Assembly (NCBI RefSeq): GCF_015354345.1
Contig: NZ_JADKYS010000006.1
Span: 62,001 to 126,000, forward strand
Length of the DNA stretch: 64,000 bases
Source: Methylophilus sp. 14
Lineage (GTDB): Bacteria; Pseudomonadota; Gammaproteobacteria; Burkholderiales; Methylophilaceae
Direction of reading: 5' to 3'
In this document: positions 1 through 64,000 of the stretch, piece by piece
Numbering within the stretch: the stretch's first letter is position 1
Layout of the letters: every line of letters starts with the position of its first letter
Notes under the pieces: model-generated
The model's database searches: none
Told to the model about the DNA's origin: nothing
The model's input: only the letters and a program-made list of their open reading frames with translations
Program-made: the position numbers and the translations under genes

Positions 1-5
1 CGCTA

Positions 6-965
6 ATGAAAAGCGATGGTAGCTTGAATACTGATCAGAGGACGCGGATTAAAAATCTGTTGCCGGTGGAGCATCATGCGCAAAGAACATTCAGTGATGT
101 GGCCAAGCAGGTGGGTAAAGTGAAAACGGGCAAGAGTCTGGGCCAATTATTTAAGCGTAAACAATTTAATTTCTACTATCTCAGTCAGACGCCTGCCAGC
201 AACAAAATGTATCCAGACTTTATCTTGCATTTGCGTCCCGATCTTGCCAAGCAGTTACAGTCAGAGCAGAGCCCGGTCGCGTTGCCCGCAGGCAGACTAT
301 CGACCAAGTTTAAAACCGGCCTCAGCACGCAACCGCTCAAAGGCGGGGCCAGCAAAGCATCACAGACGGTCGGGCGTGAGGTGACCGAGATTTCGCAAGC
401 CGCGCCGGTACTCAATGAGGTGTTGCGCCAACAGCGCGCGTTGACCTTGAAGGTGCGTAATCAAGGCCAGGGCGATTATCAGCTGGGTCTTGCCTCAGGC
501 GGTGCAAAACTGATGCTCACCGCCAGCGTGATCCCGAATACCAGTGATGTGGTGAATGTATCGTTGGCTGGGCAGCGTTTGCATTCGGTGGTGTTTGAAG
601 CCGCCGAGCAAGCCCTAAACAAGCAACTGAGTATTTCGCTCACCAGCTTTGACAACCAGCGCCGCTACGAGCTGAGCAATCTGCAGTTGCAAGGCAAACA
701 ACGCCTGCAACTGCAGCATGACAATGCCTGCCGCAGTGTGCGACTGCAAAGTGCTGGTCAGCCGGTGACGTTTGACCTCAAGCTGTTTGTGAAAGGCAAG
801 CCCGCTGCGGTGATGAGCAAGCAGGTTTCGTTTCCGGCTGACATCGCTTTGAACTTGAGCCCGGTGGACTGGGTGGCCTTAGAACAAGGTGCTGGCGAGC
901 CAGCATTAGAGATACAGATCATGAATCCACTAGATGGCAAGGTGATGGAAACCAGACGCATATAG
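6..965 (+). CDS. Hypothetical protein, possibly cut by the window edge
   Basis: The reading frame is open to the left edge, so the ATG at 6 may be internal and the true protein longer. The visible 319 residues have no signal peptide, membrane segment or motif I recognise. The first ~90 residues are basic; a low-complexity linker rich in Ser, Lys and Gly (about 95-125) leads into a C-terminal half of alternating hydrophobic and polar residues that could be one or two beta-sandwich domains. The gene is followed by a strong 14-bp hairpin and then greB on the same strand. No function can be assigned. That it is coding is supported by length and by greB-like codon use. Confidence 0.7.
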   Translation: MKSDGSLNTDQRTRIKNLLPVEHHAQRTFSDVAKQVGKVKTGKSLGQLFKRKQFNFYYLSQTPASNKMYPDFILHLRPDLAKQLQSEQSPVALPAGRLSTKFKTGLSTQPLKGGASKASQTVGREVTEISQAAPVLNEVLRQQRALTLKVRNQGQGDYQLGLASGGAKLMLTASVIPNTSDVVNVSLAGQRLHSVVFEAAEQALNKQLSISLTSFDNQRRYELSNLQLQGKQRLQLQHDNACRSVRLQSAGQPVTFDLKLFVKGKPAAVMSKQVSFPADIALNLSPVDWVALEQGAGEPALEIQIMNPLDGKVMETRRI

Positions 966-995
966 CGAGAACAATAGCGTGTAGCCTTTGCAGGG

Positions 996-1030
996 GCACT
1001 CACCATCCTGTGACGTAGGATGGTGAGTGC
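996..1030. terminator. Perfect 14-bp hairpin downstream of the first gene
   Basis: Arms GCACTCACCATCCT (996-1009) and its exact complement (1017-1030) enclose a 7-nt loop. It lies 31 bases after the stop of the first gene, which fits transcript end formation or 3'-end protection. There is no T-run after it, so it is not a classical intrinsic terminator and could instead be a repeat element. Confidence 0.5.
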
Positions 1031-1132
1031 ATGTTGGCACGCATTTGACCGTAGCAACTTGGATGGCTGTGGCGGCAATCCGTTGTATGATGATGTGATT
1101 GATGACCGCCTACACAAAAGAGTTGGGTTTAG

Positions 1133-1615
1133 ATGGCTGAACAGAAAAATTACATTACGCCGGAAGGCTATGCCGCGCTGGAAAAAGAGTTTCAATACCT
1201 GATTAAGGTTGACCGGCCCGAAGTGGTGCGTGTGGTGAGCTGGGCCGCAGGTAATGGTGACCGCAGCGAAAACGGCGATTATATTTATGGTAAAAAGCGC
1301 TTGCGCCAGATTGATGGGCGTATTCGCTTTTTGACCAAGCGCATGGATGCCGCAGAAATCGTCTACAGCAATACGCAGACTAATACGGAAAAAGTGTATT
1401 TTGGCGCCTGGGTGACGCTGTTTAACCTGGGGGATGATAGCGAAATCACTGTCCGTATTGTTGGTCAGGACGAGCTGGATCCGGCGCAGGGCTATATTTC
1501 ATGGGTGTCGCCCATGGCCAAGGCGCTATTGGCAAAAAACTTGGGCGATACCGTGCGCGTGGTCACGCCTGGGGCAGATATTGAATATGAAATTATCGAT
1601 ATCCGTTATGCATAA
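1133..1615 (+). CDS. greB: Transcription elongation factor GreB
   Basis: GreB enters the secondary channel of backtracked RNA polymerase and stimulates cleavage of the extruded transcript. The 160-residue protein has the Gre layout: an N-terminal antiparallel coiled coil (about 1-78) with the acidic tip in GNGDRSENGDY (about 40-50), then a globular FKBP-like domain (about 85-158). GreB is preferred over GreA because of the IYGKKRLRQIDGRIRFL stretch and the slightly longer, more basic N-terminal domain. It stands alone, with unknown genes on both sides. The start is the ATG giving MAEQKNYITPEG, the usual GreB beginning. Confidence 0.95.
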   Translation: MAEQKNYITPEGYAALEKEFQYLIKVDRPEVVRVVSWAAGNGDRSENGDYIYGKKRLRQIDGRIRFLTKRMDAAEIVYSNTQTNTEKVYFGAWVTLFNLGDDSEITVRIVGQDELDPAQGYISWVSPMAKALLAKNLGDTVRVVTPGADIEYEIIDIRYA

Positions 1616-1673
1616 AAACCAAAAATAAGCGGCGACTTGAACTAATCACCATTTGGCCTTATCTTAGCCGTAT

Positions 1674-2051
1674 ATGCGAAAACGCCTTTGCCTGTTCCTG
1701 ATTTGCTGGTTGCCATGCTTTGTTATGGCCGCCAACGTCATGTCCTTGCAAATGGCCCTGGCAGAGCAGGCATTCAACAGCACTGCCAGGGCGCAGCATG
1801 ATGAGATGCCGTGCCATCATATGGCAGATGAGCATCAAGACATGCATCATTCAGCTGATCATCAAGCAGCGACCTCCAAGCATCACTGCACAGTGTGTGG
1901 CTTTTGCATGGTCACCACTGGCGTCGCCCATTTAGACGCGTTTCCAACCGCTTTCCTCATTGCACAGTCTAGCGCTGCGCCGTTATTTGCGGCTGACCCT
2001 GTGCACTCTCAAACTTATCCCCCAGCGATCAAACCACCCATATTCAGCTAA
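1674..2051 (+). CDS. Secreted Cys/His-rich protein, DUF2946-like
   Basis: The 125-residue protein starts with a hydrophobic signal-like segment (5-20). A central stretch is rich in Met, His and Cys (45-72, e.g. CHHMADEH and DMHHSADH), followed by a C72-x2-C75-x2-C78 cluster. Such proteins are common beside copper-handling genes, and DUF2946 members share a comparable Cys-rich core, but I infer the family only from this pattern. It is the first gene of a same-strand cluster with an unknown secreted protein, an HMA-domain protein and a small membrane protein, so a role in periplasmic metal binding (copper or a similar soft metal) is plausible and unproven. Confidence 0.65.
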   Translation: MRKRLCLFLICWLPCFVMAANVMSLQMALAEQAFNSTARAQHDEMPCHHMADEHQDMHHSADHQAATSKHHCTVCGFCMVTTGVAHLDAFPTAFLIAQSSAAPLFAADPVHSQTYPPAIKPPIFS

Positions 2052-2103
2052 CACTCAGGACAAGTCCGTCCACCCGTTTTGTTAGATTGAATATGGAGGC
2101 TAT

Positions 2104-2760
2104 ATGTTTAAGCAACAGTATGTTGCGCTTGGTGCCTTACTTCTCTCCCAGTTAATGATGCCTGCCCACGCGGCGGCACTCATGGGCTTTGAAGATAGCG
2201 CCATGCTCATGACCGAAATCGGTCGCTACAACCAGGAATGGATGTTGAACTACTCGCCCGCGCTTGGGCATGCCATTGGCGTTGAGCAGATGCGCATGTC
2301 GGGCAAAGGCGAGCAGGCAACCACCATTTCCGGCATCAATTACACTGGCCTAATCAAGCGCTGGAACCTGCCATTGGCGCAAGCCAATGTCTGGTTTAAC
2401 GGCAGCGTGGGCGAAGCCCGAGGTCAATACGACGGCTTTGCCTACACGCCCAGCTTGCAGTTCGATATGGAATCCACGCGGCTATATTTTCTGGCCAAAG
2501 CCCGCATGATCCGTGCGCCCAATATGAACTACGACACTGCCGCAGTGCAGGCCGGATTTTCGTTTTATGAAACCGGCTTTAACCAGACGCAGCCGTGGTT
2601 TGTGATTGAGGCCAAAACCATGCGTCACAACGACCCCGGCCTGCAAATCACGCCAGCGTTGCGCTTGATCAACAAACATTACTTTCTTGAATTTGGTGTC
2701 ACCAACCCGTGGCAGGGCGAGGGCTTTGCGCCGCGCCTGAATGCCATGTTTGTGTTTTAA
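2104..2760 (+). CDS. Secreted/outer-membrane protein of unknown function
   Basis: The gene encodes 218 residues with a clear signal peptide (1-23, ending AHAA). The mature part is made of alternating aromatic/polar strands ending in a phenylalanine (NAMFVF), as in small outer-membrane beta-barrels. The start ATG is preceded by a strong GGAGG at 2094-2098. It lies 52 bases after the Cys/His-rich gene and 26 bases before the HMA-domain gene, so all probably share a transcript. Conserved Met residues early in the mature chain (e.g. QMRMSG) could bind metal, but no known family is recognised. Confidence 0.7.
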   Translation: MFKQQYVALGALLLSQLMMPAHAAALMGFEDSAMLMTEIGRYNQEWMLNYSPALGHAIGVEQMRMSGKGEQATTISGINYTGLIKRWNLPLAQANVWFNGSVGEARGQYDGFAYTPSLQFDMESTRLYFLAKARMIRAPNMNYDTAAVQAGFSFYETGFNQTQPWFVIEAKTMRHNDPGLQITPALRLINKHYFLEFGVTNPWQGEGFAPRLNAMFVF

Positions 2761-2786
2761 CCAATGAACTTTTAAAGGATATTGAA

Positions 2787-3128
2787 ATGAAAAAATTATT
2801 AGTGACTTTGATGTTGTCTGCCATGACTCCTGCGGCCTTTGCTGTGACCACGATTAAGGCCGAAGTGAACGGTATGGTGTGTGCATTTTGTGCTAAAGGT
2901 ATAGAGAAAAAACTCAATGCCTTGCCACAAAAACAGACGGTCTTTGTTGACCTCAAGAGCCGCGTAGTGGCCTTGCAGTTGAAAGACGGTCAGGAGGTGT
3001 CGAATGAGGCATTTAGCAAAGTGATTCAGGATGCCGGTTACTCGGTGGGCAAGCTGGAGCGTGTGAACCAGACCGTAGAGGCGATCCAGGCAGAGGTGGC
3101 CAAGGCCGAGAAGGCAGGCAGCAAGTGA
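2787..3128 (+). CDS. Periplasmic heavy-metal-associated (HMA) domain protein, MerP-like
   Basis: The 113-residue protein has a signal peptide (1-19) and one HMA domain with the metal site GMVCAFCAKG (C32 and C35), the CxxC loop of MerP and copper chaperones. The C-terminal tail (about 93-113) is Lys/Glu/Ala-rich. The start at 2787 is chosen over an upstream in-frame start inside the preceding gene because it has AAAGGA at 2773-2778 and begins the signal peptide. The stop overlaps the ATG of the next gene by one base (TGATG). MerP-like periplasmic capture followed by a membrane importer is inferred; the metal is unknown. Confidence 0.85.
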   Translation: MKKLLVTLMLSAMTPAAFAVTTIKAEVNGMVCAFCAKGIEKKLNALPQKQTVFVDLKSRVVALQLKDGQEVSNEAFSKVIQDAGYSVGKLERVNQTVEAIQAEVAKAEKAGSK

Positions 3129-3517
3129 TGGCGGCGGAAATCAACCATCTGCAAGCCAACCGAAGGCTTAACTTGCTATCGCTATTCACCAGTGGTTCGA
3201 CACTGATTTGTTGTGCGCTACCAGCGACGCTGGTGGCCATCGGTTCAGTGGCGACCTTGACCAGCCTGATCAGTCATTTTCCGCAATTGATCTGGATCAG
3301 CGAGCATAAGCCACTGGTATTTGGCGTAGCCGGGCTTATGCTGTTGCTGGCAGGCATCATGCAATGGCGGGCAAGGTTGCTGCCATGCCCAACCGACCCG
3401 CAGTTAGCGGCGTTATGCACTAAAACGCGCCGCCAAAGTGTGTGGATTTACTGGTTTTCGGTGCTTATTTTTCTGGTAGGTGCTTTTTTTGCCTTTGTGG
3501 CACCGTTGTTTATTTAG
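3128..3517 (+). CDS. Small membrane protein, MerT-like candidate metal transporter
   Basis: This protein of about 129 residues has three to four membrane segments (roughly 15-55, 62-80 and 103-125 in two parts). A Cys pair followed by proline in the first helix (ICCALP) recalls the CCxP of MerT, and two more Cys sit in the loop (LPCP and LAALC). It is translationally coupled to the HMA protein gene, whose TGA overlaps this ATG; a GTG three bases upstream is an alternative start. The pair resembles merP-merT in layout, but sequence identity to MerT cannot be judged by eye, so transport of a soft metal is inference. Confidence 0.7.
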   Translation: MAAEINHLQANRRLNLLSLFTSGSTLICCALPATLVAIGSVATLTSLISHFPQLIWISEHKPLVFGVAGLMLLLAGIMQWRARLLPCPTDPQLAALCTKTRRQSVWIYWFSVLIFLVGAFFAFVAPLFI

Positions 3518-3529
3518 CATTGCGTTATG

Positions 3530-3559
3530 AAAAAAGCCGACTGATTAGTCGGCTTTTTC
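3530..3559. terminator. Bidirectional intrinsic terminator
   Basis: Stem AGCCGAC/GTCGGCT with loop TGATTA, an A-run on the left and a T-run on the right. It serves the convergent MerT-like gene (+) and the OmpA-like lipoprotein gene (-). Confidence 0.9.
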
Positions 3560-3575
3560 TATGATTGCTTAACGC

Positions 3576-4241
3576 TTATTTAGGTGCTGCCTGCGGTTCA
3601 GGCTCAGCAACAAAAATCTCCACGCGGCGGTTTTTGGCACGGTTAGCCTCAGTGTCATTGGCTGCTAACGGTTCATGTGAGCCGCGGCCATCAATGGTGA
3701 TACGGTTAAATGCAATGCCGCGCTCGGTCAGGTAATTACGCGCGCTGGCAGCACGATTCACTGACAATGGGTCATTGACGGCGTCCGAGCCGCTACTGTC
3801 CGTGTGGCCGACGATATTAACGCGTGCCGCTGGGTTGTTTTGTAAGCCAGTGGCAAATTTATCCAGGATAGGGCGCAGGTTAGGTTTGATATTGGCTTTG
3901 CCTTTATCAAACGAAATATCACTCGGGATTTCTAGCTTGAGCTGGTTGTTTTCTGTTTTGGTCACCGCCACGCCCGTGCCTGCTGTTGCCTGCTCCATTT
4001 CCTGTTTTTGGGCTTCCATCTTTTTGGACCAGATATTGCCCGCAATTGCACCGGCACCAGCACCCACGGCCGCACCAATCACTGCACCTTTACCGCCACC
4101 AGCCACTGCGCCAATGACGCCGCCCGCCGCTGCACCAATGCCTGCGCCTTTCGCGGTGCCTTTTTGGGTTTCGCTCATATTTGCGCAGCCGGACAAGCCA
4201 ATCGCTGCCGTTAACACTGAGACTGTGATGATTTTATGCAT
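3576..4241 (-). CDS. OmpA-family lipoprotein with glycine zipper
   Basis: This 221-residue outer-membrane lipoprotein has a lipobox LSGC with the lipidated Cys at 19. A Gly/Ala-rich zipper repeat (about 30-70) of the kind seen in YMGG/glycine-zipper proteins follows. The C-terminal OmpA peptidoglycan-binding domain (about 105-212) contains NIVGHTDSSGSD and the basic ARNYLTERGI/NRRVEIF segments. It is expected to anchor the outer membrane to peptidoglycan, like YiaD. It is monocistronic between a terminator and a divergent gene. The start gives MHKIITVSVL with an AGGGAGAAG Shine-Dalgarno upstream. Confidence 0.9.
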   Translation of the reverse strand: MHKIITVSVLTAAIGLSGCANMSETQKGTAKGAGIGAAAGGVIGAVAGGGKGAVIGAAVGAGAGAIAGNIWSKKMEAQKQEMEQATAGTGVAVTKTENNQLKLEIPSDISFDKGKANIKPNLRPILDKFATGLQNNPAARVNIVGHTDSSGSDAVNDPLSVNRAASARNYLTERGIAFNRITIDGRGSHEPLAANDTEANRAKNRRVEIFVAEPEPQAAPK

Positions 4242-4448
4242 TTCTTCTCCCTAATTTAAGTAAATATGTGTTGTTTTTGTTTGTCCACCAGCGGCGAGGG
4301 AAGTTCAGTCCTCAACATGCTCTAATTGCGTATAATCTCGAAAGTTAATTAAAGCAAATTGTATTGATGCCGTTAAATAGACAAGTAGGCATTCGTCAGA
4401 TTTAGCCACACATCAAGTAAATGATAGAGAGTCCGCAGGTCAGTGTTC

Positions 4449-4952
4449 ATGGTGCCGCCAGTCATAGTAGATATTGAAGCATCCGGTTTCGGCGCAGGCA
4501 GTTACCCGGTCGAGATTGGTTACGTCGATAGCAAGGGGGAAGTGTGGAGTGCGCAGGTGCAGCCGCATAGTGACTGGCTGCATTGGGATAACGAAGCCGA
4601 AAAGCTGCATCAGCAGTCGCGACAGTCGCTTGAGGCGCATGGGCAAACGGCGCAAGAAATTGCCGCGCATCTTAATCGTGTGTTTGCTGGCCAGACGGTC
4701 TATACCGATGGCTGGTACCAGGACTTTGTCTGGTTGCATAGTTTGTATGAAGCGGCTAGTTTGACTCCACGTTTCAAGCTGGAAGATTTAAGTGTGACGT
4801 TAACGCCTGAGCAGCAGGCGCTTTGGCACGAGACCAAGCAAGCAGTACGAGATCGTTTTGCCTTGCAGCAGCATAGAGCCTCTACCGATGCAAAAGTATT
4901 GCAGCTCACCTGGTTAACAACTGCTGAAATGGCAGCTGCGTTGACTGAGTAA
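4449..4952 (+). CDS. DEDD-type 3'-5' exonuclease-like protein
   Basis: The protein of about 167 residues has an RNase H-like exonuclease pattern: DIEASG near the N-terminus (D and E of motif I), YTDGWYQDFVWL in the middle (motif II Asp) and HRASTDA near the C-terminus (motif III, His-x4-Asp, DEDDh type). It resembles small stand-alone DnaQ/RNase T-fold proteins; whether it acts on DNA or RNA cannot be told. An in-frame GTG at 4443 is an alternative start; ATG 4449 is preferred and neither has a strong ribosome site. It is followed by an intrinsic terminator. Confidence 0.75.
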   Translation: MVPPVIVDIEASGFGAGSYPVEIGYVDSKGEVWSAQVQPHSDWLHWDNEAEKLHQQSRQSLEAHGQTAQEIAAHLNRVFAGQTVYTDGWYQDFVWLHSLYEAASLTPRFKLEDLSVTLTPEQQALWHETKQAVRDRFALQQHRASTDAKVLQLTWLTTAEMAAALTE

Positions 4953-4968
4953 TGCTGGCTGTTGGCAT

Positions 4969-4996
4969 AAAAAAGCCCCACTAAGGGGCTTTGTTG
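4969..4996. terminator. Bidirectional intrinsic terminator
   Basis: AAGCCCC/GGGGCTT stem with a short ACTAA loop, an A-run before and a T-rich tract after. It separates the convergent exonuclease-like and YceI genes. Confidence 0.85.
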
Positions 4997-5006
4997 TTTT
5001 CAGCGC

Positions 5007-5630
5007 TTATTTACAGCTCTTTTTGGCATCGACTTCAAACTCAATATCCACATCGGTCCATGTTTTGCCCTGATGGAATGCCTGGGTACAAATGCGGCCG
5101 AACTTCTCAAACGCGCTGCCGCCATTAAAGTCTTTGATAATGTCCAGCGTGCCTTTGGCTTGTAAGTGACCATTCTTCTCAGTGACTTTCATCGGGATGA
5201 CTTTGGTCACGTCGTTCATGGTCACGGCCAACTGTAAGTCATTGCCCTGAATTTTTTCAATTTTGGCGGTGATCTTGCCTGGATTGGCAAAGTTTTTAAA
5301 CAGGCCAGTCACGACATTCATATTACGGATATTGGCCAGGGCAGGGTCCCAGGTGCCGCCTTTACCATTGTTCAAGTCATTTGAGGTGTCCAGCGAGGTG
5401 CTGTCAATATGAATGGTTGCGCCTTCGAGCTTGCCGGTAGCAGAGGCCAGTTGATATTTTTTAAAGGTATTCTTTGTGACGATATAAGATTTGTCTGGCG
5501 CACCAAACGCGGTGAATGAGAACTTAAAGGATTTTTCATCTGGAGTATATGTGCAGCTGCTTGCCCATACTGCGGTACTTAACAAACTACCAATGATGGC
5601 GACCAATGATCGCGCGTGCCACTTATTCAT
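5007..5630 (-). CDS. YceI-family periplasmic lipid-binding-like protein
   Basis: The mature part has the YceI lipocalin-like beta-barrel pattern (FKFSFTAFG..., SLDTSNDLNNG, FEKFGRICTQAF), a family that binds isoprenoids such as polyprenyl chains. The start is placed at 5630 because AGGAAA lies just upstream and it begins the signal peptide (MNKWHARSLVAIIGSLLSTAVWAS, cleaved before SCTYT). An upstream in-frame ATG at 5672 would add 14 hydrophilic residues before the signal. Two cysteines in the mature chain could form a disulfide. Monocistronic. Confidence 0.85.
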   Translation of the reverse strand: MNKWHARSLVAIIGSLLSTAVWASSCTYTPDEKSFKFSFTAFGAPDKSYIVTKNTFKKYQLASATGKLEGATIHIDSTSLDTSNDLNNGKGGTWDPALANIRNMNVVTGLFKNFANPGKITAKIEKIQGNDLQLAVTMNDVTKVIPMKVTEKNGHLQAKGTLDIIKDFNGGSAFEKFGRICTQAFHQGKTWTDVDIEFEVDAKKSCK

Positions 5631-5880
5631 ATCAATTTCCTGTCTTGTTTTTAGTTTGGTTGAAAGAATCATTTAATCATTGCGATAATTCGCCATTTAA
5701 TAGTAATGAGAAGTATTATCAATTGCAACAGGCGTATGACAATTAACGAAGGTATTTGTTTGAGAGCGCTTGTCATCATTGATGATGCTTCGGCAATTGT
5801 CACCCGTGCTACATGGTTATCCACGGCATGAATTAAGATACAATCAATGACTTTTTATCCCGTATCCATGCTTTTGCCAG

Positions 5881-6984
5881 ATGACTGATCCAGCACCTCA
5901 TAAACCTACCTGGGATATTTTCTGCAAGGTCGTTGATAACTTTGGCGATATAGGCGTGTGCTGGCGGCTGGCGCGGCAACTGGCTGATGAATACGAGCTC
6001 AGTATTCGATTGTGGGTCGACGATATCGCTCTGGCGCAGCAGTTTGCCAGGGAAAGGCATGCGCGTATCGGTTTGCAGCATTGGATTGAGACGGCTGATT
6101 TTTCGCAAGCCGCCGATGTGGTGATAGAAACCTTTGGTTGCGGCTTGCCAGAGGTTTACCAGCAACACATGATCAGCCAGCGTTCCATGTGGGTCAACGT
6201 TGATTATTTATCCGCAGAAAGCTGGGTAGACAGTTTTCACGCGCAACCTTCGCCGCAGACGAATGGACTGGTACGCCATTTCTTTTATCCCGGCTTTACA
6301 GCCGCAACAGGCGGGCTTTTACGCGAAGCCAGTTTGCCTGCTTGGCAAGCCAGTGCGTCTTGGCATGCATTAGGCATTGCACCCGCGCCCAATCAACTGA
6401 CATTATCGTTGTTTTGTTATGCGCATGCGCCGTTGGCTGCACTGGTAGAGAGCCTGCAGGCTTCCACTATGCCTGTACGTGTCTTGGTGCCGCAGACGGT
6501 GGCGCCCATGCTGGCCGCGGTGCTTGGCCTAGGCCATTTGCAGGTGGGCGAGTGTATTCAAAGCCAGCAAAGTGAGTTTTTGGTCATTCCGTTTTTATCG
6601 CAAGCCGATTACGACCGTTTGCTGTATTTGTGTGACTTTAATTTTGTGCGCGGTGAAGATAGCTGGATTCGCGCCTTGTGGGCAGGCAAGCCCATGATCT
6701 GGCAACCTTACCAGCAAAGCGAAGACACGCACCTGTTAAAGCTCAATGCATTTATGGCACACTATCTGGCGCAGGCCGATGCATCGCTGGCGAGTGTCAT
6801 TCGGAATGCCATGCTGGCGTGGGCACAAGACGATTGGCAGCCTGCCCATTGGCAGTCTTTGCTAACCGTGTTGCCGCAGTTTGCACAGCACGCCAGTGCC
6901 TTTAAAGTCGCCCAATCTCAAGCAGTTGACCTGGCGACTAACTTGGTGATTTTTATTGAGAAATGTCGTACACATCGGGTATAA
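5881..6984 (+). CDS. earP: EF-P arginine rhamnosyltransferase EarP
   Basis: EarP transfers rhamnose from dTDP-L-rhamnose to Arg32 of elongation factor P, which relieves ribosome stalling at polyprolines. The 367-residue protein opens with the family's hallmark (WDIFCKVVDNFGDIGVCWRLARQL), whose Asp residues are catalytic in characterised EarP. The C-terminal Rossmann half has the nucleotide-sugar-binding NFVRGEDSWIRALWAGKP region. The next gene is efp with an arginine at position 32, the usual partner. An efp promoter lies inside the last codons of earP, so efp can be transcribed separately. Confidence 0.96.
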   Translation: MTDPAPHKPTWDIFCKVVDNFGDIGVCWRLARQLADEYELSIRLWVDDIALAQQFARERHARIGLQHWIETADFSQAADVVIETFGCGLPEVYQQHMISQRSMWVNVDYLSAESWVDSFHAQPSPQTNGLVRHFFYPGFTAATGGLLREASLPAWQASASWHALGIAPAPNQLTLSLFCYAHAPLAALVESLQASTMPVRVLVPQTVAPMLAAVLGLGHLQVGECIQSQQSEFLVIPFLSQADYDRLLYLCDFNFVRGEDSWIRALWAGKPMIWQPYQQSEDTHLLKLNAFMAHYLAQADASLASVIRNAMLAWAQDDWQPAHWQSLLTVLPQFAQHASAFKVAQSQAVDLATNLVIFIEKCRTHRV

Positions 6985-6985
6985 T
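6956..6985 (+). promoter_or_regulatory. Sigma-70 promoter for efp inside the end of earP
   Basis: TTGAGA (6956-6961) and a perfect TATAAT (6980-6985) with 18-bp spacing, 41 bases before the efp start codon. Confidence 0.7.
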
Positions 6986-7026
6986 TCCGCGCTTTCAAAT
7001 CCCGCATACAAATTAAGGCTTAATTT

Positions 7027-7587
7027 ATGAAAATCGCTCAAGACCTCCGCGTTGGCAACGTAGTGATGATTGGCAACGACCCGATGGTAGTTGTAAAAAC
7101 CGAATACAACAAATCCGGCCGTAATGCGGCTGTGGTGAAAATGAAAATGAAAAACTTGTTGACTGAAGCGCCAAGCGAAAACGTTTACAGCGCACAAGAC
7201 AAGTTTGATGTGATCGTATTGGAAAAGAAAGAAGTGACTTACTCCTACTTTGCTGATCCTACCTACGTATTTATGGACGCTGAGTACAACCAGTACGACG
7301 TAGATGCCGAGTTTATGGAAGATGCGCTGCCATACCTGGAAGATGGTATGCCATGTGAAGTGCGTTTCTACGACGGCAAAGCCATTTCTATCGAATTGCC
7401 AACCACTGTTGTACGTGAAATCACTTACACTGAGCCAGCCGTGAAAGGTGATACTTCCGGTAAAGTGATGAAGCCAGCCAAGATTGCCACCGGTTTTGAG
7501 ATTCCAGTGCCACTGTTTGTGAGCCAGGGCGACAAGATCGAGATCGATACACGTACTGGTGAATACCGTAACCGTGTGATGAAATAA
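7027..7587 (+). CDS. efp: Elongation factor P, Arg32 type
   Basis: EF-P binds between the P and E sites and promotes peptide bond formation at consecutive prolines. The 186-residue sequence covers all three beta-barrel domains. The modification loop carries Arg at position 32 (KSGRNAA), which marks the EarP-rhamnosylated branch rather than the Lys34 beta-lysylated branch; this agrees with the upstream earP. It is followed by a strong intrinsic terminator. Confidence 0.98.
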
Positions 7588-7604
7588 TTCATCTTATCCG
7601 TTTG

Positions 7605-7637
7605 TGAAAAACCCCGGACAAGTCCGGGGTTTTTTTA
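7605..7637 (+). terminator. Intrinsic terminator of efp
   Basis: Stem ACCCCGGAC/GTCCGGGGT with a two-base gap, followed by an eight-T run. Confidence 0.95.
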
Positions 7638-7783
7638 TTGCCTGTTGATTGCATCCAAGCGGTTGGCGTTTGGAATATCTGGGAAATAATGATCGCATTG
7701 TCAGGAATTATTCACTATTTGCCGTGAATTTTTTTCCATGACAATCGTTGCAGCTTTACATCATTTCAATATTGGGGGATGCA

Positions 7784-8260
7784 ATGCGTTGCCTGCAAGT
7801 GAATACCAAACATGTCTTATCGTCATTATTGTTGGCTGGAGGAGTACTTTTCACCAGTCTGCCAGCCAGTACCGCGGAAGATCCAAGATCACTCAAGCAT
7901 CCGCTGATAGGCTACTGGGAGTCGCGTGTGCCTGAGAATGGCTGCCTGGAAAGCTATTGGTTCAAAGAGGACGGGAGCGCTGTATTTACCAGTGGCGATG
8001 AGCAGTTGGAAGCGCGCTATGAGGTGTCGCCGCAGCCTGATGCGCATGGTTTTTTTAAATTGAATCACCGTGTGACGCTCAGCAACAAGGCGCTGGACTG
8101 TACTAAACAAAGTTCTGAAATCAATAGTGAGCAAACCAGCTTTCTGTTGTTTAAGCCTGACGGCAGCAGCTTTATCTCCTGTGACAACGATGATCCTTCT
8201 CTTGAAAACTGCTTTGGCCCCATCGAGTTAAAAAATAACGCGAGCAGAAGTTTGCGCTAA
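7784..8260 (+). CDS. Secreted small protein of unknown function
   Basis: The protein of about 158 residues has a signal peptide (about 1-30, ending SLPASTAEDP) and a mature beta-rich domain with four cysteines (NGCLES, LDCTKQ, ISCDND, ENCFGP), likely disulfide-paired in the periplasm. It contains a GYWES...YWFKEDGSAVFTSGDE stretch like lipocalin-type lipid- or ligand-binding proteins, but no family can be named. The start is ATG 7784 because GGGGG precedes it; an upstream TTG at 7748 would extend it. Only 18 bases separate it from the trypsin-like protease gene, so the two are probably co-transcribed. Confidence 0.7.
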   Translation: MRCLQVNTKHVLSSLLLAGGVLFTSLPASTAEDPRSLKHPLIGYWESRVPENGCLESYWFKEDGSAVFTSGDEQLEARYEVSPQPDAHGFFKLNHRVTLSNKALDCTKQSSEINSEQTSFLLFKPDGSSFISCDNDDPSLENCFGPIELKNNASRSLR

Positions 8261-8278
8261 GCCTGATAGGCAAGGTCT

Positions 8279-9304
8279 ATGTGGCTGGAAAAGATGCGCT
8301 TATTCAGGCGGCTTGCCCCTGCGCTGGTGGTTTGCCTGGGATTAACGGTCGGGCATTCTACCCAGGCGATTATTCATGGCCTGACATTCCCAGGGATGGC
8401 CATTTCCACCGTCAAACTAAGCATTCAGCATGCACACTTCTTGCAATCAGTCGAAAAGTGGGAGTATTACGATTCGATTTGCAGCGCTGCAATTGTGGGC
8501 CTTAAGCCGCTGACACTGATCACTGCCGCGCATTGCCTGAAGGAGGTACGTGTCAGTGGTCCACAATCATTACCGGTGTTGTCCATTGCGCAGCCTGAGT
8601 TGTTAGGGATAGAGCAAATTACTCTCAAACAGGCTTTTTACCGGCCTTTCGAAGCGGTGTCCGAGGATTTGACGCAAGACATTGCCGTGCTGGTGTTCGA
8701 CGCAAAAGTGACCAGCCTGATACAACCTTTGCGCATCCGGCTAGGCGATGACCTGCCTGAGTCCATCATGATTTGCGGCTATGGCAGAGGCTATGGCGAG
8801 GCTGACACCCGGCATCCTCGTTGCGGCGAACGCAAGCCTTTGCGAGATTTATCGGACTTTTATCAGGTATTGCCCAAGATCTACCGTGAGATGGATGAAA
8901 TGCTGCATTTGCAGGCACAAACCCAGTTTGCTTATACGCAAGAGCTGGTGCATGCCGAAAAGGCACTGCTGGCAGTCAACCGGCTGAACGAGTTGGATCA
9001 ATATGACCACACCATGCCGATGCCAACCGTCGGGGATTCAGGCGGCCCCTGGCTGGTGCTTAATAGCACAGGTCAATATGAGTTACTGGCGATCACCAGC
9101 CTGGTCGAGCGTTTTTATAACCCAAGCGCCAATTGGCCGTTTTTTCAGAAACAGGTGCCGCTGTCGGAGTACCCCTATGTTGCTTATGGTTTACGTTTAA
9201 GCCACGCTGAGGTGCTGGGATTTTTACAATACGCGCAACATAGCGGTGCCGATATTCATTTCACGTCGGCACCGCGCATTCCACGACTGAGTCAGCCGAA
9301 ATAG
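8279..9304 (+). CDS. Secreted trypsin-like (S1) serine protease
   Basis: The 341-residue protein has the S1 catalytic triad in order: His85 in ITAAHCL, Asp134 in TQDIAVL and Ser254 in GDSGGPW. A signal-anchor-like stretch precedes IIHGLTFPG, where the N-terminus would be released. Compared with trypsin there is an insertion (about 178-245) between the Asp and Ser regions, rich in charged and aromatic residues. The start may be ATG 8279 or the in-frame ATG five codons later (MRLFRRLAP). It is probably co-transcribed with the upstream Cys-containing secreted protein, which could be a substrate, inhibitor or chaperone; that link is speculative. Confidence 0.85.
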   Translation: MWLEKMRLFRRLAPALVVCLGLTVGHSTQAIIHGLTFPGMAISTVKLSIQHAHFLQSVEKWEYYDSICSAAIVGLKPLTLITAAHCLKEVRVSGPQSLPVLSIAQPELLGIEQITLKQAFYRPFEAVSEDLTQDIAVLVFDAKVTSLIQPLRIRLGDDLPESIMICGYGRGYGEADTRHPRCGERKPLRDLSDFYQVLPKIYREMDEMLHLQAQTQFAYTQELVHAEKALLAVNRLNELDQYDHTMPMPTVGDSGGPWLVLNSTGQYELLAITSLVERFYNPSANWPFFQKQVPLSEYPYVAYGLRLSHAEVLGFLQYAQHSGADIHFTSAPRIPRLSQPK

Positions 9305-9307
9305 TCT

Positions 9308-9592
9308 TCAGGCATTCAATTTGGCATTAATCTCTTGTTCAGCCTCTAGCCAGTAGTCTAAATGGTTGTGACCAAAGCCTTTTTTCTCCGCAATGTAATA
9401 GGCTGCAACTTCAATCATTTTGTAACGCTCTTCGCTGGTCACAATGGCCGGTTTGGCTGTTTTTTTACGCGAAGTAGCTGGCTTGGCAGCTTTTTCTGAC
9501 GCAGTTTTTTTAGGGGCTGTTTTGGGTGCGGCGGCTTTCTTTGCCGTAGTCACTTTTTTAGTGGATGCGTCGGTGGTTTTACTAGATGCCAT
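9308..9592 (-). CDS. DUF2934 protein with histone-H1-like Lys/Ala-rich tail
   Basis: In this 94-residue protein the first ~48 residues are low-complexity Lys, Ala, Thr and Pro, typical of nucleic-acid-binding tails. The C-terminal ~45 residues (EERYKMIEVAAYYIAEKKGF...WLEAEQEI) match the short DUF2934 helical unit found in many proteobacteria. The basic tail suggests DNA or RNA association, but the function is unknown. Monocistronic; its 3' end abuts that of the convergent protease gene. Confidence 0.8.
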   Translation of the reverse strand: MASSKTTDASTKKVTTAKKAAAPKTAPKKTASEKAAKPATSRKKTAKPAIVTSEERYKMIEVAAYYIAEKKGFGHNHLDYWLEAEQEINAKLNA

Positions 9593-9853
9593 ACTATGTC
9601 TCCTTGGTGTAGAGGTGAGTGAAAGCGTCGACTTGTGGTCGCTGTAAAGCTATATTAAGAGTGCGCCGGGCTCAGCGTCAAGCCTCAACCGGCAATTCAT
9701 TTGATCTGCGTTAAATCTTAAGCCGCCATTTTTGTGTTTGGGATTGAATTACAGCTTGTATTCATCGCCAAACCGCCTGCTTGCGATAAAAGCAGCTTCC
9801 AAAGCCTGCCTATTTATGGTGTAGTTACTCGCTCATTGAATTGGAACAACCGT

Positions 9854-11017
9854 ATGTATAAAAAAGCGCTTACCTCACTGACCGTATTGTTTTTTATGAT
9901 GGGGTTTATCACCTGCTTGAATGACATTCTGGTGCCTTATTTAAAAGCCATTTTTGCCCTGAGTTATAGCCAGGCAGCGTTAATCCAGTTCTGTTTTTTT
10001 GCGGCCTACGGCCTGACTTCCATTCCATTCAGCAAGCTGATTGAAAACATCGGTTATCAAAAAGGCATGGTGGTTGGGTTTGCGCTGGCGGCACTGGGTT
10101 GCCTGTTGTTTTATCCGGCGGTGCTGTTGCATACCTATGCACTCTTTTTAGGCGCATTGTTCGTGCTCGCTGCAGGCATTGTGTTGCTGCAAGTGGCGGC
10201 TAACCCTTGTGTTTCCATCATTGGCCCTCAGGAAACAGCCTCTTCCCGTCTCACCATGGCGCAGGCCTTTAATTCATTAGGGACTTTTATTGCGCCTTTT
10301 TTTGGCGCTTACTTCATTCTTTCCGGATTAACCAACTCTGTCTACGCCGAGGGCGTGGTGTATCCGTATTTCCTGATCGCTGGCGTGTTAATCGTTATTG
10401 CGCTGGTGCTCTCCAGGATTAATTTGTCTGGCATGGAAACGGCAGAAGCAGATCAAAGTAGCTGGCTGGAAGTATTAAAGGAAAAAGGCCTGCTGCTCGG
10501 TGTGATTGGCATCTTTGCCTATGTCGGTGCAGAAGTGTCTATCGGCAGTTTTCTGGTGAATTATGTGATGGAAATCAGCCATGTGCCAGAAACACAAGCC
10601 GCGCCGCTGGTAGCGCTGTATTGGGGTGGCGCCATGATAGGCCGCTTTATCGGTATTTTTACCCTGAAGATGTTTGCGCCTGCCAAAGTGCTCATGACAC
10701 ATGCCGTGCTCGCCGTGGTGCTCATCCTGGTTTCCATGCAAACCACAGGCAATCTGGCGATTGCGAGCATGGCCTTGGTCGGCCTGTGTAACTCCATCAT
10801 GTTCCCCACCATTTTCACGCTAGGCATTAAAGGCCTTAAAGCAGGGCAAGAGAAAAGAGGGTCAGGCTTGTTGGCCACGGCGATTCTGGGTGGAGCGATT
10901 GTGCCTTTGTTAACCGGCTTGCTGGCAGATCGCTTGGGATTGCACCACGCGTTTATATTGCCAGTGATTTGTTATGCGTATATTACGTGGCTGGGCTGGC
11001 GGAATTGCAGGTCTTAG
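9854..11017 (+). CDS. FHS-family MFS sugar:H+ symporter (FucP/GluP-like)
   Basis: This 387-residue inner-membrane transporter has twelve predicted helices. Family hallmarks include MMGFITCLNDILVPYLKAIF in helix 1, LLQVAANPCVSIIGP in helix 5 and RLTMAQAFNSLGTFIAP, as in the fucose/glucose/galactose permeases of the FHS branch. The substrate cannot be deduced. The start at 9854 (MYKKALTSL) is preferred over an upstream in-frame start that would add 40 polar residues, although the ribosome site (GGA) is weak. Monocistronic. Confidence 0.9.
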   Translation: MYKKALTSLTVLFFMMGFITCLNDILVPYLKAIFALSYSQAALIQFCFFAAYGLTSIPFSKLIENIGYQKGMVVGFALAALGCLLFYPAVLLHTYALFLGALFVLAAGIVLLQVAANPCVSIIGPQETASSRLTMAQAFNSLGTFIAPFFGAYFILSGLTNSVYAEGVVYPYFLIAGVLIVIALVLSRINLSGMETAEADQSSWLEVLKEKGLLLGVIGIFAYVGAEVSIGSFLVNYVMEISHVPETQAAPLVALYWGGAMIGRFIGIFTLKMFAPAKVLMTHAVLAVVLILVSMQTTGNLAIASMALVGLCNSIMFPTIFTLGIKGLKAGQEKRGSGLLATAILGGAIVPLLTGLLADRLGLHHAFILPVICYAYITWLGWRNCRS

Positions 11018-11084
11018 CCTTCAAATGATTCAGGGCTAAGCCTTAATTCTCAATGGATCAATGTGGTTAAACTAGGGAGGCGAT

Positions 11085-11291
11085 ATGGCTGAATTGTCTT
11101 TTTATGTTTCTGATGAAGTTGAAGCTGTGATCAGGCGAAAGGCCGAACTAGCGAATATGTCACTTCCGGAATATCTGGCCGAGCTGCTAAAAAGAACATC
11201 TGAAGTGCAGGCAGAATGGCCTGAAGGCTATATTCAGCTATTTGATGACTGGCAAGGAGAGCCGTTGGAACGGCCATCACCCTTGCGATAA
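11085..11291 (+). CDS. Small RHH-like putative orphan antitoxin
   Basis: The 68-residue protein begins with a short beta strand (AELSFYVSDEVEAVIRRKAELANMSLPEYLAELLKR), the pattern of ribbon-helix-helix DNA-binding antitoxins. The acidic, Trp-containing tail (AEWPEGYIQLFDDWQGEP) resembles toxin-binding tails. A strong GGGAGG lies 5 bases before the ATG. No toxin gene follows in the 155 bases downstream, so it looks orphaned. It sits beside the remains of another toxin-antitoxin pair, which supports the assignment indirectly. Confidence 0.6.
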   Translation: MAELSFYVSDEVEAVIRRKAELANMSLPEYLAELLKRTSEVQAEWPEGYIQLFDDWQGEPLERPSPLR

Positions 11292-11446
11292 TGTATGCGT
11301 CACTCTCTCGAGGTGTTTCGTCAGCTAAACCATCATCGACTGTTTTTTTAATCAAACATTAAATAATTTCTCATACGAAATGCTTACCTACGGTGTGAGG
11401 ATTATTTAGCTTGCCATCATGTAATCGTTCGATTACATATTCTGCT

Positions 11447-11560
11447 ATGTATATAGTCAAACGCACTGCAGAATTTGATGCATGGCTACATGGCATCAAA
11501 TCTAGTCAATCTTCCGATATCACCAAAGCAATCCAGTTAATGCACCAGTTAGAGGATTAA
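11447..11560 (+). pseudogene. Internally deleted HigB-type (RelE-superfamily) toxin
   Basis: The 37-codon frame keeps the typical beginning of phage-derived addiction-module killer proteins (MYIVKRTAEFDAWLHGI). It then passes directly to what matches their usual end (KSSQSSDITKAIQ..., compare the common DKSTQ-x-DIxKA terminus). About 60 central residues, including the catalytic core, are missing, yet the frame, start and stop remain. The stop lies 3 bases before the intact antitoxin ATG. I infer an in-frame deletion that disarmed the toxin; the family assignment is from memory of the consensus. Confidence 0.65.
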
Positions 11561-11563
11561 GCT

Positions 11564-11860
11564 ATGAGCGAAAAAATCAAAGTTTCAGAACTCCCAGAGT
11601 TTGATATGGCGGAGCATATTAAAACAGAGGAAGACATCGCAGCCTATTTGAATATCGTACTCGAAGAGGGCGATGGTGCCGAGTTGGCGCATGCCTTGGG
11701 TGTGATTGCCCGCGCCAAAGGCATGGCAGACATTGCTGAAAAAAGTGGCATCACTCGTGAAGCTCTTTACAAAGCCTTAAGGCCCAATGCGCAGCCGCGG
11801 TTTGATACTGTGCATAAGGTGATGCAGGCGATGGGGGTTAAATTGCAGGCGCGTGTTTGA
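11564..11860 (+). CDS. HigA-type addiction module antidote (XRE-like HTH)
   Basis: The 98-residue antitoxin belongs to the family usually partnered with the short HigB killer proteins. Its N-terminus (KVSELPEFDMAEHIKTEEDIAAYLNIVLEEGDGAELAHALGVIARAKGM) is characteristic. The helix-turn-helix lies at about 56-92 (ADIAEKSGITREALYKALRPNAQPRFDTVHKVMQAMG). The antidote is intact while the upstream toxin is a deleted remnant. It may still repress its own promoter or protect against related toxins elsewhere. Confidence 0.85.
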   Translation: MSEKIKVSELPEFDMAEHIKTEEDIAAYLNIVLEEGDGAELAHALGVIARAKGMADIAEKSGITREALYKALRPNAQPRFDTVHKVMQAMGVKLQARV

Positions 11861-11876
11861 TTGTGGAGATTAATAC

Positions 11877-11901
11877 GGCGGACTGAGCGAGTCCGCCCTA
11901 C
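11877..11901 (-). repeat. REP-like hairpin with GTAG head
   Basis: On the minus strand GTAG is followed by a perfect 8-bp stem, GGCGGACT/AGTCCGCC, with a 5-nt loop. A GTAG-headed GC-rich hairpin is the signature of REP elements mobilised by RAYT transposases. The 396 bases from 11861 to 12256 contain no gene: only this element, AT-rich DNA and the heptamer repeat before the PEP-CTERM gene. Confidence 0.55.
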
Positions 11902-12214
11902 GGGCTGTAGCGAGATAAAGCCAAAACTGATTGAGTACCGACTGTATTCGGTATCATTGCTGCTAGGCAACACATTACTTCACCTGCATTGTTTGCATAC
12001 ACAAAGTTGAGTCATTCATTTAAAAAACCAGCACGCTGTGCAGTTGGTCTCTTGTTAAATAGATTTAATAATTAACGCGGAAATGATTAGTCTTATTGGG
12101 CTATTGTTGCTTGCGATTGTCGTGCAGTAATCTGTCACTCATGTTGCAAAGTTTGCAATATGGTTCAAAAATGAGAACACATGCGATGCCTTACGGGGAT
12201 TGCATTCTTCATGC

Positions 12215-12242
12215 ATAAACAATAAACAATAAACAATAAACA
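12215..12242 (+). repeat. AATAAAC heptamer tandem repeat
   Basis: Four copies, the first short by one base (ATAAAC then three AATAAAC), end about 15 bases before the start codon of the PEP-CTERM gene and just upstream of its AGAGGGGG ribosome site. Slippage in the tract could change spacing or leader structure. Confidence 0.8.
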
Positions 12243-12256
12243 AGAGGGGGAACCAC

Positions 12257-12850
12257 ATGCGTTATGGTTTAAATTTATTGGGCATATCCATGCTGGCCGC
12301 AGTTTCTGCCAATGCTCAGGCTGCAATGACTGTGCTGGCAACAGATACTTATAACGGTAGCACTTATCAGTTGCTTTCTGCCGACACTTGGACAAATAGT
12401 GAGGCTTTTGCACAATCATTGGGCGGTCATTTGGTGACTATTAATGATCTGGCTGAAAATGATTGGTTGACCACAGAAGCGTTCAATGGCTGGGGTTTGA
12501 ATAACGCCTACTGGATTGGATATTCACGTAACCCGAACAATCCTAGCCAGTTTTTATGGGCTGATGGATCTACCTCAACCTACACAAACTGGTCACCTGG
12601 TGAACCGAATAACTCAAACAGCTACAATGCCGATGCCGAAAACTATGTACACACCTATTTGTATTTTGGTGGTGGTGTTCGTTTCGGTAAATGGAACGAT
12701 TTAGCGAATGTCGATCCCTTTGAAGGACCAAAATTCGGTGTGATGCAGTTGGTGTCAACGCCAACTACTGTACCTGAGCCATCCTCTGCTGGTTTACTTG
12801 GTCTGGGTGTTTTGTTGATGAGCCTGATTGGATTTCGTCGTCAGAAATAA
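12257..12850 (+). CDS. PEP-CTERM protein with C-type-lectin-like domain
   Basis: The 197-residue exported protein has a signal peptide (1-23). A C-type lectin-like domain (about 25-165) shows GGHLVTIND, AYWIGYS, NWSPGEPNNS and KWNDL, including the EPN and WND ligand/calcium motifs. The C-terminal PEP-CTERM sorting signal (about 171-197) reads VPEPSS, a hydrophobic helix and FRRQK. The signal targets proteins to exosortase for surface or exopolysaccharide attachment, so this is probably a matrix adhesin or sugar-binding protein. No exosortase gene is in the window. It has its own terminator. Confidence 0.9.
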   Translation: MRYGLNLLGISMLAAVSANAQAAMTVLATDTYNGSTYQLLSADTWTNSEAFAQSLGGHLVTINDLAENDWLTTEAFNGWGLNNAYWIGYSRNPNNPSQFLWADGSTSTYTNWSPGEPNNSNSYNADAENYVHTYLYFGGGVRFGKWNDLANVDPFEGPKFGVMQLVSTPTTVPEPSSAGLLGLGVLLMSLIGFRRQK

Positions 12851-12860
12851 AAGATAACAC

Positions 12861-12892
12861 TAAAAAGGCTGCGATATTGCAGCCTTTTTTTT
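12861..12892. terminator. Bidirectional intrinsic terminator
   Basis: AAAAAGGCTGC/GCAGCCTTTTT stem with loop GATATT, followed by T8. It lies between the convergent PEP-CTERM and tldD genes. Confidence 0.95.
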
Positions 12893-12915
12893 GTACCTTT
12901 AACAGGGTTCAACAG

Positions 12916-14355
12916 TCAGGCTGAGGTACCACCAACGGTTAACCCATCAATCTTCAACGTAGGTTGCCCAACACCAACAGGCACACTCTGACCTTCTTTA
13001 CCGCAAGTGCCCACGCCGCTATCCAGCGCCATGTCATTGCCTACCATGCTGACTTTGGTTAACACGTCCGGGCCGTTGCCAATCAGGGTGGCACCTTTGA
13101 CCGGGTAGGTAATTTTGCCGTCTTCAATCATATAGGCTTCAGCGGCGCTAAAGACGAATTTACCGCTGGTAATATCGACCTGGCCGCCGCCAAAGTTGGC
13201 GGCGTATAGCCCTTTTTTCACCGACTTGATAATCTCTTGCGGGTCTTTGTCGCCGTTGAGCATATAGGTGTTGGTCATGCGCGGCATCGGGATGTGCGCG
13301 TAGCTTTCGCGGCGCGCGTTGCCGGTCAGGCCCATGCCCATGAGACGTGCATTCAATGTGTCTTGTATATAGCCACGCAGGATGCCATCTTCAATGAGTA
13401 CAGTGTTTTGCGGCGCGTTGCCTTCATCGTCCATGGTCAGCGAGCCACGGCGGTCCTGTATCGTGCCATCATCGACGATGGTGATGCCTTTGGCGGCAAC
13501 CTGCTGGCCAATCATGTTGCTGAAGGCGCTGCTGCCTTTGCGGTTGAAGTCACCTTCGAGGCCGTGGCCGATGGCTTCGTGCAGCAAAATGCCTGGCCAG
13601 CCATTACCCAGCACAACGGTCATGCTGCCAGCCGGGGCAGGGCGCGCCTCTAGGTTAACCAGTGCCTGATGCGCGGCTTTGCGGGCGTAGTCTTGCAGGA
13701 CATCATCAGTAAAGTAGCTGTAATCAAAACGGCCACCGCCGCCGCTGGAACCTTGTTCACGACGGCCATTGTGTTCGGCAATCACTTGCAGCGACAAGCG
13801 CACCAGTGGGCGTACATCGCCTGCCATGACGCCGTCACTGCGTGCCACTAAGACAACTTCATATTCTGCGGCAATCGAGGCCATGACTTGTGTGATACGC
13901 GGATCTTGCGCTTTGGCATAACGCTCGAGTTTTTCCAGCAGTTTAACCTTGGCATCTGCACTCAGGCTGGCAATCGGGTCTTGCGGTAAATACAGCGGCG
14001 TATGGCTGCGCGTAATAATACTGTGGCCGGTTTTTTCCTGGCCGAGGTTGGCAATGGCGCGGGTGGCACTTGCCGCCTGTTGCAGGGCATCAAGATGAAT
14101 GTCGTCGGAATAGGCAAAGGCGGTTTTTTCGCCACTGACAGCACGCACACCTACGCCCTGGTCGATATTAAAACTGCCGGATTTGACCTGGCCTTCTTCC
14201 AGCCCCCAAGATTCGCTGCGGCTGTATTGAAAGTAGAGGTCCGCATAGTCAATGTTGTGCGTCATCATGCCGGACAATACATTGGTTAAAGCGCTTTGAT
14301 CCAGTCCGGCAGGGCGGAGTAGCAAGTCGTTGGCAGTGGTGAGTAGCGTTTGCAT
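12916..14355 (-). CDS. tldD: TldD metalloprotease
   Basis: TldD forms a heterodimeric zinc protease with TldE/PmbA that degrades unfolded peptides and matures peptides such as microcin B17 and CcdA. The 479-residue protein has the HExxxH motif (His259, Glu260, His264 in HEAIGHGLEGD), the glycine-rich GSSGGGGRFDYSYF segment and the C-terminal GTCGKEGQSVPVGVGQPTLKI signature. It ends a minus-strand operon yhdP-nit-tldD, an order common in beta- and gammaproteobacteria. Its partner gene is not in the window. Confidence 0.97.
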   Translation of the reverse strand: MQTLLTTANDLLLRPAGLDQSALTNVLSGMMTHNIDYADLYFQYSRSESWGLEEGQVKSGSFNIDQGVGVRAVSGEKTAFAYSDDIHLDALQQAASATRAIANLGQEKTGHSIITRSHTPLYLPQDPIASLSADAKVKLLEKLERYAKAQDPRITQVMASIAAEYEVVLVARSDGVMAGDVRPLVRLSLQVIAEHNGRREQGSSGGGGRFDYSYFTDDVLQDYARKAAHQALVNLEARPAPAGSMTVVLGNGWPGILLHEAIGHGLEGDFNRKGSSAFSNMIGQQVAAKGITIVDDGTIQDRRGSLTMDDEGNAPQNTVLIEDGILRGYIQDTLNARLMGMGLTGNARRESYAHIPMPRMTNTYMLNGDKDPQEIIKSVKKGLYAANFGGGQVDITSGKFVFSAAEAYMIEDGKITYPVKGATLIGNGPDVLTKVSMVGNDMALDSGVGTCGKEGQSVPVGVGQPTLKIDGLTVGGTSA

Positions 14356-14446
14356 AATGGGCTAAATAGTGGGTTAACTTGTTAAATCGTAATGGTTGGA
14401 GTCTAGGACTGGCCAAAGAGTGCCATACCGGCACTCAGCGTTTTCA

Positions 14447-15301
14447 TTAAATTGCCTTAATGGTTTTGTGTTTAAGCGCTGGCAGGCTTTGACGCAGGTT
14501 TTTAATATAGTTGCGGTTAACGTTAGCCACCACAATGCCCGAGCCACGCGGCAGGCGATCCAGCACCACACCCCAAGGGTCCACAATCATGCTGTTACCA
14601 TGTGTTTCGCGGCCAGAGAGGTGGTAGCCCCCTTGCGCTGAGGCGATCACATAACTCAGGTTTTCTACGGCACGCGCACGCACCAGGGTTTCCCAGTGGG
14701 CTTTGCCGGTGGTTTCGGTAAACGCTGAGGGCACGACGATCATGTCGACTTCACCCATGGCGCGGAACAGCTCTGGGAAGCGTAAATCGTAGCAAATCGA
14801 GAGGCCAATACGGCCAAATGGCGTATCCACGGTCACCACGGTGTCACCAGGTTCTATGGTGTTTTCTTCATGGTAATGTTCGGTGCCCATATCGAGGCCG
14901 AACAAGTGGATTTTATCGTAGCGCGCTACTTGCTCGCCTTTGTCGTTATACACCAGGCAACTATTGCGCACTTTGTTGGCATAGTGACTTTCCAGCGGCA
15001 CCGTCCCGGCGACGATCCAGATTTTGTAAGCCTTGGCGGTTTTGCTTAAAAACTGTTGAATCGGGCCATCATCTGGTTTTTCGCGAATGGTCACCTTGTC
15101 GAAATCTTTCAGGCCCATGATGCAAAAGTATTCCGGCAGCACCACCAGCTTGGCCCCGGCCTTGGCCGCCGACTCGATCAGCCGTTTGGCTTCGACCAGG
15201 TTGGCTGCTACGTTAGGGCTGGACGCCATTTGGATTGCCGCAACTTTAACGATGTCATCGTTAGCGGCGGATTTGAGTTTTTTAGTTTTTTTCTCAGCCA
15301 T
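14447..15301 (-). CDS. Carbon-nitrogen hydrolase, Nit family
   Basis: This 284-residue nitrilase-superfamily amidase has the complete catalytic triad Glu57 (LPEYF), Lys130 (YDKIHLF) and Cys170 (SICYDLRFPE). The closest characterised relatives are Nit1-type deaminated-glutathione amidases, which remove a metabolite-repair by-product; this is family knowledge, and the substrate here is not shown. It carries a basic N-terminal extension (AEKKTKKLKSAAN) that most family members lack. It lies between yhdP and tldD on the same strand. Confidence 0.9.
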   Translation of the reverse strand: MAEKKTKKLKSAANDDIVKVAAIQMASSPNVAANLVEAKRLIESAAKAGAKLVVLPEYFCIMGLKDFDKVTIREKPDDGPIQQFLSKTAKAYKIWIVAGTVPLESHYANKVRNSCLVYNDKGEQVARYDKIHLFGLDMGTEHYHEENTIEPGDTVVTVDTPFGRIGLSICYDLRFPELFRAMGEVDMIVVPSAFTETTGKAHWETLVRARAVENLSYVIASAQGGYHLSGRETHGNSMIVDPWGVVLDRLPRGSGIVVANVNRNYIKNLRQSLPALKHKTIKAI

Positions 15302-15337
15302 GGCAAAGGTTCCATTGAAATAATAGTGATAGTGGCA

Positions 15338-18300
15338 TTAATGCAGACTTTTCAAAGGTTGAGCAGAGGGCGTACTGGGTGCCTTTTTATCGACTTCTGC
15401 TTCCTGTGGATTATCCCACGTGCCTGTAATCATATACTCACTGGCGCTGATTTTGTTAAGCGGATCTTTGAGTAATTTTTGTGCCACAAACGCAGCCACG
15501 CCAACAATCGGGCCGCCTGCCAAGGCTGCCAGGGAAACGGAGTCGCTAATATGGGGCACGACTTTGACCTTTAAGCGTTGCGTTTCGGTTTTTAAATTGG
15601 TTTCACCCTTGATGCTGGCTTCGGCCGCTGGACCCGTCATAAATAGGTCGTTGCTACGCAAAATGCCATCTTTGATATTGGCGGTAGAGTTGATTTTATC
15701 GAAAGCAAAGCCTTCACTAAATAAATCACGGAAATCCAGGGTTAAGCGGCGCGGCAGGCTTTGCAAGCTCAGCAAGCCGAGCAGGCGGCCCACGCCTGGT
15801 TGCACTTTTAAAATCTGGCCTTTTTCCAGTTGCATGGTGAAGTTGCCATCCAGCCGCTCCACTGCAAACTCATGCGGGCTGCCCGGCCAGCCCAGTTGGC
15901 CATTCATGCTGCCGGTGCCGCCTTTGACCATCTCGCCGCCAGGCTGAAAACGCTGCAGGGTTTTACCCAGGTTGCTGGAACTGAGGTTGAACTTGAGCAT
16001 GGTTTGCGGGCTGCGTACCGAGTTGCGCCAGGTGCCGTCGGCGGTGAGCTGGCTATCACTGTTGTTGATATTCATGCGCTGTATTACCCAGCTCTCGCCA
16101 CTGTTGTAGGCTTTTAAATCCAGGCTGCCCAGTTGTTTGTCACCAAACTGGAAGTCCTGCGCTGTAATATCCAGCTCGGGGTAGGTCATATCCAGGCGGC
16201 GTACTTCGGCCGGATTGGCATTGTTATCGGTATCCATGCTGCGCGGAATGCGCAGGTAATTCAGTTTGGCTACCAGTTTGCTGGGTTTACCTGATAACCA
16301 GTCAGCGTCACCCGCCAGTTCCTGGCTTTGAATCGACAGTTTCAGGCGTTCTTTTTCCGGTGCAATATTCAGTTTGATCTGGTGCAGGTTGCGGTCAAAC
16401 ACATGCAGGGTGCCTGCGGTCAACTCAATCTGATTCAGGGCCAGTGATGAGGCATCGGACGCCTGGCTGCCACTTTCCTGGTTCAGGTAGGTTAACCATT
16501 CATCGACATTAAGCTTTTGAAAGTCGGCGCGTAAATTGATGCCATCGCCAGCAGGCAGGCGTGGTGGTGTGTTAATGGCAATTTCACCAGCACTGACGGT
16601 GGCCGGGTTATTCGCATTGCGCAAAAAGTTGGCATGTATCCAGTCGTTATAGTGAATGGCAATTTTGTCTGGCTGGTTGCTCTCCTGGCGGAAGCGGATG
16701 CTCAGGCTGGCGGGTGTTTCAACACTCTTTTTGGCCGGTTCTGGCAGGTCAATGGCCATGCCGATTAATTGCGAGCGGATGTCGAGCCGGATATTCGGTG
16801 CCTGGATCAGTAAATTGCTTTTCCAGTCAGTCGTGCCATGCAAGGCGCGGGTAATCGGGTTGTTATCCAGTTTTTTAAGGGCGGCATCGGTGATGCGGCC
16901 ACTGCCCTGGATAATCACCGACTTGTCTGGCCTTGTGCTCAGGCTGACGCTGGCAGGATTATCAAACATCGACAACTGCATGCCTTGCGCTTGCAAGCCT
17001 TTTTCGTTGAATTTTAAATGGCCATTGATATTGCTCATTTCCGGCATGGCGATTTGCGGGTTAGCGGCAATATGGCCGTTCTTGATGTTGTAATCACCCT
17101 GAAACTGGCTGGCGTCTACATCATTGAGCGGCACTTGCAGGCCCAGTTTGAGTTCAGCATTGCCTGAGGTTTTTAAAAAATCAGTAAAGCCCATGGTGAC
17201 TTGCCGCACTGGGCTGGTATTGACGAATTTCACCCCTTGTTCGACGGTGCCGGTGGCCGCTGCTTTGATATTGAGCATCGGCCAGTCGGCATCCAGTTGC
17301 GGAATTTCGACCTGTGCTTGTGTAATGTGCTGGCCAACAGTCGTGCCGTTTTTCACCGCGATATCCATGCGTTTGCCTTCAAATTTGAGGAAGGCATCGA
17401 TATTTTGAATCACCGGCCAGTCAGTACCATACTCCAGGCTGGCGCGATCCACTTGTGCGGTGACGCGGAACAGCCCCAGTGATGGATCAGACTGATGCGC
17501 TGCATTCACATAGGGGAAGTCCTGCACCCGACCTTTGACAATCACTTCGCCGTGCCTGATCTGACCACTCAGGATAGAGGTGTCCAGCCAGTGCAAGGTG
17601 CTTTCACCCAGGATCAGCGGGTAATAAAAAGGGGCAAATTTGGCATCGCCGCGCTCAATCTGGCTTTGCAGTTGTATGGTGTCGCCGCCTGTGGCGCCCA
17701 GTTGATATTCCAGATTGGTGCGCAAGGCCAGGTGGGGATTGCTGAAGTGCAGGTTGCGCGTGCTGATCAAGGTTTTCTGGCCGTTATGACTCCACGCCAC
17801 TTCGCCTTGCAGCTGGTCTATGGGTAATGGCCAGCGTAGCAGGCCGGCCAGTTCAATGGTCGCCTTGCTGGTATCCAGTTCCACGCTACCTGCATTCGGG
17901 CGTACTGACAATTGCCCTGACCAGTTATCCAGACCGGGAATGCTGGCGTAGGCTTGGCTATGCAGCGCATTGAAGTTGGCGTCGACTGCGTAATCACGCC
18001 ATTGATCCTGCTGGTAAAGCCAGCGCGCCTTGATTTGAGAGGCATTGCCTGCGGGGGCCATGTTTTCAAGATAGGTGGCTATTTTTGAATCAGGCGGTAA
18101 CCATTGTGCAAATAAATGGCCTTGGGTCAGGCCGAATTTTTTAACCGTGAGCGTGCCTTCGTGGCCTTGGCTATCCCATTGCAATTCACCATTGGTATCT
18201 TCGAGCACTAAACCTGGCTGTACGTTGGCAGAAAAGTGCTTGAGGGTGAGCATGAAACGTTGCTCAACACGCTGCCAGCGTAGTTCGCCAGTGACGGTTT

Positions 18301-19186
18301 TGGCGATAAATGTTTGCGTCTCGTGGGCAGGTTTGACGGCCACATCGTTCAACTGTACTTGCGCGGCCAGCCGTTGCAATTGCAAGGCATCAAATGCCAG
18401 CGTGGTGGTCAGGTTGCCTTTACCGGCATTTATTTTTAGTGGCAAGTCCAACCACGGGCTCCAGGCGGCGAGGTCGGTTTCTGGCAGGCGTAGCGAAATT
18501 TCGCCATGCCATGCTTCAGGTTTGGCCACATCATCACCAACCACGACTGACTCCAGGGTCATACGCTGCTTGGTGCCGGTGGAAACCAGACTGTCTATAT
18601 GGATGCTATGGCGATGCAACAGGCGTTGCCAGACCGGGGTCAGTATTTCAATATTCAAATCTTCAAGCAGGAGTGGCGGCGCCTGGCGTTGTTCATCCAG
18701 CCAGGTGATGGTGGCGTGAGAAATCTGGATACGACGTTGCGATAGCAGCCAGTTGGCAAAAGCGGGATTGCCTTGGCCAGACATGGAAATACCCGCTAAA
18801 AACAGCTCGCCATTGGCGGTACGCCTGATCACCAAGTTGGGCGCATCTATACTGAGGCTGACCAGCGAAGGTGAGAGTAATGCCAGGCTACTCCAGGACA
18901 AGCGGGTGGTGATCTTGGGTAACTCAAGCGCCGGGCGTTGCTCGGTATCAAACACCGTGACTTTGCCCAGGGTGACTTGTGGTGCCAGGCCGCGCCAGCG
19001 AATGGCAATATGGGCAATGGTGACCTGTTGCTTGAGTGACTGGCTGAGTGCTTGTTCAATCTTGCCGCGGTAGTCGTCAATGTGGGGAAACACATAAAAC
19101 TGAATAACACCAACAATGCCTGCCAGCAAGACAAACAAGACAATCAGTAATGAAGCTAGCCAGCGTTTGATTTTTTGCAGAGGCAT
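15338..19186 (-). CDS. yhdP: YhdP-family AsmA-like envelope protein
   Basis: This very long (1282-residue) protein has one N-terminal transmembrane helix (about 10-32) and a large periplasmic beta-rich body with repeated AsmA/DUF3971-type units. It ends in an AsmA C-terminal region (PGVGRLLGLLSLQSLPRRLTLDFRDLF). YhdP, with TamB and YdbH, transports phospholipids across the periplasm to the outer membrane through a hydrophobic groove. It is the first gene of the operon with nit and tldD. The start MPLQKIKRWLASL precedes the membrane anchor. Confidence 0.93.
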   Translation of the reverse strand: MPLQKIKRWLASLLIVLFVLLAGIVGVIQFYVFPHIDDYRGKIEQALSQSLKQQVTIAHIAIRWRGLAPQVTLGKVTVFDTEQRPALELPKITTRLSWSSLALLSPSLVSLSIDAPNLVIRRTANGELFLAGISMSGQGNPAFANWLLSQRRIQISHATITWLDEQRQAPPLLLEDLNIEILTPVWQRLLHRHSIHIDSLVSTGTKQRMTLESVVVGDDVAKPEAWHGEISLRLPETDLAAWSPWLDLPLKINAGKGNLTTTLAFDALQLQRLAAQVQLNDVAVKPAHETQTFIAKTVTGELRWQRVEQRFMLTLKHFSANVQPGLVLEDTNGELQWDSQGHEGTLTVKKFGLTQGHLFAQWLPPDSKIATYLENMAPAGNASQIKARWLYQQDQWRDYAVDANFNALHSQAYASIPGLDNWSGQLSVRPNAGSVELDTSKATIELAGLLRWPLPIDQLQGEVAWSHNGQKTLISTRNLHFSNPHLALRTNLEYQLGATGGDTIQLQSQIERGDAKFAPFYYPLILGESTLHWLDTSILSGQIRHGEVIVKGRVQDFPYVNAAHQSDPSLGLFRVTAQVDRASLEYGTDWPVIQNIDAFLKFEGKRMDIAVKNGTTVGQHITQAQVEIPQLDADWPMLNIKAAATGTVEQGVKFVNTSPVRQVTMGFTDFLKTSGNAELKLGLQVPLNDVDASQFQGDYNIKNGHIAANPQIAMPEMSNINGHLKFNEKGLQAQGMQLSMFDNPASVSLSTRPDKSVIIQGSGRITDAALKKLDNNPITRALHGTTDWKSNLLIQAPNIRLDIRSQLIGMAIDLPEPAKKSVETPASLSIRFRQESNQPDKIAIHYNDWIHANFLRNANNPATVSAGEIAINTPPRLPAGDGINLRADFQKLNVDEWLTYLNQESGSQASDASSLALNQIELTAGTLHVFDRNLHQIKLNIAPEKERLKLSIQSQELAGDADWLSGKPSKLVAKLNYLRIPRSMDTDNNANPAEVRRLDMTYPELDITAQDFQFGDKQLGSLDLKAYNSGESWVIQRMNINNSDSQLTADGTWRNSVRSPQTMLKFNLSSSNLGKTLQRFQPGGEMVKGGTGSMNGQLGWPGSPHEFAVERLDGNFTMQLEKGQILKVQPGVGRLLGLLSLQSLPRRLTLDFRDLFSEGFAFDKINSTANIKDGILRSNDLFMTGPAAEASIKGETNLKTETQRLKVKVVPHISDSVSLAALAGGPIVGVAAFVAQKLLKDPLNKISASEYMITGTWDNPQEAEVDKKAPSTPSAQPLKSLH

Positions 19187-19363
19187 ATGGGTGTGGAACA
19201 GCAGTGGCAGAAGTAATTGTTTAACTGACCATTTTACTCGAAAACAGTTGCGCAGCCGCAGTAGAAGAGGGGGGAAGTCGCGGAATTATTCAGCCAGAGC
19301 CTGAATGATTCGTTTAAAATGCCACTCTTTTGCAATATCGTTTTTAAATGAAAGTGATTGTCA

Positions 19364-21265
19364 GTGATTCAGTTTAAACAACTGACTTTTTCCAGAGCAG
19401 GTAAAACGCTGGTCGAAGCAGCCAGTTTCCAGTTGCATCCGGGGCATCGCGTCGGCCTGACCGGGGCCAATGGCGCGGGTAAATCGACCCTGTTTGCCTT
19501 GCTGCGCGGTGAGCTCACGGCGGATGTCGGCGAGTTGCTGATGCCGCCACAGTGGGTGATTGCGCATGTGGCGCAGGAAACCCCGGCGCTGGCGCAATCT
19601 GCACTCGACTATACCCTGGATGGTGATGAAGAGTTGCGCACCTTGCAAGCCAACCTTGCGCAAGCAGAGGCTGGCGAAAGTCATGACCCGTTGCATGTGG
19701 CCGAGTGGCATCAGCGCCTAGCGGATATTGATGGCTATAGCGCAGAAGCCAGGGCCAGTGCTTTATTGGCCGGTCTGGGGTTTTCTCAGTCGCAGTTGAG
19801 CCGCCCGGTCAGTGATTTTTCCGGTGGCTGGCGTATGCGCCTCAACCTGGCGCGTGCTTTAATGTGCCGCTCAGATTTGCTATTGCTGGATGAGCCGACC
19901 AATCACCTGGATATTGAAGCCGTTATTTGGCTTGAAGGCTGGCTGAGTGCCTATCGCGGCACCTTGTTGCTGATTTCGCATGACCGCGAGTTTCTTGATA
20001 ACACGGTTAACCATATTCTACATATAGAGCATCAGCAACTGACTTTGTATCGCGGTGGCTATAGTGATTTTGAGCGCCAGCGTGCCGAGAAGCTGACATT
20101 GCAGCAAGCCAGTTATCAAAAGCAACAGCAGCAAATGGCGCATTTGCAGAAATATATTGATCGCTTTCGCGCCCAGGCGACCAAAGCACGCCAGGCGCAA
20201 AGCCGTATCAAGGCACTTGAGCGCATGGAACGTATCAGTGCTGCGCATGTAGATTCTCCTTTTAGTTTCAGCTTTCGTGACCTAGGTTCTGCACCGGATC
20301 CTTTACTGGTGATGAATCAGGCGGGGTTGGGCTATGCAGGTCAAACCCTGGTCAAACTGGGGCATCTGGCGATACGCCCGGGTGAGCGCATCGGTTTGCT
20401 GGGTAAGAATGGCGCGGGTAAGTCCACCTTGATTAAAGCGCTGGCGCAGTCAGAAACCTTATTGTCGGGCGAGCGCGTAGAAGGTAAGGATTTACGTATC
20501 GGTTATTTTGCCCAGCATCAGCTAGAGCAGTTGGTTGCTAGCGACTCGCCCTTGCAGCATTTGCAGCGGCTGGACGCAAATGCCAGAGAGCAGGAACTGC
20601 TGGACTTTTTGGGGGGATTTGATTTCCGCGGCGAGATGGCTAAAGCGCCTTGCGGACCGTTCTCAGGTGGTGAAAAATCTCGTCTGGCATTGGCGATGCT
20701 GATTTGGCAACGGCCTAACCTGATTTTGCTGGATGAGCCGACCAACCATCTGGATATTGAAATGCGGCATGCATTGTCTATGGCATTGCAGGCCTATGAA
20801 GGCGGCATGGTGATGGTGTCGCATGACCGCACGTTGCTTGCCACTTGTTGCGAAAAATTTGTACTGGTGGCTGATGGGCAAGCCAGTGTGTTTGATGGCG
20901 ACCTGGAAGATTACAAAGGATCTTTACTCAAGGTGGCGCAAACGGAAGTCACTACGAGCCGACCTGTGGCCGCCAAACAGAATAGCTATCATCAGCAAAA
21001 AGCGGACCGCCAGGCACGCCTGGTGGAGCGCAGGCCTTTGCTCAAAACGCTGGCGACACTGGAAACACAGTTGACCAAGCTCACGCAGGAAAAGCAAGAC
21101 GTAGAAAACCGCCTGGCGGATAGTGCGATTTACGAGGTAGAGCAGCGTGAAGTATTGCAGGCGCTGCTGATTTCGCAAGGTGAAAATCAAAAACAACTCG
21201 ATGCCATCGAAGAGCAGTGGCTGGATGTGCAGGAAAAACTGGAAGCCCTGCCTGAGATTGAATAA
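19364..21265 (+). CDS. ABC-F ATPase, YheS/Uup-like
   Basis: A soluble protein of about 633 residues with two ABC domains. Walker A motifs are GANGAGKST and GKNGAGKST; signatures are FSGGWRMRLNLARAL and FSGGEKSRLALAML; both Walker B motifs read LLDEPTNHLDIE. The P-site tRNA interaction linker lies between the domains (YSDFERQRAEKL...) and a coiled-coil C-terminal domain follows (about 540-630). ABC-F proteins act on ribosomes to relieve stalling; the arrangement is YheS-like. The start is a non-ATG: GTG at 19364 (giving MIQFKQLTFSR, the usual beginning) or TTG at 19358. The ribosome site is weak. Confidence 0.9.
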   Translation: MIQFKQLTFSRAGKTLVEAASFQLHPGHRVGLTGANGAGKSTLFALLRGELTADVGELLMPPQWVIAHVAQETPALAQSALDYTLDGDEELRTLQANLAQAEAGESHDPLHVAEWHQRLADIDGYSAEARASALLAGLGFSQSQLSRPVSDFSGGWRMRLNLARALMCRSDLLLLDEPTNHLDIEAVIWLEGWLSAYRGTLLLISHDREFLDNTVNHILHIEHQQLTLYRGGYSDFERQRAEKLTLQQASYQKQQQQMAHLQKYIDRFRAQATKARQAQSRIKALERMERISAAHVDSPFSFSFRDLGSAPDPLLVMNQAGLGYAGQTLVKLGHLAIRPGERIGLLGKNGAGKSTLIKALAQSETLLSGERVEGKDLRIGYFAQHQLEQLVASDSPLQHLQRLDANAREQELLDFLGGFDFRGEMAKAPCGPFSGGEKSRLALAMLIWQRPNLILLDEPTNHLDIEMRHALSMALQAYEGGMVMVSHDRTLLATCCEKFVLVADGQASVFDGDLEDYKGSLLKVAQTEVTTSRPVAAKQNSYHQQKADRQARLVERRPLLKTLATLETQLTKLTQEKQDVENRLADSAIYEVEQREVLQALLISQGENQKQLDAIEEQWLDVQEKLEALPEIE

Positions 21266-21294
21266 CACGGATAATATTAATTAAAAGGATCATC

Positions 21295-21870
21295 ATGGAA
21301 ATGACTTATGAAGAGCGTTTGAGGTTTATGTATCAGCTGTGCCAGGCACAGACTGGGGCGATGGGTATTCAATCTGAAGCACAAGCCGTAGAAGCCTTTG
21401 CCAATGTTGAAATTGAAGACGCTATACATTATCTGGCGAGCTTTTTAACGTTTAAAGCGATTCAGTCCGCTGACCGTCATCCGGCAGAAGAGCTGGAAAA
21501 TGATTTTGATATGCTGGGGGTCTACCAGTGTTTCGGTTTGATGGTGTATGCCTTCCTGTTCATGCCGCTGACCCAGGAAGGGCTTCATCCTGACTACGAT
21601 AGGGCGCAAATTACCATCGGTAAAACCCTGTTTGATGGGCTATCTCCGGAAATGCTGGCGGAGATTATTGAATCTGGTTTTCATAAGTTTAAACTGATTG
21701 CAGAAGCGGAGTCTGAGCATTGGCAGGAATACCGTGAAAACCTAGATAAAGTCACCATTAGCTATATGATTGCAACGACAGATGATGATAGCCCGCATAG
21801 TGCAGAAGAAGTGTTGCCGTTGTTCGGTCAATTGCTAAGTCAATTGTGTGAGGCATTTACTGCGGACTAG
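21295..21870 (+). CDS. Hypothetical acidic helical protein
   Basis: A 191-residue, acidic, mostly helical cytoplasmic protein without signal peptide, membrane segment or recognised motif. It contains two Cys (QLCQAQ, YQCFGL) and a hydrophobic central stretch (CFGLMVYAFLFMPL) that is probably a buried helix. A good AAAAGGA lies 8 bases before the ATG, and it follows the ABC-F gene by 29 bases, so the two are probably co-transcribed. No function is proposed. Confidence 0.75.
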   Translation: MEMTYEERLRFMYQLCQAQTGAMGIQSEAQAVEAFANVEIEDAIHYLASFLTFKAIQSADRHPAEELENDFDMLGVYQCFGLMVYAFLFMPLTQEGLHPDYDRAQITIGKTLFDGLSPEMLAEIIESGFHKFKLIAEAESEHWQEYRENLDKVTISYMIATTDDDSPHSAEEVLPLFGQLLSQLCEAFTAD

Positions 21871-21940
21871 CTTTTGAGTACACTTTGTATTGCATGCAAT
21901 TAAATTATATTTACAATGTTGATACAGTTTGAAAACTTGG

Positions 21941-21959
21941 GTAAAATTGTACGATTTAC
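21941..21959. promoter_or_regulatory. GTAAA/TTTAC inverted repeat upstream of the CpxR-like gene
   Basis: GTAAA at 21941-21945 and TTTAC at 21955-21959 form a 19-bp inverted site about 85 bases before the response-regulator gene. CpxR boxes contain GTAAA half-sites, usually in direct repeat; an autoregulatory role is only a suggestion. Confidence 0.3.
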
Positions 21960-22042
21960 GCTTGTTAATCAATTTGATTGTTCGATAAGATTCGAAGGCT
22001 AAACCCTGCGAAAGCCTTCAGCTAATCTGTAAAAGGACATAA

Positions 22043-22723
22043 ATGAGTAAGCTGCTGTTGATTGATGATGATGTTGAGTTGGCCAATATGCTGAAGGAAT
22101 TCCTGACGCAAGAAGGCTTTACTGTAACGACTGCGCACGATGGTCTGACCGGCGAGCAATATGTGCTGGCAGGCAAATTTGATTTGGTGATCCTTGATGT
22201 GATGATGCCAGGTCAGGATGGTTTGCAGACGTTACGCAATGTCAGACAACATTCCGATATCCCTGTGCTGATGTTAACGGCCAAGGATGATAATGAAGGC
22301 CGTATAGAAGGGCTGGAGGGCGGTGCGGACGATTATGTCCAAAAGCCATGCCTGCCGCGTGAGCTGGTTGCCCGGATTCGTGCCATTTTGCGCCGTCATA
22401 CCAGTGACACGCCTAAAGGCAACGATATTGTGGTTGGCCAGTTGGTGGTTTCCAGCGAGCGTAGAAAAGTATTCTGGGCTGACAAGCCGATTGTGTTTAC
22501 CAGTACGGAATTCAGCCTGATTGAAATTCTGGCCAAGCACGCCGGTACGATTGTGAGCAAAGAAGATTTGTCCATCAAGGCGCTGGGTCGTCCGTTGGTC
22601 AAATATGATCGTAGTATTGACGTGCATTTAAGTAGTATCCGTCAAAAAATATCAGAAGTTTCTGGCGGTGTGAATGTGATACAAACCATTTACCGTGTCG
22701 GATACCAACTTGTTAGAGAGTAA
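22043..22723 (+). CDS. cpxR: CpxR-like response regulator (OmpR/PhoB family)
   Basis: A 226-residue regulator with a receiver domain (phospho-acceptor Asp52 in LVILDVMMPG, Thr79, Lys101) and a C-terminal winged helix (about 130-225, SIDVHLSSIRQKI...IQTIYRVGYQL). The IKALGRPLVKYDRSIDVH segment is typical of CpxR. With the adjacent kinase it probably senses envelope stress. The ribosome site AAAAGGAC lies just upstream; the kinase gene follows after 20 bases. Confidence 0.85.
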   Translation: MSKLLLIDDDVELANMLKEFLTQEGFTVTTAHDGLTGEQYVLAGKFDLVILDVMMPGQDGLQTLRNVRQHSDIPVLMLTAKDDNEGRIEGLEGGADDYVQKPCLPRELVARIRAILRRHTSDTPKGNDIVVGQLVVSSERRKVFWADKPIVFTSTEFSLIEILAKHAGTIVSKEDLSIKALGRPLVKYDRSIDVHLSSIRQKISEVSGGVNVIQTIYRVGYQLVRE

Positions 22724-22743
22724 GTGAATTAAACGCGAGGGTT

Positions 22744-23907
22744 ATGGGGCGCCTGTTCTGGAAGTTATTTTTAGCATTCTTTTTGGCGCTCATCTCCACC
22801 GATCTTATCGTTGGCAATATTGTTGAGTGGCAGACCCATCAACAATCCGCCATACATCATACAGTCCCGCAGGCTTGCACCTCAGCAAGCGACTGTGAGA
22901 CCAAGCCAAATGCCTTAAAGCCTGAGTCTCAGTCAGTGAAGGCCGATCAACCGTCGGCTGAGAGACAATACTTTAGCCTACCTTTATATGTGCTGATTTA
23001 CAGCCTCGTCTCCAGCAGCATTTTTGCCGGAGTCCTGGCCTGGTCAATTTCGCATCCCATCAAGTTATTGCTTGATCATCTGAAGAGTGCCGCAGAAGGG
23101 GATTTGCTGGTCAGGGTGAGCCCTAAAATTACCGCCAGTCACGATGAATTTTCTGAGTTGGGTGAAGCGTTTGACTTGATGGCATTGCGCCTCAACAACA
23201 TGATCAAAAGCCAATCCAAAATGTTGCACCATGTGTCTCATGAGTTGCGTTCGCCATTGGCCAGGATACAGATGTCGGTGGGCCTGGTGATGCAGAATCC
23301 GAAGAAAATGCAAAGCTCCTTACAGCGTGTTGAGCTCGAAGCGGTACGCATGGAAAGAATGATTTCAGAGTTGCTGGAAATCTTTCGATTTGAATCGGGC
23401 ATGCAAAAGCTGCAAAAGACCGAGGTCGATTTAAAAGAACTGTTGACCGGGATTGTGGGTGATGTGCTATTCGAGAAGCATGAGGCCAAGTTGCATCTGG
23501 ATATGCCGGAGGATGCTGTGGTAGTGGACGGCCAGTTGGAATTGTTGCAACGGGCAATCGACAATGTGATCCGCAATGCCGTGAAATATGGCCCAGAGAG
23601 TGGCGTGGTAACCATTGAGTTGCAACATAGCGCACGTACCAGCGAAGTGATCCTGGAAGTGGAGGATCAAGGCCAGGGCGTTGAGCCGCAGGAGCTTGAG
23701 CAAATCTTCAGGCCGTTTGTACGCGGCCGTCGCGCATCACAGGTGGACGGCCATGGCATCGGTTTGGCCATGACCAAGCATATCGTTGAGGCGCATGGTG
23801 GTTTCGTCAAAGCGACCAATCTCAGTCCGCATGGTTTTATGATCCGTATCCATTTGCCTGAAAAGCATGAGGCTCCCACCGATCAAGAGTCCAAAAATTG
23901 GATGTAA
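22744..23907 (+). CDS. cpxA: CpxA-like sensor histidine kinase
   Basis: This 387-residue inner-membrane kinase has TM1 (about 5-27), a short periplasmic loop (about 28-78) with two Cys ([10 protein letters not shown]) that may form a disulfide, and TM2 (about 81-101). HAMP and the dimerisation domain follow, with the phospho-acceptor His166 in [15 protein letters not shown]. The HATPase has N box ([11 protein letters not shown]), G1 (VEDQGQGV) and G2 (GHGIGLAM). The sensor loop is much shorter than in E. coli CpxA (about 130 residues), so the signal may differ. It pairs with the upstream regulator. Confidence 0.87.
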
Positions 23908-23959
23908 CAATGCTAAAATAGCGGGTTTACGAATAACGCAGACGATAGCCGGATACTTT

Positions 23960-25498
23960 ATGACAGCACAACACTCCAACCCAGACAACGCGACAGAGTC
24001 AGTCGTTGATGAGAATCACGTGATTGCAGAGCGTCGCGAAAAGTTGCGCCTGCTGCGCGAACAAGCGCAATCTGCACAAGTAGCGACTTTTCCTAACGAC
24101 TTCAAGCCTGAGCATAAAGCCGCTGTTTTACAAGAGACTTATGCTGGCACAGAGAAAGAAGTGCTGGATCCGCAAGAGATTGTGGTTGTGGTGGCTGGTC
24201 GCATGATGTTGAAACGCGTGATGGGCAAAGCCAGTTTTGCGACCATCCAGGACAGCACTGCGCGTATTCAACTGTATGTTGCACGTGATGAAATAGGCGA
24301 AGAACTCTACGAGCGCTTTAAACATTGGGACATGGGTGACATTCTGGGCGCACGCGGACGCTTGTTTAAAACCCGTACTGGTGAGCTGTCGGTGCATGTG
24401 ACCGAGCTGCGTTTGCTGACCAAGTCGCTGCGCCCATTGCCGGAAAAATTCCATGGCCTGCAAGACCAGGAAATCAAATACCGCCAGCGTTATGTTGACC
24501 TGATCACCTCTGAAGAAACCCGCGCCACGTTTAAAGCGCGCTCAAAAGTTGTGGCGGCGATTCGCCAGTTTATGAATGACAACGAGTTTCTTGAAGTGGA
24601 AACGCCCATGCTGCACCCGATTCCTGGTGGTGCATCAGCCAAGCCATTTGTCACGCATCATAACGCGCTTGATATGCAGATGTTTATGCGTATTGCGCCA
24701 GAGCTCTACCTGAAGCGCCTGATTGTGGGCGGTTTTGAGCGCGTGTTTGAAATCAATCGTAACTTCCGTAATGAAGGCCTCAGCGTGCGTCATAACCCTG
24801 AGTTCACCATGATGGAGTTCTATGCAGCTTATACTGACTACCAATGGTTGATGGATTTTACCGAGCAATGTATCCGTGCGGCAGCGATTGCAGCCAACGG
24901 TACAGCGGTATTGAGCTATGCTGGCAAAGAAGTCGATTTAAGCAAGCCGTTCGAACGTTTGACCATTGTCGGTGCCATTCAAAAGTATGCGCCGCAATAC
25001 ACACTGGCGCAGCTCAATGACGCTGATTTCATCCGCCAGGAGTTATTGAAGTTTGGTGTGAAGCCGTTTGACCATGCTGGTTTGGGTTCACTACAGTTAT
25101 CCCTGTTTGAAGAAACTGCGGAAAGCCAGCTGTGGCAGCCAACCTATATTATTGATTACCCGGTGGAAGTGTCGCCTTTGGCGCGTGCTTCAGACAAGCA
25201 CCCTGAAATCACTGAACGTTTTGAGCTGTTTATTACCGGCCGCGAAATGGCCAATGGCTTTAGCGAGTTGAACGATGCAGAAGACCAAGCCGCGCGCTTC
25301 CATGCCCAAATGAAAGCCAAAGAAGCAGGCGACCAGGAAGCCATGTACTACGATGCTGACTTTATCCGTGCGCTGGAATATGGCATGCCGCCGACCGGTG
25401 GTTGCGGCATTGGCATCGACCGCCTGGTGATGCTGATTACGGATAGCCCCAGCATTCGTGATGTGATTCTGTTCCCGCATATGCGCGCGGAAAGCTAA
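23960..25498 (+). CDS. lysS: Lysyl-tRNA synthetase, class II
   Basis: The 512-residue enzyme charges tRNA-Lys. An OB-fold anticodon-binding domain (about 75-190) is followed by the class II catalytic core with motif 2 ([20 protein letters not shown]) and motif 3 ([12 protein letters not shown]). The start is ATG 23960 ([10 protein letters not shown]), because the longer frame would run back into the kinase gene. An acidic N-terminal extension of ~25 residues precedes the conserved part. A terminator follows. Confidence 0.98.
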
Positions 25499-25517
25499 AC
25501 CAATCAAAATAACATAG

Positions 25518-25543
25518 AGCCACCCGACGAGGGTGGCTTTTTT
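25518..25543 (+). terminator. Intrinsic terminator of lysS
   Basis: AGCCACCC/GGGTGGCT stem with loop GACGA, followed by a T-run. Confidence 0.93.
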
Positions 25544-25579
25544 GTTACTAATAGTCTGCCTGTAAGAAATATGTAAGGT

Positions 25580-25597
25580 TTGTCATCAAACTGTCAT
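25580..25597 (+). promoter_or_regulatory. Pho box (PhoB-binding site)
   Basis: TTGTCAT-CAAA-CTGTCAT: two direct 7-bp repeats separated by 4 bp, matching the PhoB consensus (CTGTCAT-N4-CTGTCAT) at 13 of 14 repeat positions. It lies 60 bases before the start codon of the OprP-like porin gene, the usual distance for activation under phosphate starvation. Confidence 0.75.
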
Positions 25598-25656
25598 ATT
25601 GAAAATTCAAAATACGCCCCGGATACACACTTGTAATCTTATAACAGGGGATAAAA

Positions 25657-27084
25657 ATGAATTTGAAGTTTCGTCGTTTGTTGATGGCAACCTTGGCTGG
25701 TGGCTTGTTAACAGGTTTGACGTCTGCGGCCTATGCTGATTCAACCACTGACCTCGTTCAGGCGTTGATTAGCAAAGGTGTTTTGACTGAAGAAGAAGGC
25801 GCTTTGTTGATGAAGGGCCGTACTAATGAAGTTGAAGTGCAGAAAAAGAAGGAAAGCAAAAGCTGGACTAGCCGTGTGAATATGCGTGGTTATGTGCAGA
25901 ACCGCGTCACAGCAATGATTGGTAATGATGGTGACAATAGAGCGAACCCGGTTGATTTATGGTCTGACCGTTCAGTGGGTACTGATGACTCTATCAACCC
26001 AGACAAAAACTTTTTGATTCGTCGTGCACGTATCATTATTTTTGGTGATTTTGGTGACCACCTGAGCTACTACATCCAGCCTGACTTTGCATCATCTGCT
26101 AGTGGTACCAACAACATTGCACAGCTTCGTGACGCTTACGGTGATATCAACATTGATAAGGCTAAAGTACACCGTGTGCGTGTGGGTCAATCTAAAGTGC
26201 CTTATGGTTTCGAAAACCTGCAATCGTCCTCTAACCGTTTGGCGATGGATCGTGTAGATGCGATGAACAGTGCTGTGCGTGATGAGCGTGATACAGGTGC
26301 GTTCTACTACTACACACCAGAAAATGTTCAAGCATTATTTAAAGAAATCAACGATAAAGGCCTGAAACACTCTGGCAACTACGGTATGGTTGGTGTGGGT
26401 ATGTATAACGGCCAAGGCGCGAACCGCAGTGATGTGAACGACAACTACCATGTGGTAGCGCGTGCTACTTACCCTTGGAAAACGCAATCCGGTCAAATCT
26501 ACGAAGCCAGTATTCAAGGCTATCATGGTGAATATGCACCAACAACGGGTCGTTATAATTTCAACGGTAATACTAACGTGAGTTCATCTGCCAATACTGG
26601 TGCAACACGTACGCCTACCATTGCAACTGAAGATGCTAAAGGCTTTAAAGACCAGCGCGTTGGTGTGAGCTTTGTGATGTATCCACAACCATTCGGTCTG
26701 CAAGCTGAATGGAACTGGGGTACTACACCAGGTATGGATGCTGCTCAAAACAGAATTGAAGAGAAAAGTCTGCAGGGTGGTTATGTACAGGCAATGTATA
26801 AAATCGACAATTTCCAATTCCTAGAGACTAATGGTACTTTGATTCCATTTGTCAAATGGCAGTACTTCGATGGTTATAACAAAGCAGAAACCAACGCGCC
26901 TGAGAACCATGTGAATGATTGGGAGTTGGGTGTGGAGTGGCAACTTGCACCAGAGGTTGAAATTATGGCTGAATACCACCGTATGAAGCGTAATAACCTG
27001 GTGACTGGTAACCGTGCTGGTACGCTGGATTATCAAAGTTTCACAGCGGATGCATTGCGCGTACAAGTGCAGTACAACTTCTAA
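25657..27084 (+). CDS. Phosphate-selective porin, OprP/OprO family
   Basis: This 475-residue outer-membrane porin has a signal peptide (1-27). A short coiled-coil trimerisation-like segment (TTDLVQALISKGVLTEEEGALLMKG, about 30-55) precedes a beta-barrel that ends in the C-terminal Phe signature (LRVQVQYNF). The RRARIIIFGDFGDHLSYYIQPDF segment is characteristic of the OprP/OprO family. An upstream Pho box supports phosphate as the substrate, although the gene sits directly before the sulfate genes and other anions cannot be excluded. It has its own terminator. Confidence 0.88.
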   Translation: MNLKFRRLLMATLAGGLLTGLTSAAYADSTTDLVQALISKGVLTEEEGALLMKGRTNEVEVQKKKESKSWTSRVNMRGYVQNRVTAMIGNDGDNRANPVDLWSDRSVGTDDSINPDKNFLIRRARIIIFGDFGDHLSYYIQPDFASSASGTNNIAQLRDAYGDINIDKAKVHRVRVGQSKVPYGFENLQSSSNRLAMDRVDAMNSAVRDERDTGAFYYYTPENVQALFKEINDKGLKHSGNYGMVGVGMYNGQGANRSDVNDNYHVVARATYPWKTQSGQIYEASIQGYHGEYAPTTGRYNFNGNTNVSSSANTGATRTPTIATEDAKGFKDQRVGVSFVMYPQPFGLQAEWNWGTTPGMDAAQNRIEEKSLQGGYVQAMYKIDNFQFLETNGTLIPFVKWQYFDGYNKAETNAPENHVNDWELGVEWQLAPEVEIMAEYHRMKRNNLVTGNRAGTLDYQSFTADALRVQVQYNF

Positions 27085-27110
27085 CAACAAACGTATCAAA
27101 ACTTAAATTG

Positions 27111-27139
27111 AAATCCCGCAGTCTTGCGGGATTTTTTTT
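27111..27139 (+). terminator. Intrinsic terminator of the OprP-like porin gene
   Basis: AAATCCCGCA/TGCGGGATTT stem with a GTCT loop and T8. After it an AT-rich tract (27140-27230) presumably holds the promoter of the yezD operon. Confidence 0.93.
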
Positions 27140-27242
27140 ATTTTTTATATATCTAAAAGTAATATAAAAATAACGAATAATTATTTTTTAAAATATAAAT
27201 AGTCTGAAATAATGCCGTTTATTCAATGCAGTGAGGGGCGTC

Positions 27243-27437
27243 ATGTCTACAGTATTAAACAAACCGGAAACAAAAACGGACGAGGCTGTACTGGCTATCG
27301 TGGCGGCCGCTATTACGGCAGTGCAGCAGGATACCGGTTATGGTTCGATTGAAATTACGGTACATGATGGGCGGGTGACACAAATTGAGCGGCGCGAGAA
27401 AGTCCGCTTTGATCACCAGGTAAAACCCAAAAAGTAG
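27243..27437 (+). CDS. yezD: YezD family (DUF2292) small protein
   Basis: A protein of 64 residues containing the YezD core (GYGSIEITVHDGRVTQIERREKVRF). Members are small predicted alpha/beta proteins often found beside sulfate or sulfonate assimilation genes; the biochemical role is unknown. The start at 27243 has GAGGGG 5 bases upstream; an in-frame GTG at 27231 overlaps that ribosome site and is rejected. It leads a transcript with the AlgE-like porin and sulfate-binding protein, so a role in sulfur nutrition is likely. Confidence 0.85.
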   Translation: MSTVLNKPETKTDEAVLAIVAAAITAVQQDTGYGSIEITVHDGRVTQIERREKVRFDHQVKPKK

Positions 27438-27501
27438 TTGATATGATTTTACTGAGCACTGACCAGGCTGCTGGAAGTCATTAATTTACGGGAGATAATA
27501 C

Positions 27502-29193
27502 ATGCAGTTAAAGAAAATAAGTCTTGCACTGGCAACCGCAGGTGTGTGGTGGCTGGGTAATGGCGTGGCCTCGGCAGCAGAAGAGGGGCAGCTGGCAGAG
27601 ACACAAGTAGAGGATGCTGAGCAACAAAAGAAGGTAAAGGCACGCTTAGAAGAAATTAAAGCAGAAGAAAAAGCGGCTGCCAAAGCGGCCAATGGCTATT
27701 ACGTTGAGCGTCGCAGCTATGGTACGCAAAAAGAAACCGAGCCACCGCGCTATGTGAAGCAGTTAAACAAGACATGGTTGAAAGACTACGACAGTTTTGC
27801 GGATATTGACTGGCTGGATATTGGTTTCGAATATCGTGCCCGTTACGAGCATCGTGATAACGATTTCAGACGTGCGCAAGAAAATATTGATGATCCACTC
27901 TTGTTGCGTTCACGTGCTTACCTGGGGTTGAAGAATATTCTGGATCCATTCCGTTTCGCGGTTGAAGTGCAAGACTCCCGTCGTAACCATAGTGATTACA
28001 CACGTAGCAACGATACGCGCGATGTGGACAAGGCGGATGTGTTACAAGCGTATCTGGAGCTGTATTACAAAGACAGTATCTTTGGTAAGGACGACCTGGG
28101 TAACAGCCGCCCATTTTGGGTGCGAGGTGGTCGGTTGGCCTGGGAAAGTCTGGATCGCCGCCTGATTGCGCGTAACGAATGGCGCAACACGACCAATACT
28201 TTCCAGGGCGTGCGTGCCAACATTGGTGAGAAAAAGAATGACTGGCAGTTGGAGGCGTTTGCCGTACAACCGGTTCAACGTTTTACTGATAAGTTGGATG
28301 AGGTTGATCACTCGCAGAACTTCTATGGCGTGATTGGTGACTGGCGTCGTTGGTCTGAATACGTGACTATCCAACCTTATTATTTCCTCTTGAAGCAGAA
28401 TGGCGACAAGGTTGAATACGATACCAACGGTAACTTGTATTCTGATCGTAGTGTTTATACGGCCGCACAGCAAAACCAGGCAACCATTGATCGCGAAATT
28501 CACACCGGTGGTGTGCGTGTGTTTGGTGTAGTGCCTGGCACGCAATGGGACTACGACGCGAACTATGCAAAGCAATGGGGCCATCAGCAGCGCTTTATCA
28601 GCAATGCGATTGGTTACAGAAATGTAGATCATGATGCCTTTGCCTACAATGCTGAAGTTGGTTATAGCTTCAAGCATCCATGGAAACCGCGTGTCAGTGC
28701 TTCTTATGGCGTAGCCTCTGGCGATAAAACGACTGCTTCAGGCAATGACTTCAGCGACAACGGACGTTTTGACCGCTTGTTCGGTTTTGCCCGTCCATGG
28801 TCAAACAACGATTACATCCAGATGGAGAACATTCGTGCGTCAAAAGTACGCCTGGAATTTGATCCACAAGTACCTTACTTAAACAACGTTAAAGTCGATA
28901 CAGGTTTCAGCTGGTACCGTTTGGATGATCCAACCGATCGCTGGAATGCGGGTGCGAACCTGCGTGACAGAACGGGCAAATCTGGCAGTGACCTGGGTAA
29001 AGAGTTTGACCTGCGCGTGCGTTTCCCACTGAATCAGTATGCCTCACTCAATTTGGGCTATGCGCACTTCTGGGCCGGTGATTTTGTGAAAAATGCGGTC
29101 AGTGCCAATGCGACAAACATTGCAACGTTTGACCAGAATCGTTCAAACAGCTCAGACTTTTTCTACACAGAATTAACCCTGCTCGGTTTCTAA
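27502..29193 (+). CDS. AlgE-like outer-membrane porin (alginate export family) in a sulfate operon
   Basis: The 563-residue protein has a signal peptide (1-27), a charged Lys/Glu/Ala-rich helix (about 30-68, probably coiled coil) and then a large beta-barrel with aromatic girdles. The LDIGFEYRARYEHRDND and LLRSRAYLGLKN segments match the alginate-export/porin family. No alginate genes are near. It lies 64 bases after yezD and 12 bases before sbp, which suggests an outer-membrane channel for sulfate or organosulfur anions. That function is inferred from position only. Confidence 0.82.
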   Translation: MQLKKISLALATAGVWWLGNGVASAAEEGQLAETQVEDAEQQKKVKARLEEIKAEEKAAAKAANGYYVERRSYGTQKETEPPRYVKQLNKTWLKDYDSFADIDWLDIGFEYRARYEHRDNDFRRAQENIDDPLLLRSRAYLGLKNILDPFRFAVEVQDSRRNHSDYTRSNDTRDVDKADVLQAYLELYYKDSIFGKDDLGNSRPFWVRGGRLAWESLDRRLIARNEWRNTTNTFQGVRANIGEKKNDWQLEAFAVQPVQRFTDKLDEVDHSQNFYGVIGDWRRWSEYVTIQPYYFLLKQNGDKVEYDTNGNLYSDRSVYTAAQQNQATIDREIHTGGVRVFGVVPGTQWDYDANYAKQWGHQQRFISNAIGYRNVDHDAFAYNAEVGYSFKHPWKPRVSASYGVASGDKTTASGNDFSDNGRFDRLFGFARPWSNNDYIQMENIRASKVRLEFDPQVPYLNNVKVDTGFSWYRLDDPTDRWNAGANLRDRTGKSGSDLGKEFDLRVRFPLNQYASLNLGYAHFWAGDFVKNAVSANATNIATFDQNRSNSSDFFYTELTLLGF

Positions 29194-29205
29194 TAGAGGA
29201 CTTAT

Positions 29206-30213
29206 ATGTCATTTAATCCAACTTTTAAGAAGGCATTGCTGATCGCAGCACTGATCACGCCATTAGCTGCCTGGGCTGCCGACGTCAACCTGCTCAACGT
29301 GTCTTACGACCCGACGCGTGAGTTGTATCAAGACTACAACGATGCATTTGCCAAATACTGGAAAGCCAAAACCGGCGATAACGTCGTGATCAAGCAGTCA
29401 CACGGCGGCTCCGGCAAACAGGCGCGTTCTGTTATTGATGGTTTGCAGGCAGATGTGGTGACACTCGCTTTGTCTTACGATATTGACGAAGTGGGCAGCA
29501 AAGGCCGCTTGTTCGGGCCAGACTGGCAAAAGCGTCTGCCGCATAACAGCTCACCTTATACGTCTACCATTGTGTTTCTGGTGCGTAAAGGCAACCCGAA
29601 AAACATCAAGGACTGGAATGATCTGGTGAAACCAGGCACTTCCGTGATCACACCTAACCCGAAAACCTCGGGTGGTGCACGCTGGAACTACCTGGCTGCT
29701 TATGCTTATGCGCTCAAGCAGAACAATAACGACGATGCCAAAGCTAAAGACTTTTTGAAAAAGCTGTTTAAAAACGTGCCGGTGCTGGATAGCGGTGCGC
29801 GTGGCTCAACCACCACATTTGTCGAACGCGGCATTGGTGATGTGTTGCTGGCATGGGAAAACGAGGCTTTCCTGGCGCAGAAAGAGTTGGGCCCGGACAA
29901 GTTTGATATCGTGGTGCCATCCTTGTCGATTTTGGCTGAGCCGCCAGTGACGGTGGTTGATAAAAATGCCAAGCGACATGGGACTGAAGCGGTTGCAAAA
30001 GCTTACCTGGAGTATTTGTATAGCGAAGAAGGCCAGGAAATCGCGGCGAAAAATTACTACCGCCCAACCTTGGAATCTGTGGCTAAGCAATACGAAAAAC
30101 AGTTTCCAAAGGTCAATTTGATCAAGATTGATGAAACATTTGGCGGCTGGCAAAAAGCACAGAAAACACACTTTGCCGATGGTGGTGTGTTTGACGAGAT
30201 TTACCAGAAATAA
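29206..30213 (+). CDS. sbp: Periplasmic sulfate-binding protein
   Basis: This 335-residue solute-binding protein belongs to the Sbp/CysP family. After a signal peptide (1-24) it has [61 protein letters not shown] and [25 protein letters not shown], which form the anhydrous sulfate pocket. It feeds the CysTWA permease encoded 12 kb away. A paralogue lies at 39856-40836. It ends a yezD-porin-sbp operon closed by a terminator. Confidence 0.95.
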
Positions 30214-30240
30214 GATTTGAAATTGAGTTGTTCATTTGAG

Positions 30241-30270
30241 AAAAAGGCATTTACCCAATGCCTTTTTCTT
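30241..30270 (+). terminator. Intrinsic terminator of the yezD-porin-sbp operon
   Basis: AAAAAGGCAT/ATGCCTTTTT perfect 10-bp stem with loop TTACCCA, ending in a T-rich run. Confidence 0.9.
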
Positions 30271-30293
30271 TCTCTACAAAAGGAGAGTGTTTC

Positions 30294-30572
30294 ATGTCAA
30301 AAGCATTAGTGATTGGTGGTGACCGTATTGAAGGCATCAAGCAGGTACTGCATGCGCAGGGGATAGCCAAAATCGACCACTGGACAGGCAGAAAGCCCGG
30401 TGATGTCAAACGCGAGCTACCGGCAAACGTCAATGTGATTGTGTTGGTCACCGGCTGGCTCAATCATTCCATGATGTACCGTATCAAGCATGTGGCACAC
30501 AAACGCGGCCTCAAGGTGGTGTATACACGGAATAGTGCCGATGGTATGCAGCGCGTACTCGAAGCTGCCTAA
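30294..30572 (+). CDS. DUF2325 domain protein
   Basis: A 92-residue protein covering one DUF2325 domain (KALVIGGDRIEGIKQVLHAQG... GWLNHSMMYRIKHVAHKRGLKVVYTRN), a small Rossmann-like fold of unknown function in many proteobacteria. AGGAGA lies 8 bases before the ATG; an upstream in-frame start within the terminator of sbp is rejected. It has its own space between sbp and the EAL genes. A link to sulfur or to c-di-GMP is not shown. Confidence 0.85.
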   Translation: MSKALVIGGDRIEGIKQVLHAQGIAKIDHWTGRKPGDVKRELPANVNVIVLVTGWLNHSMMYRIKHVAHKRGLKVVYTRNSADGMQRVLEAA

Positions 30573-30579
30573 CTTACGG

Positions 30580-30614
30580 TAGACCAACTATTAAATTATT
30601 TTAAAATAGGTCTA
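30580..30614. promoter_or_regulatory. Inverted repeat between the DUF2325 and first EAL genes
   Basis: TAGACC...GGTCTA arms with inner CTATT/AATAG pairing enclose an AT-rich centre. It has no T-run, so it could be an operator for the EAL gene or a weak terminator. It contains the 14-mer CAACTATTAAATTA that recurs before the globin-coupled diguanylate cyclase gene. Confidence 0.4.
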
Positions 30615-30734
30615 AATTTATCCATTTATTTAACCGATAACACTCTTGATAGTTAAGGTTTAATGACCTGACTCAAGAATTTTTCTGTGTCGACGACTCA
30701 GAATAATGTGGTGATAGCGGTTAAAAGGTAAATA

Positions 30735-32426
30735 ATGAGTCAAACCGGGATTGGCGAACTGGCAGCGCCACTCAGTGAAAATATAACGCAGCGGCAGTTT
30801 ATGCGTCATCGTCTTGTACGTAAAGTACAGGACCATACTCATTTTTTGGCCATGGCAAGCATGGTCTGCGGTTTACTGGGCTTTCCACATTACCTGTTAG
30901 ATGTAGATAACAATGTCTGGCTGGCACAATTACTCACTTATCTGACGTTTATTTTGGTGAGCTACAATTTGCTGCTGGAAAACGGCCGCACCAATCTGGC
31001 GATGCTCACTATGTCACTGGTCACCATCAGTTTGTTTATGGTGCAGCTTTCCCCTTATGCTGCCGATTTTAACGATACCGCGCATCTGCTGCGCATTGCG
31101 AATGACTTACAGGTGCAACAAGACTCCAGGCTGGTGGAATATGCCTCAGGCGCTTTGCTGGCTTGCCTGATTGCCATTTCCTATCTATTCCAGCGTTCTG
31201 GTTGGCTAGCCACCAGTCAGGCAATTTTGTGTGTCGCGGTGATGATTCCATTGATCCCGCTACTGGGTTTTTTGTGCGGCATTGCCCACCCTTACGGCCT
31301 GATGCCACCATTGGCGACCCTGAGTGGTTTGTTATGTGCCTTTGGTTTATTGGCCAGGCACGCGTCGCATCCGCCCATGAGTTATTTATTGTTGATGGAC
31401 GATAACGGCAAGCAGATACGCTTCAGCATTGTGTTCTTAAGCTTTTTTGCCATCATGCTGGCCAGGGCTGGCGTCGAGTTTGAAGACAATATGCGTGCAT
31501 TGCCAGCGTTGGTGGTGGTGGCGATTCTGGCGATTGTCTATACGATGACGGTGACTTATTACCGCAAAGGGCAAAGCACCGACCTAGTGCTGCCAGCCAC
31601 GGATATGGACTTTGCTAGCCAATTGGAAGCAGCGTTGGATAGTCAGCAGTTTTTCATGGTGTATCAACCACAAGTCGATTTCAATACGGGTAAGTTAAAA
31701 GGCGTTGAGGCGCTGGTGCGCTGGCGGCATCCCGAAAAAGGTGTGATCTCACCTGAAAAATTTATTCGCGTGGCCGAACTCACCGGCTTGATTGTGCCTT
31801 TGGGCAAATGGGTGATGCGAACTGCTTGCACGCAGGCAGCGCAGTGGAAACATCACCCGGTATTGGGACAGATGGAAGTGGCTGTGAATGTGTCTGCTTT
31901 GCAGCTCAAGTCCGGCACGCTGGTAGAGGATATTTTACGCATTCTGGCTGAAACCGGTTTACCGCCACAGCGCCTGGTGGTTGAGCTGACTGAAAGCTCT
32001 TTTGTACAGGATGATGGCGAAAATGCCCGCATCATGCATCGCTTGAAACAGGCGGGCATCAAACTGGCTATTGATGATTTTGGCACCGGGTATTCGTGCT
32101 TGTCTTATCTCCGTGATATTCCTGGAGACTACTTAAAAGTTGACCGTTCATTTGTGATGGAGTTGCCAGGCCATAACAAGGCCGAGGCAGTGATTCAGGC
32201 TATTGTTAGTCTGGGTAAGAGCCTGGATTACCGCATTATTGCCGAAGGCATCGAAACCGACGCCCAGGCCAGTTTTCTCAAAGGCATAGGTTGCGATATC
32301 GCACAAGGTTTCCTGTTTTCGCGGCCGCTGGAAGCACCAGCTTTAGAGCATTGGGTGGCTAACGACCTTGCTGTCAGTACAGAATCTGAAAATCCATCAT
32401 CATGGGTGGCGAACACCAGTCGCTGA
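30735..32426 (+). CDS. Membrane-anchored EAL c-di-GMP phosphodiesterase
   Basis: In this 563-residue protein an N-terminal region of about eight membrane helices (about 38-270), with a conserved cytoplasmic or periplasmic loop SYLLLMDDNGKQIR, precedes an EAL domain (about 290-545). The catalytic set looks complete: EALVRW, NVSALQL, ELTESSF, DDFGTGYS, YLKVDRSF and AEGIETDAQ. It should hydrolyse c-di-GMP to pGpG in response to a membrane signal. The next gene is a paralogue with the same layout. It sits in the sulfur island. Confidence 0.92.
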   Translation: MSQTGIGELAAPLSENITQRQFMRHRLVRKVQDHTHFLAMASMVCGLLGFPHYLLDVDNNVWLAQLLTYLTFILVSYNLLLENGRTNLAMLTMSLVTISLFMVQLSPYAADFNDTAHLLRIANDLQVQQDSRLVEYASGALLACLIAISYLFQRSGWLATSQAILCVAVMIPLIPLLGFLCGIAHPYGLMPPLATLSGLLCAFGLLARHASHPPMSYLLLMDDNGKQIRFSIVFLSFFAIMLARAGVEFEDNMRALPALVVVAILAIVYTMTVTYYRKGQSTDLVLPATDMDFASQLEAALDSQQFFMVYQPQVDFNTGKLKGVEALVRWRHPEKGVISPEKFIRVAELTGLIVPLGKWVMRTACTQAAQWKHHPVLGQMEVAVNVSALQLKSGTLVEDILRILAETGLPPQRLVVELTESSFVQDDGENARIMHRLKQAGIKLAIDDFGTGYSCLSYLRDIPGDYLKVDRSFVMELPGHNKAEAVIQAIVSLGKSLDYRIIAEGIETDAQASFLKGIGCDIAQGFLFSRPLEAPALEHWVANDLAVSTESENPSSWVANTSR

Positions 32427-32539
32427 AGCGCGATCTCTTTGCTTGCTTATCTATAATTTCATGCCATTTCATAGCAAATCATCCATGAGTATCAATTTAA
32501 TTTGATTTAAAGGATGATAAAACCCTGTTTTATTTTATG

Positions 32540-32567
32540 TTGATCTCAATCTAATTGCGCCTATAGT
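32540..32567 (+). promoter_or_regulatory. Sigma-70-like promoter of the second EAL gene
   Basis: TTGATC (32540-32545) and TATAGT (32562-32567) with 16-bp spacing, 57 bases before the ATG. AT-rich DNA lies upstream. Confidence 0.5.
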
Positions 32568-32623
32568 AAAACAAAACTGCCTGCCAGCGCGGGCAATAAT
32601 AATAGATCGAGACAGGGGGCAAC

Positions 32624-34252
32624 ATGTCAGTATCCAGCATTGACTGGTCAGCTGTAACTGTTCAGGAATGTACAACGCAACGCCAGTACATGCGGCATCG
32701 ATTTCTTAGAACGGTACAGAAGTATTCTCCTTGGCTGGCGCTCGCCAGCATTGTGAGCGTGCTGCTAGGGTTCCCATTGAGTGACCTGCACCACACGTTT
32801 GAATTAAGTGTGCTGCAGAGTGTGAGCTATCTCATTTTTGTGATGGTGAGTTTGCGCGTTATCTATGACACCAGGCGTGAACATGCCATGATCGGATGGC
32901 TCATCGGTAGCGTGTTGCTCGGCTATGGGCTGCAAGCCTATTGGTTGTTAAGCAGCCACGCCTCTTTTAGCCATATCGCCTCCATCAACAGTCTTTCACA
33001 AGTGGTCAGTCATGGTCAGATTGCCACTGATTTTGGTATGTCTTTGCTGGTGATCGTCGGCTTTTTGCTGTGCCACTATCAATGTAACCGTGCCAGCCAG
33101 GCCGTGCTCAGTGTTGCATTGCTGCTGCCGGTGACAGGCTTGCTGGCGCGTGCTTATGGTATTCCGGATGCCTATGGACAGCTTTCCATGTTGTCTTGCC
33201 TGGGCGGTTTGCTGTGTGCCTCGGCCTTGCTGGCCAAGCAGGTCTCTCAAACCTCAATGAGTTATCTGCTATTGATGGACGATACTGGCAAGCACCTGCG
33301 CTGGATTGTCAGCTTGCTGTTTTTGTGTGCCATCGTGTTGGGTGGCGTGGGCGTGTATTTTAAACACGACTACCGTTTGACACCTTTGATTATCACGCTG
33401 GCGTTGATCTCAGTCGTCTGCATCATGACGTTTACTTATTATCGTAAAGGCGTGATGCATGAGCAGGTATTGCCGCCGGAGGACCTGGCCTTTGCCAGCG
33501 AGTTGGAAGCGGCGATTGCGCATCAGGAATTTTACCTGGTCTACCAGCCGCAACTGGACTTTATAACGGGTGAGCTCGTTGGTGTAGAGGCATTAATCCG
33601 CTGGCGACATCCACAACAAGGCGTGGTGCCGCCTGCCAAGTTTATTGGCGTGGCCGAGTTGACCGGCCTGATTGTACCTATGGGCGCCTGGGTGTTAAAA
33701 GCGGCCTGCCAGCAGGTGGCTGCCTGGCAAGAAGGGGCATTGAGCAAGGCCAAAGTGTCGGTGAACGTCTCGCCCATGCAGTTACGCTCACCAGGTTTTA
33801 CCGATTATGTGCTGCAAGTATTACGTGAAACCGGCTTGTCCGCTGATCGCCTGGTGATCGAGCTGACCGAGAGCGCGTTGATACACTCTGATTGTAAAGG
33901 CACTGATAGCTTGCAGGCGCTCAAACAATTGGGTGTCAAGCTCGCCATCGATGATTTTGGCACTGGTTATTCATGCCTGGCCTATTTGCGCGACATTCCC
34001 GGTGATTATTTAAAAGTAGACCGTTCTTTTGTCAATGATGTGCCTGGCAAAGAGCGCTCTGAGGCGGTGACCAGTGCCATTGTAGTGCTCGGCAAAAACC
34101 TGCATTACCAGATTGTGGCAGAAGGCGTTGAAACACAAGCGCAGGCCGACTACCTGAAGAGTTTAGGGTGCGATCTGGTGCAAGGCTATTTATACGCCAA
34201 GCCCATGGAAGAGCAAGCCTTGCAACAGTGGGTGAATGCAAGGCCTGCCTGA
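32624..34252 (+). CDS. Membrane-anchored EAL phosphodiesterase, paralogue of the preceding gene
   Basis: This 542-residue protein has the same architecture as its upstream neighbour: QRQYMRHRF...VQK beginning, about eight membrane helices, the SYLLLMDDTGKHLRW loop and a complete EAL domain (EALIRW, NVSPMQL, ELTESAL, DDFGTGYSCLAYLRDIPGDYLKVDRSF, AEGVETQAQ). The pair arose by tandem duplication, but codon third positions have diverged widely, so the event is old. It has its own promoter and so may be controlled separately. Strong GGGGG ribosome site. Confidence 0.92.
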   Translation: MSVSSIDWSAVTVQECTTQRQYMRHRFLRTVQKYSPWLALASIVSVLLGFPLSDLHHTFELSVLQSVSYLIFVMVSLRVIYDTRREHAMIGWLIGSVLLGYGLQAYWLLSSHASFSHIASINSLSQVVSHGQIATDFGMSLLVIVGFLLCHYQCNRASQAVLSVALLLPVTGLLARAYGIPDAYGQLSMLSCLGGLLCASALLAKQVSQTSMSYLLLMDDTGKHLRWIVSLLFLCAIVLGGVGVYFKHDYRLTPLIITLALISVVCIMTFTYYRKGVMHEQVLPPEDLAFASELEAAIAHQEFYLVYQPQLDFITGELVGVEALIRWRHPQQGVVPPAKFIGVAELTGLIVPMGAWVLKAACQQVAAWQEGALSKAKVSVNVSPMQLRSPGFTDYVLQVLRETGLSADRLVIELTESALIHSDCKGTDSLQALKQLGVKLAIDDFGTGYSCLAYLRDIPGDYLKVDRSFVNDVPGKERSEAVTSAIVVLGKNLHYQIVAEGVETQAQADYLKSLGCDLVQGYLYAKPMEEQALQQWVNARPA

Positions 34253-34261
34253 GCGCTGCAA

Positions 34262-35599
34262 TCAGCTGTCTGCTGTGGCTTGAAACTTGTGATGGTTGAG
34301 TTTAGACCTGACCAGCTCAATATGCGCGCGCAGCTCGTAGGCATATTGTGAAAACGGCACTGGTAACTTCACATTAACCACTTTGGCTTCAATATCATTG
34401 AGCTTATCCAGGCATTCCTGCACGTCTTCCGCGTTTTTGATCTCCTGTAACTGCGTGTCCAGAAAGCGCAACTCACCGTAATAACGGAACAGTTTTCGTT
34501 TCACCAGCCACACATACACCATCGGGATAATCTTGGTCAGCGGAATCAGCAAGGCCAGTAATGGCAAAATCACGATCAAGGTCCGGTTCACAAACGTTGC
34601 TGCCCAAAACGGCAGGTATTTATCAATAATCGGCAAGCCAGACTTGTAAAAGTTAAGCGCCTGCGTACTCAGTGGAAAATCGGTATCCTTGGCCGATGGA
34701 AACTCGCCTTTGCTATTAAACATGCTGGGGCCACCGTGTACTTCAGCAATCACTTTCATCATCAGGTAAACCAGGGCCGGATGCATGCTTTCTTTCACCA
34801 CCAGCGTGGCGGTCGGGGCGACCAGATGCACATCGTGGCTGGGGGTATTACGTGCCAGGTCCATGGCACCTTCGGGTAATACCAGGTGGTGCATAAACGC
34901 GAATTTGCGTGAAAAGGCTTCTGCGGTGTCCAGGCTGAGTAAGCGCAGGCGTTTGTCCGTCACCATTTCATGAATCATGCCCGAATTGGCCACATCGACA
35001 AACAGGGCAGCATCCAGCTTACCTTGGCGCAAGGCCGTGGCTGCCTCTTCACCGCCTATCTCGACAAGCCTGGTATTGCTGGCGTTAATTCCGCTTTCAT
35101 TAAGCAGGGTGCTGACCAAGGTGTGTGTGCCATTGCCCGCATAGCCGATGGCAATACGCTTGCCTTTGAGCGCAGATAAATGCGTAGTGCTGGCTTTGCA
35201 ACGGCAAAAAATCCACACTGGCTGATAATATAAACTGCCCAAAGAGAGTAGTGATCCAGCGCCTTCGCTGTGGGCCACGCCATCCTGGATAAAGGCAATA
35301 TCAACGTCCGACTCCGAGTCTTTTAACAAGCGCAGGTTTTCGGTGTCACCAGAGGTCTTGCGCAATGTGAGCGTAATGCCTTCTTTTTGCAAATAAACAC
35401 CGTAAATAGCGGCAAAGGCGTTGTAGTTTAGATCCGACTCACCGGTGGCGATCACAATCTTGCGGGGTGGCGCCGGGTCTATAAATTTATAGGCAAAAAA
35501 AAGCGCCAGGCAGATCAGCAGCACGGACGGCAGCGTTGCTTCCAGCATCTCTCTGGTAAAAATTGAGGTGAATTTGTTATTGCGTGGATCAAATTTCAT
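34262..35599 (-). CDS. Orphan TAXI-family TRAP solute-binding protein with membrane anchors
   Basis: The 445-residue protein has an N-terminal membrane helix (about 20-40). The TAXI solute-binding domain (about 48-320) contains RKIVIATGESDLNYNAFAAIYGVYLQKEG and GKRIAIGYAGNGTHTLVSTLL. A second membrane segment (about 345-375) and a cytoplasmic helical tail follow. TAXI proteins normally deliver dicarboxylates or other anions to DctQM-type permeases, but none is encoded here. The C-terminal membrane and cytoplasmic parts suggest a membrane-tethered sensor or scaffold rather than a free binding protein; this is inference. Confidence 0.85.
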   Translation of the reverse strand: MKFDPRNNKFTSIFTREMLEATLPSVLLICLALFFAYKFIDPAPPRKIVIATGESDLNYNAFAAIYGVYLQKEGITLTLRKTSGDTENLRLLKDSESDVDIAFIQDGVAHSEGAGSLLSLGSLYYQPVWIFCRCKASTTHLSALKGKRIAIGYAGNGTHTLVSTLLNESGINASNTRLVEIGGEEAATALRQGKLDAALFVDVANSGMIHEMVTDKRLRLLSLDTAEAFSRKFAFMHHLVLPEGAMDLARNTPSHDVHLVAPTATLVVKESMHPALVYLMMKVIAEVHGGPSMFNSKGEFPSAKDTDFPLSTQALNFYKSGLPIIDKYLPFWAATFVNRTLIVILPLLALLIPLTKIIPMVYVWLVKRKLFRYYGELRFLDTQLQEIKNAEDVQECLDKLNDIEAKVVNVKLPVPFSQYAYELRAHIELVRSKLNHHKFQATADS

Positions 35600-35628
35600 C
35601 GGTCAATATTCTGTATATAGAGGGCAGC

Positions 35629-35640
35629 AACCGATCGGTT
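35629..35640. promoter_or_regulatory. Perfect 12-bp palindrome upstream of the TAXI gene
   Basis: AACCGATCGGTT is an exact palindrome 30 bases before the minus-strand start codon of the TAXI protein gene. It is a candidate operator. Confidence 0.35.
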
Positions 35641-35702
35641 GATAGGGGGATTTTACAGAGGGTTGGGCAGAATGTCACAACTGACGATGATTGGCGGACA
35701 CA

Positions 35703-35742
35703 GGAAAAAAAACAGCCATTCACCGGCCGGTGAATGGCTGCC
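35703..35742 (-). terminator. Intrinsic terminator of the encapsulin operon
   Basis: Perfect 28-bp inverted repeat (CAGCCATTCACCGG and its complement) followed on the minus strand by T8, 15 bases after the cysteine desulfurase stop. Confidence 0.93.
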
Positions 35743-35755
35743 AGGATAAACCGCG

Positions 35756-37657
35756 TTAGGCGTGATAAGACGCCAGTCGCTGTAGCACTGCAATCATGCG
35801 GTCAATTTCTTCATAGGTGTTATAAAACGCCAATGAAGGACGTACGGTGGTTTCTACCCCAAAGCGGCGCAAAATCGGTTGCGCACAATGATGGCCAGAG
35901 CGCACGGCAATGCCTTCTTCATTGAGCGCTGCACCGACTTCTTCACTCTGATAGCCTTTGAGTGCAAATGACAGCACGCTGGCCTTGTGCTTGGCCGTGC
36001 CTATCAGACGCAATTTCGGGATCTGGCGCATGGCGGCGGTGGCATATTCAAGCAAAGCATGCTCGTAGGCGGCGATGTTCTCAATGCCTAAGCGTTCCAC
36101 ATATTTCAGCGCTGCGCCCAAACCAACGGCATCGGCAATATTGCCAGTGCCTGCTTCAAACTTGGCAGGCGCCGCGTGATAGACCGTTTTTTCAAACGTC
36201 ACGTCCTGGATCATATTGCCGCCGCCTTGCCAGGCAGGCATGTCTTGCAACACGTCCGCTTTGCCATACAGCGCGCCTATGCCAGTCGGGCCGAAGATTT
36301 TATGGCCTGAGAACACAAAAAAGTCTGCATCCAGCGTTTGTACATCGGTACGCAGGTGCGAGACTGATTGCGCGCCGTCCAGCAATACCTTGGCGCCAGC
36401 ACGATGTGCCATGGCAATCATTTCCTGCGCCGGGGTGACGGTGCCCAAGGCGTTGGAGACTTGCGTGAAAGACACCAGCTTGGTTTTTGCTGTGAGCAGT
36501 TTTTGATATTCCTCGAGCAAAATCTGCCCGCTGTCGTCGACTGGAATCACCTTGATCACCGCGCCTGTTTCCTGGCAAAGTTGCTGCCAGGGTACGATGT
36601 TAGCGTGATGCTCAAGGTTAGAAACCACAATCTCGTCACCAGCGCCCAAATGTTTTTTGCCCCAGGTTTTGGCCACCAGGTTAATCGCTTCTGTGGTACC
36701 ACGCACAAAAATCACGTTATTCACCGACGGCGCATTGATAAAGCGGCGCACGGTTTCACGCGCATCTTCATAAGCATCCGTCGCCCTTGCCGCCAGCGCA
36801 TGCGCGGCGCGGTGAATATTGGAGTTTTCGTGCTGGTAGAAATAGCTGATACGATCAATCACCACCTGCGGTTTGTGCGTGGTCGCGGCGTTATCAAACC
36901 AGACCAGCTGACGCCCGTTCACACGTTCGTTGAGAATCGGAAAGTCACGACGCACGGCATGCACATCAAACGCCGGGTGCGCAGAGGCGAGCAGGCTGCC
37001 GATGACGGCTGGCTCCGCTTGCAAAAAATAAAACGATTGCGCGCTGCCAGCAGACGATTTGTTGGACGGTTGCGTTGAGGCGGCCGATAATGGTGTCTGA
37101 CTCGTGCCCAAACCCAACCAGCGATCCAGCTCCTGTTGGTAAGGAATCTCTATGCCCAGGCCAGCAAAGGCCGCAGGCGCCAGGTATGCGGCGTCTAGCT
37201 GCAATACGTTCAGGTGTGCCGGATGGTTATGCAGCGGATCGCTGCCCAGTGCTTCGACGCCTGGCGCATAGGTGAGCTGCTGCGCCTGTGCTTCTTGCGT
37301 GACAGGTTGACCTTGCGATTGCACATAGCTCGGCGAAGCTGCGCCGACAGAGTTGCCGCCCACATTGCCCAGTTTGGTGGTCAATGAGTCTGTGGCGGGC
37401 ACCGATGGTTGTGGCGTGTGTGAACTTGCCAGTGATTGCGCAAAGTCTGCTGCCGCAAATGGCGCTGTGGCTGGAAAGCCCTCGGCATAAAGGTCATTCA
37501 CCAGTTGGGTCAGGGTGGCCGTATCCAGCACGCCTGTGTTTTCCAACTCGCGACCAACCCCAAGCGCAGCCGTCATCTTTGGATGCTCGCCCGGCAACGA
37601 GGCCAAAATGGCCTCAGGCTCAAAGCTCGCTAAATCGAGTGAATTACTTGTAGTCAT
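35756..37657 (-). CDS. Family 2A encapsulin cargo: cysteine desulfurase with N-terminal targeting extension
   Basis: The protein of 633 residues has two parts. Residues ~1-230 are low-complexity (Ala, Ser, Gln, Pro, Thr) and probably disordered, with short conserved-looking segments (AAFAGLGIEIPYQQELDRWLG, SFYFLQAEP). Residues ~230-633 are a SufS-type (group II) desulfurase with the PLP lysine in SGHKIFGPTG (Lys453) and the catalytic cysteine in RSGHHCAQPIL (Cys591). It converts cysteine to alanine plus persulfide sulfur. In known family 2A systems the extension loads the enzyme into the shell. The ATG at 37657 overlaps the shell gene end by 14 bases; in-frame ATGs at 37678 and 37699 are alternatives. 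Confidence 0.93.
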   Translation of the reverse strand: MTTSNSLDLASFEPEAILASLPGEHPKMTAALGVGRELENTGVLDTATLTQLVNDLYAEGFPATAPFAAADFAQSLASSHTPQPSVPATDSLTTKLGNVGGNSVGAASPSYVQSQGQPVTQEAQAQQLTYAPGVEALGSDPLHNHPAHLNVLQLDAAYLAPAAFAGLGIEIPYQQELDRWLGLGTSQTPLSAASTQPSNKSSAGSAQSFYFLQAEPAVIGSLLASAHPAFDVHAVRRDFPILNERVNGRQLVWFDNAATTHKPQVVIDRISYFYQHENSNIHRAAHALAARATDAYEDARETVRRFINAPSVNNVIFVRGTTEAINLVAKTWGKKHLGAGDEIVVSNLEHHANIVPWQQLCQETGAVIKVIPVDDSGQILLEEYQKLLTAKTKLVSFTQVSNALGTVTPAQEMIAMAHRAGAKVLLDGAQSVSHLRTDVQTLDADFFVFSGHKIFGPTGIGALYGKADVLQDMPAWQGGGNMIQDVTFEKTVYHAAPAKFEAGTGNIADAVGLGAALKYVERLGIENIAAYEHALLEYATAAMRQIPKLRLIGTAKHKASVLSFALKGYQSEEVGAALNEEGIAVRSGHHCAQPILRRFGVETTVRPSLAFYNTYEEIDRMIAVLQRLASYHA

Positions 37658-38558
37658 AGTAATGGTCAACTCCGACATCTTCCAGTACGGCAATCGCATC
37701 TTCGGTCAGTACTGCCAGTGAGCAATACAGTGAGACCAGGTAAGACGCAATCGCTTTATGGTTAATACCCATAAAACGTACGGATAAGCCCATGGTTTGT
37801 TGGCCAGGCAAGTTTGGTTGATATAGGCCAATCACGCCTTGTTTGCTTTCGCCCACGCGCAGCAACAGGATTTTGGATTTGCCATTGACGATAGGCAATT
37901 TGTCGCTAGGGATCAGTGGAATGCCGCGCCAGGTCAGGAACTGTGAACCAAACAACGACACGGTTGGTGGCGGCACGCCACGGCGGGTGCACTCACGGCC
38001 AAAGGCGGCAATCGCTTTCGGGTGTGCCAGGAAAAACGCAGGCTCTTTCCACACTTTGGTCAGCAATTCATCCAGATCATCCGGAGTAGGGAAGCCGTTA
38101 CGGGTTTTCACCGTTTGTGACTTGGCCACGTTGTTGAGCAAACCGTATTCTTTGTTATTGATCAGTTCGCTTTCCTGGCGCTCTTTGACCACTTCAATGG
38201 TTAAGCGCAGTTGCTCTTTAATCTGGTTGTGCGGGCTGCTATACAGGTCAGACACACGCGTGTGTACATCGACCACGGTATTGACGGCGTTCAACACATA
38301 TTCACGGCCCCATTCTTCGTAATCGACAAAAGTGGCTGGCAGTTCTTTTTCGTCCTTGTTTGAGCAATCGACCGTAATCGCATTTGGGTCTTTAGCCTTG
38401 TTGACGCGGTAAATACCGGCTTCGACTGGCACCCAATTGAGCAAATGCACCAGCCAGCGCGGGCTGATGGTGCTGAGCATGGGCACCGATTTGGTCGCAT
38501 TGGCAAGCGTTCGTGCGGCGACGTCGCCTAAAGCGCTCTGGGTTGGTTGTTCTGACAT
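37644..38558 (-). CDS. Family 2A encapsulin nanocompartment shell protein
   Basis: A 304-residue HK97-fold shell protein of the SrpI type. The sequence (QSALGDVAARTLANATKSVPMLSTISPRWLVHLLNWVPVEAGIYRVNK..., FLTWRGIPLIPSDKL, LPGQQTMGLSVRFMGINHKAIASYLVSLYCSLAVLTEDAIAVLEDV) matches the family. It lacks the cyclic-nucleotide-binding insertion of family 2B. Shells of this family self-assemble around a cysteine desulfurase and have been linked to sulfur starvation and storage of elemental sulfur. AAGGAGAAA lies just before the ATG, and the cargo gene starts inside the last codons. Confidence 0.95.
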   Translation of the reverse strand: MSEQPTQSALGDVAARTLANATKSVPMLSTISPRWLVHLLNWVPVEAGIYRVNKAKDPNAITVDCSNKDEKELPATFVDYEEWGREYVLNAVNTVVDVHTRVSDLYSSPHNQIKEQLRLTIEVVKERQESELINNKEYGLLNNVAKSQTVKTRNGFPTPDDLDELLTKVWKEPAFFLAHPKAIAAFGRECTRRGVPPPTVSLFGSQFLTWRGIPLIPSDKLPIVNGKSKILLLRVGESKQGVIGLYQPNLPGQQTMGLSVRFMGINHKAIASYLVSLYCSLAVLTEDAIAVLEDVGVDHYYDYK

Positions 38559-38598
38559 GTATTTCTCCTTGTAATGGGCTCAGGGTGATGTATAAAAA

Positions 38599-39501
38599 TC
38601 AAGCAGCAGCCGGAATCGGTTTCGCGTCCGAATGTGCTTGTGTGACGTGACTATTGGCGGGCACGCTGCGGGTGACCCATACATTGCCGCCAATAATGGA
38701 ATGCTTGCCGATGGTGATGCGGCCCAGAATCGTGGCCCCGGCATACACCACCACGTAGTCTTCCAGAATCGGGTGGCGTTCAAATTTCTTCACCAGATGG
38801 CCATTGGCATCTTTAGGAAAGTTTTTGGCCCCTAAAGTTACTGCCTGGTAGAGGCGCACGTGGTTACCGATGATGGCCGTTTCACCAATGACGACGCCGG
38901 TGCCATGGTCAATAAAAAAGTAATCGCCAATATTGGCCCCAGGGTGGATGTCGATACCCGTTTGTGAGTGGGCAATCTCGGTGATTAGGCGCGCAATAAT
39001 GGTCAGGCCCAGGCCATGCAAGACATGCGCGATGCGGTAATGAATCAGAGCCAGTATGCCGGGGTAGCTAACCAGAATTTCGTCGACGCTATCTGCGGCT
39101 GGGTCGCCCTGGTAGGCGGCTTCAAGGTCAGTATCCAGTTGCAGGCGGATATGCGGTAACTGCTCCGCAAACGTATGCGTCAAAATATGGGCCTGGCTAT
39201 TGAACTGGCTGGCAGGGGTGCCGGGCGATTTAAAGGCCAATTCCAGGCGAATTTGCTGCTGCAATTCACGCAAAGCTTTGTCCAGCGTGGTGCCGACATA
39301 AAAGTTGATGGCATGTGCCTGAATATCCGGGTCGCCCAAACGGTTGGGAAACAGCGAGGCCGCCAGCCAATCTAGCAGCTTGCCCAAGGCCTTGCGGGCA
39401 GGCAACTTGGGCGGCTGCGCCAGGCGTTGCCGTTGTTGTAAGGCGCTTTCACGTATGCTCGCCAGTTGCTGCACGATGTGTTCAATCGCGATCTCTTCCA
39501 T
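38599..39501 (-). CDS. epsC: Serine O-acetyltransferase, EpsC/SrpG type
   Basis: This 300-residue enzyme makes O-acetylserine, the carbon acceptor for sulfide in cysteine synthesis. An N-terminal helical domain (about 1-185) is followed by a left-handed beta-helix of hexapeptide repeats (HPGANIGDYFFIDHGTGVVIGETAIIG...). The catalytic His-Asp region is DHGTGVVIGE, and the GAKNFPKDANGHLVKKFERHPILED loop is EpsC-specific. It is the first gene of the operon, 40 bases before the encapsulin shell gene; co-occurrence with family 2A encapsulins is known. It probably replenishes cysteine as the encapsulated desulfurase consumes it. Confidence 0.93.
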   Translation of the reverse strand: MEEIAIEHIVQQLASIRESALQQRQRLAQPPKLPARKALGKLLDWLAASLFPNRLGDPDIQAHAINFYVGTTLDKALRELQQQIRLELAFKSPGTPASQFNSQAHILTHTFAEQLPHIRLQLDTDLEAAYQGDPAADSVDEILVSYPGILALIHYRIAHVLHGLGLTIIARLITEIAHSQTGIDIHPGANIGDYFFIDHGTGVVIGETAIIGNHVRLYQAVTLGAKNFPKDANGHLVKKFERHPILEDYVVVYAGATILGRITIGKHSIIGGNVWVTRSVPANSHVTQAHSDAKPIPAAA

Positions 39502-39545
39502 CGGCTATCCAATCCTGTATTTAAAGCAGTGATGCTGAGTACAGA

Positions 39546-39586
39546 CGAAAAAAAAGCCAGTCGCCCGGTGAAGGGTGACTGGCTTC
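39546..39586 (-). terminator. Leader terminator (candidate attenuator) of the encapsulin operon
   Basis: On the minus strand an 11-bp stem (GCCAGTC-x-CCC/GGG-x-GACTGGC, loop of 6) is followed by T8, ending 46 bases before the epsC start codon. No minus-strand gene lies upstream for 350 bases, so this intrinsic terminator interrupts the operon's own leader. Read-through control is inferred. It resembles the terminator at the operon end (shared TTCACCGG). Confidence 0.6.
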
Positions 39587-39606
39587 CAGGTGTCTGGTCA
39601 GCGTTA

Positions 39607-39631
39607 ATCTTTTTAAACTATAAAAGAATCC
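39607..39631. promoter_or_regulatory. Palindrome-like motif shared with the cysT upstream region
   Basis: A 25-bp segment matches 41807-41831 at 21 positions (common parts TTTTAAA and TAAAAGAATCC). It lies between the divergent epsC-encapsulin and sbp2 operons. The 354 bases from 39502 to 39855 contain no gene: leader terminator, this motif and a very AT-rich tract (39740-39810) with a half-site ATTCTTTT at 39787-39794. TATAGT at 39815-39820 may be the sbp2 -10 box. CysB or another LysR-type activator is a plausible binder. Confidence 0.5.
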
Positions 39632-39855
39632 GCCAGCCTTGAACAGGCCTAGCACTAGAATCGTTAATTATTTATTTATATGTTTTTATTCTTAACATGG
39701 TTTTTTAGGCCTGCTTTTATGCCTGATGCGGAGAGCTGACAAGCGTTATACTTATATATTTTTATATTATAAATATATTATTTTTTATTCTTTTTAAAAA
39801 TATAAGTTTATCGCTATAGTGCTCATCAGTTTGATAATAATAAAAGGAATTGAGT

Positions 39856-40836
39856 ATGCCCTTAGTTTACCGCAGTGCCTTGGTGGCCATGTTGTTGAGC
39901 AGTGTCTCGTTGCAAGCCGCCGAGCTGTTGAATGCTTCTTATGATGTCACACGTGAGTTTTATAAGGACTTTAACCCGGCATTTGTGCAGTACTGGAAAG
40001 ACAAGACCGGCGAAACGGTGACGATCAATCAGTCACACGGCGGCTCGACCAAACAGGCGCGCTCAGTGGTGGATGGCTTGCCAGCAGACGTGATTACCAT
40101 GAACCGCAGTGCGGACATTGATATCCTGGCACAAAAAGGCAAATTGATTCCAGCCAACTGGCAAACACGTTTACTCAATAACAGTGTGCCCAGCGCGTCG
40201 CCAACCGTCTTCCTGGTGCGTAAAGGCAATCCCAAACAAGTCAAAGACTGGGATGACCTGGTTCGCCCAGGCGTGACGTCTGTGATTCCTAATCCCAAGA
40301 CCTCAGGTAATGGTAAATATAGCTACCTGGCAGCCTGGGGCTATGTAACGCAAAAGGGTGGCGATGCCGCTAAAGCACGCCAGTTTGTGACGGAGTTATT
40401 CAAGCATGTGCCGGTGCTGGATACCGGCGGCCGCGGTGCTACCACCACCTTTGCCCAGCGTGAGATTGGCGATGTGCTGGTGACCTTTGAAAATGAAGTT
40501 TATCTGCTGCAAAAAGAGCTGGGTGAGGACAAATATGAGGTGGTGTATCCCTCGGTAACTGTATTGGCCGAAAACCCGGTTTCTCTGGTCGATAAAGTGG
40601 TGGATAAAAAAGGCACGCGCAAAGTGGCGCAGGCTTATCTCGAGTTTCATTTTTCACCACAAGGGCAAGCCTTAGCGGCCAAGCATTATTTGCGTCCACA
40701 AGTGAGTGAGGTGGCGCAACCGAGCTTTAAAAAGTTACATACGTTTACTGTCAAACAGGCGTTTGGCAGTTGGACCGAGGCCGAAAATACGCACTTTAGT
40801 GATGGCGGCATTTTTGACCAGATTTACCAGAAGTAA
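39856..40836 (+). CDS. Second periplasmic sulfate-binding protein
   Basis: A 326-residue Sbp-family protein with a signal peptide (about 1-20) and the binding-pocket segments SHGGSTKQARSVVDGLPADVIT, NPKTSGNGKYSYLAAWGY and GGRGATTTFAQREIGDVLVTFENE. It is similar in length and motifs to the first Sbp (29206-30213) but clearly diverged. AAAAGG lies 9 bases before ATG 39856; an in-frame TTG at 39850 is rejected. It is co-directional with a degenerate EAL gene and then cysTWA, so it is probably the main partner of that permease. Confidence 0.94.
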   Translation: MPLVYRSALVAMLLSSVSLQAAELLNASYDVTREFYKDFNPAFVQYWKDKTGETVTINQSHGGSTKQARSVVDGLPADVITMNRSADIDILAQKGKLIPANWQTRLLNNSVPSASPTVFLVRKGNPKQVKDWDDLVRPGVTSVIPNPKTSGNGKYSYLAAWGYVTQKGGDAAKARQFVTELFKHVPVLDTGGRGATTTFAQREIGDVLVTFENEVYLLQKELGEDKYEVVYPSVTVLAENPVSLVDKVVDKKGTRKVAQAYLEFHFSPQGQALAAKHYLRPQVSEVAQPSFKKLHTFTVKQAFGSWTEAENTHFSDGGIFDQIYQK

Positions 40837-40880
40837 GCAGATTTCGTCGCATTAAAAAGCAGTTTTGCAGGAGAGTCACC

Positions 40881-41762
40881 ATGACGCAACGTCAATCAAA
40901 TCAAGAGCCAGAACACGTCATACAGCTGCGCGCAGAGTTAAAGCATGCACTGTCGCTGGATCTGGAAGAGCTGGGGCTACTGGAAGCCAGTTCGGGCGAA
41001 TATGAGAGCACCTTTATCGGCGTGCATCTCAAAACCGCTTTTCAGCCCATTTATGATGCCAAACAAGGCGATATCTACGGCTACGAAGCCCTGATCCGTC
41101 CGTCTTTGTTTGGCACGCTGGGCAGCACACCAGAGTTTGCGTTCACCTATGCCGAGCAATCCGGCAAGCTGGTGCAGTTTGACCGCGTATGCCGCTCGCA
41201 GCACGTGTTGAATTACCGTGCGATTCATCAGGAAAACGGCTTGCTGTTTTTAAATGTGCATCCCAAATTGTTACTCGAAGTTAGCGCACACGGCAAGGTG
41301 TTTGAGCAGATTTTGCATAAATACTCCGTGCCTACGCATCGCGTGGTGCTGGAAATCAATGAGTCTCTGATTGAGCAGGACAAGCACCTGATTGCGGCGA
41401 TTGAGAATTACCGTGCGCTGGGCTACCAGATTGCGTTTGACCATGTCGGTGGCCATCAGAGCAAGTTGTACCGCTTATGGAGTGCGCACCATGATTACAT
41501 CAAGTTTGATGTGTCGGTGATTCACCAGGCCGCGCAACAACCCGCGCAACAACCCGCGCTGGCCAAGGCCTTGAAGGGGCTGGTAGCCACGGTGCAAGAC
41601 TTAGGCAGCACGCCGGTGATTTTGGGCATAGAAACGCAGCAGCAGCTGGATATTGCGATTGCCTCGGGTGCGACTATTTTACAGGGTAACTTGCTGGCCG
41701 CGCCGGTGGTGGCCAAGGTGATTAATGCCCAATATCAGCACCGCTCGCCCAAAGTAGCCTAA
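40881..41762 (+). CDS. Degenerate EAL-domain protein in the sulfate-uptake operon
   Basis: A 293-residue soluble protein made of one EAL domain after a short helical N-terminus. Kept residues are Glu69 (YEALIRP), Asn125 (FLNVHP), Glu158 (LEINES), Lys208 (YIKFD) and Glu251 (GIETQQ). The DDFG metal motif is replaced by Asp187-His188-Val-Gly. Loss of the second Asp normally abolishes hydrolysis, so it may bind c-di-GMP or a protein partner instead. A short duplication makes QQPAQQPA (about 219-226). Gene order is sbp2-EAL-cysT, which suggests that sulfate uptake and c-di-GMP are linked. Confidence 0.88.
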   Translation: MTQRQSNQEPEHVIQLRAELKHALSLDLEELGLLEASSGEYESTFIGVHLKTAFQPIYDAKQGDIYGYEALIRPSLFGTLGSTPEFAFTYAEQSGKLVQFDRVCRSQHVLNYRAIHQENGLLFLNVHPKLLLEVSAHGKVFEQILHKYSVPTHRVVLEINESLIEQDKHLIAAIENYRALGYQIAFDHVGGHQSKLYRLWSAHHDYIKFDVSVIHQAAQQPAQQPALAKALKGLVATVQDLGSTPVILGIETQQQLDIAIASGATILQGNLLAAPVVAKVINAQYQHRSPKVA

Positions 41763-41777
41763 TCATTTTTTCAATAT

Positions 41778-41850
41778 AACAGGCGCTTATAAATTAATGA
41801 TTATTTATTCTTTTAAAGTTTAAAAGAATCCAGCTACATTAGCGCCTGTT
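41778..41850. promoter_or_regulatory. Nested perfect inverted repeats upstream of cysT
   Basis: Outer arms AACAGGCGCT (41778-41787) and AGCGCCTGTT (41841-41850) enclose an inner perfect palindrome with 11-bp arms ATTCTTTTAAA/TTTAAAAGAAT around one central base (41807-41829). The inner element recurs at 39607-39631. The position, 20-90 bases before cysT, suits an operator; as RNA it would fold into a long stem-loop between the EAL and cysT genes. Confidence 0.55.
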
Positions 41851-41870
41851 TACACTGGTTACCACACAAT

Positions 41871-42704
41871 ATGGCATCACAAAAAAAGAAACATTTACTT
41901 CCCGGCTTCGGGCTGTCATTGGGGGTCACGCTGGTTTATTTAAGCCTGATTGTCCTTATCCCACTCGCCGCTGTCTTTTTACGTACGACTGAACTCAGTT
42001 GGCATGAATTTTGGGCCGTGGTGACGACGCCACGCGTGGTGGCGACTTATAAACTCACCTTTGGTGCTTCACTGCTGGCCGCAGTGATTAACCTGGTCTT
42101 TGGCTTGCTGACCGCCTGGGTGCTGGTGCGCTACCAGTTTGTTGGTAAAAAAATTCTCGATGCCTTGGTCGATTTACCCTTTGCATTGCCAACCGCCGTA
42201 GCGGGTATTGCGCTGACCGCAATTTATGCACCGAATGGCTGGTTAGGACAATGGTTGGAACCCCACGGCATTAAAGTCGCCTTTACGCCGCTGGGCGTGG
42301 TAGTCGCGCTGACGTTTATCGGCTTGCCATTTGTGGTACGCACAGTGCAGCCGGTGCTGGAAGACTTTAGTGCAGAAGCCGAGGAAGCCGCTGCCAGCCT
42401 GGGTGCCAACCGTTGGCAAACATTTTACAAGATTATTTTGCCAGCCATTTGGCCTGCCTTGCTCACTGGTTTTTCGCTGGCCTTTGCCCGCGCCGTGGGT
42501 GAGTATGGCTCGGTGATTTTTATTGCGGGCAATATGCCGATGATTTCCGAGATCACACCGCTGATGATTATTACCAAGCTTGAACAATACGACTATGCCG
42601 GGGCAACCGCGATTGCCGTGGTGATGCTGGTGATTTCGTTTGTCTTGTTGTTGCTGATTAACTTATTGCAGTGGTGGAGCAATCACCGCCATGGCAATAA
42701 ATAA
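41871..42704 (+). CDS. cysT: Sulfate ABC permease CysT
   Basis: A 277-residue inner-membrane permease with six helices and the EAA cytoplasmic loop (EAEEAAASLGANRWQTFYKIILPAIWPALLTG) that docks to CysA. The family signatures LPFALPTAVAGIALTAIY and RAVGEYGSVIFIAGN are present. With CysW and CysA it imports sulfate or thiosulfate delivered by Sbp. It is the first of three consecutive genes and follows a region with nested palindromes. Confidence 0.96.
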   Translation: MASQKKKHLLPGFGLSLGVTLVYLSLIVLIPLAAVFLRTTELSWHEFWAVVTTPRVVATYKLTFGASLLAAVINLVFGLLTAWVLVRYQFVGKKILDALVDLPFALPTAVAGIALTAIYAPNGWLGQWLEPHGIKVAFTPLGVVVALTFIGLPFVVRTVQPVLEDFSAEAEEAAASLGANRWQTFYKIILPAIWPALLTGFSLAFARAVGEYGSVIFIAGNMPMISEITPLMIITKLEQYDYAGATAIAVVMLVISFVLLLLINLLQWWSNHRHGNK

Positions 42705-42778
42705 ATTGGCTGCGCGGGCAAATCACGGCGTTGGTGCTTTATTCCCGCTGGTTTAATCTTTATTAAATAATAGAAACT

Positions 42779-43669
42779 ATGCATACCACACAATTTCAAC
42801 AATATCAGGGCAAGGTCGCTTACAAGCGCGCGACCTCTGAACCGACCTGGGTGCGCTGGGGGCTGATTGGCCTGGCACTGGCTTTTTTGGGGTTGTTTTT
42901 ATTAATCCCGTTGGCGGCGGTGTTTGCTGAGGCTTTGCGCAAAGGCTGGGGCGTTTACCTGGCGGCGATTACCGAAGCAGATGCACTGTCAGCGATGAAG
43001 CTGACACTGATTGCTTCTTTGATTTCGGTGCCACTAAACCTGGTGTTTGGCGTGGTAGCGGCCTGGGCCATTACCAAATTCGACTTTAAAGGCAAAAGCT
43101 TTCTGATCACCTTGATTGATTTGCCGTTTGCTGTGTCACCGGTGATTGCAGGTTTAATTTTTGTGCTGATTTTTGGCCTGCAAGGCTGGTTTGGCGAGTG
43201 GTTGATTGATCATGATCTCAAAGTCGTATTCGCAGTGCCTGGTATTGTGCTGGCGACCATTTTTGTGACCTTTCCGTTTGTGGCCCGCGAGTTGATTCCG
43301 CTCATGCAGGCACAGGGCAAAGAAGAGGAGGAGGCGGCATTGGTATTAGGCGCTTCTGGCTGGAAAATGCTCTGGCACGTGACCTTGCCTAATGTGAAGT
43401 GGGGCCTGATTTATGGTGTGATTTTGACCAATGCGCGTGCCATGGGCGAGTTTGGTGCGGTGTCTGTGGTGTCCGGCCATATCCGCGGGCTGACCAATAC
43501 CATGCCGCTGCACGTCGAAATTTTGTATAACGAATATAACTATGCTGCCGCGTTTGCTGTTGCTTCATTGCTGACGCTGCTGGCACTGGTAACCCTGGTC
43601 TTAAAAACATATGTCGAATGGCAGGCTTCGCGTGATGCCGCCAATATTGAAAAGGAAGTGACGGCTTAA
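42779..43669 (+). CDS. cysW: Sulfate ABC permease CysW
   Basis: The 296-residue second permease subunit has six helices and the EAA loop ([32 protein letters not shown]). [19 protein letters not shown] and [19 protein letters not shown] are CysW-specific. It has a cytoplasmic N-terminal extension of about 25 residues. The stop is separated from the cysA ATG by one base, so translation is probably coupled. The 74-base gap before it, after cysT, carries no terminator. Confidence 0.96.
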
Positions 43670-43670
43670 C

Positions 43671-44648
43671 ATGAGTATTACCATTCAACAGATTAACAAA
43701 GGCTTTGGCCAATTTAGCGCGTTGCGTGATATCAACCTGCAAGTGCCGTCTGGCGAGTTGGTGGCCTTGCTGGGGCCGTCAGGTTGCGGAAAAACCACCT
43801 TGTTGCGCATCATCGCCGGGCTAGAATCACCGGATAGCGGCCAAGTGTTGTTTGATGGCGTAGACACCACGCACCGCGATGTGCGTGAGCGCCAGGTGGG
43901 TTTTGTGTTTCAGCACTATGCGCTGTTCCGCCATATGACCGTGTTTGAAAACGTGGCGTTTGGCCTGCGCGTGCGTCCAAAAGAAACCCGTCCGTCAGAT
44001 GCTGAGATTAAAAAACGCGTGCATGATTTGCTCAAACTGGTGCAGTTAGACTGGCTGGCAGACCGTTATCCACCGCAATTGTCTGGTGGCCAGCGTCAGC
44101 GTATCGCCCTGGCGCGTGCCTTGGCGGTAGAGCCTAAAGTGTTGTTGCTAGATGAGCCATTTGGCGCGCTGGATGCCAAAGTGCGTAAAGACCTGCGCCG
44201 CTGGCTGCGTCGCTTGCATGACGAGTTACATGTGACCAGCGTGTTTGTCACGCATGACCAGGAAGAAGCGTTAGAAGTGGCTGACACTATTGTGGTGATG
44301 AATCATGGCCAGGTAGAGCAGGTGGGTTCACCACAGGCGGTGTACGATCAGCCCGCCACACCGTTTGTGTATGAGTTTTTGGGCAATGTGAATGCGTTTG
44401 AAACGCCGCAGGGTAAAGGTTTTGTGCGCCCCTATGAAATCGCCGTGAGCCGTGAGGCTGAAGCCAATAGCATCGCGGGTGCGCTAACCTATGTGCATTC
44501 TGTCGGCTCGCTGGTGCGTCTGGAAATCAAGCGTACAGACAATGCGCAATATGTGGACGTGGAACTTGGGCGTGACCAGTTTAACCAGTTGAATTTTCAG
44601 CAAGGTGAAACCGTCTATTTGAAGCCAACGCAGTTACGCGTGTTTTAA
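43671..44648 (+). CDS. cysA: Sulfate ABC transporter ATPase CysA
   Basis: The 325-residue ATPase drives sulfate import through CysTW. Walker A is GPSGCGKTT, the Q-loop FQHYALF, the signature [15 protein letters not shown], Walker [12 protein letters not shown] and the switch His is in VTHDQEEA. The C-terminal TOBE-like domain (about 240-325) is shorter than in some CysA proteins. It is the last gene of cysTWA, closed by an intrinsic terminator. Confidence 0.97.
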
Positions 44649-44675
44649 ACAAGCGCTACGTTTAGTCATCTTAGC

Positions 44676-44707
44676 CAGGCGAGCAATCATGCTCGCCTGT
44701 TTTTTTT
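44676..44707 (+). terminator. Intrinsic terminator of cysTWA
   Basis: CAGGCGAGC/GCTCGCCTG stem with loop AATCAT, followed by T8. Confidence 0.95.
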
Positions 44708-44765
44708 GCCCGCTTGGCGTGAGATGCGCTCAACATTTCAATGACGGCTAATCGCTATCTTTTTG

Positions 44766-44849
44766 TTATCAACTATTAAATTAAATCAATGTTTAATGAC
44801 GTAAACAGAATAACGTTATCATGTCTTGTCACTCCCTGATAGTTGATAA
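44766..44849. promoter_or_regulatory. Long-range 11-bp inverted repeat before the globin-coupled cyclase gene
   Basis: TTATCAACTAT (44766-44776) and ATAGTTGATAA (44839-44849) are exact complements 62 bases apart. The left arm begins the 14-mer CAACTATTAAATTA that also occurs at 30585-30598 before the first EAL gene, where TGATAGTT again follows about 50 bases later. It is a candidate operator pair shared by the two c-di-GMP genes. Confidence 0.4.
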
Positions 44850-44896
44850 TATTGTGTCGGCTATAGAGTGCACATGATTAAACAATGGCATAAGTG

Positions 44897-46306
44897 ATGA
44901 CGTACGACGACCCCACCCCTGATTCTGGCAATGATCCAGAGTATTCTGCAATGCTTGTTGCCGCTGAGTGGAAAGCCATCATGGCAGATACTCCACCTGT
45001 GCTGATTGAGCAAGTCTATGGCTTGATCAGTGACAATATGCAGGAGTTGCTCACCGCGTATCAGCATTACCTGGGCACAGACCCGGTATTAAGCAAGCTG
45101 CTTCATACTGATGAGATGCGTACGAAATGGACAGCGGTATTTGCAGAATGGGTCTATCAGCTGTTTAGCATGCAGTTTGCCGATGTAAACCACTTTGTGC
45201 ATGAGCAGCATGCGCTAGGCATGAAACTGTCCCGGGTAGGCTACCCGGCACATTCTGTGTCAAAAAGCCTGCGTATGATTAATGCCTATATTTTGCGGCA
45301 TATTCTCATGCAAGCGTGGACAGACCAGGAAAAAATGCAGTCAGTCATGTATGTTAACCAACTGATTGGTCTTTCGTATGAAATTCGTAATCATGGTTAT
45401 ATGCAGTCTATTTCTGACCAAACCCGATTGGATGAGTCGTATCGGCTGGCTGTCATCGGCAGTAATATCGCCATGGAAAGGGAGCGGCAACGCGCGTTTC
45501 TCACCGAGTGGGAACGCAATATCCTGGCCTGGTTTTATAGCCCGTCTGATATCGGCCTGCCAAGGTTGGCTAAGTCTGAGTTTGGTATGTGGTTTTTACA
45601 TAAAGCCAGCCTGATGTTCGAGCGCACGCCAAAATTGCAGAATATTGCCGAATGCATTGCCAAAATTGACCAACAGATATTGCCCAAGCTGGAAACCACG
45701 CAATATGACGACCGCGCAGCGATAGGCAGCCAGTTCCAGTTGATTCAGCAAGACCTGGTCAAAATCAAGTTTGTGATTAATGAGATTTTTGACTCACACA
45801 TTGAGCTGGATAACGCACGCGACAGCCTGACCCGTTTATTAAACCGCCGCTTTATTCATACCGTGCTCTCACGTGAAATTGCCTTGCAAAAACGCGAGGG
45901 CGCGGTAGGCTTTGCTATCCTGATTCTCGACCTGGACCATTTCAAAACCGTCAACGACACTCATGGTCATGCTGCTGGCGATATAGCCTTGCAGAAAGTG
46001 GCGGCTTTAATGACTGAGTCAGTGCGCCCGTCAGACTTTGTGTTCAGGTATGGCGGTGAAGAAATGCTGCTCATTCTGGTTGAAGCGGATGCGAGCATAG
46101 CCATGCATGTGGCAGAAAATATCCGCAACAAGGTCGCACAAGCGCGTATACAGGCGCCGAGTGGTGAACATATTGCACTCACCGTGAGTATTGGCGGCGC
46201 GCTGGCAAAGGGCAAAATTGATTATGAGTCTGTGATCGCAGAAGCCGATAAAGCGCTCTACCAGGCTAAACATGCAGGCCGTAACCGCGTGGTGATGAGC
46301 GCGTAA
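44897..46306 (+). CDS. Globin-coupled heme sensor diguanylate cyclase, DosC-like
   Basis: The protein of 469 residues has the DosC (YddV) architecture. A protoglobin-like sensor (about 20-165) has the probable proximal heme His105 in EQHALGMKLSRVGYP; a middle domain (about 190-300) has KSEFGMWFLHKA; a GGDEF domain follows (about 305-469). The active site reads GGEEM (386-390), a variant of GGEEF, with an RxxD inhibitory site (RPSD, 377-380) five residues before it. It should make c-di-GMP in response to oxygen or a similar ligand. ATG 44897 or the preceding GTG is the start. It lies just after cysTWA. Confidence 0.9.
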   Translation: MTYDDPTPDSGNDPEYSAMLVAAEWKAIMADTPPVLIEQVYGLISDNMQELLTAYQHYLGTDPVLSKLLHTDEMRTKWTAVFAEWVYQLFSMQFADVNHFVHEQHALGMKLSRVGYPAHSVSKSLRMINAYILRHILMQAWTDQEKMQSVMYVNQLIGLSYEIRNHGYMQSISDQTRLDESYRLAVIGSNIAMERERQRAFLTEWERNILAWFYSPSDIGLPRLAKSEFGMWFLHKASLMFERTPKLQNIAECIAKIDQQILPKLETTQYDDRAAIGSQFQLIQQDLVKIKFVINEIFDSHIELDNARDSLTRLLNRRFIHTVLSREIALQKREGAVGFAILILDLDHFKTVNDTHGHAAGDIALQKVAALMTESVRPSDFVFRYGGEEMLLILVEADASIAMHVAENIRNKVAQARIQAPSGEHIALTVSIGGALAKGKIDYESVIAEADKALYQAKHAGRNRVVMSA

Positions 46307-46675
46307 TTATTTTTCGCGCACAATATTGCCCGAAATTACATAGCGTTCTTTGCCATCAATAATGGTGGAATAAACCTTCATGGTGTTCAGGTTGATGACC
46401 TGGGTGACATTGATGCCGGTTTTCTCTACCCAGCTTGCAAAATATACCTTGTCAGCGACCGTGAAACGTTCTGGAGTTTCGATGCCATGTGCGCCTTTTT
46501 CATCGCCTTGAATACACTGCCAAGCCATAGACTTGGCGTCTTTAACGGTGACCCGGTACACACTGCCACCGTCATATTGAAACAGAAACTGGCCCAGGTA
46601 AGCTTCGCCTGCCTGGGCGGCACAGACTAGGCCTGAGAACAGCAGGGCGGTGATGCGTAAGGGCAAGGATTTCAT
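46307..46675 (-). CDS. Secreted MoaF-like (calycin) small protein
   Basis: The protein of about 122 residues has a signal peptide (1-22) and a beta-barrel pattern (FQYDGGSVYRVTVKDAKSMAWQC, YFASWVEKTGINVTQVINLNTMKVYSTII) like MoaF/phenolic-acid-decarboxylase-type calycins. No ligand is known. The start at 46675 begins the signal peptide; a longer frame from 46732 is rejected. Its 3' end directly abuts the convergent cyclase gene, with the two stop codons adjacent. Confidence 0.75.
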   Translation of the reverse strand: MKSLPLRITALLFSGLVCAAQAGEAYLGQFLFQYDGGSVYRVTVKDAKSMAWQCIQGDEKGAHGIETPERFTVADKVYFASWVEKTGINVTQVINLNTMKVYSTIIDGKERYVISGNIVREK

Positions 46676-46850
46676 CTGTATGTTCCTATCAAGGCTAAAC
46701 GTGATGGCTTTAGACGCGGCAGTTGCGGCCATTTAGCGCTGATAGCGAAGTCGCTGCTGCGGCGTCATTGGCTTAAATGACTCGCTACTTTAGCGATGAA
46801 TGCAGGCCAGCACAAGCGGCCTGCATTCCAACACACATGCCAGCGATGAG

Positions 46851-48122
46851 TTAGACCTTGGCCAGCGCCTGTTCCAGATCCGCAATCAGGTCATCAATGT
46901 GCTCTATGCCGACAGACAGCCGCACCATGTCCTCGCTCACCCCCGCACGCGCTAGTTCTTCGGCGTTGAGTTGCCTATGCGTGGTGGTGGCAGGGTGGCA
47001 GGCCAGGCTTTTGGCATCCCCAATATTCACCAGCCGCGTGAATAGCTGCAATGCATCAATAAAGCGTGTGCCGCCTTGCAGACCATCCTGCACGCCAAAA
47101 GACAAGATGCCTGAGGCTTGGCCTTTAAGGTATTTTTTCACCAGGGCATGATCAGGGTGATCTGATAGCCCGGCATATTTCACCCATTTGACTTTGGGGT
47201 GTTGTGCCAGGTAATTGGCCACCGCCAGCGCATTGGCACTATGCCGTTCGATACGCAACGCCAGTGTTTCCAGCCCTTGCAGTATCAAAAAGCTGTTAAA
47301 CGGACTGAGAGCGGCGCCCGTGTTACGCAACGGCACCACACGGGCACGTGCAATATAAGCTGCAGCGCCCAGCGCTTCTACATAATTCACGCCGTGATAA
47401 CTGGGGTCTGGGGTATTGAGGCTAGGGAACCTGGTCGCATGTTCGCCCCATGGGAATTTTCCGCTATCGACGATGATGCCGCCAATGGAGTTGCCATGGC
47501 CACCGATGTATTTGGTGAGCGAGTGCACCACAATATCCACACCATGCTCAAATGGCTTGGCCAGAATGGGCGTGGCGACCGTGTTGTCTACAATCACCGG
47601 CACGCCATGTTTGTGCGCAGCGGCGCTGATGGCGGCCAGGTCCACCACATTGCCCAGCGGGTTGCCTATGGTTTCAGCAAATACTAGTTTGGTGCGGCTA
47701 TCGATAAGCTTTTCCAGCGAGGCCGGGTCGCGATAATCAAAAAACCTGACTTCTATGCCTTGCTTGGGCAAGGTGTGGGCAAATAAATTATAGGTACCGC
47801 CATATAGCGTCGAAACCGACACAATATTGTCGCCTGCTTCGGCAATGGTTTGAATGGCATAGGTAATCGCCGCCATGCCAGAGGCGAGTGCCAGTGCGCC
47901 AATACCTCCCTCGAGCTGTGCCAGTCGCTCCTCCAGCACAGCGGTGGTCGGGTTCATGATGCGGGTATAAATGTTGCCCTGTACCTTGAGGTCAAACAGG
48001 TCCGCGCCATGCTGGGTGTTATCAAAAGCGTAGGAGGTGGTCTGATACACTGGTACCGCGACCGCTTTGGTGGTTGGGTCTGGACTATAACCGCCGTGTA
48101 TGGATATCGTTTCTTGCTTCAT
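46851..48122 (-). CDS. metY: O-acetylhomoserine sulfhydrylase MetY
   Basis: A 423-residue PLP enzyme of the Cys/Met metabolism family that makes homocysteine from O-acetylhomoserine and sulfide; some members also use O-acetylserine. The PLP lysine is Lys204 in HSLTKYIGGHG. Other signatures are the start SIHGGYSPDPTTKAVAVPVYQTTSYAF and the SVSTLYGGTYNLFAHTLP segment. The length is typical. It stands alone with its own upstream inverted repeat and belongs functionally to the neighbouring sulfur genes. Confidence 0.95.
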   Translation of the reverse strand: MKQETISIHGGYSPDPTTKAVAVPVYQTTSYAFDNTQHGADLFDLKVQGNIYTRIMNPTTAVLEERLAQLEGGIGALALASGMAAITYAIQTIAEAGDNIVSVSTLYGGTYNLFAHTLPKQGIEVRFFDYRDPASLEKLIDSRTKLVFAETIGNPLGNVVDLAAISAAAHKHGVPVIVDNTVATPILAKPFEHGVDIVVHSLTKYIGGHGNSIGGIIVDSGKFPWGEHATRFPSLNTPDPSYHGVNYVEALGAAAYIARARVVPLRNTGAALSPFNSFLILQGLETLALRIERHSANALAVANYLAQHPKVKWVKYAGLSDHPDHALVKKYLKGQASGILSFGVQDGLQGGTRFIDALQLFTRLVNIGDAKSLACHPATTTHRQLNAEELARAGVSEDMVRLSVGIEHIDDLIADLEQALAKV

Positions 48123-48183
48123 CGCGTCTCTCCTTGTGATTTTATTATGACGAACAAGAAGTATAGCCCTGCCATGGTGGCCG

Positions 48184-48214
48184 GGTTATAACATTTACAT
48201 GGTAGCTTATAACC
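48184..48214. promoter_or_regulatory. Inverted repeat upstream of metY
   Basis: GGTTATAA (48184-48191) and TTATAACC (48207-48214) are exact complements 15 bases apart, 60-90 bases before the metY start. On the minus strand the proximal arm overlaps the position of a -35 box for a TATACT -10 element, the usual place for a LysR-type activator such as CysB or MetR; the regulator is a guess. Confidence 0.5.
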
Positions 48215-48238
48215 AGTATTTATGAGGCTGGCAGCGTG

Positions 48239-48841
48239 TTATCCCAGGTCGGGGATTACGTGTCCCAGTTTACTGGACTTGGTTTGCAGATATTTCAGGT
48301 TGTCTGCAGTGGGTGTGGTGAGCAGTGGCACTTGCTGGTGAATACTGATGCCCAAAGATTGCAGGGCAGTACGTTTTTCCTGGTTGTTGGATAACAAACG
48401 GATACGGTTGATTTCAAAATAAGCCAGCATGTCTGCCGCGGCTTCATACGTGCGTGCGTCTATCGGCAAGCCAAGCGCTACGTTGGCCTCGACGGTATCC
48501 ATGCCTTGGTCTTGCAAGGCATAAGCACGCATTTTGTTGGTGAGGCCGATGCCGCGGCCTTCATGGTTTTTTAAATACAGGATCAAGCCCTGGCCGCTTT
48601 GCTGAATCAGGCGTTGCGCGTGATGTAGTTGTTCGCCGCAATCGCAGCGCGTAGAGCCAAATACATCCCCCGTTAAACATTCAGAATGCACCCGCACCAG
48701 TGGCTCGTTAGCGCGCTGTAGTTCGCCGCAGGCCAGGGCAATATGCTCCACGCCGTTACGGCTATCCGTAAATACATGGATATCAAACGCACCAAACTGG
48801 GTAGGTAATCTGGCTGTGGAGGTATGGGATAAAAAAAGCAT
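48239..48841 (-). CDS. ribA: GTP cyclohydrolase II
   Basis: The 200-residue enzyme catalyses the first step of riboflavin synthesis, opening GTP to a diaminopyrimidine with release of formate and pyrophosphate. Zinc ligands are Cys55, Cys66 and Cys68 (HSECLTGDVFGSTRCDCGEQL). The NHEGRGIGLTNKMRAYALQD and NNQEKRTAL segments are typical of RibA. It is a stand-alone RibA without the RibB domain. The stop is 116 bases before the metY start on the same strand. Confidence 0.96.
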   Translation of the reverse strand: MLFLSHTSTARLPTQFGAFDIHVFTDSRNGVEHIALACGELQRANEPLVRVHSECLTGDVFGSTRCDCGEQLHHAQRLIQQSGQGLILYLKNHEGRGIGLTNKMRAYALQDQGMDTVEANVALGLPIDARTYEAAADMLAYFEINRIRLLSNNQEKRTALQSLGISIHQQVPLLTTPTADNLKYLQTKSSKLGHVIPDLG

Positions 48842-49011
48842 GTCTGGCGTTCGGTGTTAAAGGCTCAATCTCATATTGTAGCGGTTGAGCGTTTTTTAAA
48901 GTATCCCTGCACAATTAATCTTGACCGCTGGCTGCCTGGAATTCAGCTTGGTTTAAGATGAATACTGTTAAACTTTGGTCGATTTCAGTGGTTTTCAGGA
49001 GATGTGACGCT

Positions 49012-49338
49012 ATGTTTTGGACGCAACGCCGCACATGGATAGCGCTTTTTACGCTGCTTGCTGTATTGCTTGCGCTGGTTTACCTGCCACGTGCAGACTC
49101 AGGTGAGAGCGCCACCAGCGCTGGGCGCTTATCGGCGAAAGGCGACATTTTGAGTCTGGAAAAAATCTCACAAAAAGCCAGAAGCTATAAACCTGGCGAG
49201 ATTCTGGAGGTCGAACTTGAGAAAAAGCACGGCCGCTATATTTATGAGGTTGAGATACTGGATGCCGCCAGCCAGGTATGGGAGCTTAAACTGGACGCCA
49301 AGAGCGGGCAGTTACTGAAAATGGAGCAAGACGACTAA
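49012..49338 (+). CDS. Membrane-anchored PepSY-domain protein
   Basis: The protein of 108 residues has one N-terminal transmembrane helix (about 9-28) and a periplasmic PepSY domain (about 50-105, LSLEKISQKARSYKPGEILEVELEKKHGRYIYEVEILDAASQVWELKLDAKSGQLL). AGGAG lies about 10 bases before ATG 49012; a longer frame from 48958 is rejected. It directly precedes a response regulator (1 base apart) and kinase, and another PepSY gene flanks the far side. PepSY domains often modulate sensor kinases or proteases. Confidence 0.85.
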   Translation: MFWTQRRTWIALFTLLAVLLALVYLPRADSGESATSAGRLSAKGDILSLEKISQKARSYKPGEILEVELEKKHGRYIYEVEILDAASQVWELKLDAKSGQLLKMEQDD

Positions 49339-49339
49339 T

Positions 49340-50020
49340 ATGCGGTTGCTGCTGGTAGAAGATGACGTGGTGCTCGGCGCGCAGACGCAGCAGGCACTCA
49401 AGGCGGCAGGCTATGCCTGCGACTGGCTGCAAGAGGGCAGTGAGGCCAGCATACAAGGCACGCTTGAGCCCTATGACCTGGCGATTCTGGATTTGGGCTT
49501 GCCAGGCAAGCCTGGTTTGGATGTACTGGCCGACTGGCGTGCACAGTCTGGCAGTATGCCGGTGATCGTCTTAACCGCGCGCAGCAGCTGGCAAGAGAAG
49601 GTGGAGGCGTTTAATTTGGGCGCGGATGATTATGTGACCAAGCCTTTTCATCTGCCGGAGTTGCTGGCACGCATCAGTGCCGTGCACAAACGCAGCGTGG
49701 CGGTGGTGAATCACGCGCTGGTGCTGGCAGATTTACGCCTGGACGAGCAAACGCAAACCGTCTGGCAAGGCGACACTGCCCATGTGTTGACCGGCACCGA
49801 GTTCAGGTTGTTGCGCTACCTGATGTTACACCCGGGACGAATTTTTTCTAAAACCGAGCTCACAGAGCATGTCTACGCCTACGATGCAGACAAAGACAGC
49901 AATGTGATTGAAGTGTATATCAATCGCCTGCGGCAAAAAGTGGGTGCCAACCGCATCCATACCAAGCGTGGCCAGGGCTATGTGTTTACAGGTGGCCAGG
50001 TGTCAGGTGTGGGCGCATGA
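49340..50020 (+). CDS. OmpR-family response regulator
   Basis: A 226-residue regulator with a receiver domain (Asp51 in LAILDLGLPG; KPF switch region) and a winged-helix DNA-binding domain (about 128-220, SNVIEVYINRLRQKVG...IHTKRGQGYVF). It is closest to the QseB/PmrA/PhoP group. The start is one base after the PepSY stop, and its own stop overlaps the kinase start (ATGA). The target is unknown; the flanking divergent or convergent PepSY genes are the obvious candidates. Confidence 0.93.
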   Translation: MRLLLVEDDVVLGAQTQQALKAAGYACDWLQEGSEASIQGTLEPYDLAILDLGLPGKPGLDVLADWRAQSGSMPVIVLTARSSWQEKVEAFNLGADDYVTKPFHLPELLARISAVHKRSVAVVNHALVLADLRLDEQTQTVWQGDTAHVLTGTEFRLLRYLMLHPGRIFSKTELTEHVYAYDADKDSNVIEVYINRLRQKVGANRIHTKRGQGYVFTGGQVSGVGA

Positions 50021-51378
50021 GGTCGCTGCGCAGGCAGCTATCGCTGGGCTTAACCCTCAGCCTGGTGGGTTTGCTGACGCTGCAATGGGCGGTGGTGACC
50101 TTTACCATAGATCATTTAATCCAGTCGCAAATGACGGCACGCATGCAACAAGAAGCTGAAGGCTTGCTGGCCGGTGTGTCAGTGAACGCGCGTGGTGAAT
50201 TGGCGCTGGAGCCGCGACTGATTACAAGCAGTTATCAGCGGCCATTTTCAGGCAGCTATTTTATTGTGCTGCTGGACAATGCTGGCAAAGACGGGGCGCA
50301 AAAAATACAGTCGCGCTCATGGTGGGATGTCGACATCCCAGTCAGTGCGCTCAAGGTCGGTGAGGAGCGGGTCAGCCATATCACCGGCCCCGAATCGCAA
50401 CCTTTGCTGCAATTGGGACATGCTTACCGTAAACAGCAGAGCACCATTACCATTTACATTGCAGAAAGCCTGGTTGAATTACAGCAAAGCCTGCGCCTGT
50501 TTCACTGGTTGTATGGTGTGTTTTCCTTGCTGGGTCTGCTGGCGTTGCTGGCGTTACAGCGCTGGATTGTGGTGAATACGCTGTTGCCTTTGCAGCAAAT
50601 CAAGGAAAACCTGGCAAAAGTCGCTAATGGTGAGGTACAGCAGATTAATGCCAGTGGCCCGGCTGAAGTGATGCCGCTGGTCAACGAGTTTAACCGCATC
50701 CTCAAAAGTGCCAGCCAGAAAACCCGGCGTTCGCGCCTGGCCATTGGCAATCTGGCACATGGCCTCAAAACACGCCTGGCGCAATTGCAATTGCTGGCGG
50801 GTAATGGATCCGTGGATGGAGATACGCAGTTACGGCAGATGATACAAAATTGTAGCGAAGACATACACCATGATGTCGAACGTGAATTAAAGCGCGCACG
50901 ACTCATGGGCGATGTTTACACCAGCCAGCAGACTGATTTAGACGTAGAGTTACCTAAGCTGGTGACCACTTTGCAGAAGATTTATAGCAATAAAACCGTG
51001 GCATTTGCCTGGCAGCACGATGGGCAGGCCCGCGTGATGGTTGACCGTGAAGACATGCTGGAGTTGCTGGGTAATGTGCTGGATAACGCCTTTAAATGGT
51101 GTCACGGTCAGGTGCAGTTACATGTGTCTGTGCAAGACGTGATCCAGATTGTGGTTGAAGATGATGGCCCCGGCAGTAGTGCGCCGACATTGGAGACGTT
51201 GTTACAACGCGGCATGCGTATGGATGAATCCAAACCCGGCAGTGGTTTGGGGCTGGCGATTGTGCAGGATATTGTGCAGCACTACCACGGCCAGGTGACG
51301 CTCACGCATTCTGAGCGGCTGGGTGGTTTGCGCATCCAGATGACGCTGGCACCCACCTCGGCAGGCACCAGCGTTTAA
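50017..51378 (+). CDS. Sensor histidine kinase (PhoQ-like) with altered H box
   Basis: The 453-residue kinase has two membrane helices (about 10-32 and 165-185) around a periplasmic domain of ~130 residues, then HAMP, the phospho-acceptor His248 in GNLAHGLKTRLAQ and a HATPase (LLGNVLDNAFKWC, VEDDGPGSS, GSGLGLAIV). The H box normally reads LKTPL; here the proline is arginine (Arg253), which may alter dephosphorylation or helix bending. It is co-translated with the regulator. The ligand is unknown. Confidence 0.92.
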   Translation: MRSLRRQLSLGLTLSLVGLLTLQWAVVTFTIDHLIQSQMTARMQQEAEGLLAGVSVNARGELALEPRLITSSYQRPFSGSYFIVLLDNAGKDGAQKIQSRSWWDVDIPVSALKVGEERVSHITGPESQPLLQLGHAYRKQQSTITIYIAESLVELQQSLRLFHWLYGVFSLLGLLALLALQRWIVVNTLLPLQQIKENLAKVANGEVQQINASGPAEVMPLVNEFNRILKSASQKTRRSRLAIGNLAHGLKTRLAQLQLLAGNGSVDGDTQLRQMIQNCSEDIHHDVERELKRARLMGDVYTSQQTDLDVELPKLVTTLQKIYSNKTVAFAWQHDGQARVMVDREDMLELLGNVLDNAFKWCHGQVQLHVSVQDVIQIVVEDDGPGSSAPTLETLLQRGMRMDESKPGSGLGLAIVQDIVQHYHGQVTLTHSERLGGLRIQMTLAPTSAGTSV

Positions 51379-51381
51379 GCC

Positions 51382-51717
51382 TTAAAACCAGTCGCGGTTG
51401 ATGCTGTTGACCTTGCCGGTTTTGGCATCGATAGTGACTTCCCATTCGGCACCATTGCTATCGACAATTTCAACTTCGTAATCCCAGCCAGCACGAAACT
51501 TTCTGCGCTCCAGTTCGACCTCTTTCACCACACCGGGCTTGGCTGCCAGCGCTTTGCTTTGTGCGTCTTCATGTGAAATCAGGCCAAACGCTTTGGCCTT
51601 TTCAGTCATTTTTTGCACGTCATCATCATCGTCTGCCAGTGCTGGGTGGCTGGCCATCGTACCCAAAAACAGGGCCATGATGAGTAGGCTTGCAGATTTG
51701 TTTGAGGTTTGACGCAT
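51382..51717 (-). CDS. Periplasmic PepSY-domain protein
   Basis: A 111-residue protein with a signal peptide (1-28, ending ALA before DDDDD) and one PepSY domain (about 43-108, ISHEDAQSKALAAKPGVVKEVELERRKFRAGWDYEVEIVDSNGAEWEVTIDAKTGKVNSI). It is related to the membrane-anchored PepSY protein on the other side of the two-component system and converges on the kinase gene (3 bases apart). A probable feedback or sensing partner. An acidic Asp5 run starts the mature chain and might bind cations. Confidence 0.87.
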   Translation of the reverse strand: MRQTSNKSASLLIMALFLGTMASHPALADDDDDVQKMTEKAKAFGLISHEDAQSKALAAKPGVVKEVELERRKFRAGWDYEVEIVDSNGAEWEVTIDAKTGKVNSINRDWF

Positions 51718-51791
51718 CGTGATCTCCTTTTGTGTTGAGTATTCACGATACCTGGCGTGGCTTAATTCACGCTTAATTCTGGTGCATGGCC

Positions 51792-52250
51792 TTAACTTTC
51801 ATGCATGCTGGGCAAGTGCAGGTTGGGCTGGTGCGTTTTGAGCTGATTAAATAACCAGCGCGTTTCTAGCAGGTTCCATACCCTGAGCATGGCTTCCATA
51901 TGGTCAAACGGTTTGGTTAAAAAGTCTTTGGCCCCCAAGGCCAGCGCTTTGCGCCGCGTGGCAATCGTGGCATCCGCCGTGAGTACCAGCACAGGTAAAA
52001 AATCATGCGGCCCGACATGGTGCGACAACTGATCAAGCACGGCAAAACCATCCAGCACTGGCATCATTAAGTCGAGCAAAATCAGGTCGGGCTGAAAAGC
52101 ATTCACCAGGTCCATGGTTTTAGTGGAGTCCGTCGTGCTAATCACTTGCTCAAAGCCCTCTTTGGTCAATAATTCTTCAAGCAGTCGTAAATTGGCCTCG
52201 GCATCGTCAATGATGAGGATTTTAGAGGCACGTAATTGTTCAATATTCAT
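51792..52250 (-). CDS. Stand-alone receiver-domain protein
   Basis: A 152-residue CheY-like receiver (about 8-128) with a phospho-acceptor in LILLDLMMPVLDG and a conserved LTADAT...KPF switch, followed by a short helical tail without an output domain. It is the last gene of a three-gene operon; its ATG overlaps the stop of the hybrid kinase by 4 bases. It is probably the terminal phospho-acceptor of that kinase, and its output must be another protein. Confidence 0.9.
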   Translation of the reverse strand: MNIEQLRASKILIIDDAEANLRLLEELLTKEGFEQVISTTDSTKTMDLVNAFQPDLILLDLMMPVLDGFAVLDQLSHHVGPHDFLPVLVLTADATIATRRKALALGAKDFLTKPFDHMEAMLRVWNLLETRWLFNQLKTHQPNLHLPSMHES

Positions 52251-54229
52251 GGCGTCTCGGGCAGGAGTTTTAATAATAACTGGTTAAAAGCCGCCACATT
52301 GAGCGGCTTGGTAAAGTAGTGCGTGATGCCAAGCGCATTGAGGCGCTGCATGGTGTCCGGCAGGGCGTCTGCACTTAAAATCACAATAGGAATCGCCTGT
52401 AAGTCCTGGCGACTGGATTGGATATGCTGAATCAGTGACTCCCCGGAGCCATCTGGTAGGTTCAAGTCCAGTAACAGCAAGTCTGGCTGCATGTCACGTA
52501 GCCAGACCATGCTTTCTTGCAAGCTGGCTGCCAGATGTAGCTTGAGGTGGCGATGCTTGCTCATAATGGCTTCAATCAGTGCCTGATTGCTGTGGTTATC
52601 CTCCACATACAAAATATGGCGTTTGACCGAACGGCGGGTAGTCGTGGTACTTGGTACCTTTATTTCTGCGCCTGTATTGGCGTGTTGGGCTGGATACTCC
52701 GCAACCTGCTCCGTCTCTGGCAGACTGATCCAGAACAGGCTTTGATCTTCGGCAACACCAATCTGGCCGCCCATGGCATCCATCAGTTGTTTGCTGAGCA
52801 CCAGGCCCAAGCCGGTGCCTTCGGTGACGGTGCGCTCAGCGCCCAGCCGGTCAAAAGGGGTGAATAATCGCGAACGTAATTCTGCAGGAATCCCTTGGCC
52901 CTGGTCGCGTACATCGACCCGGATTTGGCCATGGTGACGGTAAGCACTAAAGGTGACGCTGGTGTTTTCCGGGCCGTATTTCAAGGCGTTGGCCAGCAGG
53001 TTTAAAATCACTTGCAGCAGGCGCTGGCGGTCTGCGCGCACCTTCAGATCGGGCTCAAAATGCGTTTCTATGCTGATGTCGCGCACTTTTTCCAACGGTT
53101 TTAAGTAGTGGTAAGCCTCTTCGAGCAAGTGGTTCAGTGCAATGACTTCCATAGACATGCTGATGTCACCACTTTCAATGCGTGAAATGTCCAACACCTC
53201 ATTAATCAGCTTGAGCAAGTGTTGGCCTGCATTATGAATCAGCGTGGCACTGTCTTTTTGCCGTCCTTCAGGCAAGTCGTTTTCGAGAATCTGCGCAAAA
53301 CCTAAAATCGCATTGAGCGGGGTACGCAGCTCATGGCTGGTGCGTGATAAAAAGTTACTCTTTGCCGCACTGGCTTCTTCGGCATCAACACGGGCCAGGT
53401 GGGCTTCTTGCGCGCTTTGGGTCAGCAATTGTGAGGCGTGTTCCAACTCGCTGGTGAGTTCACCTAATTCATCGCGGCTGATGCTGGGTAGGGCCAACGG
53501 CTCGCCTTTCACCAGGTGTATGGCGCTATCACGGATGGTTTTGACGCGGGCGACGATGGTTTGGGTAAACAGCCACACGCCAATCAGCGAACCGACCACG
53601 CCTGCAATCACCGCCATCAGCGTGATACGTAAATTGCGTTTGCGTTCGTAAATGACTTCTTTTTTATCCTGGTTGACGATGGTGGACTCGCGCAAGCTCA
53701 TCTGGTTGAGATGCGCGCGTAAACGGTTCAAGGCATCGCCTTGCGAAGCAAATTTGCCGATTAGCGCTTCGTCAGCTTCTTCTTCACTATGGCTGGCGAG
53801 GACAGCCAGGTCATTGAGATTTTTGTCTACCAGAGGATGAATCACTTGTAACAGGTGTTGCTGTGAGCGGTCATCCAGATTGTGTTCGAGCGAACTGAGC
53901 AATTGCGGCATGCTTTGCTTGGCACTTTCATAACCGGCGAGGAACTGGCGATTGCCGGTCAGCAAGAAATCACGCACGCCGGTGGAGGCTTCGAGCAACA
54001 GGGTTTGCAGGGTTTGAATGTCTTGCTGGATTTGCAGGGCGTTCTGCACGCGTCTTTCCAGTAAGGCAGCTTGCTGCTCACTCTCAAAAATCAGTGCCAA
54101 TGACGCGAGCAGGACAGTGAGTGGCAAGGCATTGAGTACGATGCCTTTGGTGGTCAGTGATAAATCCTGCCATAACAGATTGAGGCGGCTGGTGAGTTGT
54201 GCCATGGGTTTAAACATACTTTGACTCAT
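52247..54229 (-). CDS. Hybrid sensor histidine kinase with CHASE3-like domain
   Basis: The 660-residue protein runs TM1 (about 30-48), a CHASE3-like helical periplasmic domain (about 50-200), TM2 (about 203-225) and HAMP. HisKA has the acceptor His in RTSHELRTPLNAIL; HATPase has LLANALKYGPENT, RDQGQGIP and GTGLGLVLSK. A C-terminal receiver (about 535-655) has its acceptor in LLLLDLNLPDGSG. No Hpt domain is present, so phosphate would go to the separate receiver or to an unlinked protein. Both ends overlap the neighbouring genes by 4 bases, so translation is coupled. Confidence 0.92.
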   Translation of the reverse strand: MSQSMFKPMAQLTSRLNLLWQDLSLTTKGIVLNALPLTVLLASLALIFESEQQAALLERRVQNALQIQQDIQTLQTLLLEASTGVRDFLLTGNRQFLAGYESAKQSMPQLLSSLEHNLDDRSQQHLLQVIHPLVDKNLNDLAVLASHSEEEADEALIGKFASQGDALNRLRAHLNQMSLRESTIVNQDKKEVIYERKRNLRITLMAVIAGVVGSLIGVWLFTQTIVARVKTIRDSAIHLVKGEPLALPSISRDELGELTSELEHASQLLTQSAQEAHLARVDAEEASAAKSNFLSRTSHELRTPLNAILGFAQILENDLPEGRQKDSATLIHNAGQHLLKLINEVLDISRIESGDISMSMEVIALNHLLEEAYHYLKPLEKVRDISIETHFEPDLKVRADRQRLLQVILNLLANALKYGPENTSVTFSAYRHHGQIRVDVRDQGQGIPAELRSRLFTPFDRLGAERTVTEGTGLGLVLSKQLMDAMGGQIGVAEDQSLFWISLPETEQVAEYPAQHANTGAEIKVPSTTTTRRSVKRHILYVEDNHSNQALIEAIMSKHRHLKLHLAASLQESMVWLRDMQPDLLLLDLNLPDGSGESLIQHIQSSRQDLQAIPIVILSADALPDTMQRLNALGITHYFTKPLNVAAFNQLLLKLLPETP

Positions 54230-54993
54230 AGTCCATCGCTCTTGAAACCGGCTTCGACGGCCTTGACCGCCGCTTGCGTGCGGTCGTTTAAGTCCAGCTT
54301 GCTTAAAATACGTTCAATATGGATTTTAACCGTGCCCGGTGAAATCCCCAGCTTTTGCGCCAGGGCCGCATTGCTGGGGCCGGAAGGCAGCAGGGCGAAT
54401 ACCTCACGCTCACGCGGTGTGAGTTTTTGCAGGTAACTGTCATCAATCACACTATTGGCCTGTGCTTGCCCTTGTAAGGCAAATCCCAACAAGCCACACA
54501 CGCTATGCAGCACTTGCAGACTGGCCGGGCTGAGCGGATTGCCAGTGATTAGCCCCAATAAACCAACCGCGCGTTGCTGGCAGGCAATCGGTAGATGGTA
54601 ACAATGCAATGTGGTTTGATCTGTATTGGTTGGCAGTGTCCACAGGCTGGGTACAAACTGGCTATGCACCTCAAAGTGTATGGGCTCTTTTAGCCATTGG
54701 GCCAGTGCGCCCAGCATAGGCACGCGCGCACCAATCGGGAACGCTTTACCGCGCTGGGCCAGTATTTTCAAAGCGCCTGCGTGCTGCTGGCTAATCAGGC
54801 CGTGTGGTGCCCCAAACTGCATGCAGACTTCATCCAGCAACCATTGCATGAGTTCCTCTGACCAGCCGTGACTGAACAATTTTTGCCCGAGCCGCTCAAA
54901 TAGTCGGTCATGTGCCATTTGCACTTGGGTTTGTTTGAGTGCATTGCGTAAGGCAAACGCACTTTCTGTGGGTGGGGGGCTGTCGTTCGGCAT
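54226..54993 (-). CDS. LuxR-type regulator with GAF-like sensor domain
   Basis: The 255-residue protein has a GAF-like ligand-binding part (about 30-175) and a C-terminal LuxR helix-turn-helix (about 188-250, LTPREREVFALLPSGPSNAALAQKLGISPGTVKIHIERILSKLDLNDRTQAAVKA). It lacks a receiver domain, so it does not take phosphate in the ordinary way. It is the first gene of the operon with the hybrid kinase and receiver. A CTACC/GGTAG inverted repeat lies just upstream, between this gene and the small secreted proteins. Confidence 0.87.
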   Translation of the reverse strand: MPNDSPPPTESAFALRNALKQTQVQMAHDRLFERLGQKLFSHGWSEELMQWLLDEVCMQFGAPHGLISQQHAGALKILAQRGKAFPIGARVPMLGALAQWLKEPIHFEVHSQFVPSLWTLPTNTDQTTLHCYHLPIACQQRAVGLLGLITGNPLSPASLQVLHSVCGLLGFALQGQAQANSVIDDSYLQKLTPREREVFALLPSGPSNAALAQKLGISPGTVKIHIERILSKLDLNDRTQAAVKAVEAGFKSDGL

Positions 54994-55031
54994 ATGCCGT
55001 TAAGTATATACCGAACTACCTATATCGGTAG
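54988..55031. promoter_or_regulatory. Palindromes between the divergent luxR-type gene and the LGKRPY genes
   Basis: CGGCATATGCCG (54988-54999) is an exact palindrome over the luxR start codon. CTACC-TATATC-GGTAG (55016-55031) is an inverted repeat of the kind bound by LuxR-type dimers. Control of the small secreted protein genes by this regulator is inferred from position. Confidence 0.45.
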
Positions 55032-55135
55032 ATTTATTGATGACAATACATGGGCAAAATGCAATCCATCGTGAATGCAATCAGATTCACACCACCGAAC
55101 AACTAGTCTGAATGACGATTTAAAGGAGAAATACC

Positions 55136-55393
55136 ATGCGTACATTAACAACAGCAGCAGCAATGATCTTGGGTTTGAGCCTGGCTTTGCCAGCACAAGC
55201 GGTTGAAACAGCTACCGGCGAAACGGTTAAGAACACACATCATGTGCAATTTCTGGGTCAGCGTGCATACCAGCAGCCTGTGATTGCCAAAGCGGATGCT
55301 GAGCAAGCCTGGGTTGGTGCCACCCTGAGAGTTGACCAGACTAATCAGCAACAAACATTGAAACTGCACTCACTGGGTAAGCGCGCTTTCTAG
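55136..55393 (+). CDS. Small secreted protein with two LGKR motifs (first of a tandem pair)
   Basis: An 85-residue protein with a signal peptide (1-22). The ~63-residue mature chain carries FLGQRAY at 39-45, WVGA at 59-62 followed by a D-Q pair, and ends exactly with SLGKRAF (79-85). The next gene repeats this architecture at the same positions. It has a good AAAGGAG ribosome site. I recognise no family. Possible roles include a signal or regulatory peptide precursor, or a periplasmic accessory of the downstream SulP transporter; none is shown. Confidence 0.75.
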   Translation: MRTLTTAAAMILGLSLALPAQAVETATGETVKNTHHVQFLGQRAYQQPVIAKADAEQAWVGATLRVDQTNQQQTLKLHSLGKRAF

Positions 55394-55478
55394 TCAGTGT
55401 TGCGTAAGGTTGTTGGAACATAATAAGTTGACACCTGCACAAGGTGTCAAACACAAACAAATTATGTAGGAGCGAAAA

Positions 55479-55769
55479 ATGAGCAAATTATTATTGGCAG
55501 TATTAGTGGCATTTGGTTTAATGGCTAATGCGCAGGCGGACGAGTCTATCGACCAGGACGCGGCAACGGTTAAGCAGATGCATGAGCATAACTTTTTAGG
55601 TAAGCGTCCATATGCCAAGGCACCAGTGGCCAGGCAAAATGCTGATGAGAAGTGGGTAGGTGCAGGGATTGTGACCGACCAGCCGGAAAAGGGCTTCGAC
55701 AAGCATCAGCAAATGCGCTTAAACTTTATCGGCAAGCGTCCCTATAGCGGTGGTACCACAGCCGACTAA
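55479..55769 (+). CDS. Small secreted protein with two LGKRPY motifs (second of a tandem pair)
   Basis: This 96-residue paralogue of the upstream gene has a signal peptide (1-20), FLGKRPY at 39-45, WVGA at 59-62 with a following D-Q pair, and FIGKRPY at 83-89, then a short tail (SGGTTAD). The central part ADEKWVGAGIVTDQ corresponds to AEQAWVGATLRVDQ of the first protein. It is closed by an intrinsic terminator and followed by the SulP/carbonic anhydrase genes. Equal spacing of the motifs between paralogues shows they are under selection. Confidence 0.78.
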   Translation: MSKLLLAVLVAFGLMANAQADESIDQDAATVKQMHEHNFLGKRPYAKAPVARQNADEKWVGAGIVTDQPEKGFDKHQQMRLNFIGKRPYSGGTTAD

Positions 55770-55797
55770 ATGTTAGCTGATCACCGCGCTGAACAAT

Positions 55798-55821
55798 AAC
55801 CCCGCATCATTGCGGGGTTTT
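55798..55821 (+). terminator. Intrinsic terminator of the LGKRPY gene pair
   Basis: AACCCCGCA/TGCGGGGTT stem with a TCAT loop and a short T-run. Confidence 0.88.
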
Positions 55822-55889
55822 GTGTGTCATCGCGTCAATTATAAAAATTAACAATATAACTATAGTTTTGTTTGTGAAGGATATACACC

Positions 55890-57476
55890 ATGTCAACCTC
55901 CGTGCAGAGGTCTAGCCCGCTAGACTTGTTCAAGCACGTCAATCGAGACTTACCGGCCTCCATTGTCGTGTTTTTTGTGGCCTTGCCACTTTGTTTGGGT
56001 ATCGCCCTAGCGTCTGGTGCGCCGCTATTTTCGGGCGTGATTGCCGGTATTGTTGGCGGCATTGTCGTTGGCCTGGCCAGTGGCTCGCAGCTGGGTGTCA
56101 GTGGCCCGGCGGCTGGCCTGGCCGTGATTGTGATGGCGGCCATTGGCAACCTGGGTTCTTATGAAGTCTTTCTGGCCGCGGTGGTGCTGGCTGGTGTATT
56201 CCAGTTTTTGCTGGGGCAGTTAAAAGCCGGGTTTATTGCCTATTTTGTGCCATCTTCAGTGATTACCGGCATGCTCACAGGCATAGGTTTGCTGATTATC
56301 CTCAAACAGATTCCGCATGCATTCGGTTACGATGCGGACTACGAAGGCGATGAATCTTTTGATGCATTTGCCGGGCATGATACCTTCAGCGATATTTTGC
56401 AGGCATGGGACTTGTTAACCCCTGGCGCAGTCTTGATTGCGGCGGTGTCTTTTGCGATTTTGATTCTGTGGGATACGGTGCTGACCAAAAAACACCGGAT
56501 TTTCCAGTTGCTACAAGGGCCGATTGTGGTGGTATTGGTGGGCATTCTGCTCAACGTGGCCTTTATGCGCGGCTGGTTGAATTTCACCTTGAGTGAGGAC
56601 CAGATTGTGCGCTTGCCTGTAGCGAGCAGCTTGGGCGAGTTTGCCAGCTTCTTTACCCATCCTGATTTCAGCAAGATTACGCAGCCGCTGGTGATTAAAA
56701 CGGCGTTGGTCATGGCGATTGTCGCCAGCCTGGAGACATTGCTATGCGTGGAAGCGACTGACAAGCTGGATACACACAAACGTGTGACGCCGACCAACAA
56801 AGAACTCAAGGCGCAAGGCTTGGGCAATATGGTGTCAGGACTGATTGGTGGCTTGCCGATTACGCAGGTGATTGTGCGTAGTAGTGCCAACGTGACTTTT
56901 GGTGCACAAACCAAGTTATCCGCAGTTTTGCATGGTTTTTGGCTGTTGCTGAGCGCCATTACCATTGCCAGCTTCCTCAACCTGATTCCTCTGGCTAGCC
57001 TGGCCACCATCCTGATTATGGTGGGTTACAAACTGGCGAAACCTAAACTGTTCAAACAAATGTACCAGTTGGGCTGGGAGCAGTTTGTGCCGTTTATCGT
57101 GACGATAGTTGCGATCGTGTTTACAGATTTATTGACTGGTATCGGTCTGGGTCTGGTGGTTGCCATCTTCTTTACCTTGCACCACAGCTACCGCAATTCA
57201 CACTACATCAAGCAAACGCGTTCTACCAAAGACGGCAAAGAGGTGTATGAATTAGTGCTGGCGGAAGAGGTTTCTTTCTTTAACAAGGCCAGCATCCTGG
57301 AAGTATTGGAAGCCATTCCACCCAATAGTAAAGTGGTGATTGATTGCACCAATAGCAAATCGATTGCTTATGATGTGGTGGAGTTTATCCACGGCTACCA
57401 ACAGCATGCCAAGTTGAAAAATATTGACGTGGAAACCATTGATTTTAAACCGCCCAAGCATATGTTGGGACATTAA
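55890..57476 (+). CDS. SulP-family anion transporter with STAS domain, probable bicarbonate uptake
   Basis: This 528-residue inner-membrane protein has the SulP core (DLPASIVVFFVALPLCLGIALASGAPLFSGVIAGIVGG, SGPAAGLAVIV, GLGNMVSGLIGGLPITQVIVRSSANVTFGAQTKLSAVLHG) over about 12-14 helices. A short C-terminal STAS domain (about 440-525, KVVIDCTNSKSIAYDVVEFI) follows. SulP members carry sulfate, bicarbonate or other anions. The gene lies 57 bases before a beta-carbonic anhydrase gene, a pairing that favours bicarbonate or CO2 supply for carboxylation, not sulfate. Confidence 0.92.
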   Translation: MSTSVQRSSPLDLFKHVNRDLPASIVVFFVALPLCLGIALASGAPLFSGVIAGIVGGIVVGLASGSQLGVSGPAAGLAVIVMAAIGNLGSYEVFLAAVVLAGVFQFLLGQLKAGFIAYFVPSSVITGMLTGIGLLIILKQIPHAFGYDADYEGDESFDAFAGHDTFSDILQAWDLLTPGAVLIAAVSFAILILWDTVLTKKHRIFQLLQGPIVVVLVGILLNVAFMRGWLNFTLSEDQIVRLPVASSLGEFASFFTHPDFSKITQPLVIKTALVMAIVASLETLLCVEATDKLDTHKRVTPTNKELKAQGLGNMVSGLIGGLPITQVIVRSSANVTFGAQTKLSAVLHGFWLLLSAITIASFLNLIPLASLATILIMVGYKLAKPKLFKQMYQLGWEQFVPFIVTIVAIVFTDLLTGIGLGLVVAIFFTLHHSYRNSHYIKQTRSTKDGKEVYELVLAEEVSFFNKASILEVLEAIPPNSKVVIDCTNSKSIAYDVVEFIHGYQQHAKLKNIDVETIDFKPPKHMLGH

Positions 57477-57533
57477 CCAAAAAAGCATGGCTCACAGCCA
57501 TGCCACATCATTTACTAGTAGAGGATACACACT

Positions 57534-58178
57534 ATGTACAAGCACCCATTACTCGATCGCGACAAAATGACCGCGCGTGAAGCACTGGATATCTTGATTG
57601 AAGGCAATCAGCGTTTTATTACCGATCGCGAACAGGACAAAGACTTCAAGAGCTTGATTCAAATCACCAAAGACAAACAGCATCCGTTCTCGTCATTTTT
57701 AAGCTGCAGCGACTCGCGTGCGCCTGTAGAGCTTTTGTTTGATCAGGCATTGGGCGATGTGTTCAGTGTGCGCCTGGCTGGTAATATTGCTTCTGATAAA
57801 GCTATCGGCAGCCTTGAATTTGGCAGCAAATACCTGGGCAGCAAGCTGATTGTGGTCATGGGCCATACTTCTTGCGGCGCAGTCAAAGCCGCATGTGATG
57901 ACTTTAAAGATGGCCATATTGGCGAGATTATCAACTTGATCAAACCGTCTATCCGTCATGAAAAAACCATCAATGACCCGGCCCAGCGTAACTCTAAAAA
58001 CAGTGATTTTGTTGAGAAAATTTGTGCGTTAAACGTGAAGTATCAGATTGAAACCATTATTCGTTGCAGCGATATTATTGATGATATGTTGCAAAGCAAG
58101 CAGATTGGGATTGTCGGCGCCGTCTACGATATTTCAACCGGTAAAGTGGATTTCATGGAAGAGACCTTTATAGGCTAA
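57534..58178 (+). CDS. can: Beta-class carbonic anhydrase
   Basis: The 214-residue zinc enzyme interconverts CO2 and bicarbonate. Zinc ligands are Cys58 (CSDSRAPVE, with the Asp60-Arg62 dyad), His111 and Cys114 (GHTSCGAVKAA). The length fits the family. It follows the SulP transporter on the same strand with a GTAGAGGA ribosome site and shares its probable task in inorganic-carbon supply. The gene symbol is the generic one for beta-carbonic anhydrase. Confidence 0.95.
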   Translation: MYKHPLLDRDKMTAREALDILIEGNQRFITDREQDKDFKSLIQITKDKQHPFSSFLSCSDSRAPVELLFDQALGDVFSVRLAGNIASDKAIGSLEFGSKYLGSKLIVVMGHTSCGAVKAACDDFKDGHIGEIINLIKPSIRHEKTINDPAQRNSKNSDFVEKICALNVKYQIETIIRCSDIIDDMLQSKQIGIVGAVYDISTGKVDFMEETFIG

Positions 58179-58192
58179 TTGTCACGTCAAAC

Positions 58193-58220
58193 AAAAAGCC
58201 GATGCATGCATCGGCTTTTT
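58193..58220. terminator. Bidirectional intrinsic terminator, perfect palindrome
   Basis: AAAAAGCCGATGCA followed directly by its exact complement gives a 28-bp palindrome with A5 and T5 ends. It lies between the convergent carbonic anhydrase and fdx genes. Confidence 0.95.
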
Positions 58221-58236
58221 TATTGGGCTCATTGGC

Positions 58237-58578
58237 TTAATGATGGCCTTCTTTGGCCAGGTTAATGCTGTATTTGGGAATCTCCACCGTGACGTCCGTC
58301 GCTTGCAAAATAGCCTGGCAAGACAAGCGCGATTGCGGCGTTAAGCCCCAGGCCCGATCCAGCATATCGTCTTCGTCCTCGTCAATCTCATTCAGGCTTT
58401 TAAAGCCTTCACGCACGACGACATGGCAAGTGGTGCAGGCGCAAACGCCGCCACAGGCATTATCAATATCAATATCGTGCTTGAGCAAAGCATCGCAGAT
58501 CGAGGTGCCAGCTTCGGCCTCAATCACCGCGCCTTGCGGGCAGAGTTCGGTATGTGGCAATACAGTAATTTTTGGCAT
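58237..58578 (-). CDS. fdx: Isc-type [2Fe-2S] ferredoxin
   Basis: A 113-residue adrenodoxin-type ferredoxin that supplies electrons for Fe-S assembly on IscU. Cluster ligands are Cys42, Cys48, Cys51 (ACGGVCACTTCHVV) and Cys87 (RLSCQAI). The acidic EIDEDEDDMLDRAWGL helix is typical for the Isc ferredoxin. It is the last gene of the isc operon, 2 bases after hscA; no iscX follows before the terminator. Confidence 0.96.
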   Translation of the reverse strand: MPKITVLPHTELCPQGAVIEAEAGTSICDALLKHDIDIDNACGGVCACTTCHVVVREGFKSLNEIDEDEDDMLDRAWGLTPQSRLSCQAILQATDVTVEIPKYSINLAKEGHH

Positions 58579-58580
58579 GT

Positions 58581-60470
58581 TTATAGTTCCAGTGAATCCA
58601 GGTTTTTGCCAGCAAGGGCTTTTTGTACTGAGGCGTCCATGCGTTTGGCAGCAAAGTCTTCTGTGGCATGGTTGAGCGCATCGCTCGCCTGTTTAACCGC
58701 ATGGCTATCCGTGCCCTGGCATAAAGCCAGCAGGGCATCAATATGGGTTTGTATCTGTTGGCGTTCATCTGCATTCAGCAATGTGTCACCATCTTCAGCC
58801 AGCGCGGCTTGAATCGCTTCAATCAGGCGCTGCGCATCGACCACGGCCTCGCGCAGCATGCGTGCAGCTTTATCGCTTTCTGCTGCACCAAAGGAATCTT
58901 TGAGCATGCTGGTGATCTGGTCTTCGTTCAGGCCATAAGAGGGTTTCACCGTGATGTTGGCTTCCACGCCATTGGTCTGTTCGCGCGCACTGACGGATAA
59001 CAGGCCATCGGCATCGACTTGGAATGTCACGCGAATCCGTGCGGCACCCGCTGCCATCGGTGGAATGCCACGCAGCTCAAAACGCGCCAGTGACCGGCAG
59101 TCGCTGACCAACTCACGTTCGCCTTGCACGACATGAATCGCCATCGCGGTTTGGCCGTCTTTATAAGTGGTAAAGTCCTGCGCGCGTGCAATCGGTAAAG
59201 TAGAGTTGCGAGGAATGACTTTTTCTACCAATCCGCCCATGGTTTCCAGGCCGAGTGAAAGCGGCGTGATGTCCAGTAGCAGTAATTCATCGCCACTGCG
59301 GTTACCGGCGAGCACGTTGGCTTGTATGGCTGCGCCCAGGGCGACGACCTTATCCGGGTCTAGGTTGGTCAGGGGCTCTTGCTCGAAGAATGCCTGCACC
59401 GCATGGCGGATATGCGGCATGCGCGTGGCGCCGCCAACCAATACCACGCCTTTAATCTCGTCTATGCTTAACCCGGCATCGCGCATGGCTTTGCGCGTCG
59501 GGCTTAAGGTTTTAATCACCAGGTGTTCGGTCAGCGTGACAAATTGCGCTACCGACAGGGTTTCATCGACCAGGGCGCCGTTACTCAGTTTGCAGACGAT
59601 ATTAGCTTCATGGTTATCGGTCAGCCATTCTTTGGCCTGGCGCGCCTTGGTGAGCAGCAGGCGGGTATCTTCTTCGCTGAGCGGTTTGAAGTCTTTGGTT
59701 TTGCTGCGTACCTGATCCAGCACCCAGCAAAAAATGCGGTGGTCAAAGTCATCACCACCCAAGGCAGAGTCGCCATTGGTGGCCAGCACTTCAAATACGC
59801 CTTTGCTCAGGCGCAGGATGGAAATGTCAAAGGTGCCGCCACCCAGGTCATAAATGACGTAGACGCCTTCGGCAGCATTATCCAGGCCATAGGCCACTGC
59901 AGCAGCAGTGGGCTCATTGAGCAGGCGCAGTACATGCAAGCCTGCCAGGCGTGCAGCGTCTTTGGTGGCCTGGCGTTGTGCGTCATCAAAATAAGCGGGC
60001 ACGGTGATGACCGCGCCGGTGAGCTCGCCGCCCAATGCTTTTTCAGCACGGGCTTTCAGGGTTTTTAAAATTTCGGCAGAAATCTCGACCGGACTTTTTA
60101 AACCGGCACGCGTTTTGATTTCGAGAATGCCTTGCGAACTGTCATTCTCCACAAAATGATAGGGAATATGCGCTCTGTCGGTGATGTCGTGCAAGGCGCG
60201 ACCCATAAAGCGCTTGACCGAGACGATGGTATTCACCGGGTCCAGGCTTTGTGCCGCTTGCGCTTCGTGGCCAACAATAATGCTATCTTGGAGGTAGCGC
60301 ACGACAGAGGGCAGCAGTGCGTGGCCATGCTCATCATGCAATACGGTACTCATGCCGCTGCGTACGGTGGCAACGAGTGAGTTGGTGGTACCCAGGTCAA
60401 TACCCACTGCCAATTTGTGTTGATGTGGGGCAGGGGATAAGCCAGGTTCGGAAATCTGTAATAAGGCCAT
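58581..60470 (-). CDS. hscA: Hsp70-type chaperone HscA
   Basis: A 629-residue specialised Hsp70 that, with HscB, releases Fe-S clusters from IscU. The ATPase domain starts at [14 protein letters not shown] and includes [19 protein letters not shown] and [12 protein letters not shown]. The substrate-binding domain (about 400-520, [37 protein letters not shown]) and a helical lid follow. It recognises the LPPVK motif, which is present in the IscU of this operon (99-103). It is placed between hscB and fdx. Confidence 0.97.
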
Positions 60471-60476
60471 GAAACT

Positions 60477-60989
60477 CTAATCTTCCAACTGAGCGATCAG
60501 CTGATTCACATCTTCACTCACTTTATCAATAAACCGCAGCTTGCGTACCGTCAGGGCTGCCTGCGTCGGGGCGGCCATAATTTCATTGGCCACTTGCTGC
60601 TGCAAGGCCTTGGCTTGCGTGCGCATTTCTTTCAGTAACGCATCCAGTGCGGGAATGTCTTTGCCAGCCCTGGCGTCATCCATGGCTTCACGCCACTCCA
60701 TTTGCGCCATCAAAAAATCACCCGGCATGGCCGTATTGTTTTCTTCATCGGTGGCAATGCCTTGCAGTTGTAGCAGGTAGCGCGCGCGTGACGTCGGCTG
60801 TTTGAGCACCTGGTAAGCTTCGTTGACCTGCGTCGCCATTTGCATGGACTGCATGCGTTCGGCGGGTGACGCATTCACAAATTTATCCGGATGGACTTCC
60901 GCTTGTAACTTGCGGTACTGGGCATCCAGCACCGTGATGTCTAGCTCAAACTGTTGCGGTAGCTGAAAGAGGGCGAAGTAGTTTTGCAT
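60477..60989 (-). CDS. hscB: J-domain co-chaperone HscB
   Basis: A 170-residue protein with an N-terminal J domain holding the HPD motif (His33-Pro-Asp35 in EVHPDKFVN) and a C-terminal helical domain that binds IscU. The start ATG 60989 (MQNYFALFQLPQQF) is preferred over an in-frame ATG at 61034 that would add 15 unrelated residues. It lies between iscA and hscA. Confidence 0.95.
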   Translation of the reverse strand: MQNYFALFQLPQQFELDITVLDAQYRKLQAEVHPDKFVNASPAERMQSMQMATQVNEAYQVLKQPTSRARYLLQLQGIATDEENNTAMPGDFLMAQMEWREAMDDARAGKDIPALDALLKEMRTQAKALQQQVANEIMAAPTQAALTVRKLRFIDKVSEDVNQLIAQLED

Positions 60990-61037
60990 AGTCGATGACT
61001 GAAAATACAGGCGTGTTGCATGTATTTGCAGCAAACG

Positions 61038-61361
61038 TTAAACGGTAAATGACTCGCCGCAGCCGCACTCGTCTTTCACATTCGGGTTGTTGAACTTAAA
61101 GCCTTCGTTCAGGCCTTCCTTAGTGAAGTCGAGTTCAGTGCCATCGATATACACCAGGCTTTTCGGGTCGACAATGACCTTGATGCCGTGGCTTTCAAAT
61201 GCCACATCTTCATCTTGCATTTCGTCCACAAATTCCAGCGTGTAGGCCATGCCTGAACAGCCCGTGGTTTTGACGCCCAGGCGTAAACCGAGGCCTTTGC
61301 CACGGTTAGCCAGAAACTTTTCCACGCGGTTGGCTGCGGTTTCAGTCAGGGTAATTGCCAT
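61038..61361 (-). CDS. iscA: Iron-sulfur assembly protein IscA
   Basis: A 107-residue A-type carrier with the three conserved cysteines Cys35 (TTGCSGMAY), Cys99 and Cys101 (DECGCGESF). It transfers or stores Fe-S units, especially for [4Fe-4S] proteins. It lies 4 bases after iscU in the operon. Confidence 0.97.
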
Positions 61362-61365
61362 ATGC

Positions 61366-61746
61366 TTAACCTTGTTTGGATTTCAAGTCAGCAATCGCTG
61401 ATTTGATTGCATCTTCTGCCAGCACGGAGCAGTGAATTTTCACTGGCGGCAATGCCAGCTCTTCAGCAATCGCAGAGTTCTTGATCTCTTGCGCCTGATC
61501 CAGTGTTTTGCCTTTTAACCATTCGGTTACCAGCGAGCTGGAAGCAATCGCAGAGCCGCAACCATAAGTCTTGAATTTGGCATCTTCAATCACGCCAGCA
61601 TCATTCACCTTGATTTGCAACTTCATCACGTCACCACACGCAGGTGCGCCGACCATGCCGGTGCCCACATTCGGGTCATTTTTGTCCAGAGAACCCACGT
61701 TACGTGGATTTTCGTAGTGATCTAATACTTTATCTGAGTAAGCCAT
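61366..61746 (-). CDS. iscU: Fe-S cluster scaffold IscU
   Basis: The 126-residue scaffold receives sulfur from IscS. Ligands are Cys37 (PACGDV), Cys63 ([10 protein letters not shown]) and Cys106 ([10 protein letters not shown]), with the HscA-binding LPPVK at 99-103. It is separated from iscS by 179 non-coding bases that contain an imperfect inverted repeat, an unusual gap inside an isc operon. Confidence 0.98.
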
Positions 61747-61845
61747 GTTGTTGCTCCTATCAATTAAATCGCGATATTCAGGGTGTATCGCGTTTTAACT
61801 CTTAAAAATATTTCTTTAATGAATAAAAATTGCAGATTTCATTGT

Positions 61846-61910
61846 CTGGCAAGGCGAAGGATTGCGCCGTTTAGTCATCTAAACAAGCAGTCCGACAACG
61901 CCGCCAGGCG
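61846..61910. repeat. Imperfect 65-bp inverted repeat between iscS and iscU
   Basis: Outer arms CTGGC.../...GCCAG and a core GTTTAG-TCAT-CTAAAC (61869-61884) make a long imperfect palindrome in the 179-base gap. It resembles the dispersed GC-rich palindromic repeats seen between genes in many proteobacteria; alternatively it could be an RNA processing or stability element separating iscS from iscUA expression. Confidence 0.5.
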
Positions 61911-61925
61911 ATGAAAGATCAATTT

Positions 61926-63143
61926 TTAATGCTCCGCCCATTCTACTTTGGACAGATCAATCCCATCCTTGAACATCTCCCATAATGGGGACAGTTCACG
62001 CAATTTTCCAATTTTGCTCTTCAACAGCTCAATGGTGTAATCGACATCGGCTTCAGTGGTGAAGCGACCAATGCTGAAACGGATCGAGCTGTGTGCCAGT
62101 TCATCAGAGCGACCCAGTGCACGCAATACATAGCTAGGTTCCAGGCTGGCGGAGGTACACGCAGAGCCTGAAGATACGGCAATATCTTTAATCGCCATGA
62201 TCAATGACTCGCCTTCCACGTAGTTGAAGCTGACGTTGAGGTTGTGTGGCACGCGATGATCCAGGTCACCGTTGACATAGGTTTCTTCAATTTGCAGCAA
62301 GCCGTTCAATAAACGGTCACGCAGGGTGCGGATACGTTCGTTTTCGCTGGCCATCTCTTCACGCGCAATGCGGAAAGCTTCGCCCATACCCGCAATCTGG
62401 TGCGTCGCCAGCGTGCCTGAACGCATGCCGCGCTCATGACCGCCGCCGTGCATTTGCGCTTCAATGCGGATACGTGGTTTACGGCGCACATACAAAGCAC
62501 CGACGCCTTTAGGGCCGTAGGTCTTGTGTGCGGAGAAGCTCATCAAGTCCACTGGCAGTTTTTCCAGGTCAATCGCGACCTTGCCGGTTGCCTGTGCCGC
62601 ATCGACGTGGAAAATAATATTATTTGCGCGGCAGACATTGCCCAGCGCTTCAATATCCTGAATCACGCCGATTTCGTTATTGACCAGCATGATGGAGGCC
62701 AATACCGTGTCCGGGCGAATCGCGGCTTTGAATTTCTCGAGATCAATCAGGCCATCGGCTTCTGGTTGCAGGTAAGTCGCTTCGTAGCCTTCACGTTCCA
62801 GTTCGCGCACGGTATCCAGCACCGCTTTGTGCTCGGTGGCGGCGGTGATGATGTGCTTGCCTTTGCTGCCAGCGTAAAAGTGCGCGGCACCTTTGATTGC
62901 CAGGTTGTTAGACTCCGTGGCGCCTGAGGTCCACACGATTTCACGTGAATCGGCATTGACCAGTTTGGCCACTTCTTCACGCGCATTTTCTACCGCGTGC
63001 TCTGCGGTCCAGCCATAAGGGTGACTACGCGAAGCAGGGTTACCAAAGTCTTCGGTCAGGTAAGGAATCATTTTTTGCGCAACACGGGGGTCTACCGGTG
63101 TGGTCGCAGAGTAATCCAGGTAAATCGGCTTTCTTTCAGACAT
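61926..63143 (-). CDS. iscS: Cysteine desulfurase IscS
   Basis: A 405-residue group I desulfurase that provides persulfide sulfur to IscU. PLP lysine Lys207 ([11 protein letters not shown]) and catalytic Cys329 ([17 protein letters not shown]) are present, and the ending [21 protein letters not shown] is the IscU-docking tail typical of IscS. It lies 25 bases after another nifS-like desulfurase on the same strand. Confidence 0.98.
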
Positions 63144-63168
63144 GTCTCATGCTCTTTCAATTAAAGTC

Positions 63169-64000
63169 TTATGCCGCAACGGCATTTAATCCTTTCAGAC
63201 GTTGCACCTGTTGCTGCAACGCTGCTAAAAACTGGGTGATTTCTTCACTGGTATTGCTATCGCTCAGGCTAACGCGCACTGCACCGCGTGCCAGGTCTGG
63301 CGTGATCCCCATGGCCAGCAATACATGGCTAGGCTCTGTGCTGTCACTGGAGCAGGCAGAGCCACTGGCCACTGCAAACCCCACTTTGTCCAGCGCGGTC
63401 ACCAATGTTTCGCCCTCAATGTTAGGAATGGCAAAAAAACTGGTATTGGGCAAACGTTCAGCCTGCTGTGCAAAAATCACGGCGCCCAATCTGTTTAAAC
63501 CGCTTTCTAATTGGTCACGCAACTGTTTAACGGTGGTATGACGGCTAGCCATTGATTGCATGGCTAACTGGGCGGCCTGTGCAAAGCCGATAATACCTGC
63601 CACATTTTCCGTGCCGCTACGCAAACCACGTTCTTGACCGCCGCCATGTAACAAGGGCGCAATATCCACACGCTTGTCTACAATCAATGCGCCGACGCCT
63701 ATCGGCCCGCCAATTTTGTGACTGGAAATCGTCATCGCATGTACGCCCAAAGCGCTCATATTGACGTCGATTTTGCCAAAGGCCTGCACTGCATCGGTAT
63801 GCAATAACGCACCATGGGCTTTTGCCAGTTGCGCTAACTCAGCCACAGGTTGTATCGCGCCAGTTTCATTGTTTGCCAGCATGGCAGAGACTAATCCTGT
63901 GCGTGCGCTGAGGGCTTGCTCTGCCTGCGCCAGGTCAATCACGCCCTGACTGTCCACACCAATCGTGGCCACTTTCCAATCATGCCAGGCCAATGACTGT
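63169..64000 (-). CDS. NifS-like cysteine desulfurase, partial (cut by window edge)
   Basis: The visible ~277 residues are the C-terminal two thirds of a group I desulfurase: NNETGAIQPV, PLP lysine in SSHKIGGPIG, GGGQERGLRSGTENV and catalytic cysteine in ASGSACSSDSTEPSHVL. It differs from the adjacent IscS and lacks its IscU-docking tail (ends LKGLNAVAA). The N-terminus lies beyond the right edge. In relatives it sits between iscR and iscS; iscR would be outside the window. It is the third cysteine desulfurase here, after IscS and the encapsulin cargo. Confidence 0.93.
   Translation of the reverse strand, partial: QSLAWHDWKVATIGVDSQGVIDLAQAEQALSARTGLVSAMLANNETGAIQPVAELAQLAKAHGALLHTDAVQAFGKIDVNMSALGVHAMTISSHKIGGPIGVGALIVDKRVDIAPLLHGGGQERGLRSGTENVAGIIGFAQAAQLAMQSMASRHTTVKQLRDQLESGLNRLGAVIFAQQAERLPNTSFFAIPNIEGETLVTALDKVGFAVASGSACSSDSTEPSHVLLAMGITPDLARGAVRVSLSDSNTSEEITQFLAALQQQVQRLKGLNAVAA

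Follow-up and report, generated by a model that had tools for sequence, protein, structure and literature searches.

Family 2A encapsulin shells reportedly store elemental sulfur (Benisch et al. 2024). Leader attenuators and small riboswitches, such as the two-hairpin targets of ANTAR proteins and mini-ykkC, place a short hairpin by an intrinsic terminator before the genes that they regulate. Desulfurase operons of family 2A are numerous, the available text of Andreas and Giessen 2021 (PMC8346489) reporting 1281 of them with serine O-acetyltransferase (SAT) as an enriched accessory gene. For the SrpI shell that accompanies the cysteine desulfurase CyD in Synechococcus elongatus, the text available from Nichols et al. 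2021 (PMC8049743) names G194, P196, F262 and Y273 as pore and cargo-site residues. Its main text mentions neither EAL nor c-di-GMP, and that of Andreas and Giessen contains no EAL, c-di-GMP, GGDEF or "Methylophil-".

We analyzed a 64,000-nt stretch of DNA from the methanol-using Methylophilus sp. 14 (the window), in which three minus-strand open reading frames between 35756 and 39501 encode, in order, SAT, an encapsulin shell and a cysteine desulfurase. An earlier note on this DNA had named these genes and their order, and all three indeed score above their NCBIfam cut-offs. The locus is almost certainly a family 2A encapsulin operon and thus another instance of an already known gene set; its less ordinary features are its leader RNA and the EAL gene of the neighboring sulfate operon. 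As far as the available text of Nichols et al. describes SrpI/CyD, the two systems have in common a homologous shell (residues 2-304), the long N-terminal extension of CyD, the pore and cargo-site residues and a sulfur context. Unlike SrpI/CyD, the window operon has a structured leader and diverges from a sulfate-uptake operon with an EAL gene. Its SAT is of the same accessory class as in the operons of Andreas and Giessen, to the extent that the available text describes them, and its shell and cargo are of the same classes as in the system of Benisch et al. 2024, from which we infer sulfur storage here. The open-licence literature yielded no co-mention of encapsulin and Methylophilus and no printed occurrence of the leader core sequence, and for encapsulin with c-di-GMP or riboswitch it yielded only titles on phages, vaccines and synthetic biology. 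Leader RNA, degenerate EAL protein and published sulfur storage by family 2A shells were all absent from the earlier note.

The EpsC-type SAT (minus strand, 38599-39501; 300 aa) reaches 157.2 bits on NF041874 (cut-off 150) and falls below the cut-off of the CysE model TIGR01172 (161.4 vs 210.65 bits); its nearest solved chain is 3f1x (E 7.5e-81). The shell gene (minus strand, 37644-38558; 304 aa), single-copy in this genome, scores 535.8 bits on the encap_f2a model NF041162 (cut-off 380), spanning positions 1-295 of 295, and matches the Pfam SrpI-like family PF19307 (E 3.4e-105). In a phmmer comparison with S. elongatus SrpI (6x8m), residues 2-304 of both proteins align (E 2.2e-158), and all 11 aligned shells share G194, P196, F262, Y273 and R192. 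The shell also exceeds the family 2B cut-off (421.8 vs 400 bits), its best stretch falling at 210-449 of the 450-position 2B profile and a second stretch passing too. Because it has only 304 aa against those 450 positions and scores higher on the 2A profile, we agree with the earlier claim that it lacks a cNMP insertion. Similarity to solved shells points to an HK97 fold; an AlphaFold model built from 11 close relatives (mean pLDDT 34.7) was set aside.

The cargo desulfurase (CyD; minus strand, 35756-37657) has a SufS-type catalytic domain and comprises 633 aa when read from ATG 37657, most likely its start, which gives a 14-nt overlap with the shell stop; the longer frame 35756-37699 scores 909.2 bits on f2_encap_cargo1 (NF041166, cut-off 800). 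Numbered from this ATG, the previously proposed catalytic residues Lys453 and Cys591 are correctly placed and identical in 60/60 aligned sequences (59 relatives and the window). The extension of ~230 residues is likewise present and poorly conserved, with a mean column conservation of 0.24 vs 0.83 in the catalytic part of the same alignment. Two motifs have been published for desulfurase extensions, LARLANEFFS and AASPYYFLDG; their counterparts here, LTQLVNDLYA (3/10 letters) and SAQSFYFLQA (4/10), lie at conserved alignment columns. An intrinsic terminator (minus strand, 35711-35742; 14-pair stem and T run) closes the operon and is the best site of a general scan that as a whole found 12 sites vs 14.2 in shuffles. 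It stands between the operon and the TAXI gene at 34262-35599, which we therefore exclude as an operon member.

What becomes of the sulfur that CyD would release is a point on which the available text of Nichols et al. (PMC8049743) discusses both storage and delivery to iron-sulfur or thio-cofactor synthesis, and the SufS-type character of CyD favors the latter. Against delivery, the window contains a canonical IscS (61926-63143) and a CysE above cut-off lies just past it, and household needs therefore seem covered; a later paper, in its available part, calls desulfurase encapsulins involved in sulfur storage. We consider a cofactor role unlikely.

The operon lies between two sulfate-uptake loci, as had been noted. 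Divergent from SAT, a gene for a cysP-type sulfate-binding protein (plus strand, 39856-40836; TIGR00971 430 bits; listed frame from TTG 39850) follows a conserved AT-rich block at ~39767-39807 and opens a right-hand cluster, cysP-EAL-cysT-cysW-cysA (39856-44648), whose cysT (41871-42704), cysW (42779-43669) and cysA (43671-44648), all on the plus strand, encode a sulfate ABC transporter. On the other side, a gene that matches a Pfam alginate-export porin (27502-29193) is followed by one for a second sulfate-binding protein (Sbp; plus strand, 29206-30213). Two EAL genes and the TAXI-type gene separate this locus from the operon. Sulfate-transport genes occur within the fetched stretch of 57/80 related loci and in one same-strand run with the shell in 17/80; in Nitrosomonas, shell and cargo genes sit inside a sulfate-transport operon. 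A distance of at most 10 kb separates shell and cysT in 21 of the 35 shell-bearing Methylophilaceae genomes (two have no cysT match and eight carry it on another contig), as opposed to 5 of the 24 shell-bearing genomes in the remaining order sample. Context supports the suggested, still putative tie of this operon to sulfur supply, but the arrangement is not general.

The second gene of the right-hand cluster (plus strand, 40881-41762) encodes a stand-alone EAL-fold protein, modeled at pLDDT 85, whose best fold match is the EAL domain of BifA (8arv). The two share the EAL barrel; the window protein, in contrast, has a damaged catalytic site, in which DDFG has become DHVG and AEG has become ILG. 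It therefore does not have the full conserved set of catalytic and metal residues: the second Asp of DD is replaced by His and the Glu of AEG by Leu, both of which we take to be EAL catalytic or metal residues. Relatives in Nitrosomonas and Methylococcales have lost most catalytic residues; these are lost progressively along lineages, the protein itself being retained by selection. Matches of at least 300 bits occur in 43/80 Methylophilaceae genomes and lie within 10 kb of cysT in 40 of the 43, the others having no cysT match (one) or cysT on another contig (two). In all nine Methylophilaceae with the EAL gene but no shell, the gene likewise sits in the sulfate cluster. Outside the family, a stand-alone EAL relative is found within 10 kb of cysT in 15/34 genomes (two without a cysT match), and 3/23 loci have it near the shell with no sulfate gene nearby. 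A main reading of the EAL gene as part of the encapsulin system was dropped; it goes with the sulfate cluster. No link between larger (~430-aa) EAL proteins and sulfate genes was found, the former lying within 10 kb of cysT in 1/46 genomes (21/46 without a cysT match).

Upstream of SAT, the minus strand carries a leader RNA element of ~60 nt (39546-39612). It scores 67.9 bits with our covariance model R1, and under strict filters no other match in its own genome reaches E≤0.01. From 5′ to 3′ it consists of GCTGACC (from 39602), a helix P1 (39597-39594 with 39589-39586), a second helix P2 (39583-39556) and, 46 nt before the SAT start, a run of eight T (39555-39548). P2 is an intrinsic terminator, with 14 pairs in the predicted hairpin of the window copy followed by eight U; it is missing from our simple scan because a mismatch interrupts the stem. 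Taking model matches with E > 1e-4 as chance, we counted 46 copies in 44/80 related loci.

Both helices covary: 99.6% of 495 cells are paired, 30 are double-change cells, and the covariation of 0.245, which carries no correction for shared ancestry, was equaled in 0/500 shuffles, with slid controls at 0.076 or less. For P1 alone, again uncorrected for shared ancestry, 180/180 cells are paired with 10 double changes (0/500 shuffles), although two of its four pairs never vary and its varying-pair and pair-type counts exceed those of shuffles barely or not at all (14/500 and 500/500). Of 45 sequences, 5-11 lack an intact pair at the three inner positions of P2; covariation in P2 is to be expected of any terminator. 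The P1 loop reads ACAA or ACCA in 31/45 sequences and ACAC in the window, and one further copy shows a TCCG loop (L176), another a U-U mismatch (L178). The 139-nt window leader folds with a z of -5.9 into a minimum-energy structure without P1, which instead pairs GCUGA and CAGAC with sequence past the terminator. Inspection by eye revealed no conserved rearrangement of the pairing by which the terminator would be opened; CCAG/CTGG variants could pair otherwise, whereas CCGG variants could not. No Rfam family reaches its gathering threshold for the leader (seven sub-threshold matches in the region, E 0.049-4.5), and we know of no attenuator or riboswitch that its loop and flanks fit. Its hairpin-terminator layout before genes is that of ANTAR targets and mini-ykkC.

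The element tracks the encapsulin in part of the sample. Strong copies occur in 13/16 shell-bearing vs 1/12 shell-less Methylophilaceae tested, that one keeping an operon remnant, and in 2/369 genomes of the class (E≤1e-4), both with a shell. They are absent from 36/80 related loci, including all 9 labeled Nitrosomonadaceae and 6 of Gallionellaceae type, and in the remaining order sample none of the 24 genomes with a shell has one at the operon. Further copies precede OMPP1/FadL-type outer-membrane genes in four genomes, three of these four immediately behind an ABC-ATPase gene located after cysT and cysW. A 38.1-bit match in another genome (G279) resembles an ordinary terminator, lies far from the shell and was rejected.

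Could this element be the gene of a trans-acting small RNA of ~60 nt that ends at the terminator, the operon being transcribed by read-through or from a second promoter? Its primary sequence is strongly conserved, its RNA would end in a U tract as small RNAs do, and promoter-like sequence directly precedes many copies: scores of at least 9/12 are found upstream of 24/45 copies, as opposed to 4.85 on average (maximum 9) over 100 mononucleotide shuffles. For the window copy, a possible sigma-70 promoter (minus strand, 39617-39645; TGTTCA-17-TATAGT, ending 14 nt before GCTGACC) scores 8; the general promoter and terminator scans gave no more sites than chance and listed neither this promoter nor the leader's terminator. 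A trans-acting gene need not hold a fixed place, however, and all 46 strong copies lie on the same strand, 22-129 nt before SAT (23), cysK (18) or the shell (5), with the others before FadL-type genes. This makes a trans-acting RNA rather improbable.

The leader might also be an ordinary insulating terminator that is conserved by shared ancestry only. In favor of this are its terminator, the general resemblance of intergenic DNA between related genomes and the absence of P1 from the best window fold. Such an account does not explain why P1, GCUGACC and GGAAG are kept between beta- and gammaproteobacteria, in operons that begin with different genes. Furthermore, the remaining R1 matches in the 80 loci reach at most 32.9 bits, and the top one, in locus L049, is a weakened element standing where a copy would be expected. 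Of the 19 leader-bearing loci among L002-L021, 16 have a divergent sulfur gene upstream, so that no transcript would arrive from that side to be stopped. We judge a mere insulator to be improbable. A defunct or silent encapsulin relic, as its patchy presence in the genus (3/7 genomes) and a genome with only 5′ remnants of SAT and shell (G019) might suggest, is most implausible given intact frames, retained catalytic residues and low dN/dS against locus L003 (shell, 0.012; CyD and SAT, 0.04; dS 0.65-1.3).

We therefore return to the reading of an encapsulin sulfur-store operon under an attenuating leader, to which as a whole we assign a probability of roughly 0.7. Judging from close relatives, SAT would provide O-acetylserine for cysteine synthesis, and the shell protein should assemble into a T=1 particle of ~25 nm. 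CyD, loaded by its N-terminal extension, would convert cysteine to alanine and bound sulfur, the latter probably being retained in the shell as a store. Transcription most likely starts just upstream of the leader; with sulfur in plenty, the second hairpin would stop it. Through a factor recognizing GCUGACC, P1 and GGAAG, sulfur or a sulfur signal would let the polymerase pass, and SAT, shell and CyD would then be made alongside the divergent sulfate-uptake operon. For the leader itself, we put a cis-acting, sulfur-linked attenuator at even odds, having lowered our estimate slightly because the window's best fold lacks P1 and one further copy has an unusual loop. More tentatively, and on balance doubtfully, the leader may represent a new cis-regulatory RNA family that reads sulfur state and attenuates SAT, cysK, the encapsulin store and, in some genomes, a FadL-type protein beside a sulfate transporter, with the decayed EAL protein of the sulfate operon acting as a non-enzymatic regulator.

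The EAL lineage retains its catalytic residues next to sulfate genes in certain bacteria and has lost them in others, and would connect sulfate uptake with proteins of the c-di-GMP type. For the question of how family 2A encapsulins are switched on outside cyanobacteria, a compact, conserved, covarying leader offers a directly testable route in culturable methylotrophs. Should the leader prove to sense a sulfur compound, it would represent a new class of sensor whose small size suits work in vitro. Placed before SAT, cysK or the shell, this one element would tie shell production to cysteine supply.

The earlier note had read three minus-strand genes in the window as a family 2A encapsulin sulfur operon, and both the order and the identities held up. 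The genes for the serine acetyltransferase (SAT, 38599-39501; EpsC NCBIfam model, 157.2 bits versus a cut-off of 150), the encapsulin shell (37644-38558; encap_f2a, 535.8 versus 380) and the cargo cysteine desulfurase (CyD, open frame 35756-37699; f2_encap_cargo1, 909.2 versus 800) are consecutive frames on that strand, all above curated NCBIfam cut-offs. The shell also passes the 2B cut-off (421.8/400 bits), but its 304 aa compare with 450 positions in that profile. Among solved structures, the best relative of the shell is SrpI 6x8m, that of CyD is 8kg1 and that of SAT is 3f1x; the closest shells in named records, among the best 80 of 585 confirmed stretches, are those of Methylophilus sp. 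Bin_55_2 (L002, 100%) and Methylophilus sp. 13 (L003, 99%). In this Methylophilus-type genome (3.02 Mb, 15 contigs) the shell gene is single-copy; a CysE above its cut-off is encoded just beyond the window and 61926-63143 holds a canonical IscS, which makes SAT and CyD additional copies. The functions of the three proteins would follow from their families, and the operon adds one member to a known encapsulin class.

The most likely CyD start is the ATG at 37657, giving a 14-nt overlap with the shell stop. The numbering of Lys453 and Cys591 as catalytic residues agrees with this start, and both are identical in 60 of 60 aligned sequences (the window and 59 relatives with a length of 560 aa or more, from 75 loci with a match). 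Mean column conservation is 0.24 in the extension before residue 228, which is abundant in Ala, Leu, Ser, Pro, Gly, Thr and Gln, and 0.83 after it. Two spots in the extension are conserved, LTQLVNDLYA at 49-58 and SAQSFYFLQA around F209-L212. They lie at the expected places of the extension motifs LARLANEFFS and AASPYYFLDG of Nichols et al. (PMC8049743), but only three and four of ten letters, respectively, agree. Of the SrpI residues discussed in that paper, G194, P196, F262, Y273 and R192 are kept in the window shell and invariant across 11 aligned shells; Arg304 of SrpI is replaced by Lys. The operon is closed by an intrinsic terminator with a 14-pair stem (35742-35711, minus strand), listed by the general terminator scan. 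Because this terminator stands between them, a TAXI-type gene behind it was ruled out as part of the operon. That gene (34262-35599) encodes a solute-binding protein of the TAXI family in which hydrophobic stretches can be seen by eye; its annotated neighbours include no TRAP transporter genes.

In an alignment of the regions upstream of related operons, a block before SAT is much better conserved than its flanks. In the window this leader runs from 39602 down to 39548 on the minus strand and consists of GCTGACC, a possible hairpin CCAG-ACAC-CTGG (P1), AA, the terminator hairpin GCCAGTC...GACTGGC (P2) and eight T. The RNA fold of a 139-nt window stretch (z -5.9) forms the terminator hairpin; P1 is absent from it, GCUGA and CAGAC being base-paired with stretches past the terminator. 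We built a covariance model, R1, from 45 distinct leader copies. In the corresponding 11-pair alignment, 99.6% of 495 cells are paired and both sides have changed in 30. Its covariation is 0.245 versus 0.116 in shuffles, with none of 500 as high and slid versions reaching at most 0.076; further pair types were equalled in 52 of 500 shuffles. For P1 alone, all 180 cells are paired, with 10 double changes, and none of 500 shuffles equalled its pairing, double changes or score. Shuffles did equal P1, however, in the number of varying pairs (14 of 500) and in further pair types (500 of 500), and two of the four P1 pairs are invariant. RNAalifold returned 16 pairs, 10 with both-side changes, the three innermost being broken in 5-11 of the 45 sequences. 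In 31 of the 45, P1 is capped by an ACAA or ACCA loop.

Promoter-like sequence (at least 9/12) lies upstream of 24 of 45 tested copies (44 of the 46 strong copies, leaving out L004 and L067, plus the window), compared with a mean of 4.85 and a maximum of 9 in 100 mononucleotide shuffles. Among sites scoring at least 8, 29 of 32 end 9-23 nt upstream of GCTGACC; the window's own site scores 8. A general scan of 34000-45000 found promoters and terminators not above chance and listed neither this site nor P2.

Across the best 80 of 585 confirmed stretches, chosen as those with the nearest shells, R1 scored above 50 bits 46 times, in 44 loci. Of these matches, 40 belong to the model alignment and so match by construction; the other six are in L045, L061, L066, L067, L073 and a second copy in L054. 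The next-best match (L049, 6850-6919; 32.9 bits) is a weakened copy with its core kept and its terminator hairpin damaged, sitting where other Methylococcales carry the leader; all lower matches are at most 26.9 bits. Downstream of all 46 copies, on the same strand and within 22-129 nt, is the projected start of SAT (23), cysK (18) or shell (5). In Methylobacter tundripaludum SV96 the gene preceding SAT is cysteine synthase A (462.4 bits versus a cut-off of 350.95). With the loci grouped by hand, the leader is carried by 17 of 20 from Methylophilaceae, 22 of 29 from Methylococcales and 5 of the 16 that are other or unnamed, and R1 found it in none of nine Nitrosomonadaceae or six Gallionellaceae-type loci among these 80.

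In the window's genome, a strict-filter search with R1 gave a single match at E ≤ 0.01. We searched 61 selected genomes for a strong copy at the operon (E < 1e-6). Of 16 shell-bearing Methylophilaceae (out of 35 known), 13 have one, as does one of five shell-matching genomes from elsewhere in the class (G543 among these with a 51%, partial match only); none of the 24 remaining shell-bearing genomes in the order sample does. R1 detected strong copies in one of 12 shell-less Methylophilaceae and none of four other shell-less genomes. The shell-less exception, G019, retains the leader, 44 codons of SAT and the initial 55 bp of the shell gene (L085, 8705-9154), and looks like the remnant of an operon deletion. 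Among 369 class genomes, seven have a shell match, and R1 matches at 1e-4 in only two, the window's and G505, both shell-bearing.

Additional copies lie upstream of outer-membrane genes in G505, G010, G001 and G017 (stretches L176, L177, L178 and L179). Three of these genes match Pfam OMPP1/FadL/TodX, and that of G017 was judged by eye. In G010, G001 and G017 the copy is directly 3′ of an ABC-ATPase gene, which is cysA by its position after cysT and cysW. P1 in the four copies reads CCGG/CCGG (loop TCCG), CCTG/CAGG, CCTG/CTGG (one mismatch) and CCAG/CTGG. Rfam at gathering thresholds gave no match in the window and none at the element in five relatives; seven sub-threshold matches fall in the leader region (E 0.049-4.5). 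As far as our searches reach, the leader is previously undescribed. Separately, a c-di-GMP-I riboswitch (41.4 versus 35 bits) lies less than 5 kb from the shell gene in Methylomicrobium sp. RS1 (L072, 14062-14152).

The note had also placed the operon between sulfate-uptake loci. A sulfate-transport gene (sbp, cysP, cysT or cysW, at least 55% identity over half its length) is present in 57 of the 80 best loci; among the 40 that extend 8.5 kb or more to either side, 30 have one. Seventeen of the 80 have it in a same-strand run with the shell, most clearly in Nitrosomonas oligotropha Nm75 (L028: sbp 6559-7560, EAL-like 8003-8881, shell 8980-9897, CyD 9842-11719, cysT, cysW, cysA, SAT). At the whole-genome level, 21 of 35 shell-bearing Methylophilaceae have shell and cysT no more than 10 kb apart (80 searched; two lack a cysT match and eight have it on another contig), but only 5 of 24 shell-bearing genomes in the remainder of the order sample do. 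The linkage is real, yet characteristic of certain lineages. Upstream of cysP, an AT-rich block at about 39767-39807, TATTATAAATATATTATTTTTTATTCTTTTTAAAAATATAA, is conserved across nine aligned sequences representing several genera of Methylophilaceae and is perhaps a CysB-type operator. An O-acetylhomoserine/O-acetylserine sulfhydrylase gene (46851-48122) lies close to the sulfate operon; a relative (86%) adjoins CyD in L009.

Between cysP and cysT, 40881-41762 encodes an EAL-fold protein (Pfam E 7.2e-36; model pLDDT 85, best fold match BifA EAL). This family has 36 members in 35 of the 80 best loci; each scores at least 150 bits, against at most 67 for the eight remaining matches. Its gene tracks the sulfate operon more than the shell. 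D101-R102-x-x-R105-x-x-H108-x-x-N111 is common to 25 aligned members. Relatives L115-L121, several of which have an sbp gene nearby, keep the catalytic residues intact. The window protein and most of those in Methylophilaceae carry other residues in place of the second Asp of DD and the Glu of AEG, and the Nitrosomonas and Methylococcales proteins have lost most of the set. Measured against three relatives, dN/dS is 0.02-0.05, similar to cysT, although dS (0.9-2.0) is near saturation. Catalytic residues are lost stepwise across lineages under continued purifying selection on the gene, and this loss together with the low dN/dS points to a maintained, probably non-enzymatic protein. On either side of the sulfur genes (30735-34252, 44894-46306) are encoded two further EAL proteins and a GGDEF protein whose middle domain is DosC-like; the two EAL proteins have hydrophobic-looking N-terminal parts by eye and all 12 checked catalytic-site residues.

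We envisage that leader transcription would begin a few bases upstream of GCUGACC and would stop at P2 unless prevented by a factor recognising P1 and its flanks. That the response is on under sulfur need is a guess by analogy, made because S. elongatus SrpI rises upon sulfate starvation, according to Nichols et al. (2021, PMC8049743). The window fold without P1 and the varying P1 loop slightly lower the odds of both readings of the leader: that it is a cis-acting attenuator is, to us, evenly balanced. The fuller reading, to which we give a tentative probability of roughly 0.36, is that the leader represents a new cis-RNA family that would read sulfur state and attenuate SAT or cysK, the shell and some FadL-type genes, with the decayed EAL protein as a non-enzymatic regulator.
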